Shown piece by piece: positions 1 through 64,000 of a stretch of DNA of 64,000 nt (positions are counted from its first letter, which is position 1; every line of letters starts with the position of its first letter). A model generated the notes under the pieces. It saw nothing but the letters and a program-made list of their open reading frames with translations, made no database searches and was not told the DNA's origin. The translations under genes and the position numbers were made by a program. Source of the stretch: Scilla litardierei (taxonomy: Eukaryota > Streptophyta > Magnoliopsida > Asparagales > Asparagaceae); NCBI GenBank assembly GCA_030789695.1, contig CM061142.1, positions 568,221,281-568,285,280 on the forward strand, written 5' to 3'.

Positions 1-79
1 TAAGTGATAAGTGATAAGTGATAAGTGATAAGTGATAAGTGATAAGTGATAAGTGATAAGTGTTAAATGATAAGTGATT
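1..79. repeat. 7-bp tandem repeat (TAAGTGA)n
   Basis: The window opens in a run of the heptamer TAAGTGA, perfect for about eight or nine copies and then degenerate to about position 79. It lies inside the LTR that ends at 717, so it is a simple repeat internal to the element. Its true left edge is outside the window. Confidence 0.9.
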
Positions 80-232
80 AGAGATTTGGTAGCTTTTGCT
101 ACATTGTGCATGCTTGCTTCTCTTTTTAAACTGTTGCATCATGTTTAACTGCCATGCCATGCATCATACTAAACTGCTAGGTTGCTAGTTGCCTTACCAT
201 CAGTTTCCTTGCCCAAGTCTTTTTAGACTTGC

Positions 233-271
233 TGACATGTGCCCCTTTACTCTTTTGGGTGACACATGTTA
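233..271 (+). promoter_or_regulatory. conserved LTR hairpin containing a start codon
   Basis: The arms TGACATGTG and CACATGTTA pair over nine positions including one G-U, followed by CCC/GGG pairing across a small bulge. The ATG of the micro-ORF at 266 lies in the 3' arm. Equivalent hairpins sit at the same place in the other Tekay-type LTRs of the window, at 28355, 41724, 52714 and 57488, and reversed at 37038 and 62472. Confidence 0.6.
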
Positions 272-373
272 GAACCTGAGCCTGAGTACCTCGTTGAGGA
301 CGAGGTGTTTGCCGACGCCGAGCCCGAGCTTGTGTTTGACGGGGAGTACGTGGACACTGGGGACCAGTCCTAG
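266..373 (+). CDS. acidic 35-codon micro-ORF in LTR
   Basis: This is an intact ATG-to-TAG frame of 35 codons beginning MLEPEPEY and ending VDTGDQS. It is very rich in Glu and Asp, with no membrane segment or known domain. The same frame is intact in the LTRs at 28387-28494 and 62370-62477 (minus), and a diverged 34-codon version is at 57515-57619. It is frameshifted in the two LTRs of the non-coding element (from 41756 and 52746). The start codon is inside the hairpin at 233-271. It is too short for the usual gene finders. It could be a translated leader ORF that regulates translation, or simply a conserved stretch of leader RNA. I do not recognise a function. Confidence 0.4.
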   Translation: MLEPEPEYLVEDEVFADAEPELVFDGEYVDTGDQS

Positions 374-717
374 TGTCTCCGTTGCGTTTTATTTTGTTAG
401 ACAGTTGTTTGTTATTGGTGCGTGGCACCCATACTTTGTTATGTTGGTGCTTTTGTTGGCCTTGTTCTGGGCCTTTAGACTCTTTTCTTTTAGCCTGGTG
501 GCTTTTCTGGATGTTGAACATATTTGTGATGTTGGACAATATTTGTGAGATGTGAATTTTATTTCAGTCTCTCCTTGTGTTATTATTGCTATTCTGTTGT
601 GGTTACAGGGACCTGTTTATGTATCGTGGACGCTTATCGGGTTTGGGGCTTCACAGCTCCACTCTCGTGCGGACCTTTTCACGTCTCGCCTCCATTTTAG
701 GTAAGCGGGTCGTGACA

Positions 718-1971
718 GCGACAGTGGTGGTGGGAAGTGAAGCCGGGGTGGCATGACTAGGGCCAGCCCTGGGGTCTCCCCGAGACGCAGTGATATCCTG
801 CACGCCTAAGTGGGCGACACGGGAAGGTGGTCTCGGAGCGCCTTGGGGAATGAATGGAAGACGGAGCCCCTCCATAAACTCGGGATCGGGAGGAAATGTC
901 CAATCTGCCGCCAAAGCAATAGTCATGCGAGCGGAGTTGGGTAGAATGGTATAGGGAGATGGTGGGTGACCGTAATGGAAGGTGAAGCGGCCATCGGGGC
1001 TGGGCTTAATCAAGTGAATATGCCGCAGGACATCTAGATCTAGACGTGAGGGTCCTACGGCAGTGGAAAGATCTCGGGGGATGACAATGTTAAATCGGGG
1101 AGCAGAAGCTATGATCGTGATAAGGCCCCCGCAACAAAGCTTGCCCTTGCCAGCACGACTAATCTCCAGAAGCTTGGAGACAAGCCACATACCGGCATGG
1201 ACGGGAACGGTAGGGGACCTAAAAGAAATCCCGTCATCACCCCGAACGAAGGGAAAGGTCATGGCCCAGAGAATGAAGAGGTCAGGGATGGTCACGGTAC
1301 CTGACTCATCCCTGGGGAAAACGTGGAAGAAATGATTCGGTGGGCCAGACGGAAGATGGGGTGAATGATGGAGGAGGCCTTGGCCTTACCTTAGGGATAG
1401 TCAGGGTGAAGGGTGAGGCGGAACCAAAACTGATCGACATCAAATTCGGGGGATACCCGGAGGGGCGGATAGCGTCGTTCCCCAGGATGGGGAAACCAAA
1501 AATGTCATTGATGGTATCCAGATGGTTGCGAATGGTTCTATTGCGGACCCAAAATATGACGACCGACCCTGACTCACATACAAGTGTGGATAAAAATTCG
1601 AGTGTGAGTGCGGGGTAGGACACAGCGCTAGCGTTCAGGAAACCTAACCAACCTAAATTCGGGAAGAGGGTCTCGACCTCGGTGAATACACCGAGATCGA
1701 TAAGCGTTTGGGTGTGGGTGAATTTGGTCGATAGATGCCCCCGAGCATCAAGTCTAAGGTAAAAGTCTTTGTGCTCCTGGTTCCTGAAGCGGTAGCTATG
1801 CGGGCCCATCAGTGGGTCCTCAACTGGGATCATAGGTTGGGGTTGGGGTTGGGGTTGTGCAGGCTGTGCAGGAGGAGGGCGTGTGTGTGGTGGACGTGTG
1901 GTCTTGCATCTCTTGCGAGACGACTCCCCCTCTCGCATGATAGCCTTAACTCTGTCTTGATCCCTAGCCAT
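718..1971 (-). pseudogene. ATHILA ORF1-like gene, truncated and frameshifted
   Basis: The start is the ATG at 1971 (MARDQDRVK). A basic, Pro/Gln-rich N-terminus is followed by a domain resembling the ORF1 product of ATHILA retrotransposons. Landmarks are a block around LTLEFLSTLVCESG, then INDIFGFPILG, and further on TIPDLFILWAM and WTFPPDPEF. The function of this family is unknown. A frameshift near the GYPP block, a stop at the same place as in the plus-strand copy (after a Tyr-Pro pair) and another shift near 1300 break it. The C-terminal half, which is Pro-rich in the other copy, is lost at 718 where an LTR is inserted. Family assignment comes from motif memory. Confidence 0.7.
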
Positions 1972-2411
1972 GTGGGTGTGTGTGCACGAGTGAATGCAAA
2001 AGTATGATGAATGTACACACAAAAGCGATCCAGCAAGTAAAAATTTCTAGGGTAGAATAAAAATTTGAGCAAAGGAGCGAAGTTACCCAAGCGAGATGAA
2101 GATCCTTGCTCGTAGATGTCCCAACACTATGCAACGGGGAGAAGTGTGAAGCCGCGGCAACTCGTTTCAGCAAATATCGAAAGGGGGGGGGGGGGGGTTA
2201 GGCGAAAACTAGGGTTTTTGTGCGGTTGAATCGAAGAGAAAGAGAGGGAGATCGATGGAAAGATGGAAATGGAAAGTGGGGGGGGGATCGATCTAGGGGG
2301 TTTTGAGGTCGGTTGGGGGAGAAATGAGGTCGGGCGAGGGAGAGGAAGTTCAAACAGCTAGATGAAATCGGGATCGGGCGAGGGAGATGAACGGGTGAGA
2401 GGGGGGGGTGT
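1972..2411 (-). other. ORF1 leader, non-coding
   Basis: This minus-strand leader lies between the internal TATA box and the ORF1 ATG. It holds G-runs (2179-2196, 2278-2287) that read as C-runs on the transcribed strand, and pyrimidine-rich tracts. No gene is seen. It corresponds to 22116-22550 in the plus-strand copy. Confidence 0.6.
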
Positions 2412-2790
2412 TATTTATAGGGTTTAAGTCGAACCAATCGGGTGAAATGTCACCCGATCGGTTGGCTTTTAGGTCGAAAAATTTGCAGAGAAGAGGCTAC
2501 AGGCGACCCGATCGGTTGAGAACTCAACCGATCGGGTGGCCGCTTCCTTCTTTTTCCTGAAAGTTTAGTACAGCTCACCCGGTCAGTCACCTGACCACGC
2601 TTTGTATCAACCGACCGGTTGATCAATTCCCCAAAATTCCCGAGACTTCTACACAGATCACACAGTCAACCACCCGGTCTCAGCTTTGCTTCACCCGACC
2701 GGTTCGTTGGAGCTCAGATACGGCCATTGTCTGATACGTCTCACCCGATCGGTTGAGTAATCACCCAATCGGGTGAGGGTTTGTTTCCTG
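2412..2790 (-). promoter_or_regulatory. internal promoter-like region: ACCGATCGG box cluster plus TATA
   Basis: On the minus strand, repeated near-palindromic boxes of the form CAACCGATCGGGTGA or CACCCGATCGGTTGA run from about 2780 down to 2431. A TATA-like box (CTATAAATA, 2412-2420) follows 10 bp after the last one. The same box-TATA layout occurs in this element's own LTR and in the plus-strand copy. It lies between protease and ORF1, so it could start a separate ORF1 transcript. That role is inference. Confidence 0.6.
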
Positions 2791-2971
2791 CTAACATTCA
2801 CAGATGGCCTAAGTCTATCGACGGATGATCCCGCGGCTGAATTTAATTATTAAAATAGAAAAAATAAAGATAATAAAAATCCTAAAAACAACGATAAGAG
2901 TTTAGAGCATGGGTTGCCTCCCATGAAGCGCTTTTGTTTAACGTCGTTTGCTCGACGCCCGTTGATGATAT
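2791..2971 (-). other. spacer between gag-protease and the internal promoter
   Basis: This short AT-rich spacer has no reading frame of note. It contains a conserved stretch around 2905-2960 that is repeated in the plus-strand copy near 21570-21620. Confidence 0.5.
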
Positions 2972-5703
2972 TCAAGGTGGACGGGGGTGATGCCCTAAAG
3001 TCGGCATCACTTCGGATTCAGAGTTGGCGGCCTTCGGTATCGTCGACGGTGACAAGAAAACTTGCTCGATGAACCTCTCTTTGTTGACGGGATCCGAGGG
3101 CTTCTCCCTTATATTAGCGTTTATCGCCACTCGTTTCAGGATCCGAATCTCTTCTCTGGTGAGCCCCATGGGCTCTTTCCCTTTCCTCCTCGTCGGAGGA
3201 GCATTTTGAAATCCGGGAGGGACCGTGTGTGCCGCATCCACTTTCCCAGCCACGTCATATTTCTTCAGGCCGACTGGTTCTTCTAAGTCCCCCAAGCTAT
3301 CGGGGGATTTCTTGAAAGAATTTCCCAAGAGCTTGTCTCCACAACTCTCTCTTCCTTTAACTCCAGCATGTTGCATCTTGGATCATCCGGGGGATTGGGG
3401 TGCTTCATTGACAACCCTAAGTCGAACTCGACTTTTTCGTTGCCGACATTAAGGGAAAGCTTTCCATTCTTCACATCTATTAAAATGCCGGCCGTGGCCA
3501 TGAATGGCCGTCCAACGATGATGGTGGTGTGCGCATCTTCAGGCATGTCCATGACGACGAAGTCCACCGGCACATGCACCCCCCTTACGTTGACAGGGAG
3601 GTCATCTACACCACCCACCGGATATTTGACCGAACGGTTTACAAGCTGTAGGGTCATACCTGTGGGCTCCAAATCGCCCATCCCTATCCTCTTATATAGC
3701 GACAAGGGCATTATACTGACGCTCGCTCCGAGATCGACAAGCGCATGATGGATCTTTACCTCCCCGATCGCACAAGGTATAGAGAAGCTCACCGGGTCTT
3801 TAAGCTTAGGCGGATTTGCTCGCTGGATGAGAGCACTACATTCCACCGTCAGAACGACCTTCTCCTTTCTCGACCCCTTTGTCACCAAATCCTTGAGGAA
3901 TTTCACGTAGGATGGTATGGTCTCTATAGCTTCAAGGAATGGGATTTGCAAGCTTAGATCCTTGACCATGGCAAAGAATTTGCCATACTTTTCGTCTATC
4001 TTGGCTTGGGCTAGCCGTTGCGGAAAAGGCACAACGGGCTTGAACACTTTGAGGCTCCCTTCCTTGGTTTTCTTCTTCTCCTCTTCAGGGACTCCCTCCA
4101 GAGTCGTTTACTTTGGCGACGAAGCACCGTCGTCATTCAATTTTTCAATTGGTCGTTCTACGACCAACGGTGCTTCCGTTTCCTTGGGGGCACTCTTGTG
4201 GGGATTTGTGTCCCACTTCTCAATACGATAGCGGACACATTCGCATTCTCGTGCGTGAGTGCCAAAGTCTGATTTGCTCCCCTCGAGTTCACTTCAGGCT
4301 GTGGCGGTAATAGATTCTGCGGCCTCTGGAGGTTTGCCACTTGTAACCCCAGCTGGGTTACCTGATCAGTGAGAACTCTCTGCCCCATCTCCAGCTTCAA
4401 ATTTATATTCTCCTGGTTGGTGATGTATTGAGTCAAGAGGGACTAAACTGGAGAGATGGCCCTCTGCTGGCCATATTGCTGCTGCTGCTGAATGAGTTGC
4501 TGATTCCTGGGATCATATTGTTGATACTGTTGTGGAGGCTGCTGCTACTGAAACTGTGCTGCTGAGGCATAGCCGGCTGATATATTAGCTGCTGTTGTTA
4601 CTAAGGAGGTGGCTGTTGATACGGTGCCTGGTAGCTAAGGTTGGGGTGGTTCCGGTTATTTGGAGAGTAGGCTGGATTGGAGCTAGTCCGTGGTGGATAC
4701 GGCGCATTTCCCGTAGGATTGTAGAATAGTCCGCTTGCTTGGTCCAACGGTGGTGAGATGTCACCACCCTCGAAGTCTCTCATGACTTCGGATTCCACCG
4801 CCGCAATATGTTGTGTACCGGCGCCACCGGCTCCTACCATTAGCGCGGAGATCTGGGTCGACAGCAGGTCGAAATTGCTGGATTATTTGTCGACGTCCTC
4901 GACCATGTGGATACCCCCAGATCTAGGTGTGGCTCTCTCGTCACACCACCGCTCATTGTTTGATGCCATATTTTCTAGAATGTTCCCGGCATCTTCCTCA
5001 CTTCTGGACATGAAGGACCCCCCCCAGCCGCGGCGTCCATTGAAGACTTCAAGTCGTCCCTCAATCCGTTGTAGAACAGATTGATTATCTGCCACTTGGG
5101 AAGCTCGTGATGAGGGCATCTTCGCTACATCTCCTTAAATCTTGTCCAAGCTTCATGCAGGGACTCGTGGCTGGCTTGGGAGAAGGAGAAGATCTCACTC
5201 CTCAGCTTCATGGTCTTCCCCGGAGGAAAGAATTTCGTCAGAAAAGCGTTTGAAAGCTTCTCCCAAGTGTTGAACGTATTTGGGTCCTTTCCCCTAAGCC
5301 ACACCTTAGCCTTATCTCGCAGAGAGAAGGGGAATAGCTTCAGATGGATCGCCTCGATCGTGACACCATTTATCCGGAAGGTGTCACATTTCTCCAAGAA
5401 GGAGTCCAAATATTTGATGGGGCTCTCCATGGGTGCACCCGAGAATTGATCCAGCTGGATCCACATCACCAAAGACGGCTTAAGCTCGAAGCTTTGCTCC
5501 GTAATAGCAGGAGGACGGATGGCGGAGGTGGACTCGATGGATGGCATCGAGTACTCCAGCAGGGACTTGTAAAGTGGGGTGTTCTCCCCCATGTCTTCGG
5601 GCTCTTCTCTTCTTCGCTTCTCTGTGGCTAAACGCCTTAGGGTGGCGTTTATCTCCGGATCAACGGGAATCAAGTCGTCGAGACTCCTTGAACTCCTACG
5701 CAT
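2972..5703 (-). pseudogene. Athila-like gag-protease, degenerate
   Basis: The ATG at 5703 (MRRSSRSLDDL) begins a gag reading frame with the retrotransposon gag core (KLFPFSLRDKAKVWLRG, then WEKLSNAFLTKFFP). It stops at 5125 just before a continuing gag block (CPHHELPKW). After several shifts come a Gln-rich linker (about 4440-4620) and an aspartic protease with the DLGAS active-site motif and a later VGRPFMATAG block, ending at 2972. Athila proteases commonly have Leu in the second active-site position, so DLGAS is not itself a defect. The gag packages RNA and the protease matures the polyprotein. No reverse transcriptase follows. Confidence 0.85.
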
Positions 5704-5871
5704 GAAAAGTAACAAACACCCGTGAAGCAAAAAGTGGGAAAGAAACGTATAAATTATAAAACAAAAATAAGAAAATAAAAACGAAAAAGAAGAATGCGAA
5801 AATTATCGCGAGATAGAGATGAGAGCTAGACTCAAGGGTTCATGAGATCCTGAAATAACAAGCACGTTGCC

Positions 5872-5889
5872 TCCCTAACAACGGCGCCA
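5872..5889 (-). other. primer binding site, tRNA-Asp type
   Basis: On the minus strand, TGGCGCCGTTGTTAGGGA starts 7 bp inside the 5' LTR. Athila elements prime from tRNA-Asp with a site of this form. Two positions differ from the site of the plus-strand copy's usual pattern. Confidence 0.8.
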
Positions 5890-5896
5890 CAAAGAT

Positions 5897-7566
5897 TGAC
5901 GTCCCCGCTATGTGCCTGTCAGATGTGTGCAATATATGATGGGGGCGTGAGATTTAAATATTTATAACCGCATGCACACGGTGTTGTAGAGTGGCTTGGG
6001 GGTCAAAATCAGGGAGGCGTGGTTGTGCTTGTGTCAGAAAGGACCGGATTCACCCCATAGGTGAGCTAGCCCGAATCAGTAGATGGGTTGTCACGAAAGA
6101 TAGAATGCGAGGGATAAACAATATAAAGGGAAACCCGGGACTTCGGTTTCCACCCTATCGTGCGATTCTCGCCAACACGGCCTACGGGTAGGAAAACGAT
6201 TGGAATTAGGGTCTAATGGTGAGACGTTGCCTCTAAGAGTGATACCGGTGTCCCATGGGCCCGATATTCCGATCGGTGCCCAGGATGATACGCCGGACTA
6301 CCCGGGTTCGGTCGGTGGGCATTCTCATGTCCATTTACACTGACCGACTTCGGGAGCACTAAGCTCGCAACTATAACTCCCAACATCTCATCCTGCCACT
6401 CCCGCGTGCTAGGATTCGATGTATACGCTAAGGGCGTGAGCTATGGCTAGGGAGTCAACTGCCAAGTTTATTCACCATTGGCCCAACGGTCAAATGCGGT
6501 CTTTTTCCCGCCGATGATAATGAAACACCCCGCGTAACCAATAGATTCCTAATCCCTATCGATTTCCTAGTCCTATGGACGCATCGGGGAGAACCCACGA
6601 AAGGGTTTCCAACAAAATCCCAGATTTGGGAACTACTCACACATATTTACTAAAAAGAAATCTAAATCGAAATCGACCGTTAAAAGCATGATCAGGCGAT
6701 TGAAAAGTAGTAAGAGCAATGCAAATAACACTATATTAAAGTTTGGTAAAGATCAGACAACTTACAAATATCTAGAAAATTACAGCCGTCAAGAGAGAGA
6801 AAAACAGCAAAAAAACACAACTCTCCCGTTTCTGGAAACCTAGGGTCTCTATTTATAGAAAACGACATCACCCGATCGGGAGAAGAATCACCCGATCGAG
6901 TGACCTGCTGCGAACTTTGTCAGCAATCTTCAGCATTTCACCCGGTCAGGCGACACGGTCGGTTGGCGGAAGCTGCTCGTCGTTTGGATCTTGAGCGTCG
7001 TCAGGTGAATCGATCGGTTGATAAATCAATCGATCGGTTGGAATTGTTGCCCAAAAAGACAGAGATTTGCGATATTCTGGCATGGCCAGCCGGTCGTCGG
7101 GTGAGCTCTCCGGGTCATCTTCTTCGGGGAAACGGCTACATGTGAACCGATTGGGTGAAGATCACCCGATCGGTTGAGTTTCAGCTCCAATTTCCAGAGA
7201 GAACAGTCAGTTGAACCAGTCGGCGACCCGGTCGGTTGACACTTTCATTGCTTCAGTGGCTGACCAGGCCGTGCACGCGTGCATCACCCGATCGGTTGGT
7301 TGTGTCCAACCGATCGGGTGGGGGCTGAAAGATAGAGATCTTCGTCTTTTGGCCCCCTGGATCACGCGTGACTTCTCCCGTTGCTTCGGGGACTTATGAT
7401 ATCGTCGTTAAATGTCCTCTACGCTGGCAAACTCCTGCAAATACGTAAAAACACGGAGAAGTGAAAGAAAACAAGAAAATACGAGAAAACGGGTACGAGA
7501 CGACGGAAAATGACGGAAAACACAAAAGAAAACATGCGTGAATATATGAAATATAAACGCACGTCA
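5897..7566 (-). repeat. 5' LTR of the minus-strand Athila-like element
   Basis: The LTR is bounded by TGACGT and ACGTCA inverted ends and is 1,670 bp long. It is clearly homologous to the LTRs at 17035-18623 and 29131-30721. On the minus strand it contains, in order, a short U3, the box cluster, a TATA box and a transcribed leader of several hundred bases with text common to all Athila-like LTRs in the window. Confidence 0.9.
6849..7335 (-). promoter_or_regulatory. LTR promoter: box cluster plus TATA
   Basis: About ten near-palindromic boxes with core ACCGATCGG, or a one-base variant, lie between 6868 and 7335. They end about 10 bp before a TATA box (CTATAAATAG on the minus strand, 6849-6858). 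This is the expected place for the LTR promoter. Confidence 0.65.
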
Positions 7567-8505
7567 GATATGCAGTCGACTGTCATTTTTACAGTCGACT
7601 GTGTAGTCTTCTATAGTCGACTGTCATGGCTCAGATTATAGTCGTTGGGAATTATTTAGCCGTTGGATAGTCGACTATCATTTGATCTTCAGTCGACTAT
7701 CGGTGATGTTTTTGCCCAGAATCTAGCCGTTGCAGCTTTTTGTGTTTGGTTGTTTCCTTGGCTTTTGAGAGTTCCTATAGGGTTCCTATATATATGAGAG
7801 GGCTGAGTTCATTGGAACTTCTTGATGCTATTGCAAATAATTAGAGTTTAAGTAAGCCACTCTCAAACACTCTCATTTCCCTCTTAGAGCTTATTCTATC
7901 CTTCATGCATTGAAGTCTAGCTCAAGGGAAATCATCTAAATGCTTTCAAGCTAATCTCATCACTTGGAGATCATCTTCTATGCCTTGCATTCATTAATGA
8001 GTAAGTTCATCTCAAGGCATAGGTAAGAGTATTTGTTTTACTTTGTGTTTCTTTGAAACCTTAATTCTCTTTGTGGGAATTAGATACTCTCTTTGTGGAA
8101 GTTACTCTCTTTGTGGGAGTTTGGTGTCCTAGTGTAGGGCTAAACCTAATACTCTGTGTGGGAGTTAGTAATTCTCTGTGTAGGAGTTAGACCCTTGTGT
8201 AGGGTTGGTTTGGTTCTTGTGTAGGACAAAATCCTCCGTGTGAGGTATTTCTTTGTGAGATTGTATTCACTTCTCTTTGTGGGAAATATAGTGAATATTG
8301 GTGTGGTTGGACGTACCCAAATTTTGGGAAACCAGGGTAAAATCTTGTGTTTGCGTTTGGTTTGATTGTGTTGATTAATTCCTCTTGCATTTATTATTCC
8401 GCATTTGCAAGTTAAATTTTAATTGCACAATTTATTGCCATTACTCTATTCACCCCCCCTTAGAGTGTTTGTTGGTAGTATTACAAGGTAGACGATGCTT
8501 ACATC
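7567..8505 (+). mobile_element. copia-type LTR fragment with AGTCGACT boxes
   Basis: The U3-like part (7575-7710) has five copies of a palindromic AGTCGACT-like box. A TATA box (7786-7796), a long GT-rich leader with repeated TCTTTGTGGGAGTT-like text (8050-8290) and a tail with a C-run (8452-8459) follow. The pattern resembles SIRE-type copia LTRs. The left part is cut off by the Athila-like element at 7566/7567. No primer site is visible after it. Confidence 0.55.
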
Positions 8506-11500
8506 AACATCTCCCACTTGCACTCAGGCCCAATTTATCTTGGTATCTCATACCGCATTTACACATAAGTCTCTCTAGGCTTCATGTGGTAGAGTCTTCG
8601 TGCGTGAATCTGCTAAACCGTCTTCTATATGGACTTAATGTGTTCTATGTTTCTGCTAGATCACATATTTGAATCTCATCCAAATCATTTCCTTGATCTC
8701 TTGGAATCTGTAACACTAACCTTTCTTGGATCTCATTTAGATCATCGTCATCATTTGAGACTAAATAAATATCCTTCATGTACCTTAAAAGAATTATCAA
8801 AATAGTCACTGGTCATCAGCACAGTTCATAATCATTTCTAACAAAGTGTCAAACTGTTTGAACACTTTGTGAAAACATATGTTCTGCTCCTTGATGCTTC
8901 TCATGCCTTTTATTCGCTCCCATTGACCTTGAAAACTCTCTGCCTAATTCATATAAGTTCGTTCTTCCAAATCATATTTAGAAAACAGACTTTACATGCA
9001 TATTCCAGTTTTCATGGTCTTCATGAGCATTAACATTGAGTCTAATCCGAATAGATCTGTACACAGCTGTTGGCAAGAAAGTTTCATCACAATCCGTTTA
9101 TAGGAGTTCTGATGATAACCTGTATTTCAATATTTTCCATCTGCACTAATCTTATGTCTTAAAGATTCACTTACAGCCAAAAGGAACACTTCCTTTATGC
9201 ACGTCTTCTAAGGTCCTTACATTATTTACATGTAAGGTCCTTTTTTCGGATCACATCAAGCTATTTTTCAGAGTTCCTACTCTGAATGGCATCCTGGAAG
9301 TTGACTATGCCATCATTAACTATGATGTTTTACTCGACTCAATTGTCTCACAAGACTTGAGTAATTCCATGACTTTTTTCTGATTTAAGGAATATCATAT
9401 TGATAAGGTTCTGACAGAACCTGATCAAGAACCTATGCATTATTATCTGTGGCTTAACCCAGAAGGAGGATTGTAACTCAGAGTCACTTTCCATGTATCG
9501 CACCATGTCTAACAAAGTGTGATTCATGCTCTCCAACACGCCGATGTGTTAAGAAACTTGATCTGATAGAAAAGTCTCATTTTCATTTAATTAGGCAAGA
9601 ATTACGTAGATAAGTATTCCCCTCTTTAATCTGATCGAAGTAGTTCAAATTCTTCTGTCATTGTGTTCTCTATTTTATCAGACTTGTGTTTCATAAGAAC
9701 ACATGTCGTAATAAAATAAGAATATCATTTATTGGCTAATTTAAACTTGGGTCCAGATACATCCATATGTATGAGACCACGAGTTCTCATACTCATTCTC
9801 TCACTGTCTTACAGAACGAATTTTGGCCATCATACATTTGAGACAAAACTAATAGTATCTTTCGACTCATCATACGAGAGGTCAAGAGACCCCTCTTTAT
9901 ATGACTTGGTAAGTCTGTTTTCTTTGGTATGACATAGTCTATTGTGCCATTGATAGATATTACTACTAATTTGTGCATTCATGTATTAACACTTAATACA
10001 CTATCGTTATACAAATACTCACACCATAACATTGCTTCTAAAGCAAGGTGACGACATTTGCCAAAATGTGTTAGACGTCCCATATGGCCCAAGAAGCAAC
10101 ACTTGTTCCTTTTTCCAACACTTAGGACACTCTTTTATTTTGTTTAACAAATATACTGAAACCGAGGTATCAAATGTCCCATTTTCAGTTCCTTCTCATA
10201 TGCCTTTTCTTATGATAGATAAAATATTCTTTCTCAACCGACTATCCTAATGTCTTCTCTTTTTTCTAAATCACATTTAGACATTGCATGTCCCAATACG
10301 AATACTAGCTGTGCAAGCATCTCATGCGTCTAAACACTCGAGGTTACAACCTTGATGAGACTCAATAAGTTGTTCGTCTCAAGATCTGTTTCAGATACAT
10401 GGTCTTGCACTGCTCTGACACTCTTCTTCGAGCCAAACGATTTGATCGAAGTTTCAAACTTTGCGGATCGAACCTATTTTCCATATAACCTTGAGGAGAC
10501 TCAACAAGTTGTACAGAGGACATGCTTTGAACATCAGTATTTTCAAGCTATCCCAGAAGCATATAGCTCATAGAGGTGAGTGTCAAGTAGCGTGCTTTTA
10601 TTGTGCTAGACCTTAGAGGACAAGGAAATCATTGTCCTTAAGTCAGTGCTAAGAAAGACACTTTAAGCTTGGTGAGAACATAGTTTAGTCTATTAATTGG
10701 ATTTTGATTTGATATTCCTTCATCAAAATATTTGACCAGTTAGCTTATTCATTTAGGATATTCGATTTGGATTCCATTCGGTAAAACAAAGAACTATCCT
10801 AGTTTAGCATATGTTCAAATTAATATAAGATAGAATGGTTTTTTATCTAACTTTATCGTCCTACTATTTTAACAATCATCTTAAGCCATAAAAATGAACG
10901 AATTTATTAATCAAATTTAGTAGGAGAGGAATCCAACCACCCTGAGCTTTACAACATTGAGAAGACTCAACAAGTTGATCGGTTCTGCAGTTGGTAGAAG
11001 TACTCTTCATTAATCATACCACATGTGACTCCCTATAGGGTTTTACCCTTAGTCACATTTAATCTTGAGGCGACTCAATAAACCATAATGACTAGTCTAG
11101 TCAAATCCTTGTTTTCATGTCTAATATTATCTTACACCGACACTCGAGGAGACCCGACTTGGAAGTTTGGGTTAATACCCGACTACATCACATTTATGAT
11201 GGAGTCGGTTTCTAAAAGAGACCATGTCATAGCTTGAGGAGACTCAACAATCATGCCAAACGTCTGTTAGTCCCCTAATCCAAAAATAAGGAGGGCTATG
11301 GCTAATCTTGAAGAAGATTTCAAACGTATTAGACTAGACGTAATCAATGGTTTCACATAATAATAATTTACATCATTGTGGTCCAGCAGAACACAGCCAG
11401 GGGGTTTGGCTACGCTAGGATTACTATCCTCCAGTCAAACTGAGGTGATCCACAACACTAGTAACAACCCTGCTAGATACAGGTTCATGATCCTTTAAGG
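8506..11500 (-). mobile_element. degenerate copia element, minus strand
   Basis: On the minus strand, the polypurine-like tract AAGTGGGAGA at 8513-8525 is followed by TGTTG, the usual start of a copia 3' LTR. Going upstream (to the right) there is an integrase remnant (9348-9560) and a weak zinc-knuckle-like stretch near 10070-10140. The rest is too decayed to translate. Between about 10340 and 11260 a degenerate motif TTGAGGAGACTCAA recurs roughly six times. No intact gene is present. Confidence 0.5.
9348..9560 (-). pseudogene. copia integrase fragment
   Basis: A minus-strand frame reads MLESMNHTLLDMVRYM followed by a SFW block. This resembles the end of the copia integrase core, where a glutamate precedes an RTLLDMVRxM stretch. 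Everything around it is frameshifted. It is a short remnant only. Confidence 0.55.
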
Positions 11501-12002
11501 ATACTAATTATTTATATATGTAATATCGATTTAATATGGCTTCTTAAAACTAGTTAATCATATCAACTTGTTGAATCCTAAAATTCAAAATTATTAGGAT
11601 TGATTAATAACTTTTATTAAGGTCCTTATCAACTATAAGGAATTTTTAGGGTGTTATCTTAATCATGTATTTGGTATTTAAAAATTGAAGTCGCACAAAT
11701 TAATCATGGCACATCCATCTACAAATTATCTTATAAGTTTTTAGAAAAATTTTAATGACTAACCTAAAGATTTTTCTTGTATTATCACATAATAAGCAAG
11801 AAATGTAATAACCATTACAATATCAACTAAAATTTTATCTCATAAAAATTTAGCAAGCAACTGAAAATCATGTCATCAGTTTAAGTTACTAAATTATTAA
11901 TAATCATCGCATAATTATTAAGATCTAGTTTTTAAAATTATCACATGATTTTAAAATAGATCTAATTTAACTATTATCTAATTTAACAAGGTAATATGGA
12001 AA
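11501..12002. other. AT-rich decayed sequence, no gene seen
   Basis: This AT-rich sequence has no usable reading frame on either strand. It probably belongs to one of the flanking copia remnants. Confidence 0.5.
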
Positions 12003-12755
12003 ATAGCAAGCCTTTTGACACTCCTATCAGTAAATGTGAGGCCTTAAGTCAAAGTTTATGCCTAAGATTGAAGAAGAGAAGAACCTAATGAGCAAGATTT
12101 CCTATGCCAGTGTAGTTGGTAGTCTTATGTACACTATGACATGTACAAGACTAGACTTTGTAGTTGGAATTGTTAGTAGATACAAATCCAACCTTGGCCA
12201 AGCACATTGGAAGGTAGTTAAGAGAATTTTGAGATATTTAAAGGGGACTAATGGTTATGCACTCTGCTAACAAGGAAGTAATCTGCAACTGAAGGGGTAC
12301 ACTGAAGCTTATTGGGAGGAGACCTCGATGAGAGGAAGTCTACCTCTGGATATGTCTTCTTACTTAACCATGGTACCATATCATGGAGTAGTAAGAAACA
12401 ATCATGCATAGCCCTATCCACGATGGAAGCAGAGTTTGTGGAATTCTCTGCAGCAGCCCAAGAGGTTATTTAGTTGAAAAGGTCCTTAGATCATTTAATT
12501 ATCGCAAGTGATTCTGATCCAGTTCTCGCTAAATGTGATAGTCAGACGGCTATTACATATACAAAGGATCCAAAGTACCATTGCAAAGCCAAACACATAG
12601 ATATCAAGTAAAAATTTACTAAGAAGGTAGTTGAACGTAAGGATAACAACATGAAGTACATACCTAAGCGGGATACGTGAGCGGATCTGTGTACTAAGCA
12701 TATTCCTAGAAATTGTTCTCGAAACACACAAGATCTCAAGGATTGCGTATAATAT
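12003..12755 (+). pseudogene. copia reverse transcriptase end and RNase H
   Basis: The plus strand carries the end of a copia reverse transcriptase (SYASVVGSLMYTMTCTR, then HWKVVKRILRYLKGT). After a stop and a frameshift comes the RNase H, with a [11 protein letters not shown] block near 12405-12440 and a KHIDIKY block near 12590. RNase H removes the RNA template during cDNA synthesis. The upstream parts of pol are missing, and the neighbouring copia remnant at 8506-11500 runs the other way, so they are either two insertions or a rearranged one. Confidence 0.75.
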
Positions 12756-13751
12756 AATGTACTTATATTTTGTATTTACTAAATGTTTATATATTAATGT
12801 CAATATATTTTGATATCATACTAAATTGTGAATGTTTTATGGAGCATTCTTAATTAAAAAGTATGCCAGATAGATGTAAGGTTAGCCTTCTCACACAAGT
12901 AACCATCTATATCATTTAAGAAATGAGTGGAGATGAGACAAGATTTAAGTTACTTGTTAGACAGATAATTATGAGTTCAAGATTAAAATCATAAGTCGAC
13001 TAATGACTAAGGAGTCATTATGGTTATAATGGTGAATTTAAGAATTCACATCATCTGTTTTAGATACTAGATGTGATTCCTAGTTGTTTGATGTGAGTAT
13101 ATTAGAGGACTCAAAGTTAAACATAATGATGTCTAATTATCATATTTACAACAGTATGTGTTGAGACATACACTCTATGAGAAAGGATAGAGTGTTGTAA
13201 CACATGTTTCATACCATGTGTACATAAGCAACCAAAGGGGTTAAACGTAAGTTTGATCTCAACTTACTGTTGTGTGAGATCCTAAGGCCTTGAGAGCCTT
13301 AATCCAGTACCCTTAGGACTCCGATTGGGTTCTTGATGTTTGGTTTAATGTTTGCTATCTTGAGATGTTGCCAAGAGATCGTGATGGATTCGGTCTGGCG
13401 GGGCATGCTTGGAAAAGAGAGTTAATCCAGGTTCAAGAGAATCACGAGAAGAGGAAGATCATTTCGAATATCACATTGATTTGTGTTCACTGGTGGACCA
13501 GTTGAACTTATATGAAATTCAGTTGTGAATGCAAAGTACATGAGATCAAGAGATAATACTTAATGTGATTAAGTGATATAGCGTGCTGTATACTTTTGAT
13601 ATACTCATATGAGTTGCTAAATACTCCTAACCATTATATAGCATCGAACGCATTCAGTATACCGGTTGCACGATCTATTTCCCTTGTATGAATTGGTACA
13701 CAATTATGGGAACAAGTTTCCTTATGTATCACATCATGTGTGAGTAGGAGA
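12756..13751 (+). other. 3' untranslated part of the copia remnant
   Basis: No gene is seen. The stretch runs from the end of RNase H to a polypurine-like GTAGGAGA followed by TGTTGG at 13752, consistent with the 3' untranslated region of the copia element. Confidence 0.5.
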
Positions 13752-14170
13752 TGTTGGTATATGATGGCTAAACCAAGTTATTTCACTCATAAGTGAGTAA
13801 TAACTTGGTAAATAAATCCATTAATGGAATGCCTAAGTATGAGACTAATGAAATGACACAAATATGTATACAAAGTAGTTTTTGGATGGTTGCTGTAACT
13901 ATAAAAAGTAGTAATGGTCTAAATTTGAATTATTAACAAGTGGGAAGTCTATAAGTAGCCTCCCCTCTACTGAGAATGGATAATTTTTTTGTAGAGAATA
14001 AATACTACCTAACTGCCTTCTTCTTCCACAAAAGAGTGCATCAAAAGAGAGAGATTTAGGTTGTGAGAACTAGTAGATTTTCCATCGTGTGATCATCTAT
14101 AACAACCGATGTAGAGAAGCTTTGGCAATCGATCATTCTGCTACACACCCAATAAGATTGGTAAGCATGT
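13752..14170 (+). repeat. probable copia 3' LTR
   Basis: It begins TGTTGGTATATG directly after a purine tract, as copia 3' LTRs do, and lies about 1 kb downstream of the RNase H remnant. The right edge is uncertain, because a different copia fragment begins by 14194. Confidence 0.5.
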
Positions 14171-14193
14171 GTAAGTATTAGTAAGCTTCCTTT

Positions 14194-14372
14194 ATGGATG
14201 ACAAATCCCTTCAAGTTCTATGGATGAGAAGAATTTTGAAATCCTTGAAGCAAGAACAAGAAGAAGGTGTTATGTGTGACAATAAGTCCACAATGCACCT
14301 TGCAAAGAATTATATCAATCAAAGAAGGACTAAGCATATTGATACAAGATACCATTTCAAAAGTGTTTCAGG
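14194..14372 (+). pseudogene. second copia RNase H fragment
   Basis: The frame reads a QVLWMRRIL block, then CDNKSTMHLAKN and RTKHIDTRYHF, typical of copia RNase H near its C-terminus. It stops abruptly where unrelated sequence begins at about 14373. It is a different copy from the remnant at 12003-12755. Confidence 0.75.
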
Positions 14373-15578
14373 GTGTTTTCTCACCGCTGGATGGTAGTCC
14401 GAAGGTCCGAATGTCATCGCTGTCTCGAGAGATGGGGACGGCCTTCAGAGTCAATCGACCGAGTATTCACTTGATTAGTAATGCACGGGTCTGATCAATG
14501 GTGCACCAAAAGGCACCTTCGATGGAATAACTGCCTCCGAGATCGGTCAGACGAACGGTCTCAAGCACGAGGGTGTTTAGGTCCGAGTGATGGGACACCG
14601 AAGAGAAGCTTCAGCAAGGTAATGTCTCTTTGGATCTGCAAAACGAAGAACTTGTCAGGGGGTCGGACCCTGGTTCCGACCAAGTCCCTTCCGATGCCTA
14701 AGTCAGATCTTGACTGAAATGTCCTTCAGTGGAACCGATCTTGGTTCATGGAGAGACCAAGCACGAGTTCTCGATCGAGCTATGGAGGATAAATATGAGG
14801 TGGATGAAGGTCTGAGGGGATTCGGTATACCTGGGTGTCAAGTATCCCAGATTCGAACTTTGCGATCTATTTTTTGGGTCTCTTATAGGAGTCCCATATG
14901 TCAATACCTTCATGGCATTTATCATTCCTCCCACCGTGCTCGCCTGCATTGATGGTCTCTTGAATGGCTATCAAGGCAGACGTAATGGTGGCTTCAATGT
15001 CAATCAAGGCAGACACAATTTGGGGAGCTGTTTCTCTCTTCATTTGAGATCAAACATTTACCGAATGGCAGTCTTGTGCCATTGCACATCGACCCGTTCC
15101 TGGGCCCCTTTGGGCAAGAGCCCAGTGCAGTTTTGGGCCTGGCAGTCGGTTCACCTCTCTCCAGCCCATTTGGCTGTTGTATCAATTGCCCTTATTTCTT
15201 GGGCCATTCGGCTTATGGCGGTTCAGTCTGAGGGATGTGATACATGTAGATTTGATGGGCGCATCAGTCGAGGCAGTGCATTAAATGAAAGTCATCATGG
15301 TGTGGGGCATCGAAAATTCTCCCGCCCCTTGGGCGCAGGATTTGAAGGGTCGCTCCCTTCGGGATGTCGACATGTTCTCTACCTTGAATGGTTTGGATTT
15401 AAAATCGTCACCCATATAAAACGACAGGGTTTAGAGGGGTTCACGCTTCGCTCTTCCTGATCCAGGTTCTACTCCTTTAGGAGAGTTTCCCTGTCTGTCC
15501 CATCTTTGGCATCCCTCTTCAAATTCTCTCAAGGTAATTCGCTTCTTTGTCTTCGTTTTTCTGATTGATGGAGAGGGG
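14373..15578 (+). promoter_or_regulatory. upstream region of the gypsy-type gene with TATA box
   Basis: This region is GC-richer than the copia remnants to its left and has no convincing coding frame. A TATA-like box (CCATATAAAA, 15412-15420) is followed by a pyrimidine-rich leader about 160 bp before the gene. It could be an LTR or leader of an old TAT-type element, but I cannot see both ends. Confidence 0.4.
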
Positions 15579-17030
15579 TTGAGGATTGGGAATTCACTTG
15601 GGGCTGACTATCCTATCGTGGCCATCGGAGCCCCTCTGTGCCTCAAGTTCAAAGCGGCCCTTGAGAAGGGTAAAGGTTTGCTTTTTGACGATTTGATCCG
15701 GCGAAGGGGTCCTTCCAGAGCTAAGGGATCTTGCGTCCCTATGGCTATTCTTGATGTGGTGTCTTCCGTTCCCTACTCCACAGTTGAGAAGATTAGGGCT
15801 GAGTGCCTCTCTTATCTGTACGGGGTCCGGGTCCCATTTCTTGACGAAAGGATCTGCTTTTCTGGGGCCCACGAGATCGGGGTGTACACCGAGACATTTT
15901 GGCTAGGGCTCTACTTCCCTCTTCACCCCTTCATTGTCTAGGTCTTAACCTCTCAACATGTGTCCATGTGCCATCTGACCCCATATTTGATCCCTTCATT
16001 GATCATCTTCGTTGTGATCTGTCAATTGCACAGGTTGGTGCCAACCTTGCCGCTCTTCTTCTATTTCCATCGGGTCCGATCTATCTCCTCCAGGAACATG
16101 GCTTCATATTGCTGCTAGGAGAGACATGTAATTCTTGTTGGGGTTGCCTCTTTGGGTTAGCAACTGGAAGAACGACTACGTTTTCGTCACCTTTCCCGGG
16201 GATGTCGAGATTCTTACTTGCTGGGGAAGTTCGGGCACCAAAGAGGTAGTGTTGACTCTTTTCGAGGCCGACCGAGCATCGATCGATTTTTTGATGGCCT
16301 TGCCTATGAAGGAGAGATCGAACTGGGTTGGACAATCTCCTCCTCAAGAATGTCATATGATCCCCTGGTAAAGCTGTGCTTTAGATTTCATTCTTCTTCT
16401 TAGCTTACCATGATTCTACTTTCTTCTGTAGGAATGCCAGGTCAGTAGTTCAAGCATCCTTATGACATGCACCAACTTATTTGACGAGGCTTCCAGGGCT
16501 CTCGGAGAAATCCCTCTGGCCACGCGTCGTACCGCTTGGAGGAGGAGATGCAACGGGCGGCCAAGACATCGGTCGGGACATTGAGGTCGACAGAAGCCCA
16601 CCCAGTCATAACTTCGGTTGTTGTGAATCCTCCCCCAATTGTGGGTGGTCTGATCAACATTCCTGACGACCCGGCCCTAGAAGTGGCGGGGGGAGGGGGC
16701 TTAGCCAGTTCCGAGGGGGATCCCTCTGAGCTGGTCAAGGGTCAAAGGAAGAAGAGAGAGCACTCTCCCTCGGGTTTTGAAACACCCGAGAAAAGGGTAA
16801 GCGAGGGAGGTGCTGACCTGGTGACCTCGGACCCGTCACCCATCCTTGGGGAGAGCTCATAGGCTCCGAGGAGGTTTCCTGACCCAGCCAAGCTGAACGA
16901 ACTCCCGTCGACCCGACTCGAATATTGTTGGTGCTCGAGCCCGTCCTTGAGACACCGTCTGGTGAGTCAGTCTTCGCAGACTACAGTGTAGTCGTTCATC
17001 TAGCGTAGAATTTCTCTCTTCTGAGGGATA
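15579..17030 (+). pseudogene. gypsy-type transposon protein gene, 5' half
   Basis: The translated pieces resemble the 'putative gypsy type transposon' domain found in plant TAT-lineage elements. Landmarks are a GVYTETFWLGLYFPLHPF block, then CHLTPYLIPSL, then PTLPLFFYFHRV, and finally SNWKNDYVFV near 16160. There is an in-frame TAG just after the first block, and shifts occur further on. A GT...AG stretch at about 16369-16431 looks like an intron. A Ser/Pro-rich segment with a KKREHSPSG block follows. The frame has no clear ATG at 15579 (TTG there), so the true start is unsure. The gene is split at 17034 by the Athila-like element and continues at 30727. Confidence 0.6.
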
Positions 17031-17034
17031 GCTC
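17030..17034. repeat. target duplication, left copy (agctc)
   Basis: AGCTC precedes the 5' LTR and TGCTC (30722-30726) follows the 3' LTR. They agree in four of five bases, as expected for an ageing 5-bp target duplication. Confidence 0.6.
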
Positions 17035-18623
17035 TGACGTGCATTTATATTTCATATATTCGCGCACGTTTTCTTCGTATTTTTCCCGTTATTTTCCGCT
17101 GTCTTGTATTCGTTTTCTCGTGTTTTCTTGTTTTCTTTCACTTTTCCGTGTTTTTGTATATTTGCAGGAGTTTACTGGCGTAGGGGACATAAAACGATGA
17201 TATCATGAGTCTCCGGAGCAACGGGAGGAGTCACGCGTGATCTAGGGGGTCAAACGATGAAGATCGCATCTTTCAGCCCCTCACCCGACCAGTTGGTCAC
17301 TTCCAACCGATCGGGTGATGCACGCATGCACCACCCGGACACAAGCTGAAGCGGGCGAAAAGTCAACCGATCGGTTCAGAGGCCGGTTCACAACGCCCCA
17401 ACTCTATGGAATTTGATGCTGAATGCCAACCGATCGGGTGACCTTCACCCGATCGGTTCACCTGTAGCCAATTCTCCGAAGCCAAGACACGGAGAGCTCA
17501 ACCGACCGGTTCACCCGACGGCACGAAGATCCAACTGATCAGCTCCAACCCTCAACCGACCGTGCCACATGACCGGGTGAAGTCCCGTGCTGAACTGCCA
17601 AAGAAACGAAGCAGGTCACCCGATCGGTTGACATTTCAACCGATCGGGTGATATCGTATTCTATATATAGGACCCCTAGGTTTTCCAGAAACGAGAGTTG
17701 TTATTTTTTGCTGTTTTTTCTCTCTTGACGGCTGTAATTTTATAGATATTTGTAAGTTTTCCGATCTTTGTTAAACTTTAATATAGTGTTATTAGCATTG
17801 CTCTTACTGCTTTCCAATCGCTTGATCATGTTTTTAATGGTTTATTTTGATTTAGATCGCTTTTTAGTAAATATGTGTGAGTAGTTCCCAAATCTGGGAT
17901 TTTGGTGGAAACCCCTTCGCGGGTTCTCCCCGATGAGTCCATAGGACTAGGAAATCGATAGGGATTAGGAATCTACCGGTTACGCGGGGTGTTTTATTGT
18001 CATCGGCGGGAAAAAGACCGCCTTTGACCATTGGGCCAAGGGGGAATAAACTTGGCGGTTGACTTCCTAGCCATAGCTCATGCCCTTAGCGTAAACGTCG
18101 AATCCTAGCGTGCGGGAGCGGCAGGATGAGGCGTTGGGAGTTATCGTTGCGAGCTTAGTGCTCCCAGAGTCGGTCAGTGTTAATAGACATGGGAATGCCC
18201 ACTGACTGAACCCGGGAAGTCCGGCGTATCATCCTGGGCACCGACCAGAATATCGGGCCCAGGGACGCTGGTACCACTCTTAGAGGCAACGTCTCACCAT
18301 TAGACCCTAATTCCGATCGTTATCCTACCCGTAGGCCGTATCGGCGAGAATCGCACGATAGGGTGGAAACCGAAGTCCCGGGTTTTCCCTTTATATTGTT
18401 TATCCCTCGCATTCTATTTTCTGTGACAACTCATCATCCGATTCGGGCTAGCTCGCCCATGGGGTGAATCCGATCCTTCTTGGCATAAGCACAACCACGC
18501 CTCCCTGAGTTCGACCCACAAGCCACACTACAACACCGTGCGCTTGCGGTTACAAATATTTAATTCTCACGCTCCCAATAATATATTGCACACATCTGAC
18601 ATGCGCAAAAGCGAGGGACGTCA
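17035..18623 (+). repeat. 5' LTR, Athila-like
   Basis: The LTR is 1,589 bp, from TGACGT to ACGTCA. It contains the box cluster and TATA box, then a long leader shared almost base for base with the 3' LTR. Confidence 0.92.
17281..17670 (+). promoter_or_regulatory. LTR promoter: ACCGATCGG boxes plus TATA
   Basis: About ten boxes such as CAACCGATCGGGTGA and its reverse form CACCCGATCGGTTGA lie between 17281 and 17651. The TATA box CTATATATAG (17661-17670) begins 10 bp after the last box. Some boxes are decayed (GACCGG instead of GATCGG), as after methylated-cytosine change or drift. The same block is repeated in the 3' LTR (29377-29765). Confidence 0.65.
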
Positions 18624-18631
18624 AGCTTTTA

Positions 18632-18649
18632 TGGTGCCGTTGCCGGGGA
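18632..18649 (+). other. primer binding site, tRNA-Asp type
   Basis: TGGTGCCGTTGCCGGGGA starts 8 bp after the LTR. It matches the tRNA-Asp 3' end except for one base (GGTGCC for GGCGCC). Confidence 0.85.
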
Positions 18650-18824
18650 GGCAACGTGCTTGTTATTTTAGGATTTCATGAACCTTTGAGTCTAGCTCAC
18701 ATCTCTATCTCGCGATAATTTTCGCATTCTTCTTTTTCCTTTTTATTTTCTTATTTTTATTTTTTGTTTTCTATATTATCTGTTTCTTTCCCACTTTTCA
18801 CTTCACGGGTGTTTGTTGTTTTTC

Positions 18825-21553
18825 ATGCGCAAGAGTTCAAGAAGTCTCGACGACTTGATTCCCGTTGATCCGGAGATAAACGCCACCCTAAGGCGTTTGG
18901 CCGCCGAGAAGCGAAGAAGAGAGGATCCTGAAACCATGGGGGAGAACACCCCGCCTCACAAGTCCCTGTTGGAGTACTCGATGCCATCCATCGAGTCCAC
19001 CTTCGCCATCCGTCCTCCTGCTATTACAGTGCAAAGCTTCGAGCTTAAGCCGTCTTTGGTGACGTGGATCCAGCAGGATCAATTTTCGGGTGCACCCATG
19101 GAGAGCCCCATCGAACATTTGGACTCCTTCTTGGAGAAATGTGACACCTTCCGGATAAACTGTGTCACAACTGAAGTGATCCGTCTGAAGCTATTCCCCT
19201 TCTCTCTGAGAGATAAGGCTAAGCTGTGGCTTAGGGGGAAGGACCCGAATACGTTCAACACTTGGGAGAAGCTTTCAAACGCTTTTCTAACGAAGTTCTT
19301 TCCTCCGGGGAAGACCATGAAGCTGAGGAGTGAAATCTCCTCCTTCTCCCAAGCCAGCCACGAGTCTCTGCATGAAGCATGGACCAGATACAAGGAAATG
19401 CAGCGGAGATGTCCCCACCATGAGCTCCCCAAGTAACAGATCATAAATCTGTTCTATAATGGGTTGAGGGATGATTTGAAATCTTCCATGGATGCCGCGG
19501 CTGGAGGGTCCTTTATGTCAAGAAGTGAAGAAGATGCCGGACAAATTCTAGAAAATATGGCATCAACAATGAGCGGTGGTGTGATGAGAGAGCCACGCCT
19601 AGATCTGGCGGCATCCACAGGGTCGAGGACGTCGACAAATTATCCAGCAAGTTTGACTTGCTGTCGACCCAGATCTCCGCACTCATGGTAGGAGCCGATG
19701 GCACCGGTACACAACATATTGCCACGGTGGAAACATAAGTCATGGGGGAATTCGACGGGGGTGACATCTCACCACTGTTGGACCAAGCGAGCGCACTGTT
19801 CTACAATCCTATGGGAAATGAGCCGTATCCACCACGGACTAGTTCCAACCCGGCCTACTCTCCAAACAACCGGAATCATCCCAACCTTAGCTACCGGGGA
19901 CCGTATCAGCCGCCGCCGCCTCAGCAGCAACAACAACAGATATATCAGCCGGCTAGGCCTCAGCAGCAGCAGTTTCAGAAGCAACAACCTCTACAACAGT
20001 ATCAACAATATGCCCCCAGGAATCTGCAGCCCATCCAGCAGCAATATGGCCAGCAGAGGGCCATCTCTCCGGTTGAGTCCCTCTTGACTCAATACATCGC
20101 CAACCAGGAGAAGATAAATTTAAACCTGGAGATGGGACAGAGAGTTCTAACTGATCAGGTGACCCACCTGGGGTTACAAGTGGCGAACCTTCAGAGGCCG
20201 AAGAATCTATTACCGCCACAACCTGAAGTGAACCCATGGGGGGTGAATCAGACCTTGGCACTCACGCATGAGCATGCGAAGGTGTCCGCAATCGTCTTGA
20301 GGAGCGGAACACAAATCCCCACAAGAGTGCCCCCCAAGGAACCGGAAGCACCATTGGTTGTTGGACGACCAATTGAAAAACTGAATGACGACGGTGCTTC
20401 GTTGCCAAAGCCAACTACTCCGGAGGGAGTCCATGAAGAGGAGAAGAAAAAGGATGAGGAAGGGAACCTCAGAGTATTCAAGCCCGTTGTGCCTTTTCCA
20501 CAATGGCTTGCCCAAGCCAAAATAGAGGAGAAGTATGGCAAATTCTTTGCCATGGTCAAAGATCTGAGCTTGCAAATCCCCTTCCTCGAAGCTATCGAGA
20601 CGATTCCCTCCTACGCCAAATTTCTAAAGGACATGGTGACAAGAGGATCCAGAAAGGAGAAGGTCGTATTAACGGCGGAGTGCAGCGCCCTCATTCAGCG
20701 TGCAAATCCGCCCAAGCTTAAAGACCCGGGAAGTTTCTCCATCCCTTGTTCGATTGGGGAAGTGCAAATCCAGAGGGCGCTCGTCGATCTAGGAGCGAGC
20801 GTCATTCTAATGCCCCTATCTCTATACAGGAGAATAGGGATGGGAGACTTGGAGCCCACCGGAATGACATTATAGCTTGCAGACCGTTCGGTCAAATACC
20901 CGGTGGGGGTAGTAGACGACCTACCTGTTGATGTGAGTGGAGTGCAAGTGCCGGTGGATTTTGTGGTGATGGACATGCCGGAAGATAAGCACACCCCTAT
21001 TATCCTTGGATGGCCTTTCATGGCCACTGTCGGCGTTTTGATAGACATGAAGAATGGGAAGCTTTCCCTTAACGTCGGGAAAGAAAAATTCGAATTTGAC
21101 TTGGGGTTGTCAATGAAGCACCCCGATCCCCCGGATGATCCAAGATGCAATGTGCTGGAGTTGGAAGAAGAGAGGGCTGTGGAGGCAAGCTCCTGGGAGA
21201 TTCTTTCAAGAAATCCCCCTGATAGCTTGGGAGACCTTGGAGAGCAAGTTGGATCACCAAAGAAAGAAGTTGCTGATGAGGCGGTCGCCCAACATGTGAC
21301 CCCTCTCGGATTCCCAAAAGCTCCTCCTACGAGTAGAAAAGGCAAAGAGCCCATGGGGCTCACCGGAGATGAGGTCCAGATCCTTAAACGAGTGGCGGTG
21401 GATGCCAATATGAGGGAGAAGCCCCCGGACCCCATCAACAAATGGAGAGTCGTCGAACAAGTTTTCTTGTCGCCACCGACTATGCCAAGAGATACCAGCT
21501 CCGAAGCTGAAGCGATGCCAAACTTTGGGCATCACCCGTATCGCCCACCTTGA
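18825..21553 (+). pseudogene. Athila-like gag-protease
   Basis: It starts at ATG 18825 (MRKSSRSLDDL), with about 200 intact gag residues including the core KLFPFSLRDKAKLWLRG. A stop at 19434 sits in the block before QIINLFYNGL, followed by a frameshift. The frame is open again from 19742: a Gln-rich linker (about 19910-20070), a heptad-rich stretch, then the protease with DLGAS near 20790. An in-frame TAG at 20873 splits the protease before the HTPIILGWPFMAT flap-side block. The C-terminal extension ends at 21553 with nothing of pol after it. Order and motifs are those of Athila. Three lesions make this copy inactive. Confidence 0.88.
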
Positions 21554-21747
21554 ACATCATCTGCGGGTGTCGAGCTAACGACGTTAAACAAAAGCGTTTC
21601 ATGGGAGGCAGCACATGCTCTATACATTTGTTTCCAATTTTTAGGACTATTTTTAACTTTATTTTATCTACTTTAATAAATAAATCCAGCCGCAAGAACT
21701 TCGGTTGAGGGACTTATGCCATTTGTGGAATTTTGCAGAAAACAAGG

Positions 21748-22115
21748 CCCCAACCGATCGGTTGATAACTCACCCGATCGGTTGGGATGTATCAGCTGCC
21801 GGCCGTATCAGTCACTCAACGAACCGATCGGGTGAAGGCATGTGAGACCTGTTGGCAGACTAGGTGAACTGGGGCTGAAGTCTTTGGAAATTTTCAGATT
21901 TTTTCAACCGATCAGGTGATGAGAAGCATGACCGGTTGATAGACCGGGTGAGCTGTACCAAACTCTCGGGAAAATTTTTGGAGCGGCCAACCGATCGGGT
22001 GAGTGATCAACCGACCGGTTCGCCTGTAGCGTCTCTTCAGCTGAAAATCTCGACCTAATAGTCAACCGATCGGGTGACAACTCACCCGATCGGTTCGACT
22101 TAAACCCTATAAATA
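21748..22115 (+). promoter_or_regulatory. internal promoter-like region: box cluster plus TATA
   Basis: About ten near-palindromic boxes with core ACCGATCGG lie between 21748 and 22097. The TATA-like CCTATAAATAA starts about 10 bp after the last box, the same spacing as in the LTR. The region sits between protease and ORF1 and recurs in the minus-strand copy (2412-2790). It probably drives a separate ORF1 transcript. Confidence 0.6.
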
Positions 22116-22251
22116 AACCCCCCCACCCGTTCGTTTTCTCGCCCGATCTCATAGAATTCGTCGTCATTTCGTCTCCCCCGCTCTCCCAACGGCTGGAAAA
22201 CTTCTCCCACGACCTCCACTCCCCATCTAGCCTCTCTCTCCACCTACCCCT

Positions 22252-22295
<44 letters not shown>

Positions 22296-22550
22296 CCATT
22301 TCGCTTTCTCAAGCCCTAATCCCCCCATTTTCGGATTTTTCGCTGAAGAGAAGTGCCGCGGCTCCACACTCCATCCGATTGCACGGTATTGGGGTCAATT
22401 TCAAGCAAGGAACTCCAACCTCTGCTGGGTAACTTCGCTCCACTCCTCAAATTTTACTTTTTACCCTAGAATTTCTACTTGCTTGATTGTTTGTGTGTGC
22501 GTGTTTTTATCATATTCTACACTCATTTGCATCACACTCACGCACCCACT
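22116..22550 (+). other. ORF1 leader with (CT)n microsatellite
   Basis: A pyrimidine-rich leader downstream of the internal TATA box. It contains a pure CT run at about 22254-22292. There is no reading frame of note before the ATG at 22551. Confidence 0.7.
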
Positions 22551-24609
22551 ATGGCCCGAGAACGAGATAAGGGGAAGAGTATCATGCGGGAGGAGGAACC
22601 GTCTCGAAAGAGACGCAAACAAACACGTCCTCCTCCCAATACACCACGAGCACTATCACTAGCCCCTCCCCCACCTGTTATCCCCCCTCCAGACCCAATG
22701 ATGGGTCTGCATGGGTATCAATTTAGGAACCAAGAGCACAAAGACTTCTACCATAGACTTGATGCTCGGGGGCATCTGTCGACCAAGTTTGCCCACACCC
22801 AATCGCTTATCGATCTCGGTGTCTTCACCGAGGTCGAGGCTCTTTTCGCGAACTTAGGTTGGTTAGCCTTCCTGAACACCACCGCTGTGTCTTACCCGTC
22901 CCTCACACTAGAATTTCTATCCACACTTGTCTGTGAGTCGGGGTCGACCGTCATTTTTCGGGTGCGTAAAAAAACCATCCGCACCAACCTGAACACGATC
23001 AATGATATATTTGGTTTCCCCATCCTTGGGGACGATGCTATCCGACTCTACGGGTATCCTCCCAAATTCGACGTCGATAACTTTTGGTTCCGCCTCACCT
23101 TACTCCCTCGCTATCCCTGAGGTAAGGCCAAGGCCTCCTCAATCATCCATCCTATATTCCGTCTGGCCCATCGGATCATATCATCCGCATTTTCCCCCAG
23201 GGATGAGTTAGGCACTGTGACCATCCCTGATCTTTTCATTTCTATGGGCCATGACTTTACCTTTCGTTCGAGACGATGATGGGATTAGCTTTAGGGCCCC
23301 TACTGTCCCCGTCCATGCCGGCGACTAGCTTATTTACCAGCTCCTCGAGATTAGTCGGGCCGGCAAAGGCAAGCTTTGCTGTGGGGGAATAATCACTATC
23401 ATTGCTTCTTGTCCCCAATTTAATATCCACATCCCTCGAGCTCTTCCCGTTGCCGCAGGACCATCACATCTAGATCTTGATGTCCTACGGCATATTCATA
23501 TGATTAAGCCCCGCCCTGATCGTCGTTTCAATTTAAACTACGGCCACCCCCCAGCCCCCTACACCATTCTCCCCAACCCCGCTTGCATGACTATTGCTGT
23601 AGTGGGAGATTGGACTTTTCCGCCCGATCCCGAGTTTCTAGCAGGGTTGCGCCTTCCTTTCTTTCCCCCGGACGCACGCAGACCACCTTCCCCTGCCGCC
23701 CACTTAGGCGAGCAGGATATTCCTGCGTCCAGGGGAGATATCAGGGCTGGCCCGAGTCACACCACCCGTGCTCCTGGCCCTATCACTGCTGAGGATCTTT
23801 CTACAGCCATCTCCGGCCTTGTGTCCAGTGCCGGCATGACCACTGCCGCCGGCACTACTTCCACATCACTTCCCGGCACCACTTCTGCTTCACGTCAGTC
23901 CGCTTCTTTTGATCGCCACCAGGCCTCAGCTCGTCTTGCTCTCGAGGCCGAGGTCGTTGCTCTCCGTGCTCTCGCCATGTCCTCTGTCCCCTCGGACCCA
24001 TCACCGTCCTCCTTTCTCACTCACCCACATTTCCTCACACTTGAGAGGAACGTGGCCGCTATCCTCCGCCTTCTCACTCACGTCCATGGACCACCACCAC
24101 CCACACCACACCCCTCGCCACCACCTTCACCCCCTCGACGATCGTCTCCTCCCCCATCACATTCTTCCTCTACACCATCCCACCCATCCCCACCTCCTTC
24201 ACCCCCACCTAGGCGATCATCTCCCCCTCCCACATCTATTCCCATCCCCGTATCCACTTCTCCTCTCACGACCACTTCTGTCGCCCCCACGCCACCTCCT
24301 CCCTCCTCCACCGTCACTGCATATGTGCGCCGCAAGAAATTGCAGGTGCGCTCCAAATCTCTCCCACCACCACCCACTATCGTCACCATCACGTCTTCTC
24401 TCCCTATTTCTATCCCTTCTACCACCTCCTTGATCACCGTACTTCCACCACCACCCACCTCCACCGACACTCTACCCATCATTCACACCCCCACTGCACC
24501 TATTCCTCCACCTCTTTCCCCACTTCTCTGCACACCCTCTGCCTCCCCTGACCACCCATCCACACCCTCTTCGGAGGAGGGCGAGGACTCCCCATCTCTT
24601 GCTTTTTGA
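22551..24609 (+). pseudogene. ATHILA ORF1-like gene
   Basis: The ATG at 22551 opens MARERDKGK, a basic Pro-rich N-terminus. The ORF1-like domain follows (LTLEFLSTLVCESG, then INDIFGFPILGDDA, then FWFRLTLLP). The first frame ends with TGA at 23118-23120 directly before GGTAAGG, which looks like a splice donor, and the next codons continue the domain in the same frame. A frameshift lies near 23240 and a further stop near 23327. The last part is open from 23500 to 24609: a WTFPPDPEF block, then a long Pro/Ser-rich tail (about 24085-24560). Function is unknown; some Athila relatives have env-like genes in this position, but I see no signal peptide or membrane span here. Confidence 0.7.
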
Positions 24610-25953
24610 TTTCATTTTGTTTTCTGACCTCCCCCTTGCATATCTCTGCATTTTCACGATCATATCATATCGCTATCACTGTCTCGTCTAGCTTGGGGGA
24701 AGTCAATTTTTTTGGATGTGCTGTCGTGTTTCGTTTTTCTTTGTGTGTTTGTTTATTTATCGTGTCGTGTGATTTTCCTTCTTTATTTTATTTTATTTTT
24801 ATTTTCTGTTTATATGTCGTGTGGCGTGATTTTTATCTTTATTCTTCTTTTCAGTTTCGTTTGTGTGATTTTCTTGCCGCTCGTGTCTTTTTATGTCTGT
24901 GCGTATTCCCCCCATATTCATTGCCCTCCCGTATTTCATTATATTGCATTGAGGACAATGCAAATTTCAGCTTGGGGGAGTCGCACTTCGTGTGTCATTT
25001 GTCTCTTTTCTTCGTTATTTGAGTCGTTTTTCTCCGTGTTTTTTTTCTTTTTCTTTTCTTCTTTTTATCTCTTTCTCCTAGAGATGAACCCTATGATGAA
25101 TTGCCACAAAATCACACACACCTAGCATGGCATCGATAATCACATTCACTAACCCTAGGATATCGAGTCCTCTTGCATTTCATGCATCGTGGATCCACTT
25201 AGCTTTTTGTGAGTCGTGCGTCGTGCCTAGCTGTTTGGTGTGCTTCTACTTTGTGATTTTACTTTATATACATGTCCAGGAATGACCCCTAGATTATCTT
25301 GCTTCGATTTGATTATGCGGTATTTGTTTCTCCTGTCTCCTTCTGCATGCTATATATATATATCGTATACTTCGTTTCGCATGTGTCGGGATTCCACGAT
25401 TAAGGACTAGGATAACCCATTTAGCACATGCTCTAATTAGCGAGAATAGTTTCCTTTGCCCAAGTGTTTAGATTCCGATTTCTTTTTTGTTTTACTTGGT
25501 GCAAATCCCCTCGCCGTGTACCGTTCTCCCACTTGGGAGAGTACACATGTGTATAGCCAAAAAACCCAAAAAATCAAAAAAAAGAGAAAAGAAAAGAAAA
25601 AATATGTATAGCCAAAAAGCCAAAAAAATACATATATCCAAAACCCAAAAAAAAATATGAGTGTGAATAGTTTCCTACTTACCGAGAATAAATGGAAGGC
25701 GAGAGTTTGCACCGAGTGTTCTACTCCACATCATCTCAACCCCCATCGTTTTCGAAAACACTTGGCTTAGGAACTTTTTAGCTATTATATAGGCTATAGT
25801 GTGGTGATTTCCTTAACCCTAGTTGTGGAGTCCCTGATGCAGGATATGTTTCGATTCTCGCTCTATTCTCATGCATGCTTGAGCTACATATTCACCGCTT
25901 AATTCAAATCGAATCGATATTTGGGTCATTTCTTGGATTTGTGTATATCTAGC
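24610..25953 (+). other. 3' untranslated region of the Athila-like element, first part
   Basis: T-rich, with two internal copies of the purine tract AGCTTGGGGGA (near 24690 and 24969) and an A-rich patch (25558-25660). The long hydrophobic frames here are by-products of T-richness. No gene is seen. Confidence 0.7.
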
Positions 25954-26614
25954 TGTAACGGTCGCTTTCCGATCATATCTTCTTCGTGCACGTGCTGTTG
26001 ACCGTGCACGTGTTTGTTTTAGACTTTGTTTCTTTGTGAACACTTTAGTGTGATATGCCGTTGTGAACGTCTCTGAGAGTATTAAATAGTGGCACTAATT
26101 TGGAACGACGTTTCTCGAGTCGTTTTCCCACAATTTAATCTTATTCGATGAGACGTGGCGATTTTCACTTTTGACGGGAGACGTTTCTATTTATAGTTTC
26201 GTCGTCCGACGTCGAAATCGAGATCCGTCTTCTTAGTTAGCTTCCTTTCGTCATCACGATCACCACGATATTTATTTTATAATTTTTGGAGTTCATTTGA
26301 CAACCTTTATATTTTTAGCAAGGTTTAAAATATTTTTAAAAGTAGGTTTTAAATTAATTTCGGCCAAAGAAAATTTATTTGAGTTTAAAACGGTTTAAAT
26401 AATTTTTGAGCCAATTTCCAGCTCATTTGGGCCGCACCCAAGCCTTGGGTGAGTTGGAGATGGTGAGATTTGAATTTTAAATTATTTTAAACTCCTAATC
26501 CCATTAGGATTAGCACTAGACCTAGTCAACCCATCTACGCTATATAAACAACCTTTAGGAAGATCTATTTTCGCAAGAAATTAACCCTAGCCGCTTCCAA
26601 AACCCAAATTTCAC

Positions 26615-26664
26615 GTTGCGACGAATCGTCGCAACGTTGCGACGAATCGTCGCAACGTTGCGAC
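26615..26664. repeat. tandem perfect palindrome
   Basis: A 21-bp unit with arms GTTGCGACGA and TCGTCGCAAC around a single A is present twice in tandem, plus 8 bp of a third. A similar perfect hairpin, arms GACCGAGAGA and TCTCTCGGTC, is at 26793-26813. Confidence 0.9.
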
Positions 26665-27649
26665 ATCCAACCCCAGCTCCGACCGAGGAAACAGCCCCCG
26701 TTTCCCCGCCCTGACCGACGCCCAAGCCAGTACCAAGCCTCGTCCGCACCCCGCTGCAACCGCTCCGCATCGACCCTGCACCATGTCGCTCCGACCGAGA
26801 GAATCTCTCGGTCAGACCGAGAGATTTCCCCCGCTCCCGCCCGCTCCACACCGTTGCAAGCCCCCGCACAGCGCCCCGCTCCAAGCCCCCGCTCCGCTCC
26901 GTGCCCGACCGAAGCCCCGCCCGCTCATGCCGCTCTCCGCAACGTTGCAACGGTTGCAACATTGCAGCGCCCTGCTTCAGCACCCGGCCCCGCTTTCCCC
27001 CGTGTCTGACCGACGGCCTGCCCCGCACCGACCGAGAGCCCGACCCCCCCGCAGCTGTGCAACGCCCGTCCCAGTGTCCGACCGAGCCAATCTCCCGCAT
27101 TTGGCTGTGTCCAACCGAGAGCAAAGGTCGCAACCCCGCACCCGTCACACCGCTTGCCACCGTGGGCCTCCCAAGTTCTCCAGAGGTATTGTGGGTCCCC
27201 TATTGGTCCCTAGGACTACTGTGGACCCCACCTAGGTGCGTTTTCTCCGACGATTTGCCGCGTACGACGTTGCGACACGTCGTAGCCCGTCGTCGCACGT
27301 GCTAGCTTTGGAATCTGGAATCGTCGCTCCGATTGCTGCTCTGAACTTTCCAGCGAGGAATCTATATTGGAATCAGGACTTGGAGCACGATATTTTATTC
27401 CAACCCCTAGCGTCGCTACCCGACGCCAGTGTAGCTTTCGCGTCGTGTTGAGGTAACGCTTTGCACCCCTAGGACCCCCAACCTAATTGCATGCTAAACA
27501 AGACTAAAAATCAGTATTTTATAGTATTTTAAATGTTTTAGAAATCACTAATCAAGATTAATAAAACGGATGTAGGCCGATGGACTTGTGCACGTAGGAA
27601 TTGTGACTTTGGACTCGTTGGACGGTGTTCCTCTGACGTTGTACTTGCA

Positions 27650-27827
27650 GGCAAGTGAAACTTGCCAACTCTTGTGTAGGGCCATGTTTTTAGGCCACCT
27701 CCTTATTTTTAGCGTAAAAAAGACTAGTCAGTGAAATGATAGCTGGCTAGACGCCTACTTGATCTAGTTTGACAACGAAACTAGATCCGTCACCTAAATT
27801 GATCTAGCTTGACAACGAAGCTAGATC
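27650..27827 (+). promoter_or_regulatory. leader hairpins: GGCAAGT stem and twin GACAACG-loop stems
   Basis: GGCAAGT-GAA-ACTTGCC folds at 27650-27666. Then come two hairpins with the same loop GACAACG: arms GATCTAGTTT/AAACTAGATC (27761-27787) and GATCTAGCTT/AAGCTAGATC (27801-27827). The T-to-C change between the two stems is matched by A-to-G in the other arm. The set recurs at 40998-41173 and 51984-52159. Confidence 0.65.
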
Positions 27828-28354
27828 CTACTCTTTAACTTGTTGATCATGCATACTAAACTACCATGTTTACTTTCTTTACTTGTACGCCTTACTACTT
27901 GCCATGTCATGTCATCCATGCATTGAATGTCGCATTCGTAGCACATGCTACAGTACTTGTACTTGTACTTCCTTGTCCGGCTAGGTGCACCCCTAGGCCA
28001 ACAAGATAAAACACTTCCTAGCTCGTGTTCCAGAGGCGAGCATTCCCGTTCGGGGGTAAGGCCATGGCTCGATACACGTGGAGGGGTAGGGATAAACGAT
28101 CACTTGAGCTTAGAAGTTGGCCCGCGCAACCACTCTAGCCAAAAGGTGGAATCTCTGTGCACGAGGTGCTTACTTTACTTGTCTTGTACTAGTGAGTGTT
28201 CTTGTAAAACTTGACATACATGCCATGCTCGTACTTTACTTTACTTTACTTGTTGCACTCATACTTAACTGCTATGTCATTGCATTCATGCTAGAACTGC
28301 TAGGTTGCTTACCTTCACTTTCAGTTTCCTTGCACAAGTCTCTTGTAGACTTGC

Positions 28355-28392
28355 TGACATGTGCCCCTTGCTCTTTTGGGTGTCACATGTTA
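28355..28392 (+). promoter_or_regulatory. conserved LTR hairpin containing a start codon
   Basis: The arms TGACATGTG and CACATGTTA pair, with CCC/GGG extension. The micro-ORF ATG at 28387 is in the 3' arm. It is preceded by TCTTGTAG, which resembles a splice acceptor. Confidence 0.6.
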
Positions 28393-28494
28393 GACCCTGA
28401 GCCAGAGACCGTAGCTGAGGACGAGGTGTTTGTTGACGCTGAGCCAGAGTATACTTTTGACGAGGAGTTGGTGGACACCGGTGACCAGTCTTAG
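28387..28494 (+). CDS. acidic 35-codon micro-ORF in LTR
   Basis: An intact frame from ATG to TAG, beginning MLDPEPETVAEDEVF and ending VDTGDQS. About a third of residues are Asp or Glu and there are no Lys or Arg residues. It matches the frames at 266-373 and 62370-62477 in length and in both ends. Function is unknown; translational control of the LTR transcript or a genuine micropeptide are both possible. Confidence 0.45.
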   Translation: MLDPEPETVAEDEVFVDAEPEYTFDEELVDTGDQS

Positions 28495-28845
28495 AGACTG
28501 TTTTGGAGTTGCTTTTGCTTTAGGTTGCTGTTAGTTGTCGGTGCGTAGCACCATTACTTTGTTTTGTACTTTGTACTTTTGTTGGCCATGCTGGGGCCTC
28601 TTTTAGACTCTTTTCTTTTAGCCTGGTGGCTTTTCTGCGATGTTGAAATTTATTATTATGGATATTCTGAGATTTATCTTTTGTCTCATTTCTTTATTAT
28701 TATCTTTGTTTCGTTTCGTGTTGCAAGGACCTGCTGTTTAAATTTGATTGACGCTTATCGGACTTGCAGCTTTGTAGCTTCAAGTCTGAGCGGACCTTCT
28801 CACACTTCGCCTCCATATTTTTGGGAAGCGGGGCGTGACTCGAGC

Positions 28846-29130
28846 TTTATTGCACCTCGTAGATAGTGACACCGACTGCTAGCACACGACCACACTCACT
28901 CGCGCTTCACCGCGTGGGCCCACGACACTTGTCTGGACTCTTATTCCTTGGTTTAGTCATGTGATTTGGCGTTTGTCTACTTGGTGTGTCGTTTTTGGTT
29001 TTGTTGGCACTGACAGGCGATTTAGGATTAAGAGTTTTCTTTCTCTCCCTTTCTCTCTATTTTCTCCCTCCGAGCTCCTACTCTCACTCGTCTTCCTCGA
29101 GGACGAGGAAGGGTTCAGCTTGGGGGATTT
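28846..29130 (+). other. end of Athila-like 3' untranslated region and polypurine tract
   Basis: The Athila-like element continues here after the solo LTR. The sequence ends in the purine-rich TTCAGCTTGGGGGATTTT (29113-29130) immediately before the 3' LTR, the expected polypurine tract for plus-strand priming. Confidence 0.75.
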
Positions 29131-30721
29131 TGACGTGCGTTTATATTTCATATATTCGCGCACGTTTTCTTCGTATTTTTCCCGCTATTTTCCGCCGTCT
29201 TGTATTCGTTTTCTCGTGTTTTCTTGTTTTCTTTCACTTTTCCGTGTTTTTGTATATTTGTAGGAGTTTATCGACGTAAGGGACATAAAACGACGATATC
29301 ATGAGTCCCCGGAGCAACATGAGGAGTCACACGTGATCCAGGGGGTCAAACGATGAAGATCACATCTTTTAGCCCCTCACCCGACCGGTTGGTCACTTCT
29401 AACCGATCGGGTGATGCACGCGTGCACCACCCAGACACAAGCTGAAGCGGGCGAAAAGTCAACCGGTCGGTTCAGAGGCCGGTTCACAATGCCCTAACTC
29501 TCTGGAATTTGATGCTGAATGCCAACCGATCGGGTGACCTTCACCCGATCGGTTTACCTGTAGCCAATTCTCTGAAGCCAAGACACGGAGAGCTCAACCG
29601 ACCGGTTCACCCGACGGCACGAAGATCCAACCGATCAGCTCCAACGCTCAACCGACCGTGCCACATGACCGGGTGAAGTCCTGTGCTGAAATGTCGAAGA
29701 AACGAAGCAGGTCACCCGATCGGTTGACTTTTCAACCGATAGGGTGATATCGTATTCTATATATAGGACCCCTAGGTTTTCCAGAAACGAGAGTTGTTAT
29801 TTTTTGCTGTTTTTTCTCTCTCTTGACGGCTGTAATTTTTCAGATATTCGTAAGTTTTCCGATCTTTGTTAAACTTTAATATAGTGTTATTAGCATTGCT
29901 CTTACTCCTTTCCAATCTCTTGATCATGTTTTTAACGGTCGATTTTGATTTAGATCGCTTTTTAGTAAATATGTGTGAGTAGTTGCCAAATCTGGGATTT
30001 TGGTGGAAACCCCTTCGCGGGTTCTCCCCGATGCGTCCATAGGACTAGGAAATCGATAGGGATTAGGAATCTACCGGTTACACGGGGTATTTTATTGTCA
30101 TCGGCAGGAAAAATACCGCCTTTGACCGTTGGGCCAAGGGGGAATAAACTTGGCGGTTGACTCCCTAGCCATAGCTCATGCCCTTAGAGTAGACGTCGAA
30201 TCCTAGCGCATGGGAGCGGCAGGATGATGCGTTGGGAGTTATCATTGCGAGCTTAGTGCTCCCGGAGTCGGTCAGTGTTAATGGACATGGGAATGCCCAC
30301 TGACCGAACCCGGGAAGTCCGGCGTCTCATCCTGGGCACCGACCGGAATATCGGGCCCATGTGACGCTGGTACCACTCTTAGAGGCAACGTCTCACCATT
30401 AGACCCTAATTCTGATCGTTATCCTACCCGTAGGCCGTATCGGCGAGAATCGCAAGATAGGGTGGAAACCAAAGTCCTGGGTTTTCCCTTTAGATTGTTT
30501 ATCCCTCGCATTCTATTTTCTGTGACAACCCATCATCCGATTTGGGCTACCTCGCCCATGGGGGAATCCGATCCTTCTTGACACAAGCACAACCACGCCT
30601 CCCTGAGTTCGACCGCCAAGCCATACTACAACACCGTGCGCTTGCGGTTACAAATATTTAATTCTCACGCCCCCAATAATATATTGCACACATCTGACAC
30701 GCGCAAAAGCGGGGGATGTCA
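29131..30721 (+). repeat. 3' LTR, Athila-like
   Basis: The LTR is 1,591 bp, starts TGACGTGC and ends GATGTCA. It is collinear with the 5' LTR with scattered substitutions. Bases 30722-30726 (tgctc) are the right target duplication. Confidence 0.92.
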
Positions 30722-30726
30722 TGCTC

Positions 30727-31282
30727 CCTTCTAGAAAAAGCTGGTCCTGTGGACATAGCAGACTGCATGGTAAGGCAGAGCCAGCAGGTTGTTCACTTCC
30801 CCTTCTTATTTTTCGTTCAGTAGTTCCGAGCATTCTCAACCCTTTCGCTTTGTAGATGTCTTCGATGTCAGTCGAGATACAGCAACACTCAGCGTAGATG
30901 GCCGAGGTTAAGGCGGCATTTGATCGAGAGCATCAGAGGGCGGAGTCGGTTGAGAAAGCGGCTATGGGGGCTCGCGCGGAGCTGTGTTCTGTGCTTCTTT
31001 TAGGTCGTCGAATTGTCGTTGGAGGTAGGGAGGCTGAAAGAAGCCTTGATAACCATCGACGACTCTCAAGCGGTTTTGGAGTCTATGGAGGAGACTTTAT
31101 CTCTTGTCTTAGAGTTGCATAGGAAGGAAAGGGACGAGCATTGGTCTGAAATTGCTTCATGGTGGCAAGTGGTCCCTGAGTGTTTCATCACTAAGGTCAT
31201 AAGGGGTTACGAGGAGATCCTGGCCCCGCGGATCGTGAACTCCTTCCTGGAGGGGTTTCAGGCGTATAAGGAGTGGGTTTGA
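30727..31282 (+). pseudogene. gypsy-type transposon protein gene, 3' half
   Basis: This is the continuation of the gene at 15579-17030. The coding blocks are LAEVKAAFDREHQRAESVEK-like text from about 30900, then after a TTCTTTTAG splice-acceptor-like site an open stretch EVGRLKEALITIDDSQ to the stop at 31280. The first part has coiled-coil character (regular Ala/Leu/Glu spacing). A second intron-like GT...AG lies at about 30770-30855. The C-terminal coiled coil is usual for this gene type. A stop at 30895 and missing N-terminal linkage show it is not active. Confidence 0.55.
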
Positions 31283-31631
31283 CGAATGCTTCATCATTCA
31301 TTGGCCTGCCCCGACCAGCCTGTCGCGGGAGGTGCCGAACCAATTGGAGAGACCCATGCCAAAGCTGCCACCCCGTAGGCATTGTAGATTGTCTCTTCCT
31401 CTCATGCCTTGTAAAAAAACCTCTTTTTGATCTAAATGAAATTTTTGTAGATGTGTTTTTTTCTCTTTCCACGCATTGGACTCCTCTTGTTTTGGTCTGC
31501 CCCACTTTTTGCAGCTCGTGTCAAGTCAGCGGGTGGCTCGAGTTGAGGGAATCATTTCCTATGGGGATGTACTAACCGATCGGGACCAGAGGTTTGATCG
31601 ATTCGTCAGTAGAGTGGTACCCCGCCTGTCG
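31283..31631 (+). other. 3' region of the gypsy-type gene
   Basis: No coding frame is seen. The text drifts from 3' untranslated sequence into the first degenerate array units. Confidence 0.5.
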
Positions 31632-31965
31632 GTCGATGGAATGGCCGGCCCACTAGGGAGTTAGCCCCAGCCTCACGGTCGATAAGTAATCGACCTGCTG
31701 GCGGAGTTTTCCCAGCCTTATGGTTGATCGAGTGATCGGCCCGCTGGGGGAGTTTCCCACAGCCTCACAGTCTATAAGTAGTCGACATATTGTGGGAGTT
31801 GCCCCCAACCTTATGGTCGATCAGGTCGGTCGGCCTGCTGGGATAGCTACTGCCAGTATTACTGTCGATCGAATGATCGGCCTACTCCTGCTGGGGGAGT
31901 TGCCACGAGCCTTACGGTCGATAAGTAATCGGCCTGCTGGGGGAGTTCCCCCAGACTTACAATCG
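31632..31965. repeat. tandem array, left part
   Basis: About seven monomers of 45-48 bp. Each contains CTGGGGGAGTTGCCCCCAG or a variant, a perfect 7-bp stem with a 5-nt loop. The array is interrupted at 31970 and resumes at 35324. Confidence 0.9.
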
Positions 31966-31970
31966 ATAGG
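31966..31970. repeat. target duplication, left copy (atagg)
   Basis: ATAGG is repeated exactly at 35324-35328. Joining the two flanks restores the tandem array without a break. Confidence 0.9.
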
Positions 31971-33447
31971 TGACGTGTGTTTATACATTATATATTCACG
32001 CACGTCTTCTTCGTGATTCTTCGTTGTTTCCTGTTGTTTTGTATCTATTCTTTTGTGGTTTTTAGTATCCTTTCACTTTATTTGTGTTTTTGTGCCATTG
32101 CAGGAGATTTCCAGCACTGGGAACATATAAAGCAATTATCATAAGTCCCCGGAGCAACGAGAGGTTCCATACACGATCCTGAGGGCCAAACGTCGAAGAA
32201 TATCATGTTTCAGCCCTCAACTGATTGGGTGGAATGACCCACCCAATCGGTTCGTGCACACATATCCGACCCGATCTGGAGCAGCAGTGAAGAAGAGACC
32301 ACCCGATCGGTTCAGCGATCGGGTGGTGGCGACAGAACTCTCTGTCTTTTGGAGCCGAATTTCAACGAATCGGGTGAAATCTCACCCGATCGGTTCATCT
32401 GTAGCCGAAGTTTTCCCAGCTCACGACCCGACGACTCACCCGATCGGTTCAGCGATCGGGTGAAGTATCTCAAAGGCTGAAGACCGTTTCGACATTTGTC
32501 TCAACCGATCGGTTGATGCTTCAACCGATCGGGTGGACGTTTATCTATATTATATTGCCCTAGGTTTTCCCAGAAAAAGATCCCCTTTTTCTTAAGCTGT
32601 CTTTTTGGGATTTTGGTGGCTATGAATTTATTTTGTTTTGTAAGTTCTCTGATTGTCTTGATACTTTGACATTGTGTTCTTAATATTATTTGCTCCATTA
32701 TTCTATTGCTTGATCTTGATTTTAATGGCTATAATTTGTTGTGTTGCTCTTTTTGCAATGAATTGTGAGTAGTTTCCTAATCTGGGACATTAGTGTAAGC
32801 CCCTTCGTGGGTTCTCCCTAGAACGACCATAGGATTAGGATTTCGATAGGATATAGGAATTTAGATGGTTATGCGGAGCATTTCATTTTCATTGGCGGGA
32901 GAAAGACCGCCTCTGACCGTCAGGCCAAGGGAAAATAAAACTGGCGTTTGATCCCCTAGCCACAGCTCACACCCCTAGCGTAGACATTTAATCCTTACGC
33001 GTGGGAACATCAGGATGAAATGTCGGGAGTAATCGTTGCGACTTAGTGCTTCCGGAGTCGATCGATGTTAATGGACTTGGGAATGCCCACCGTCCGAACC
33101 CGGGTAGACCTAGCATATCATCCTGTGCATCAACCAGAATATCGGGCCCATGGAACGATAGGTGTCACTTTTAGAGGCAACGTCTCACCCTGGGTCAAGT
33201 CGAATGCCAGGTGTCATGAGTGCTCTAGCCTATGTTAGCGGGGATTCATTTCTTGTCTTTTTTCATTTCTTTCTTTTATTTCTACGCTTCCACTCATATA
33301 ATCCGCGTAGCTCTCACACAACCTAGGCGAGGCTAGTAGCCATTCAAGCCATCCACCTCCCCGAGTTCGATATACCCGCACCCTACACTAACCGTGCACT
33401 TGCGGTAAAATGACACCGCGCCCAAACCGTAAACGGGGCACCGGTCA
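31971..33447 (+). repeat. left LTR of the inverted element
   Basis: It is 1,477 bp, from TGACGTG to CCGGTCA. It contains ACCGATCGG boxes (32218-32536), a TATA-like stretch about 8-10 bp after the last box (TCTATATTATAT, from 32543) and the leader typical of the Athila-like LTRs. Confidence 0.8.
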
Positions 33448-33501
33448 AGCTTTAAGGCGCCCTTGACCCAGGTTCGATCCCCGGCAATGGCGCCAAAAAC
33501 T
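33448..33501. other. junction with tRNA-Asp-like 3' half including CCA
   Basis: Between the LTRs the plus strand has a GGCGCC block, then at 33464-33495 a 32-nt stretch ending TTCGATCCCCGGCAA...GGCGCCA. This reads as the T arm, acceptor strand and CCA end of tRNA-Asp; from memory it differs from plant tRNA-Asp at two positions. Read on the minus strand it is the primer binding site of the right LTR, but it continues about 14 nt past the usual 18-nt limit. The CCA is not encoded in plant nuclear tRNA genes, so it was copied from a mature tRNA. Confidence 0.75.
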
Positions 33502-35323
33502 TAACCGGCGCCCTGTTTATGGTTTGGGTGCGGTGTCGTTTTACCGCAAGTGCACGGTTAATGTAAGGTGCGGGTATATCGAACTCAGGGAGGTGGATGG
33601 CTTGAATGGCTATTAGCCTCGCCTAAGTTGTGTGGGAGCTACATGGATTATATGAGTGGAAGCATAGAAATAAAAGAATGAAATGCAAAGGACAAGAAAT
33701 GAATCCCCGCTAACACGGGCTAGAGCACTCATGACACCTGGCATTCGACTTGACCCAGGGTGAGACATTGCCCCAAAAGGTGGTACCTAGTGCCCCATGG
33801 GCCCGATATTCCGGTCGATGCCAAGGATGATACGCTAGGTCTACCCAGTTTCGGATGCTGGGCATTTCCATGTCTAACACCCTCAGCAGCCGGGAGCATT
33901 AAGGCCACAATGATAACTCCCAACATTTCGTCCAAGCCGTTCCCACGCGCGAGGACTCGATGTCAACGCTAGGGGTGTGAGCTGTGGCTAGGGGATCAAA
34001 CGCCAGTTTTATTTTCCCTTGGCTCGACGATCAGAGGCGGTCTTTCTCCCGCCAATGACAATAAAACACCTCCGCAAAACCCTAATGGCCTAATAGGTCG
34101 AATGTGATTTCTAGCAATACATCAAAGCGGATCTTGACAGGACAAGCATCCGGACCCCAACCCCCAACACATATAGTGTGTTGCCATATGAATTGGACTC
34201 AGATTGCTAGAAATCCCCATTGACACATTCCATCAAACGCTTGCATTGCAGTCAAGTCAAATGTAAAAACCCAAGCATCAATCCTACTCTAACCCATATT
34301 AGGGTTCATCAAATACTACTCAATGGTGAAGAACATAAAAGCAAGCAACAAAAGAGACAAACAAACATTCACCATCAAGCAAAATGAAAATAACACAAAA
34401 CAATGGAAATAAGAAAAGAATACTTATCTTGCATTTGAATCCTTCAATCCATTACAAGAATTATTGGAAGATAAACCCTAATCTAAACTAACCTAAATCT
34501 CCCATGAAAGGGGCTGAAAAGCCCTAAAAATAAAAGAGAGAGAGTTCATCAGTCGGCCAACATCCAATATTTATAGTCCCCCTCAAAAACCCTAATGGTT
34601 CGGGTCCAAATACCTAATAAAACCGCAAAAAAAACGCCACACGATCGGTTGGAAGTTCAACCGATCGGGTGAGCGCTCTTGAAGATCTTCACCCGATTAC
34701 TGAACAGATCGGTTGAATCATTGGAGCCTCGAGCTGGGAAAGAGATGCTACAGGTGACCCGATCAGTTGACATGTCAACCAATCGGGTGGAATTCGGCTC
34801 AAAAGATAGAGAGTTCTGTCACCACCACCCGATCACTGAACTGATCCGGTGAATCGTCGGGTCGTGAGCTGGGAGAACTTCGACTACAGATGAACCAATT
34901 GGGTGAGATTTCACCCGATCGGTTGGAATTCATCTCCAAAAGACAGAGAAGACTGCGACATCCACCCGATCACTGAACCGATTGGGTGGGATCTGCTCCT
35001 TTGCTCCTCCTCGTCGGGTCAGATACGTGTGCACGAACCGATCAGGTGGGTCTGTCCACTAGATCGGTTGAAGCTCCAAATCATCAAATCCTTGTCTTTG
35101 GCCATCGGATCTTCGCCATATAAGCGCGCCTTGGTCCCGACATGCAAGGTTGACTCCAGAATACATCGAAATGCCGACATTTATCTGAAATATAAACAAT
35201 ACACCCAATAGTCAATATGAACCAAAATATGATATATACAACATGGAATGAGATGAAATGCATATGAAAACACAATAAAGAGCGTGTAAAAAAATATGAA
35301 ATATGAAATATGAACACGCATCA
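33502..35323 (-). repeat. right LTR of the inverted element, minus strand
   Basis: It is 1,822 bp; on the minus strand it starts TGATGCGTG and ends CCGGTTA. It is collinear with the left LTR at the ends and in the box region (34637-35070) but has about 300 bp (around 34085-34400) not shared with it, so the two LTRs are related rather than identical. A TATA-like ACTATAAATA (minus) is near 34568-34578. Confidence 0.8.
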
Positions 35324-36462
35324 ATAGGTCGATCGACCTATTGGAGGAGCTACCACCAGTCTTACAGTTAATGGAATGATCGGCTTACTGGGGGAGTTGC
35401 CCCCAGCCTTACGGTTGATAAGTAATCGGCCTACTGGGAGAGTTTCCCCCAGCCTTTCAGTCGATAGGTCGGTCGGCCTACTGGAGGAGTTACCACCAGT
35501 CTTACGGTCGATCAACTAATCGGCCTGCTGGGGGAGTTGCCCCAACCTTACGGTCGATAAGTAATCAGCCTGCTGGGGGAGTTGCCCCAGCCTTACGGTC
35601 GATCAGGTCTGTCAGACTGCTGGAGGAGCTACCACCAGTCTTACGGTCGATCCAACAATCTGCATGCTTGGGGAGTTATCCCAGCCTTATGGTGGATAAG
35701 TAATCGGCCTGCTAGGGGAGTTTCCCCCAGCCTTACGGTCGATCAGGTTGGTCGACCTGATGGGGGAGCTACCACTAGTCTTACAGTCGATCGAACGATC
35801 GGCCTACAGGGGGAGTTGCCCCCAGCCTTACGGTCGACCTTGCTGGGGGAGTTGCCCCCAGCCTTACTGTCGATCACGTCAGTCGACCTACTGGGGAGCT
35901 ACCACCAGTCTTATGGTAGGTCGAATGATCGGCCTGTTGGGGGTTGTTGACCCCAGCCTTACGAACAATAAGTAATGGGCCTGCCGGGGGAGTTGCCCCT
36001 AGCCTTATGATCAATTAGGTCGGTCGACCTTCTGGGGGAGCTACCACCAGTCTTACAGTCGATCGAATATTTGGCCTGCTATGGGATTTGTCCCTAGCCT
36101 TACGATCTATAAGTAATCGGCCTGCTGGGTGAGTTCCCCCAGCCTTACGGTCGGTAAGTGATCGGCCTACTGGGGGAGTTGCCCCCAGCCTTATTGTCGA
36201 TAAGGTTGGTCGGCCTGCTGCGGGGCTACCACCTGTCTTACGGTCGATCGACCTAGCCTTACGGTCGATAAGTAATCATCCTGCTGGGGGAGTTGTCCGA
36301 TCCTTAAGGTCGATAAGTGATCAGCCTGTTGGGGGAGTTGCCCCATCCTTACTGTCGATAAGTAACCGACCTGCTGGGGGAGTTTCCCCCAGACTTAGGG
36401 TCGACAAGTAATTGGCATGCCGAGGGAGTTGCCCACAGCCTTACAGCCGACTGAATAATCGA
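35324..36462. repeat. tandem array, right part, with trimer order
   Basis: About 24 monomers of 45-48 bp. Three monomer types alternate: one starting GATAAGTAATCGGCC, one GATCAGGTCGGTCGGCC with a CTACCACCAG hairpin side, and one GATCGAATGATCGGCC. They repeat in the same order for most of the array, a higher-order period near 140 bp. The order breaks near 36120 and again after 36240, where one type is repeated several times. Tandem repeats in the 3' untranslated region are known for TAT-lineage elements. Confidence 0.88.
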
Positions 36463-36633
36463 TTCCCAATTGGAGGTGTTAGATCCACGGGAGGTCGTTA
36501 AGTTTTGAAGGATAAATGGTTGTGTGCAAGAACTCTCATTCATGTTTAACATTTGGAAAAAAGGGAAGGTACATTTGAAGACAGAAAGCAGGTAAGATAA
36601 TGGTGCACAAGCATCACTTGCCCAGTGAGAGGA
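36463..36633. other. tail of the gypsy-type locus
   Basis: A short non-coding stretch after the array. It ends with gagga (36629-36633), the expected target duplication of the minus-strand LTR that starts at 36634. Confidence 0.5.
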
Positions 36634-37037
36634 TGTCATGCCCCGCTTCCCATTGTACTTGGGAGCGAGAATGTGAGCGGGTCCGTATGTGCTTAAAGCA
36701 AAGAAAAAGTACTTTTTTCTTTCTTTCTTCTTTGACTAAGCACAATAAGCGTCTGTGATTTAAACATCGCATGTACTTGCACGCAAACTCAAAACAACGC
36801 AGAATATCATTATTACAATTTCAATGTCCAGATTACATGTACACGAGTAAGGCATAGAAGAAACAGATACACGGAATGGAAATAAACCTGAAGAAGATTG
36901 CGACAACAGATATTAAATAAAAGTGGTGTTGCAAAGGCACGTCGTTCCTCAGCAAAAGATCCCAGCGTTATGGTACTCCTGGTTAACCTGCTCGATCAGT
37001 CTCAAAGTAGACTGCTCAGCGGACACTGTCTCCAATC

Positions 37038-37082
37038 CTGACGTATATTTCAAAAGATAATAGACAAGGAAATATATGTCAG
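37038..37082 (-). promoter_or_regulatory. conserved LTR hairpin, third stem version
   Basis: On the minus strand CTGACATATATTTC and GAAATATACGTCAG pair over 14 positions with one A-C mismatch. The mismatch is at the place where other copies have ATG; an ATG here (instead of ACG) would also repair the pair. The stem sequence differs from the two other versions in the window, so pairing is kept while sequence changes. Confidence 0.6.
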
Positions 37083-38616
37083 TGAGGGTCGCTCGACAAG
37101 ATTTAAAACGTTAGAAGAGTTGACCCTCGGCAAGATTTAAAATAATATAATATATGCATGGTTTTACAAAGCGAGCAATACAATAAGGTCATAATAAGCG
37201 AGCAATATTATTCTTCTGGATTATTAAACCCTTAATAGCAATTTTCCTGAGACTTTACCAACAATAAAAATCATTTTCAGAAATTAAAAATACATAATCC
37301 TCAAACTTGCAAAATTAATATCTTACAATCCACACGTCAGCTTTTTATGCACTTAGGGTCAAAATTTTCCTTTCGACGAGTAGTTTTAGGTCTCGTGTGT
37401 TTCAGTGAGGTGTTCCCGTGAAAATTGCTAAATGGGTTATTTACACATATGATGTTAATTACACGTAACTACAAAAATTCATAGGAAATAATCTACTTGC
37501 CTGATTGGAGCGATTTTGTTGTCCACGTGATCGTAAGAGAGGCGTGAATTTATCCGCGTCATGGATTTTAACATCAAGCTAAAAGGATTATTACATTATT
37601 AAAAATTAACATGTATATATATACGTGTTACTGACATATATTTATAACATATATATTCATATCAGTACGTATATAAACTTACGCACATACATATATAAAC
37701 TGACAACAGTATATACACACACACAGATATATATATAATATTAACATAATACACTTTTCATATATTATACACGTAATATAACTCAAAAACTCACAGCTTC
37801 GCTTTCTCTTCGTTGTCGTTGCGTGTTTGCAAGTGGATGACGGCACGGCGTTGGGCAACGATGGGTGGCAGTTGCAGGGAGCGGGTGATGGCAGAGCTGT
37901 AGGCATCGGCGGCATCGAAAGCAGTGCACCGACGAGTGGCGGTGTGGTTCGAGGGTGCTGATGGGTTGAGGGGAAAATCGAGAGTTTCAGAGGGAGGTCG
38001 GTGGTTGAGGTTTGTAGTGGTCGGTATCTTAGGGTTTGGAGGGAGATGTCAGAGGATCAGGTGGTGGCAAGAGGAGGAGGGGTGAGGACGGAGGCTGTCG
38101 GTGTGGGTGTGAGGGTGCTTTGGTGGTAGGAGGAAGCAGGTGAGGGTGAGAGGAGGTTGTCGTTGCAGGTTGTAGCTGAGAGTTTGAAAGGGAGAGATAT
38201 GGAATTGTGGTGGTGTTGTCGGGCTTGGGGTGGTGATGGTGGTGTATGGCCAGAGAAAAGGAAGGTGGGGGTCATCCGTAGGTCGTGGCACAAGGGAGGG
38301 TTGTGGTGGCGCTGGCTTGCTGTCGTCGTAGTTTGAGGACCTGGCAGAGGTTGATGGGAAGGTTTCGGTGGCTATGGTCGTGCAGTACCGATGCCGAAGG
38401 ATGGAGGAAGAGACAGTACGAGAGATGGAGGGAGGCACAGTTGAGGGAGAGGAAGGAAACATTGAGCGGGTTGTCGGAGATAAGGAGAGGCCTACAAATG
38501 TGCAGTTGGTGGCGTGGTAGCGCAGGGTTCGGCAGTGGCAGGAGGTGGGGGTTTCTATCGTTTTGAGGTTGGAAGGGGGAGGTGGAGGGTGTCGTCGCCT
38601 TGGTTGTTGGTGTTGT

Positions 38617-38621
38617 TGGAA
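38617..38621. repeat. target duplication, left copy (tggaa)
   Basis: TGGAA occurs again at 53195-53199 directly after the right LTR. Confidence 0.92.
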
Positions 38622-41600
38622 TGTAACGGTCGGTACTCGCTATTCGTCATACGGCTGTGCGTATAGCAATTTCGAGTACCTGATTGGTTTTGTGCTTGGT
38701 ATGTGAGTCGCGTCGTTGAGTTGATAGGGCCATAGCACCTTGGTTGCATCCTTAGCAAGCCACCCCCGACGTGTGCACAACTTGGGATTACCGCCACTTT
38801 TGGACCCCGTATCCTATGTACGCTTTTCGTGCACGTAGTCTTGTTCGTGCACGTATTTATTTTAGATCTTGTCTGTATCCGAACCCTATAGTGTGATATG
38901 CCGTTGTGACCCTCTCGAAGAATATTAAATTGTGGTGTTAATTGGGAACGTCATTTCACGGGTTGTTCTCCCACGATTTGATCTTATTTGATGAGACGTC
39001 GCGATTTTCACTTTTGTTGCAAGCCCTTTTTACTTTTAATTTCGTTTCTCGACGTCGAAATTGTGATCCGTCTTCTCTGTCTTCTTTCTCTCGTCGCCCC
39101 GGCCACCCCAGTATTTATTTCATGATTTTTGGGCTTCGTTTGACCTACTTTCACTTTTTGGCCAACCTATTATACATTTAACCCTAAGTTTTAGTTGGTT
39201 ATTATCCCCTAATATTCATATCACAATAATTTAGATCAGAATACTTGACTCAGCTCATTTTTCCCTCATGGGCCGCACACCAACATGAGAGAGAGTGTGT
39301 GTGGGTTTGAGTTTTATAATAATTGTTAATAACAACTCCTCTATCAAAACAATTCAATAAACCCTACCTATACCTAGCCCTGGCCCATACCCACGACTTG
39401 CAGCCCTCACCTATTCTTAAAACAATCTAGGGTTACTCATGTGAGCCCCTCTTCATTATTTTATAGCTATTGTTTTTAAAACCCTATTCTATTTCTCCCA
39501 ACAACTCTAGGAGCCGCCGCCCTTGGCTTTTTCCACACGAGAGCAAGTCACGGCCTGCTCTTCTCCATCTTTGCATGCGAGCCTGGTGGATTTTGTCGCC
39601 ATCACGTCGCAGCTGCGCCATCCCCTCTTCATTTCGACCAACGTTGCTGTTTCTTCTTCCCTCTCCGAACGCGAGATGCTCCGACCTACCCTCCACCGTG
39701 ATAGCCGCCTGTCCCTTCGACCTCATCCCACGGCAACGCCACACGAGAAGCCCCCTTCATCACCCCCTCATCTTCGCCCGTTCTCCCCGGCGGCGAGCTC
39801 CGCCGTGGGCGGCACAACACTTCTCCGAGCGCCGTCTTCAACAGTAGGGTGCTGCTCTTCGCGACGACCGCCGCAGGAATCTCGGTGGCCTCTCTTTGTC
39901 GGCGACCCCTCGTCGCTCCGACGACCTCATCCCCCTCGAAACCAAGCCGAGCACCGCCCTATCCTCTTCAGCACAGTCAGCCCGCAACCCCGACCGCCTG
40001 AACCCTCTCCAGTCATCCTCCGCCCTTTGCTCGCAGTCGTTCACTCTCTCTGGTGACGTTATGCATGCCAACGCCCCGAAGTCGCCAACACCGCCGCATC
40101 CGGTCATGCCGTCGCCGCTTCATCTGTAAAACACGTGGAGAGGTGGATACTAAACAAACCACGTAAGCCCTTATTACCAGCATACATGCGAGTCATTTAT
40201 AATATGACATATTAGTTGTTATAGGTTTGATGATGAATATTTATAAACTGGGGTGTAGCAAAACCATATACTAATGTCAAATAAGAAATTTTAGAATAAC
40301 TACATCTTTTACCTTCAGTATTTTAAAACATTGCTGCATGAGGAGTAATCACATGCTTCATTATCATGTGGAATCTTCTATTATTTTCCTAAGCAGTAAG
40401 TTAACCTAGTTAACAACTTAGTTATTTAATAAAATGATGTTAGTGTGCTAGTGGGCATTAATATTGATGTTAGCCTAATTACTCGTAGGTTTAATAACTT
40501 GTGTACGCGACTTCTAACTAATGATAGTCTAGGTTGTTATGATAGTAACGTTGTATATTTCTCGTATTAGCAACTTAAACCAGTGGCATGTTAGTAACTC
40601 AACGATCTGGTGAACCCTCGTCACAAGATAGAAAACCTAATAAAATTGGATCATTAGATGGTTTTAGGATTGCCTAATAATTCTGGTCCGCCGTAACGTA
40701 CTTATTGAACCCGTGTTTTAACAGCAGAGAACCGTTTGCCCCGTACCGTTCGTGATACCAGAATCCAACCCCTGACGTCGCTACCAGATGTCAGAGTAGC
40801 TTTCGTGTCGTGTTGAGGTAAGTTTCGCACCGTAGGAACCCACACCCGCATGTTAATAAGATAAAAATTGTAATTTTATTGTGTTGGTTAACTCACCAAT
40901 TGAAGATAATAATATGGGACTGTAGGTTGGGCGATGGTTTGAACACATAGGAAGTAACTGGACTCATCGATCTGAGACTTGCAGCACATCTCTTTCAGGC
41001 AAGTGAAACTTGCCCGTTGCTTGTTTAGGCCATGCTTTAGGCCACTTCTGTACCGTAGCGTAAAAGGGACTAGGCAGTGAAATGATAGCTGCCTAGATGC
41101 CTATTTGATCTAGTTTGACAACGAAACTAAATCCGTCACCTCATTCGATCTAGCTTGACAACGAAGCTAGATCCAACCCCTTTTACCTGTTTTGTTCATG
41201 CTGCCATGTCATCCACGCATTTGTAACTGCCATGTTTAAATTCCTTAACTGTACGCATTTAAATTACAGCTTGCCATGTCATGACATCCATGTCTGATTG
41301 TTGCATTCGTAGCACACGCTACTATACTTATACTTGTTGAGTCTAGGTGCACCCCTATGCCATATTGAAAAACACTTCCTGGCTCGTGATCCAGAAGAGA
41401 GCAATCATGTTCGTGGGTAAAGCCCTGGCTCGATACACTCGGAGGGGTAGGGTTGAGCGACCACTCAGCGTAGAAGTGTGCCTGTACAGCCACTTCAGCT
41501 GTAAGGCGTGAACTCTGTGCACGACATGAAAACGTGACTTGTGATTGTTAGTAGTTTGCTACTCTTGCCATGCCATGCTAGTTGTCCTCTTGTACTCGTT

Positions 41601-42206
41601 ATTGTACTTTACTTTACCTGTAGCACTCATACTTTAACTGCCATGTCATTGCATCATGCTAGAACTGCTAGGTTTCTTTACTTTTACTTTTAGTTTCCTT
41701 GCACAAGTCTCTTGTAGACTTTCTGACATGTGCCCCTTGCTCTTTTGGGTGTCACATGTTAGACCCTGAGCCAGAGACCATTGCTGAGGACGTGGTGTTT
41801 GCTGACGCTGAGCCTGAGCCATGTTTGTCAAGGAGGAGTTTGTGGACACCGGTGACCAGTCATAGTGACCTTGCTGAGTTTTCCTTTTGTTTTAGGATTT
41901 TTGTTAGTTGTCGGTGCGTGACACCTTTACTTTGTACGTTGTACTTTTGTTGGCCATGCTTGGGCCTTTAGACTCTTTCTCTTTCCAGCCTGGTGGCTTT
42001 TCTGTGATGTTGGAACTTATTTTATGGATATTCCGAGATTGCTTTTGGTCTCATTTCCTTATTTATTATCTTGTTTCGTATCGCATTTGCAAGGACCTGC
42101 CATTTGAAGTTTATTGACGCTTATCAGTCTTGCAGCTTCACAGCTTCAAGTCTGAGCGGACCTACTCACGCCTCGCCTCCATATTTTTGGGAAGCAGGAC
42201 GTGACA
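38622..42206 (+). repeat. 5' LTR of the non-coding element
   Basis: It is 3,585 bp long. The block 40160-40780 is almost base-identical to 51150-51765 in the 3' LTR. The leader hairpins are at 40998-41014, 41107-41133 and 41147-41173, and the start-codon hairpin at 41724-41761. The micro-ORF from 41756 is frameshifted by one base after about 22 codons. Confidence 0.9.
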
Positions 42207-44093
42207 TGTTTTGTTGGTGGCCCATGCAGGTCCGTCTTGCAACTGTGAATTATCGGAACAACGATAATAACTATGGAATGTCCATTAAATAAATTGCAAC
42301 ATCCGATTCATAAGCCTTGAGCCTAGTTCTAATCGTTTTTCTATGTCACTAGGTGGTAGGAAGACTTAGTTAGACGTCGGTGCTTGCTAGTTAGAGGTCC
42401 CTGATTGTTAGTTAGACTCCATGCTAGAAATTGATTTAATCGTCTTAGGAGTTACCTTAGTGGTTCTTGCCTAACTCTGACCATATTAGACTTCTAGAAT
42501 TCCGTTAGTCGTTCGCTTGGATTCATCTACTTCGGGCCAAGCTGAACGCTGTTCATTACAGTCTAGGCCCTTAGAAAGTCCTAGCGCTAAGTTTCCTAAT
42601 CTTTAGTTGGTCGACCGTAGGAGTTTCCTGTAGATTTTCCTGGGTTATATCCTAGGCGTGTTTACGTTTCGATCATGCGACATATTCCTTGCACCCGATT
42701 CACGAGACCGCCTCATGACGATTGTCGCTAATTTTAGAATCTCTTCGTTACAAATCTTGAATCTTCCGAAAATATTTTCTATTCTCCCCATTCGCTAAGT
42801 TTTAACTCGTTCGAAATTTTTAATATATATATATATATATATTTAGACTTCATACTCTTTTGTTGACTCGAATTCATTTCTTAATTTCGAGACTTTTGTC
42901 GAGATCTTGATTACCATTTTATAATATTTTTCTGGCCTATACTTTTCATACCTATATAAATACCTTATCCCTTTTCATACACTAATTTTATTCTGAACCG
43001 TACTTCGATTTTCCTAATTCGATTTATAATTCTTCTTACTTATGCTATTAAAACTTATTCGAATAACTCATCGTGCTTACCTTTATTATACTTTTCTAAA
43101 GTTACTTGGGACTTTAGCATTCAGCGTGTCGATTTTATACTCATCATTTTCCTACTTCTAATTTTTTTTGTAAAATACTATCTCTATTTAATTTTTATCA
43201 CCAATTGCAAATAATTCATCTCCATACTCAGTAATCTGCGTCTAACTCTTATGTCGTGATTTAACTTTCATGTTACCCTTCTACATTTTATAATGATATT
43301 ATTATATTTTATTTTATAACTTACATTTTAATATATCCTTATTTCGTATTCTATATTCTTCGTCCCTACTTGATTACTCTGAATTATATTTTTGGTCCAT
43401 CCAACCAAGCTTTCTCCCTTATCTGTGGCCTCATCTGAACCCGTTTATCCCGTTCTTATTTCATTTTAATTTCGTTTCCGGTTTTCATCACTATTGTTTG
43501 GTTATCACATTAGTGCTGACCGTTGCCAACGTTAACCTTATTAACGTATGGTGGGCCCATTAGTATAGATTGTGATGTCGTTGTAGTGCATTTAATTACA
43601 TGGTATCTATGAAGTTGGATGTGTGTTAGTATTTATAAGTATGGGTATGGATAGATATACCACTTTAGGAATGTCTGTATATATATTGGAAATTGTATTG
43701 GAGTATAGACTAGTAGTGTATGTAGTTGAAGATACTTGTGAAAGCTTGATATGAATATATATTAGTAAGTCAGGTGAATGTTAGGTGTAATGATAATAGG
43801 TGTACTTATAATTAAGTGAGTAGACCTATTATATGACATAAATGTTAGTAAGTGTGTGCTTGTATGTAAATATGTAGTGTGCTTAGACGTAAGTAGTTAT
43901 GTATTTGATGCATGAGTATATATGTGATATATGTATGGTAGTAGGATTATTATTTTGATTGATATCGCTTGCTCTTACGGGATGTTGTGTGCATGTATAC
44001 CATCAGGTATACACAATTATTGCATACCTTAACTATGTATGTAAGTAGATGTGTTGGTATACTAATTATAGGTAGGAGGATATGGTGTGAATA
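42207..44093 (+). other. internal region of the non-coding element, left part
   Basis: No gene is seen. TGGTGGCCCATGCAGGT starts 8 bp after the LTR and is shared base for base with the element at 57914, so it is probably the primer site or a packaging signal. The rest is AT-rich, with (TA)n near 42822-42842. Confidence 0.6.
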
Positions 44094-44339
44094 TTTTTTT
44101 TTTTTTGACGAATGAAAGATAGTCTATATTAATCTCGAAATATTTACATGGCCCAAAACAAGTAATCAATGTTGATAATAATAAGTGGGGGGAGAGGACA
44201 CAAGCGTCGTCACCCTCAACAGATTAGAATCAGACATTTATACAAGTAGGCCCATTACAGCAAAATGCAATACAAAAGACAAAGAAAACATGCTAATAAA
44301 TCTAAGCTAAGCTAAAACCACTCAAAAAAAAGTAGGAAG

Positions 44340-47300
44340 TCATCCAGATAGCAGACCCCAATTAGCAAAAGGTGTAGCGTCCATGATCTCTTCAGTATCC
44401 AACCCGCATAGAGCAATCTTAACATCCGATTCAATTTCCTCAAATAATGCCGTTTTAGAAGTTGCCTTTCCTTCGAAGATACGTTTATTTCGCTGTTTCC
44501 AAATGTGCCAAACCATTGAAGACACTACTGTTTTGGCCAAAACACTTTCCGGACTCTTCTTCTTATATCTGGAAAGCATCAAATCACACACTGCTGAAAT
44601 AGAGGTCGGAGCCATACCAGAGCAACCCAGCTTGAGCAAACCTCTAGTTAATATGTAGTTTGTGAATTCGCATTGAAAGTAGAGGTGGGATGTACTCTCC
44701 ACAATTTTTTTGTCACACAGGACACAACTACTATCAACCCCAATACCCAAATGCCGTAACCTGTCATATGTAGGCAACCTGCTTTGCAGAACCCGGAGCA
44801 ATGCCAAGGAGAACTTCGGTACATTGTGCTTATACTAAACAGACTCAAAGTAGGGGAACAAAGCTCCTGCCATTCGAGTGCCTTCCCAGGCCGCACGCAA
44901 CGAGAAATCCCGCCCAGCAATCCAATTCCAGCCATCTTGACCCTCACACAGGATGACATTGAGAAAGGGATCACCAATTCCTTGTATATCCGGAACATTA
45001 GCCCACCCACTCGACGTCCAGAAATCCCCAACATACTTCATTTCTGTTCCAGGTTCAGGCTCTTGGATAAGATAGAGGGGTCCCCTAGGGTGCCAGTTAT
45101 CGTACCAAAACAAAGTAGACTTCCCATCCTTTATTGACCGTTTAATAAGCTGTTGCGATATAGGGCGGCACTTTAGAATGAACTTCCAGGACCCCGAGTT
45201 AGTAGGAGTTGGTTTTACTGAGAAAAACCCTTTTTCCACCGCCTTATAATGACTTCTCATATATTGGCTCCAGACTCCCTTCTTAGAGAGCACTCTCCAA
45301 GTCAATCGAACCCCAGAAGCAACATTAAGGTCCGAAAGAAGCCTCAGCCCCACACCCCCCTCCTTCTTAGGGGTGCACATGTCTTTCCAAGCCCAGCAAG
45401 ACATCTTCCCCCAAATGAATTTCCTACAAGCAGAGTTAATAGCTCTAATAACAGAAGGAGGTAAACAGTAAGCCTGCATCCAGAAAGCAACCATACCATA
45501 TATGACAGAGCGAACCAATTCAATTTTCCCAGAGATAGACAGAAGAGTGGAAGACCACCCAAGAAGCCTCTTCTTACATTTATCAACAAGCCGAGAGAAC
45601 AATGAGGCCTTGGGATAGATTGAAGATAGGGGGAGCCCCAGATAAGTAGTAAAAGAAGAAACCATTTTGATGGCTAAAATCTGGCATAAACTCTGCGCAT
45701 TACGAACCCCTTTACTGAATATAGCAGAGCTCTTATCCCAATTAATTTGCAAACCAGAAAGTCGGAAGAAACTGTCTAGAAGATTCTTAAGACCGTGCAA
45801 TGAATGAGAATTAGCTCGGCAGAATACCAGAAGGTCATCGGCAAATAATAAGTGAGAAATAGAACCTGTTCGCCTCATTGGATGTATAGCCCGTGTGGAT
45901 TCAGAAATAGCCATAAGAAGAGAGAAGGCTTCCATGACAAGCACAAACAAGTAAGGTGAAAGGGGGTCACCCTGGCGCAACCCTCTGTTAGAACCAAAAT
46001 ACCCTTCAGGCGAACCATCAACCAGAACGGAGAAAACTGGAGTAGATATACATTGAAATATCCAGTTGATGAAAGTGTGTCTAAAACCCATCTGATGAAG
46101 TAAGAAAATAATGAACGACCTATTGACACAATCAAAAGCCTTGCGCAGATCAAGCTTAATACAAGTTCTGGACCCCATCTGGTTGCTAAAATCACGAATT
46201 TGTTCATGAGCAAGCAGAGAGCTATCTGCCAGCAACCTATCTTTTAGAAAAGCAGCCTGATTTGGGGATATAAGATCAGAGATAACTTGTTTCAGTCTGT
46301 TACAAAGAACCTTGCTGATAATTTTATAGAGAACATTGCAGCAAGCAATTGGCCTATAATCCCCCAGGCCCGATGCTCTAGCATTCTTTGGCACCAGAGT
46401 CAAAAAAGAATGATTAACAGATTTTGGCATGATACCTGTTTTAAAGAAATGCGAGATTCCAGCAATAACGTCATCCCCTACAATGTCCCAATTATGCTGG
46501 AAAAACATGGAGTTAAACCCATCAGGCCCTGGAGCTTTGTCCTTACCAATCTGGAAAGTGGCACATCTGATTTCAGCAGGGGTAACAGGAAGATCTAACC
46601 AGAGTGCCGCAGCATCAGTAAGTTTCCTTTTAGGAATTACATTGGGGAAAACATCCCAATAATCAATTTGGTTGTATAAATTTTGGTAGTATAGCGGGGC
46701 CTCTTTGCGAAGAGAATCAATATCAGAGAACATATTTCCCTCAGACGATATGAGATGACGCATATTATTGTAACAATGCCGGGCTTTCATCATAGTGTAA
46801 AAAAATTTGGAATTCTGATCCCCAAGAGTTAGCCAATTTTGCCTACTCTTTTGCCTCAAATCCTCTTCTTCGATTTTCATAGCATGACCCAGCTCTTTGG
46901 TTGCCATAATTTCCTGTCTTTGAAGCTCAGGATCCCAAATCAATTTTAGATTAGATTGGATGCGATAAAGCTTTGAGCGGCAAGAATGAACAGACAGCTC
47001 TTTTACCTTCGAAGGCGCCCATTCCTTTAAGAAGTATTTCATCGTTCTCATTTTATTATGAAGTCTACTCAGGTCGGAAATAGTATGGTTCCCACACCAA
47101 TTATTTATAATCATGTCTTTAAAGCCTTGGAGAGAAATCCATGAATTAAAGAATTTGAACGGTTTGGGTTTAGAGATGACCTTAGAGATCAGGAGAACAA
47201 GCATTGCAGCATGATCACTTGTAGCAGCTGGAAGATACTCGTAGTAGGAATCCGTCATTTGATTTAGCCAAGTAGTGTTGCATAGGACACGGTCAAGCCT

Positions 47301-47891
47301 AGCAGAAATACGCAAACCTCCAACCCGTTTATTACTCCAGCTTAAACTACAACCCGTACTTTTCAGATCGAGCAGTTGACAATTTCCAATGCAAGAATTA
47401 AAATCATCCAATGCCGCCACATCTACCATCCTACCTCCAATCTTCTCATTGGCATTCCTGACACAGTTAAAATCCCCTCCTACTAACCAAGGCACATGGT
47501 TGAATAATTTTGAATCCTCACGAAGACTCTTCCAGAGGCCGAGTCTAGCTGGGGCAAGGTTGAACCCATAAATAGCCGTTAGGCCCATGACAAAACCTGC
47601 AGAATTTTTGAAGAAGACCGATAAATGCTGATCGGAAGCATTAATAGGTGAGAAAGACCAAGTGTCTTTGTTGTAGTAAATTACAATACGTCCACCCTTG
47701 TGCAAAACTCTGTTATCAATACACTTCCAATCAGTTCCGAAGCACTGATTTAGACGGGCCGAATTTCTAGATTCAACCTTTGTTTCAAGCAAACAGACAA
47801 TGGAAGGATTTTATTTACGTACAGTGCTCATCAAATCTGAACGTCTAACGGAATTATTTAGACCCCTTGTATTCCAAAAGAAAACAGACAT
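44340..47891 (-). pseudogene. LINE ORF2: endonuclease, reverse transcriptase, zinc finger
   Basis: From ATG 47891 (MSVFFWNTRGLNNSVRR) to the stop at 44340, 1,183 codons, in one frame with only two internal stops (TAA at 47811-47813 and TAG at 44835-44837). The first ~230 residues are an APE-type endonuclease (VGGDFNCVRNANEKIGG and SDHAAML). The reverse transcriptase is in the middle, with PNQAAFLKDRL, GLRQGDPLSPYLF and catalytic FADD. The C-terminal zf-RVT domain has CVLCDKK and a later HLYFQC. ORF2 nicks target DNA and primes reverse transcription there. Two stops in otherwise good frame indicate a fairly young but dead copy. Confidence 0.93.
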
Positions 47892-47898
47892 CAATAAA

Positions 47899-48288
47899 TT
47901 ACTGAGGGTTGGGATTGGTACCGGCAGACTGAGCTACCCTACTACTGCGACGCACAACGGTAGGTACCTGGATCCGAGATTTGATCAACTCAAGGTGCAG
48001 TTTTTCCCACTCTGGGTTCGGCACAGTTGGGCTTTCTGGGCAATCTGGAAGTTTAAGAGCAGGCAGAGATTGGCTTGAAGAGGAAACCTCCGGCATTTTT
48101 GAACTTGTGACCTTATGAGTAGAACTATCCGGTAGAAGTGAACCCTGCTTACAGCAAAGAATATTAACAGTTTGTGCTAGCCGAATGACCCCTACCCATA
48201 AACTCCTTGGAGCCTTCATGGGCATTTTTTGGCTCACTGCCTCCCCACTTTTGACTATAGAAGCAGACATAGAGCTACATTCACCCAC
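47899..48288 (-). pseudogene. LINE ORF1, C-terminal part
   Basis: An open frame of 129 codons whose stop lies 7 bp before the ORF2 ATG. It is Ser/Pro-rich and basic near the end. The zinc-knuckle part expected upstream is missing because the copy is truncated at about 48325. ORF1 binds RNA in LINE particles. Confidence 0.6.
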
Positions 48289-48321
48289 ATCGAATATAGA
48301 TGGATTATTTACGTCCTGGAG

Positions 48322-48325
<4 letters not shown>

Positions 48326-48368
<43 letters not shown>
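48326..48368. repeat. (TA)n microsatellite
   Basis: About 21 TA dinucleotides at the junction of the LINE and the host element. It may have grown from the insertion site. Confidence 0.95.
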
Positions 48369-48370
<2 letters not shown>

Positions 48371-49587
48371 CATGTGCGAGACTATATGATGGATGCATGT
48401 ATTAGGGAGTGTATTATAATTATACGTGTGCTGAGGTCCGTAATGTTATTATGGTATATAAAGTGATTGAACTATGCGGTGTTACCTGACTAAATATTAA
48501 GTGTGATTGACATTATGGTATGTATATGGTATATTGGTAGGTGTGTATACATTGGAGTGGTATTGGTATAGGTATAGATACCGTGTTACGTATATAGAGT
48601 ATTATGATATGTGTCTTGAGTCTCACTCAAGCTTGAGTGGGTATACTCTAAGTATATTGTTACATATGTCTGTGGTTGCGTGTAGTACCATGAATATAGC
48701 GATGGATGATGTATGTATAGTGATAGGATTGTTCGTACCTGGTTGTGTTACGCATATGATTGTGGGTCGCTATACCAGTATATAGGTATAGGTTTTGGTC
48801 TTGTGGTATAATTATTTACTAAGGACTTGTCTGTGTGAACGTATGTGTGCTAGCTAAACAAGGTGTGTAGATGTGCTGGATATATAAGTGGTATGATTGG
48901 TATGTATGTATGAAATGTTAGCGTGTGTGGGTGTGCACCATGCACGGGTAAATATGTGTTTAGTTAGAGGTATTTGTAATTATGGTACATGTGATAAGTC
49001 TTGAATATAGTTATAGGACTATGTGATGTGAATATGGTGTAGTATTTGCGTGCATTTGAATGACTATATATTAGTGGAATTCTAGTAATGATGAATGTAT
49101 ATTAGATATAGTAAACTTGATTTAATAATGGTATGGTGTGATTACATGTGTTGATTTGTTTGGAATTGGATGTACACTAGGAGATATAGGGAGTAGTGTA
49201 TCATTATTGTTTGTTCATAGGTAGTTATCTGAACGTGGAGTATTACGATGGTAATTGCTGGTGTGAATTATTTAATTGGTTGTGAGTATCTGAACTATTG
49301 TTTTATGCTAGGTAAGTAGTAGTTATATAAGGGATGTATATATATATATGATTGAAATACGTGTATGCATTTGACTGACTATGATAGGTATAAGTGCATG
49401 ATGTGCGTGAATATATATATATATACATGTTAGTAGTGTTAATGTTTGACTACCTAGTGCATATATGAGCACTTGTAATGACTATACCTGGGTTAAATTA
49501 TGATGTGATATGATTGGTGTAGTTGTAATAGAGCGACTACATATGTTAGAAAGTCCGAGGACAGACTTTATCCTAAGGTGGGTAGGA
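48369..49587 (+). other. internal region of the non-coding element, right part
   Basis: Rich in GTATGTATAT-like text and without a coding frame. It ends with the purine/GT tract AAGGTGGGTAGGA (49575-49587) directly before the 3' LTR. The minus-strand element has AAGGTGGGTAAGA at the same place (54222-54234), so this is the family's polypurine tract. Confidence 0.7.
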
Positions 49588-52500
49588 TGTAACGGCCGGT
49601 ACTCGCTATTCGTCATATGGCTATGCGTATAGGAATTTCGAGTACCTGATTGGTTTTGTGCTTGGTATGTGAGTCGTGTCGTTGAGTTGATAGGGCCGTA
49701 GCACCTTGGTTGCATCCTTAGCAAGCCACCCCCGACGTGTGCACAACTTGGGATTACCGCCACTTTTGGACCCCGTATCCTATGTACGCTTTTTGTGCAC
49801 GTAGTCTTGTTCGTGCACGTATTTATTTTAGATCTTGTCTGTATTCGAACCCTATAGTGTGATATGCCATTGTGACCCTCTCGAAGAAGATTAAATTATG
49901 GTGTTAATTGGGAACATCATTTCACGGGTCGTTCTCCCATGATTTGATCTTATTTGATGAGACGTCGCGATTTTCACTTTTGTCGCGAGCCCTTTTTATT
50001 TTTAATTTTGTTTCTCGACGTCGAAATTGTGATCTGTCTTCTCTGTCTTCTTTCTCTCGTCGCCCCGGCCGCCCCAGTATTTATTTCATGATTTTTGGGC
50101 TTCGTTTGACCCACTTTCACTTTTTGGCCAACCTATTATACATTTAACCCTAAGTTTCAGTTGGTTATTATCCCCTAATATTCCTATAACAATAATTTAC
50201 ATCAGAATACTTGACTCAGCTCATTTTTCTCTTGTGGGATGCACACCAGCATGAGAAAGAGTGTGTGTGGGTTTGAGTTTTATAATAATTGTTAATAACA
50301 ACTCCTCTATCAAAACAATTCAATAAACCCAACGTATACCTAGCCCTAGCCCATACCCACGACTTGCAGCCCTCACATATTCTTAAAACAATCTAGGGTT
50401 ACTCACGTGAGCCCCTCTTCATTATTTTATAGCTATTGTTTTTAATACCCTATTCTATTTCTCCCAACAACTCCAGGAGCCGCCGCCCTTGGCTTTTTCC
50501 AGACGAGAGCAAGTCACGGCCAGCTCTTCTCCATCTTCGCAAGCGAGCCTGGTGGATTCTCTCGCCATCACATTGCAGCTGCACCATCCCCTCTTCATTT
50601 CGACCAACGCAGCTATTTCTTCTCCCCTCTCCGAACGCGAGATGCTCCGACCTACCCTCCACCGTGATAGCCGCCTGTCCCTTCGACCTCATCCCGCGGC
50701 AACACCACACGAGAAGCCCCCTTCATCACCCCCTCATCTCCGCCCGTTCTCCCTGTCGCCGAGCGTCGCCGAGAGTCGCCGAGCTCCACCGTGGGCGGCA
50801 CAACACTTCTCCAAGCGCCGTCTTCAACAGTAGGGTGCTGCTCTTCGCGACGACCGCCGCAGGAATCTCGGTGGCCTCTCTTTGTCGGCGACCCCTCGTC
50901 GCTCCGACGACCTCATCCCCCTCGAAACCAAGCCGAGCACCGCCCTATCCTCTTCAGCACAGTCAGCCCGTAACCCCGACCGCCTGAACCCTCTCCAGTC
51001 ATCCTCCGCCCTTTGCTCGCAGTCGTTCACTCTCTCTGGTGACGTTATGCATGCCAACGCCCCGAAGTCGCCAACACCGCCGCATCCGGTCATGCCGTCG
51101 CCGCTTCATCTGCAAAACGCGTGGAGAGGTGGATACTAAACAAACCACGTAAGCCCTTATTACCAGCATGCATGCGAGTCATTTATAATATGACATATTA
51201 GTTGTTATAGGTTTGATGATGAATATTTATAAACTGGGGTGTAGCAAAACCATATACTAATGTCAAATAAGAAATTTTAGAATAACTACATCTTTTACCT
51301 TCAGTATTTTAAAACATTGCTGCATGAGGAGTAATCACATGCTTCATTATCATGTGGAATCTTCTATTATTTTCCTAAGCAGTAAGTTAACCTAGTTAAC
51401 AACTTAGTTATTTAATAAAATGATGTTAGTGTGCTAGTGGGCATTAATATTGATGTTAGCCTAATTACTCGTAGGTTTAATAACTTGTGTACGCGACTTC
51501 TAACTAATGATAGTCTAGGTTGTTATGATAGTAACGTTGTATATTTCTCGTATTAGCAACTTAAACCAGTGGCATGTTAGTAACTCAACGATCTGGTGAA
51601 CCCTCGTCACAAGATAGAAAACCTAATAAAATTGGATCATTAGATGGTTTTAGGATTGCCTAATAATTCTGGTCCGTCGTAACGTACTTATTGAACCCGT
51701 GTTTTAACAGCAGAGAACCGTTTGCCCCGTACCGTTCGTGATGCCAGAATCCAACCCCTGACGTCGCTACCCGATGTCAGAGTAGTTTTCGCGTCGTGTT
51801 GAGGTAAGTTTCGCACCGTAGGAACCCACACCCGCATGTTAATAAGATAAAAATTGTAATTTTATTGTGTTGGTTAACTCACCAATTGAAGATAATAATA
51901 TGGGACTGTAGGTTGGGCGATGGTTTGAACACATAGGAAGTAACTGGACTCATCGATCTGAGACTTGCAGCACATCTCTTTCAGGCAAGTGAAACTTGCC
52001 CGTTGCTTGTTTAGGCCATGCTTTAGGCCACTTCTTTATCGTAGCGTAAAAGAGACTAGGCAGTGAAATGATAGCTGCCTAGACGCCTATTCGATCTAGT
52101 TTGACAACGAAACTAGATCCGTCACCTCATTCAATCTAGCTTGACAACGAAGCTAGATCCAACCCCTTTTACCTGTTTTGTTCATGCTGCCATGTCATCC
52201 ATGCATTTGTAACTGCCATGTTTAAATTCCTTAACTGTATGCATTTAAATTACAGCTTGCCATGTCATGCCATCCATGTCTGATTGTTGCATTCGTAGCA
52301 CACGCTACTATACTTGTACTTGCTTGTTGAGGCTAGGTGCACCCCTATGCCATATTGAAAAACACTTCCTGGCTCGTGATCCAGAAGCGAGCAATCATGT
52401 TCGGGGGTAAAGCCCTGGCTCGATACATGTGGAGGGGTATGGTTGAGCGACCACTCAGCGTAGAAGTGTGCCCGTACAGCCACTTCAGCTGTAAGGAGTG

Positions 52501-53194
52501 AACTCTGTGCACGACATTAAAATGTGACTTGTGATTGTTAGTAGTTTGCTACTCTTGCCATGCCATGCTAGTTGTCCTCTTGTACTCGTTATTGTACTTT
52601 ACTTTACCTGTTGCACTCATACTTTAACTGCCATGTCATTGCATCATCCTAGAACTGCTAGGTTGCTTTACTTTTACTTTCAGTTTCCTTGCACAAGTCT
52701 CTTGTAGACTTGCTGACATGTGCCCCTTGCTCTTTTGGGTGTCACATGTTAGACCTGAGCCAGAGACCGTTGCTGAGGACGTGGTGTTTGCTGACGCTGG
52801 GCCTGAGCCATGTTTGTCAAGGAGGAGTTTGTGGACACCGGTGACCAGTCTTAGTGACCTTGCTGAGTTTTCCTTTTTTTTAGGATTTCTGTTAGTTGTC
52901 GGTGCGTGACACCTTTACTTTGTACATTGTACTTTTGTTGGCCATGCTTGGGCCTTTAGACTCTTTCTCTTTCCAGCCTGGTGGCTTTTCTGTGATGTTG
53001 GAACTTATTTTATGGATATTCTGAGATTGCTTTTGGTCTCATTTCCTTATTTATTATCTTGTTTCGTATCGCATTTGCAAGGACCTGCCATTTGAAGTTT
53101 ATTGACGCTTATCAGTCTTGCAGCTTCACAGCTTCAAGTCTGATCGGACCTACTCACGCCTCGCCTCCATATTTTTGGGAAGCGGGGCGTGACA
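49588..53194 (+). repeat. 3' LTR of the non-coding element
   Basis: It is 3,607 bp, the partner of 38622-42206. A small insertion near 50760-50785 (repeated CGCCGAG text) is the most visible length difference. The hairpins are at 51984-52000, 52093-52119, 52133-52159 and 52714-52751. The micro-ORF from 52746 is frameshifted early by one missing C. Confidence 0.9.
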
Positions 53195-54221
53195 TGGAAG
53201 GCTGGGAAAGGCAGTGGAGCATGGTGGCATGTTTGTCGACGTTGCGGTGGTCTAGGCAGGCATCGGGGCTAGGTAGGCAGCATCCACGACGGTGGACATG
53301 GCTCAGGTGATAGTGGGAAGAGTCGTTGGGGAGATGAAAGGGAGAGGGAGGAGGGAGGTCGGAGCTTGGGTTGCGGCGATGGAGGGAGGAAGGTGGTGGC
53401 TGCGTGAAGGAGGGTGAGGATGGGGAGAGAGAAGGTTGGCGATAGGAGGAGATTTCCGATGGATTATAGGGGAGAAAAGAGAGGGATAGACCATGGGTTA
53501 GCAACTTAGGGTTGGTTGTCGAGTTTAGTTTGGTAGGGGATGGAGATATAAGAAGTTGTGGGTTAGGTTGTTTTGATTCATTTTGATTGTGAATTCGGGA
53601 AAAGAGGAGAGATATCATGCAAAAATCTTGTAAAGATATAATAGGATCATAACCTCCATGATTTAAATAGATTAATTAGTTGTTAGAAATATATTTGGTT
53701 AAAATTTGATTTTAGAGAATCAATCTTGTTAAGATTTGATAGGTTAAAAATCAATTTGGTTAATACATTTTGATTTATTAGATATGATTTAATTAGGAGA
53801 TTAATCTTAGCCAATATATTAGGTTATTGGTTTAGATATGATTAGGAAAAATCAATATGGTTTAAATTAAGATTTATTAATGTTAGATCTAGGAGGATCA
53901 ATTTGGTTAGAATAGATTAGGAGAATCAATTGGTTAAAATATTTGGATTATGATAAATTATTCGATTAAGATATTTTGATTAGGGATATCAATTCAGTTA
54001 AGATAATCGAATTATTACGATTTCACCCCTGCAATCAACGTCATTCCAAAAATTATAAGAAGATACCAACGCAATCATGAATTCGTGAGGATTACGAATA
54101 CTGAGTTTGATCACGCGTTCGAGCCATGGAAAATAATAATAATAATCATAAGACAAATATTCAATTAAATTAACTCATAGAAATACGTACGAAATACGAA
54201 CGACAGAAACATGTTGTTACA
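53195..54221 (-). mobile_element. Tekay-type 3' LTR, minus strand, second segment
   Basis: This is the rest of the LTR that starts at 36634. Read on the minus strand it begins TGTAACAACATG at 54221. AT-rich and purine-rich, no supported gene; the Pro/Ser-rich frame on the minus strand between 53618 and 53200 is LTR leader text. Bases 53195-53199 are the target duplication of the nested element. Confidence 0.8.
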
Positions 54222-54632
54222 TCTTACCCACCTTATTAAAATTCCGCACTCGGAATTTTTTAAGCTAGATAATGATCAATAAAATGGCTGATAGATAAAG
54301 TAGTGATAACATGAAGGTGATATCACAGCATCAAGAAAACACGGGACATATCTGAGATGTGACAAGGCAAAGATATGCGCATTTATGATACGAAGCATTA
54401 AATGCGATGATATGACAGGGTTTAGACGTCATCGTTCGTCACTTGCTCATCGACCCTAACTTCCTCGTCAACCATAGAGTAAGTTTGGTGTCGGCTGTGT
54501 TCGGGCTTGGCTTGTTGGAGAACTTGACCCTGAGGAGCTAAAGGTGGCCCCTGTTGTGTAGATCCTGACGCTTCCATAGCTTAGGTTGCTGGATCGTTAG
54601 TGCGACGAGGGAAGTTCCTTACAATATGGTCA
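54222..54632 (-). pseudogene. 3' end of the minus-strand element: pol tail and polypurine tract
   Basis: Read on the minus strand, a frame ends with a Gln/Pro-rich tail (QQGPPLAPQGQVLQQ) and an acidic end, stop near 54428, then untranslated sequence and the polypurine tract AAGGTGGGTAAGA at 54234-54222. It is probably the C-terminus of pol or a following ORF. The upstream part is cut off by the element that starts at 54633. The function of this tail is not recognisable. Confidence 0.45.
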
Positions 54633-56830
54633 TGTAACGGCCGGTATTTTTAGCCGAGCTTTAGTTCGTATGTACCGATATTTTTCGACTCTGCTTCTCC
54701 GTTTTTTTACCGTATCGCCATAATTAACTAAAAACTTAATTACCTTAGATTAATTATTTTTATTTTTAACTAATTACTTCTGTAATTTAATAATTACACT
54801 CTTTATAACTTAATTAATTAATTAACTGATTCTCTTCATTCTCAAACACGTTTAAATTCTAGAGGAGAAGTTTAGCACGTATTCTTTCCCCTCATTAGTC
54901 AGCGACATCATTTAAAACCATCTTCATCGTTAACCTAATCAAATTAAATTTGCGTTGAAAAATTGGAAAGCTGTCTCCTGCTAACTCTTTTCTTAAGGCG
55001 ACATCTTCTCTGCAAACCCACCCTGCAAATCTTTTCATCAGACAAACCCATCCCTGCAAACAAAAATCCTTCAGCAAATATTTCCCGAATCTTGATTGCC
55101 ATCATCTTCCATAATCGTTCCCAAATCCATCATCATCCATAACCCAAATTTCCCTTAAACAAACCCATTCCCGATTCGAACAAAAACACCAAATACAAGG
55201 ATAAATTCGAAAACCCATTTCAGATCTAAAATCTGAAAACACCAAATCCAAAACCCAAAAAACTCAACAACAAATCTAATAGGAAGAATTTCAGATTCAA
55301 ATTCAGAAATCAACAAACCCTACAACTACTTCCCTTCATCTTCTTCCTCCCCTCTCCTCAAGGCCGGCCCCTCCTCCTCTCACCTGCGCGTGCCGCCGGA
55401 GCAGCTGGCCGCCGCCGGCCAAGAGTCTGAGCCGCCGCCCGCCTGAAGCGTCGTCACCGCCTGCCGGAGCCGCCGTTCGCCGCCAGATCCCCTCCCCGCG
55501 TGCATAGTGAGCTCATTCTTCCCCCTTTTTGTTTTGATTGCTGCCATGAAAAGAAATCAAAAAAAAAGAAAAGAAACAAAGAACAGAAATGAGAAACTGA
55601 GAATGGGAAAGAGAGTGAGAAAGGGTGACAGGGAGGATAGGAAATGTTAATTTAATAGATAAAGGAGATGGCAGCCTTTTGTTATAATAAGAGAGAAAGT
55701 TAGTGTGTGTGTGTGTGTTTATTTAATAATTGTATAGGGGGCCTGAGAGAGAGCCTAGCCTTACAAATGTTAGAGCAAGTGACATCCATATTAAAAAAGA
55801 AATGGGAGAGAGACAGTAGGTAATATGGGAATTTAATAATGTGAGAGATTTTAACATGTTTCTCTTACCCCCTTTAGTCAAAGTTAGGTGAGTATATTAA
55901 ACACCAGGATTAAGACAATTCAGACATGTAATTAGAGCAAGTTAGTTATTAATGTTAATTAGTGTTATTTAAAATTTAAATGTTAATGCTTATTTCAGCT
56001 TGTTGTTAAATTATAATAATATTAGTATAATGCCATTGAATAAAATAAAGTGTACCCTGTTTATATAACTTGATATAACCTCCACCATAGCCAGTGAACC
56101 CCATAAAATTAGATGAACCCAATTTGAGGGTTATATTCATGGTGTGTTGAGTAATATACGAGTGTAAGATAATAATAAGTAAGATAATAATCCAAGTGAA
56201 CTGGTAGGGCCGTTCCAAGATTAAGTTTTAGTATCCATCATTTAGGACCCCTTAATAGTTATTCCACCTACTGGTAGATAGAATACTATATTAGTTCTAT
56301 CTACCTAAGAAAGTTAACTAACTTAAACTGTATAATTTTATCATCCCTACCAGTAGGTTAATAGAATTATTAAAGTAATTTTATCTAACTACCAAGTTCT
56401 AATAGACCTATCAATGGCATATCCCAACCATCCCTAAATACAGGGTACATCAAACCTTTTTTTGAATTTAGCAATATAACGAAAAGAACACCTGTTACAC
56501 TATGAATATGTTAATTATAATAAATGTTATACTTTTACTCATTATAATAAATGTTATTATTTAAATGACGCAGATTCGTCGCGAACTTTCCTACCGTTAC
56601 TCGGACAACCTAAACTGTCCCAGTGAGGCAAGCGTGCAGTTATTTTATGATTTTGTGCTATCTGTTGTTGTGCACTGAATTGCTGACACAAACACACTTT
56701 TTTTAGAAATGCTAGACTTAAACTCGTGTGCGTGTGTATGGACCCCAAATAATCAAAATGAACACACTTTGTGAATGGTAATGTTTCTGGACATGTATGG
56801 TTAATTTTTGAACTGTTGATACTTATAGAA

Positions 56831-56990
56831 TGTTAAATGCCGTTGGCTCTTGTAGTTAAATGCCATTGGCTACCGATGTTACATGCCGTTGGCTACCGAT
56901 GTTACATGTCGTTGGCTACTGATGTTACCTGCCGTTGGCTACCAGTTGCCGTTGGCTATCAGATGTTACTGCCGTTGGCTATTAGTTGAC
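56831..56990. repeat. TGCCGTTGGCTACC minisatellite
   Basis: About eight copies of a 15-26 bp unit containing TGCCGTTGGCTAYC, often followed by GATGTTACA. Copy length varies because the second half is missing in some units. It is absent from the other LTRs at this place. Confidence 0.85.
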
Positions 56991-57487
56991 TAATCTCGTC
57001 GGTCACATGTGACTATGTCACATGCGACTAGTCTAGACTCGTGTTTCAGTATATGACGGATTCGCATCCTAGCACGTGATCCAGGAAGTACACGTGGGTG
57101 GGGTTGGTTCCCAGGCACTAGCTGGTAGTAAACAGATCGCCTTCGGGGGCACTTGAAGGTGTATTTATTTACTATTCGTCTAACGGCGGGAATCTTATTC
57201 ACGAACTTGCACACACAGTTAAATAATTGAAAAAGAAAGTTAATTACAGACTAATGTTACATTGCTCAACTGCCATGTTAATTTTTACAACTGAAATTCC
57301 ATGCTAATGTAACTTGTTGCTTTAACTACCATGCTAGTGTAACTTTTCATAATTGTTTTAACTGCTTCAGTTCATTGAAATACATGCTAGTGTAAATTCT
57401 TTTAACTGCTGTAAAACTGCCGTATATATAACTTGTTATATATATATCCTGCCTTGGGTCATCTGACATCTACTTGCAGACCCTTGC

Positions 57488-57520
57488 TGACATACATTCA
57501 TGTTGTTTGAATGTATGTCA
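57488..57520 (+). promoter_or_regulatory. conserved LTR hairpin, perfect 13-bp stem
   Basis: TGACATACATTCA and TGAATGTATGTCA are perfect reverse complements around a 7-nt loop (57501-57507). The micro-ORF ATG is at 57515 in the 3' arm. It is preceded by CTACTTGCAG, a good splice-acceptor-like site. The stem differs in sequence from the version at 28355 but holds the same position relative to the ATG. Confidence 0.7.
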
Positions 57521-57619
57521 GGTTACGAGACAGGTTATCTGGAGGACGAGTTGCTGGATCAGAGTGATCCAATTGATCAGGATTCTGCTGATCCTGAAGT
57601 CCACTCTACCGTGGTCTAG
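57515..57619 (+). CDS. acidic 34-codon micro-ORF in LTR, diverged version
   Basis: ATG to TAG, beginning MSGYETGYLEDELLD and ending STVV; rich in Asp and Glu, like the 35-codon frames elsewhere, but with little residue identity. Shared features are length, acidity, position about 290 bp before the LTR end, and the hairpin that holds the ATG. This argues for selection on the arrangement more than on the exact peptide. Confidence 0.45.
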   Translation: MSGYETGYLEDELLDQSDPIDQDSADPEVHSTVV

Positions 57620-57913
57620 TTGCTGAATTATCACCGCTGCAGTTATTTATTTTCACCGCTGTGATTTGTAGGGTGTGTACCCACTTTATCTGTATCGCTA
57701 TCATTGTAGGCCATGCTTGGGGCCCTTTTATTATTGTATACTATATCTGGATGTTGGCTTTAATACTTCTATTGTTCTGAGTTGCATGCAAGTTCCTGCG
57801 AAAGGTGTTTTCACAGACGCTTATTGGGTTCGAGCTTAACCGCTCCAACCTAAGCGGGCCCGCTCGCGTCCTCGCCCCAAGTATAATGGGAAGCGGGGCG
57901 TGACAGGTTTTTG

Positions 57914-57930
57914 TGGTGGCCCATGCAGGT
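57914..57930 (+). other. possible primer binding site
   Basis: TGGTGGCCCATGCAGGT starts 9 bp after the LTR and is identical to the sequence 8 bp after the LTR at 42206. It starts TGG, as a primer site must, but is not one of the usual plant primer sites I know. Confidence 0.45.
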
Positions 57931-58028
57931 CTTGCATTAGCAAAACTTCAGTACAATGGAAATACTAACAATGGCCAAAAACGTCTAGATTTATCTTGTA
58001 CACAACTTAACCAAGTTCATTTCTCAGC

Positions 58029-59170
58029 ATGGCAGGAGGACACCACACCAGAAATGGAAATGGGACCGATAATGCAGCTAACGGAAGTGCTGATATTAAT
58101 GTAGTCCTCGGAGTTATCAGGGGAATGCTGGAAGTCCAGCAACAGCTGATTCAGCAAGGACAGCAACTTGCTCAGAATGCACCACCGCCACCCCCCTCGA
58201 GCTGAACCAGGAGTCAGACAATTTCATGAATTGCAGCCCAAGAGCTTCTCTGGAAGAGAGAGGCTGCTAGGAGCTGATGAATGGGTCCAAGAGATCGATG
58301 ATAAGCTGAGTGCTGCTCGTATCCCACAGGCTGGATGGGTTGACGTAGCAAAACTACAGCTGACCCACAATGCCAGGAGCTGGTGGCAACTGGAAGAGAA
58401 ATGTCTGGTCAGACCGATCTCTTGGGGCATGTTTAGGGAAAGGTTTGATGCTAAATACTTTCCCAAGGCAGCCAAGAGAGAACTTCAGTAGCGTTTCGCT
58501 AATCTGGTCCCAGGAAATATGACCGTGGATGAGTATGAGGCTGAGTTTGCTATGCTTAGCCGTTTTGCACCTCATATGGTTAAAGACCCTGAGGATTGTG
58601 CGTTTCAGTTTCACAAGGGTCTGAATCGCCAGGTCCAAGCCTCGATGACCTCGGCGAGACCGACGACACTTCAGGACGTTCTGGATTATGCACGTGAGTA
58701 TGAGCTTGTAGAGAAACTCCCCGAGGGACCTTCAACTGGAGGAGGCAAGTGTCCCATGGAGCCGCCTAGGATGGTGCCTAGAGGAAACTTCCGACCTCCG
58801 CAAACTACACCGTTCAAGAGGCCATCTACTTCTGCCGATCGATCGCATCTGACTTGCTACTTCTGTGGCAGGACTGGACATCAGAAGAAAGATTGCAGGA
58901 GGATGTTGAACCAGTGTCTGATTTGCGGATCACCTGCACACGCTGTGAGAGACTGCGTTTATGACAAGAACCGTCGACCACCTACTGGAGTACTTGCACC
59001 TGTTTACCGTGCAGTGCCTGCACCTGTTCAGCGAGGAGCACCCGGACCTGCTCAGCGTGGACCACCTCTGATCCCTCAGGATCGAGCTTATCAGTATGTC
59101 CATCAACCAAAGCGCCAGGCGTTCACGATGACAGCTGCAAAATCTGAGGCCGAGGATGACGTGATCACAG
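58029..59170 (+). pseudogene. gag of the Tekay-type element
   Basis: ATG 58029 (MAGGHHTRNGNG). The first 58 codons end in TGA after a Pro run, and a one-base change in the C-tract at about 58190 shifts the frame. The gag core follows (ELQPKSFSGRERLLGADEW, ARSWWQLEE, RERFDAKYFP), then an in-frame TAG at 58489-58491. The C-terminal part has one zinc knuckle, CYFCGRTGHQKKDC, and a second Cys-rich stretch (CLICGSPAHAVRDC). Gag forms the particle and the knuckles bind RNA. It runs straight into the putative intron at 59171. Confidence 0.88.
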
Positions 59171-59258
59171 GTAACATTTATACCTAGCATTTATCTTTTA
59201 ACAGATATTAATGCTTGTTAGTTAGGTTCTCTTGCTAAGTTTATTATTTTCGTCTTAG
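59171..59258 (+). other. putative 88-bp intron between gag and protease
   Basis: GT at 59171 and AG at 59257-59258, with a pyrimidine-rich tract (TTTATTATTTTCGTCTTAG) and a TGCTAAG branch-like motif before the acceptor. Unspliced, the frame stops five codons in. Spliced, it reads ITG-IILVASHPALTLFDSG with no frame change, which matches the usual gag-protease join in this family. Confidence 0.6.
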
Positions 59259-61685
59259 GTATTATCTTAGTGGCCTCCCACCCGGCTCTTACTTTATTTG
59301 ATTCCGGAGCTTCCATGTGTGTTATATCCCAGAAATTTGTAGTTAAACACTCGATCCCTACCTACCCACTTCCCAAGAGATGGAATATCACAACCGGAGG
59401 TGGTGTAGTGAGTGTTACATTGGGATGCAAATCATGTCCCTTAGTGATTTGCGGACATGAACTTTATGCAGACTTCATGGTCTTGGACACGCTTAACTTT
59501 GATGTTATTCTCGGCATGGATTGGTTAGGGACTTTCTATGATACTATCGACTATCACAAGAAGAAAGTAGTATTCGAAATTCCCGACCATCCGGTGTTGG
59601 AATTCATTAGTGGTAGTCGTTCGCTCGAGCCTATCAGATTTCGGGCTCAGCCGAACGAAGCGATCCTCGCATCTATACAAGCCGAACCGGAGAAGCCTGC
59701 AGTGGTTCGAGACTTCGAAGATGTATTTCCAGACGACATTTCTGGATTGCTGCCTGATCGAGCTTTGGAGTTCAGTATTGATCTGATGCCAAATACTCAA
59801 CCAATCTCGAAGGCACCTTACCGTATGTCTCCAGCAGAACTTGAAGAGCTACGAAAGCAGTTGGATGATCTGTTGCAGAAAGGATTCATTCATCCCAGCG
59901 TGTCTCCCTGGGGTGCACCTGTACTGCTAGTCAAGAAGAAGGACGGATCGAGAAGGATGTACGTGGATTATCGGGAGCTTAAAAAATGTTACTGTGAAGA
60001 ATAAGTACCCATTACCTCGCATTGATGACATCTTCGATCAACTCGGTGGATCACGATTTTTCTCGAAGTTGGACCTTAGGAGTGGATATCATCAGGTGAA
60101 GGTCAAGAATGAGGATGTCTACAAGACAGCTTTTCGGACCAAGTATGGACACTACGAGTTCGTTGTCATGCCATTCGGTGTGACCAACGCTCCTGCAGTA
60201 TTCATGAATCTCATGAATCTCATATTCTATGATTCTCTGGATAAATTCGTAGTGATATTCATTGATGACATATTGGTCTACTCGAAGAGTGAGAAGGAGC
60301 ATGCTGAGCATCTGCGGATGGTTTTGGAGACGCTTCGCCGTCATCAATTGTATGCCAAGTACAACAAGTGCGAGTTCTGGTTAGACCAGATTGCATTTCT
60401 TGGACATGTGGTATCAGGCGAAGGTATCTCAGTTGACCCAGAGAAGGTTACATCAGTCAGGAATTGGCCTACCCCTCGGTCAGCATCAGACATCCGAAGT
60501 TTCCTAGGATTGGCGGGATACTACCGTCGATTCATTCAGGATTTCTCGAGGATAGCAGAGCCCATGACTCGACTGACGAGGAAGGACATCAAGTATGTTT
60601 GGTCAGACACTTGCGAGCATGCATTTGGGACTTTGAAGGCAAAGCTGACATCTGCACCAGTTCTGGCTATTCCAGATAGGACTGGAGGATTCGAGATCTT
60701 TTGCGATGCCTCGGGCAAAGGTCTTGGATGTGTTCTACATCAGCACGGTCATGTAGTCACCTATGCTTCTCGGCAGTTGAAGATTCACGAGAAGAATTAC
60801 CCGACTCCCGACTTGAAGTTAGCCGCTGTCATCTTTGCTTTGAAGATTTGGAGACATTTCTTACTGAGTGAGAAAGTGAAGATTTTCACTGATCACAAGA
60901 GTTTGAAATATATTTTCACCCAGAAGGATTTAAATTTGAGACATCGCAGGTGGTTAGAGCTGATGGCTGATTACGACATCGACCTTCAGTATCATCCAGG
61001 GAAGGTTAATATTGTACCTGACGCTTTGAGCAGACTTCCAGCGGTTATGACTCTCACAGTTCAATGGAGGTTACAGCAGGATCTGTGTGAGATGAGCACA
61101 GAAGTTGTGTTACCTGGAGTCACATCGTCGTTGATGAATATGTAGATTCAGTCAACGATAGTGGATAGGATCAAAGCTGCACAGTCTGGAGATGCTAAAC
61201 TACAGAGGATCCGAGAGCAAGTTGAAGCTGGACTTCGGACGGACTTTGTCATTCATGACGATGGTTCCTTGAGATACGGCAGTAGGATCTACGTACCTTC
61301 TGGTGATATCAAAGATGAGCTGATGAATGAAGCTCATAGCTCTCCCTATTCCATTCATCCTGGCGGTACCAAGATGTAAAAGGATCTCCGTCTGAATTTT
61401 TGGTGGCATGGTATGAAGAGGAGCGTCACTCGTAGCGTTGCCAAATGTCTTGTGTGTCAGCAGGTGAAGGCTGATCACCATCGCATTGTCGGATTACTTC
61501 AACCTCTGCCGATTCCGGAATGGAAGTGGCAGCACATCACCATGGATTTCGTAACTGGACTACCTCGGAGCACCAAGCAAAATGATGCGATTTGGGTTAT
61601 CGTTGACCGATTAACCAAGTCTGCGCATTTCATACCTTTCCGAGTAGGACAAGCTACGGAGATACTTGCGAAGAAGTATATGGAG
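59259..61685 (+). pseudogene. pol: protease, reverse transcriptase, RNase H, integrase start
   Basis: The protease has LFDSGAS at about 59293 and LGMDWL at about 59512. The reverse transcriptase is open from 59994, with PLPRIDD, the LRSGYHQV block and catalytic FIDD near 60262. RNase H has [10 protein letters not shown] near 60700, then the ETD-like [10 protein letters not shown] and DALSRLP. A one-base insertion in an A-run at about 59979-59984 shifts the frame between protease and RT. Two in-frame stops follow (TAG 61143-61145, TAA 61377-61379). The integrase zinc-binding part has HPGGTK and CLVCQQVK, then the first catalytic aspartate in TMDFVTGLP near 61543. Confidence 0.93.
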
Positions 61686-61755
61686 GTAAATATCTTTCTT
61701 ATACCTTTATAACTTATTTCTAGTATACGTCGTGATGTGAACGATAATCGTGTAG
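61686..61755 (+). other. putative 70-bp intron inside integrase
   Basis: GAG at 61683-61685 is followed by GTAAAT, and TGTAG ends at 61755 before GAG ATT. Splicing joins KKYME to [15 protein letters not shown], the normal integrase text, in frame. Unspliced, a stop follows within about nine codons. Seventy bases is near the lower size limit for plant introns. The acceptor side is less pyrimidine-rich than in the other candidate. Confidence 0.5.
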
Positions 61756-62023
61756 GAGATTGTGCGATTACATGGAGTTCCTGTGAGTATCGTCTCAGAC
61801 CGAGACACGAGATTCACATCTCAATTCTGGAAGAGTTTACAGACGAATCTGGGTACCAGTCTGAAATTCAGTACTGCGTATCACCCGCAAACTGATGGAC
61901 AGTCGGAGCGCACTATCCAGATATTGGAGGACATGTTGAGAGCTTGCATGTTGGATCTCAAGGGTTCGTGGGAGGATCATCTGCACCTGGTGGAATTCTC
62001 CTACAACAACAGCTACCAGGCGA
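61756..62023 (+). pseudogene. integrase core, C-terminal part, cut
   Basis: Open and well conserved: [14 protein letters not shown] (second catalytic aspartate), then [24 protein letters not shown] (catalytic glutamate region) and [10 protein letters not shown]. It ends at 62023 because another LTR is inserted there. The chromodomain is not in the window. Confidence 0.92.
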
Positions 62024-62369
62024 TGTCACACCCCGCTTCCCTAAAATGGAGGCGAGACGTGAAAAGGTCCGCACGAGAGTGGAGCTGTGAAGCCCCAACC
62101 CGATAAGCGTCAATAAAACATAAGCAGGTCCCTGTAACCACAAACGGAACAATAATAATAACACAAGGAGAGACAGAAATAAAATCTCATATCTCATAAT
62201 TTGTCCAACATGAAAATTAAGTTCAACATCCAGAAAAGCCATCAGGCTAAAAGAAAGAGTCTAAAGGCCCAGAACAAGGCCAACAAAAGGAACAACGTAA
62301 CAAAGTATAGGTGCTACGCACCGACAACAAAACAGCAGTCTAAACAAAAGGGAAAGCTCAACGAAGACA

Positions 62370-62477
62370 CTAGGACTGGTCCCTAGTGTCCACGTACGCC
62401 TCGCCAAACACAGGCTCGGGCTCGGCGTCAGCAAACACCTCGTCCTCTACAATGTACTCAGGCTCAGGATCTAACAT
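62370..62477 (-). CDS. acidic 35-codon micro-ORF in LTR
   Basis: Minus-strand ATG at 62477 to TAG at 62370, beginning MLDPEPEYIVEDEVF and ending VDTRDQS. Intact, 35 codons, the same length and ends as the frames at 266-373 and 28387-28494. Its ATG lies in the 3' arm of the hairpin at 62472-62510. Confidence 0.45.
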   Translation of the reverse strand: MLDPEPEYIVEDEVFADAEPEPVFGEAYVDTRDQS

Positions 62478-62510
62478 GTGTCACCCAAAAGAGTAAAGGG
62501 GCACATGTCA
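62472..62510 (-). promoter_or_regulatory. conserved LTR hairpin containing a start codon
   Basis: On the minus strand, TGACATGTG and CACATGTTA pair, with CCC/GGG extension; it is the same version as at 233 and 28355. Confidence 0.6.
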
Positions 62511-62732
62511 GCAAGTCTAAAAGACTTGGGCAAGGAAACTGAAAAGGAAGGCAACTATTAACCTAGCAGTTATAGTATGCATGACATGGCAGTTATGGTA
62601 TGAGTGCACAAGCAAGACATGGTGAAACAATAAGTACAAGAGAACAATTATTGGGACAAGTCAAAAGTAGCCAAGCTACTAACAATCTCAAGCTTTTCAC
62701 TAGTCACGTTTCAAGTTGTTTGTAGATGTTTA

Positions 62733-63337
62733 TGTTGGATATGGAAGACGTTTGTACACCCTTGTGGGGGATGTACGAGGGAATACGGACCTCGAACGTC
62801 GCGCACACGAAGTCATGTGCAAAGGGAATCTGTTCCCTTGCGGAGAGGATCTCTGTATGAGTGGGAAAGTCGCATTATATATGCATAAATGCATGCGACA
62901 TATGGCTAATAAAGGGGGAATATCTTAAGCTTATGTTGTACCATGCATATGGTACAACTTAAGCTTATAATGTGCCATGCATCATGGTACACCTTAATTA
63001 AGTTGTTCCTAAGGAACAACTTACCCTAAAATAACTACCTTGGGGGCTATAAATAAGACCCAAGGGTAGCCATTTTCCTTACACCATTTGCATGAAATTC
63101 ATGCATGCATCTTCTTCATAGCGAAGCTCTGCAGAAATATTTCCTCTCCCTCCATCCAAGTTCTTAATCTAAAATAGAGATTTAGATTGTGGATTAGTAG
63201 CCTTACTCCGTTCGTGAGAAGACTCGATCCGTCGTGGCGAATCCGAAGGCAAAGTTCCGAGACTACCGCTCCGCATACGCTAGCGTAAGTCTCCACTTTA
63301 ATTATCGATCCTAACTCTGTTTTGGCAGGATCCTTCA
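62733..63337 (+). repeat. LTR with initiator-Met primer site
   Basis: It ends CCTTCA at 63337, followed by one base and the primer site TGGTATCAGAGCC. The left end is placed at TGTTGGAT (62733) because it mirrors the right end; it is less certain. A TATA box (CTATAAATA, 63047-63055) is preceded by three inverted repeats. The LTR is about 605 bp. A copia-type element is likeliest, but no coding region is visible before the window ends. Confidence 0.7.
62940..63026 (+). promoter_or_regulatory. three consecutive hairpins before the TATA box
   Basis: GTTGTACCAT/ATGGTACAAC with a GCAT loop, then TGTGCCATG/CATGGTACA with one mismatch, then AAGTTGTTCC/GGAACAACTT with a TAA loop, flanked by repeated TTAAGCTTA. 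Confidence 0.7.
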
Positions 63338-63338
63338 T

Positions 63339-63351
63339 TGGTATCAGAGCC
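63339..63351 (+). other. primer binding site, tRNA-iMet type
   Basis: TGGTATCAGAGCC, the common plant LTR-retrotransposon primer site complementary to initiator methionine tRNA. Confidence 0.92.
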
Positions 63352-63399
63352 ATATGGGTTCGCCCCGGTCAAACCACCGCCCCGTCGAAACTACGAACG

Positions 63400-63560
63400 A
63401 GTCGTTGTCTTTTTCACGAATGGGTCTCCTACTATTACGGATATAGTAGGAACGCTTCGTGACGGAGAGAACACAGCGGTTGTTCTTTTCACGTTAGGGT
63501 CTCCTATCATTATGGATATGGTAGGAACTCTCCGTGACGGGAAGAACCGACCGTTCACGT
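63400..63560 (+). repeat. duplicated ~72-bp leader unit with hairpin
   Basis: Two diverged tandem copies in the 5' leader. Each holds a hairpin: CCTACTAT/ATAGTAGG in the first and CCTATCAT/ATGGTAGG (one G-U pair) in the second. A shorter exact 20-bp duplication follows at about 63612-63652. Confidence 0.7.
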
Positions 63561-63660
63561 AGTAAGTTATTCATTTTTGGCACACGGCCATTAGGAAATA
63601 ACTAAATTCTCGACGAACGGGTGCTTCATCGACGAACGGGTGCTTCATCGAGGAAGATGA

Positions 63661-64000
63661 TGGAAGTTATTTCCATCGGGTAAGAGGAAAATTTGGTGCA
63701 TGTGCACCATGGCCAAAATGGGCTATGAAGGCCATGCACCCCCTCTCCCCATGCGGAGGGGGTTGGCTACGGCCAATAACCACCGGCGACCACCCCATCA
63801 AGGGGGAGGAATGAGTGCGGCAACCCCGTTTAAAGGGGGTGGCTGGCCATGGCCAAAGGGGCCATGGCCGGCCAACGCCGAATGGCCTTGGCCATGACCG
63901 GCCATGGCCAAGCCATGGCCGGCCATGGCCAGGCCGGCAGTGGCCGGCCAAGGGCCAGGCCGGCAGTGGCCGGCCTTGGCAGAGCCTTGCCGGCCAGGCC
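63661..64000. repeat. GC-rich palindromic tract, GGCCATGGCC-type
   Basis: Dense overlapping GGCCATGGCC, GGCCGGCC and CCAGGCCGGCAGTGGCCGG units, the last seen twice. It runs off the window. The frames on both strands follow from the base composition and are not genes. Confidence 0.85.

Follow-up and report, generated by a model that had tools for sequence, protein, structure and literature searches.

The LTRs of a group of plant retrotransposons in Scilla litardierei carry an RNA hairpin that is conserved and covarying, together with an acidic micro-ORF under coding and charge constraint, both constraints being relaxed in the one family that mostly lacks the AUG. Our best reading, to which we give a probability of about 0.5, is that the hairpin would be a cis-acting site and that the ORF would encode a separate, probably trans-acting hyperacidic microprotein. 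Coordinates below refer to the window, the whole 64-kb stretch of DNA that was analysed, which is a nest of plant LTR retrotransposons.

Hairpin-bearing elements in the window

Seven LTR copies (c1 to c7) carry the hairpin. Five of them belong to family A, namely c1 (plus strand, end at 717), c2 (plus, end at 28840), the pair c3 and c4 (plus, about 38621-42208 and 49587-53196, 96.4% identical) and c7 (minus, end at 62024); c5 (plus, about 54635-57905) is a family B copy and c6 (minus, end at 36634) a family C copy. Families A, B and C have little alignable DNA in common beyond the last few hundred LTR bases. Within the element bounded by c3 and c4 (plus, interior 42209-49586), no gag, protease (PR) or reverse transcriptase (RT) of the element was detected; a 985-codon ORF with a match to RVT_1 only lies on the opposite strand (44838-47792, minus), which is probably a nested non-LTR element. 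LTR c7 seems to be interrupted by another element (62695-64000, minus), and the reverse complement of TGGTATCAGAGCC is found near 63350.

The class of these elements was read from L038, a related copy elsewhere in the genome, in which pieces of Retrotrans_gag, RVP_2, RVT_1, RT_RNaseH, Integrase_H2C2, rve (a match below its cut-off) and SH3_Tf2-1 follow each other, giving the gag-PR-RT-RNaseH-IN order that is a trait of Ty3/gypsy chromoviruses of the Tekay clade. At the integrase end, SH3_Tf2-1 matched at 9.9e-28 and no chromodomain was listed in the piece scanned. We treat the hairpin-bearing elements as plant chromovirus-like LTR retrotransposons, the name Tekay being putative.

Several further features of these LTRs were recorded. 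A C-rich and GC-rich stretch with a sharp 3' edge was measured in c3 (39500-40130), and similar stretches were seen by eye in c5 (about 55350-55510) and c6 (about 37800-38620, minus); all three look like a plant 5' UTR or first exon. The ends of family A LTRs fold into a hairpin (679-715, 28800-28838 and 62026-62062, minus), the 3' part of which, GGGAAGCGGGGCGTGACA, stands at all seven LTR ends with at most two mismatches. Short palindromes (CTAGNCAG..., GATCTAGTTT/AAACTAGATC and GATCTAGCTT/AAGCTAGATC) lie at 27724-27827 in c2 and 41070-41176 in c3, where three and two, respectively, passed the scan at homologous positions. Just inside the LTR, GTGGTGGCCCATGCAGGTC or a near-identical sequence occurs in several families (57906-57931, 42207-42232, L098 and L100) at the position where a primer binding site would be; we take it to differ from the usual initiator-methionine primer binding site.

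A covarying hairpin at the same place in all seven LTR copies

A sequence-only reading of the window had placed a hairpin at the same position in seven LTR copies, and all seven were recovered, at a distance of about 420-490 nt from the 3' end of the LTR. In family A, the hairpin lies at 232-272 (c1), 28354-28393 (c2), 41723-41762 (c3, the 5' LTR of the element negative for gag, PR and RT) and 52713-52752 (c4, the 3' LTR of the same element) on the plus strand and at 62471-62511 (c7) on the minus strand, supported in each case by a covariance model and covariation. The family B hairpin (c5, 57487-57521, plus) is supported by RNA folding as well as by both of these, and the family C hairpin (c6, 37038-37082, minus), which has ACG for ATG, by the covariance model. 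The stem comprises about 14 pairs and was present in the lowest-energy structure of each stretch folded (96-126 nt), with z-scores of -1.8 to -4.3. When a covariance model was built from the window copies, all seven were recovered at E <=1.1e-10, and the next best place in the window, with the opposite strand of the same seven places set aside, scored E 0.059. Between the c1-type and c2-type subgroups of family A, the hairpin arms are 94-100% identical, compared to 59-77% in the flanking stretches. An Rfam search of the window gave no match above the gathering score, and a search with the LTR-end pattern returned stretches from viral contigs (2) and prokaryote contigs (23), all of which lacked the hairpin pattern in the 900 nt upstream.

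It had also been claimed that three stem sequences occur with pairing kept, and this held on the seven copies, in which 91% of cells pair. These copies form 4 distinct rows in the covariation test, in which 6 of the 14 pairs change on both sides and the covariation is 0.50 versus 0.25 in shuffles (reached in none of 500), while the measure of further pair types was no higher than in shuffles. When 18 sequences from seven families were compared, pairing held in 92.5% of 252 cells, the score for covariation was 0.40 versus 0.24 in shuffled and at most 0.20 in slid controls, and both-side changes fall in 29 cells versus 9.8 in shuffles. Two of the five measures on this set were not above shuffles, namely the number of pairs with a both-side change (7 versus 6.0; 154 of 500 shuffles) and the number of further pair types (15 versus 17.0; 495 of 500). 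Thus, in an approximation of a covariation-versus-null check that ignores the kinship of the sequences, the stem exceeded both the shuffled and the slid controls. Moreover, stem cells with G-U (13) outnumber those with A/C (4), which fits folding of the sense RNA.

These data bear on two alternatives. In the first, the site would act at the DNA level, as a palindromic protein-binding site or a cruciform promoter site with an incidental ORF. TATA-like DNA just upstream in family B and the other palindromes in these LTRs are in line with it, but the inner stem changes in sequence while pairing persists, G-U cells exceed A/C cells, and the codon signal described below would be left unexplained; we consider it very improbable. 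In the second, hairpin and ORF would have no function and be common by descent alone, the feet of the stem being palindromic by chance. Copies of one family are near identical, so that many copies add little independent evidence, and two of five covariation measures did not exceed shuffles; against this stand the between-family covariation, the synonymous excess and an acidity reached in none of 3000 shuffles in seven representatives, by which this explanation is already disfavoured to the point of being scarcely credible.

The micro-ORF is under coding and charge constraint

Four intact ORFs of 34-35 codons had been reported, and all four were confirmed: 266-373 in c1 and 28387-28494 in c2 (both plus, 35 codons; reading frame, codon test and charge), 57515-57619 in c5 (plus, 34 codons; reading frame, charge and family B copies) and 62477-62370 in c7 (minus, 35 codons; reading frame and codon test). 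The two ORFs of the non-coding element are frameshifted, as had been stated: by reading frame, the region in c3 (41756-41865, plus) carries a +2 shift and that in c4 (52746-52854, plus) the same +2 shift plus a further -1, indicating that the parent element was already broken. Across families, the ORF is 34-38 codons long. It was intact in 8 of 8 family B copies (c5 included), 12 of 12 family E copies and 10 of 12 family F copies; the remaining two are L086, which has GTG for ATG and an open acidic frame, and L095, which is frameshifted.

The ATG in the 3' arm, from which the ORF had been said to start, is present, but it is not the first ATG in family A or in c5. Family A has an earlier ATG in the 5' arm, whose frame runs for 11-13 codons in four of five copies and, from 52718 in c4, for 54 codons without meeting a stop before the stretch read ends; the c5 hairpin has a further in-frame ATG in its loop (57500). 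The AUG context of the micro-ORF is weak, and the length over which the frame stays open says little by itself (P 0.06-0.17 for single copies, five copies tested).

Substitutions showed a synonymous excess between subfamilies among intact copies, with dN/dS values of 0.2-0.5. Comparison of c1 or c7 with c2 showed fewer amino-acid changes than did relocated substitutions (P 0.002-0.004, in either direction); no constraint was seen in the other two sense frames in the pairs tried, and one antisense frame gave a weak signal (P 0.03). Among seven copies of families A and D, with the three stem codons left out, 15 of 21 pairs, which are not independent, had P<0.05; the other six were the three pairs among c1, c7 and L035 (for c1 versus c7, no constraint was seen), L053-L038, c7-L048 and L035-L038. 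Two family E copies compared with L041 gave P 0.01-0.03, and pN/pS within families was 0.49 in B, 0.34 in E and 1.0 in F. Furthermore, the ORFs of c1 and c2 differ by no indel, versus 3-5 events in neighbouring stretches of 66-142 nt.

The strongest constraint signal of the micro-ORF is its acidity. Over 30 codons, all seven representatives (families A, B, D, E and F) have 10-13 D+E and 0 K+R, compared to shuffle means of 4-5 and 3-5, respectively, and the observed D+E was reached in 0 of 3000 shuffles. The peptides align within families alone, and between families charge is kept more than sequence: similarity was not above shuffles for A-B and A-C (P 0.16-0.89) and had P 0.006 for B-C. No homologues of the micropeptide were found among predicted proteins or in Pfam. 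The earlier suggestion of a micropeptide thus gains support; the companion suggestion, that the region may control translation of the LTR transcript, became neither stronger nor weaker.

Occurrence elsewhere in the genome

A blind sample of twenty 10-kb stretches (200 kb) of the same genome, at round coordinates fixed beforehand, contained eight hairpins at E <=5e-4 on the better strand. In six of the eight (L035, L038, L040, L044, L048 and L053), the stem ATG opens an intact acidic ORF; L041 has an acidic ORF with a single in-frame stop, and the ATG frame of L049 is non-acidic (4 D/E, 10 K/R), this copy being frameshifted as judged by eye. Two weaker matches, L042 (E 0.28) and L036 (E 0.86), were left out of the count, and inspection of L042 revealed no such stem or ORF.

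Relatives were also taken from the best hits to each query, a choice that favours well-kept copies: 20 of 40 listed for family C, 12 of 40 each for E and F, and 8 of 40 for B, including c5. The hairpin was present in all 20 family C stretches and all 7 further family B loci, which had been found by DNA similarity and not by the model. Families D, E, F and G were found via the hairpin model and so cannot serve as evidence that the hairpin is universal among families.

Family C keeps the hairpin and mostly lacks the ORF

In c6, ACG stands in place of ATG and breaks a pair, as the sequence-only reading had noted, the 5' arm having A; this is not decay of c6 alone. Among the 20 fetched family C relatives, the codon at the start site is ACG in 14 and ATG in 2, and the position of the U of the AUG lies in a G-C pair in 15. 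A G-C pair therefore replaces A-U, so that pairing stays and the AUG is lost. The model found the stem in 20 of 20 at E <=1e-4. The corresponding frame has mostly decayed, the 33 codons containing on average 5.5 D+E, 4.2 K+R and 1.4 stops per copy. In c6, it is open for 31 codons with just 4 D/E. Six family C copies scored for charge had 3-6 D+E and 4-7 K+R, which is the shuffle level; these six had been chosen because their open frames were long, and P was 0.02-0.12 once the lack of stops was taken into account. In L054, the nearest relative of c6, the start codon is ATG, the stem has a G-U pair, and a frame of 31 codons is open and holds 9 D/E and 1 K/R, showing that ORF loss in family C is not complete; L054 may show an earlier state of the family. 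Family C is numerous (3051 first-look candidates, mostly without the ORF).

The hairpin thus does not require the AUG, and the acidic ORF mostly goes with the AUG. The idea of hairpin and ORF as one unit is accordingly weakened, since family C keeps the hairpin mostly without either the AUG or the acidic ORF.

The coding content of the elements was compared with the state of the ORF. Gag and protease, and RT where the stretch is long enough, follow the LTR in A (L035, L038 and L053), B (c5), D (L048), E (L100) and F (L101), and all five of these families keep the ORF. For family E, the ORF and pol were read in different copies (pol in L100); for family F, the L101 stretch begins within the ORF, which is intact in L087, the presumed partner LTR of L101. 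In family C, gag was found in L098 and L099, whereas neither protease nor RT was matched in the remaining 2.2 and 1.6 kb, respectively; at the ATG site, the LTRs presumed to be their partners, L055 and L056, have GCG and ACG. L098 and L099, which share LTRs and gag without detected protease or RT with the gag-only terminal-repeat class (TR-GAG), likely belong to it, as we presume; this likeness concerns the class of family C elements and not the hairpin or the ORF.

These observations suggest that the hairpin is a site needed in cis and that the ORF is dispensable when pol is absent. Evidence linking the ORF to pol comes from two lineages that lack pol, from two family C interiors, and from a single element in each of B, D, E and F. 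The ORF could accordingly yield a trans product or, less simply, be needed in cis just for expressing pol.

Signals around the hairpin and the gag start

A smaller hairpin lies upstream in several copies: CAAGUCU/AGACUUG abutting the c1 hairpin (214-231, plus; by folding, P 0.05), GGGUC/GACCC in c5 (57456-57483, plus; by folding, P 0.13) and GAGGGUC/GACCCUC in c6 (37084-37128, minus; P 0.03). As a universal feature it was rejected: P<=0.05 was obtained in five of twelve representatives (c1, c6, L048, L073 and L063), with weaker values in c2, L053, L049 and c5 (P 0.08-0.13) and chance level in L041, L075 and L040. In c5, a TATA-like cluster (57423-57447, plus) lies 9-33 nt before the smaller hairpin, the only other TATAWAW in this LTR being at 56062. 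From this family B position, the compound element would appear to begin near the cap. No TATA-like cluster was found at the corresponding place in the family A LTRs scanned.

The gag start of c5 (58029-58205, plus) has its AUG right after a pyrimidine tract and CAGC, 410 nt beyond the micro-ORF stop; this gag is broken further downstream. In all six families A-F (read at 57984-58031 of the window, at 131-175 of L098, and in L099, L100, L101, L038 and L048), a pyrimidine-rich stretch and AG precede the gag AUG, directly or after one C. This resembles a 3' splice site, so gag may come from spliced RNA. With a splice-site scoring matrix, the four best acceptors listed for L038, L053 or c5 did not include this site.

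Donor-like AG/GYAAG motifs were found 606-862 nt before the hairpin in six of seven elements scanned. In the window, such motifs, mostly with GC rather than GT, lie upstream of the hairpin in three families, at 40818 and 40999 (c3), 27651 (c2), about 56626 (c5) and 37500 minus (c6); the motif at 40999 is also, by eye, an arm of a small hairpin. If these are donors, both the hairpin and the ORF would be intronic with respect to the gag mRNA, and unspliced RNA would be the template for reading the ORF. In the seven elements inspected, no donor common to all was found in the interval from the ORF to gag.

Such motifs raise the alternative that the hairpin is itself the 3' end of an intron, with CTGAC as the branch point, a pyrimidine loop and a YAG acceptor, so that the ORF would be exonic and its ATG removed. 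CTGAC and YAG do stand at the two feet of the stem, donor-like motifs lie upstream in six of seven elements, the best donor score being 11.1 at 40818, and the YAG ranks second in c5 and sixth in c6 among the acceptors of its own LTR (both by the same matrix). However, the family A acceptor falls outside the top ten of its LTR, the ORF frame joined to the donors at 40818 or near 56626 runs into TGA (by eye) with the start lost, the ORF is relaxed in just the family that mostly lacks the AUG, and covariation of the inner stem has no reason in an intron model. We regard this as improbable.

Rather unlikely, but with more in its favour, is a cis-acting leader uORF of the gag(-pol) mRNA, in which the paired AUG and the acidic nascent chain would set how many ribosomes stop, drop off or restart downstream, such that charge would matter and the peptide itself would not. 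It would account for charge being kept more than sequence between families. In c5, ten AUGs precede gag, and all the ORFs that contain them end before the gag AUG; the segment that begins at the smaller hairpin and runs up to this AUG has an unusually stable predicted fold (z -6.0). On the other hand, family C has gag and mostly no acidic ORF, and the acceptor-like site at the gag AUG may splice out the leader AUGs anyway. The uORF peptide of the pararetroviral shunt is, according to PMC5902531, neither conserved nor essential, unlike the micro-ORF here.

Discussion

The preferred reading is of two separable parts, a cis-acting hairpin and a probably trans-acting microprotein. The hairpin, in what would be the R region, would act in cis on the element's own transcript; we infer both the transcription and a binding partner. 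The ORF would start at the AUG in the 3' stem arm and, if translated, yield a microprotein nearly free of Lys and Arg. As its AUG is paired and in a weak context, we propose that the peptide would be made in small amounts. Its charge invites the guess of a basic partner, such as the Gag nucleocapsid, histones, integrase or another. Parasitic elements retain cis sites and lose products that relatives supply, and the same split here makes the peptide probably a trans-acting accessory of autonomous elements.

Together, the conserved hairpin and acidic ORF suggest an undescribed small gene. A fuller statement, that this is an accessory gene belonging to a very large set of chromovirus-like plant retrotransposons, in which the LTR encodes a Lys/Arg-free hyperacidic microprotein from a hairpin-locked AUG, acting in trans for autonomous elements, with gag-only and non-coding relatives keeping just the hairpin, is offered tentatively, at somewhat less than even odds. 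At this length, gene finders would miss the product. If the blind sample is representative (eight in 200 kb), the 3.7-Gb genome would hold on the order of a hundred thousand hairpins. If true, a major class of plant retrotransposons would have one more gene than its present parts list shows, and its charge-defined microprotein could be examined for a part in the assembly of Gag, in targeting to chromatin or in translation. Family C, in which hairpin and ORF have come apart, is a natural control.

Such an ORF or hairpin was not described in the literature searched, including the portions seen of PMC7730604, PMC3601003, PMC5902531 and PMC9718836, a scope that excluded most subscription journals. 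The leaders of plant pararetroviruses (the shunt of CaMV and RTBV) are alike in that a short ORF lies close to a strong stem and that the leader is long and contains many AUGs ahead of the first large ORF. In that shunt, according to PMC5902531, the uORF ends before the stem and its peptide is not conserved. Here, by contrast, the start codon sits within the conserved stem, most of which lies ahead of it, and the peptide shows constraint on both codons and charge; folding downstream of the ORF is predicted for c5 and c2 only.

Conserved-peptide plant uORFs resemble the micro-ORF in being short, conserved at the codon level and apparently upstream of a main ORF. Like them, it shows synonymous excess, in the 15 of 21 non-independent pairs described above. 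It differs in being LTR-borne and thus present at both element ends, in keeping charge rather than sequence between families, and in being mostly lost in gag-only relatives.

TAR-type hairpins are likewise a conserved stem, here in a presumed R region, with a second, adjoining hairpin in several of our families. TAR contains no start codon, whereas the stem here holds one, its R position being presumed. The sag gene of MMTV is a precedent for a product other than gag-pol that is encoded within an LTR. It is far longer than 34-38 codons and is located in U3, whereas the ORF here has 34-38 codons, lies in the presumed R or U5 and has its AUG in a hairpin.
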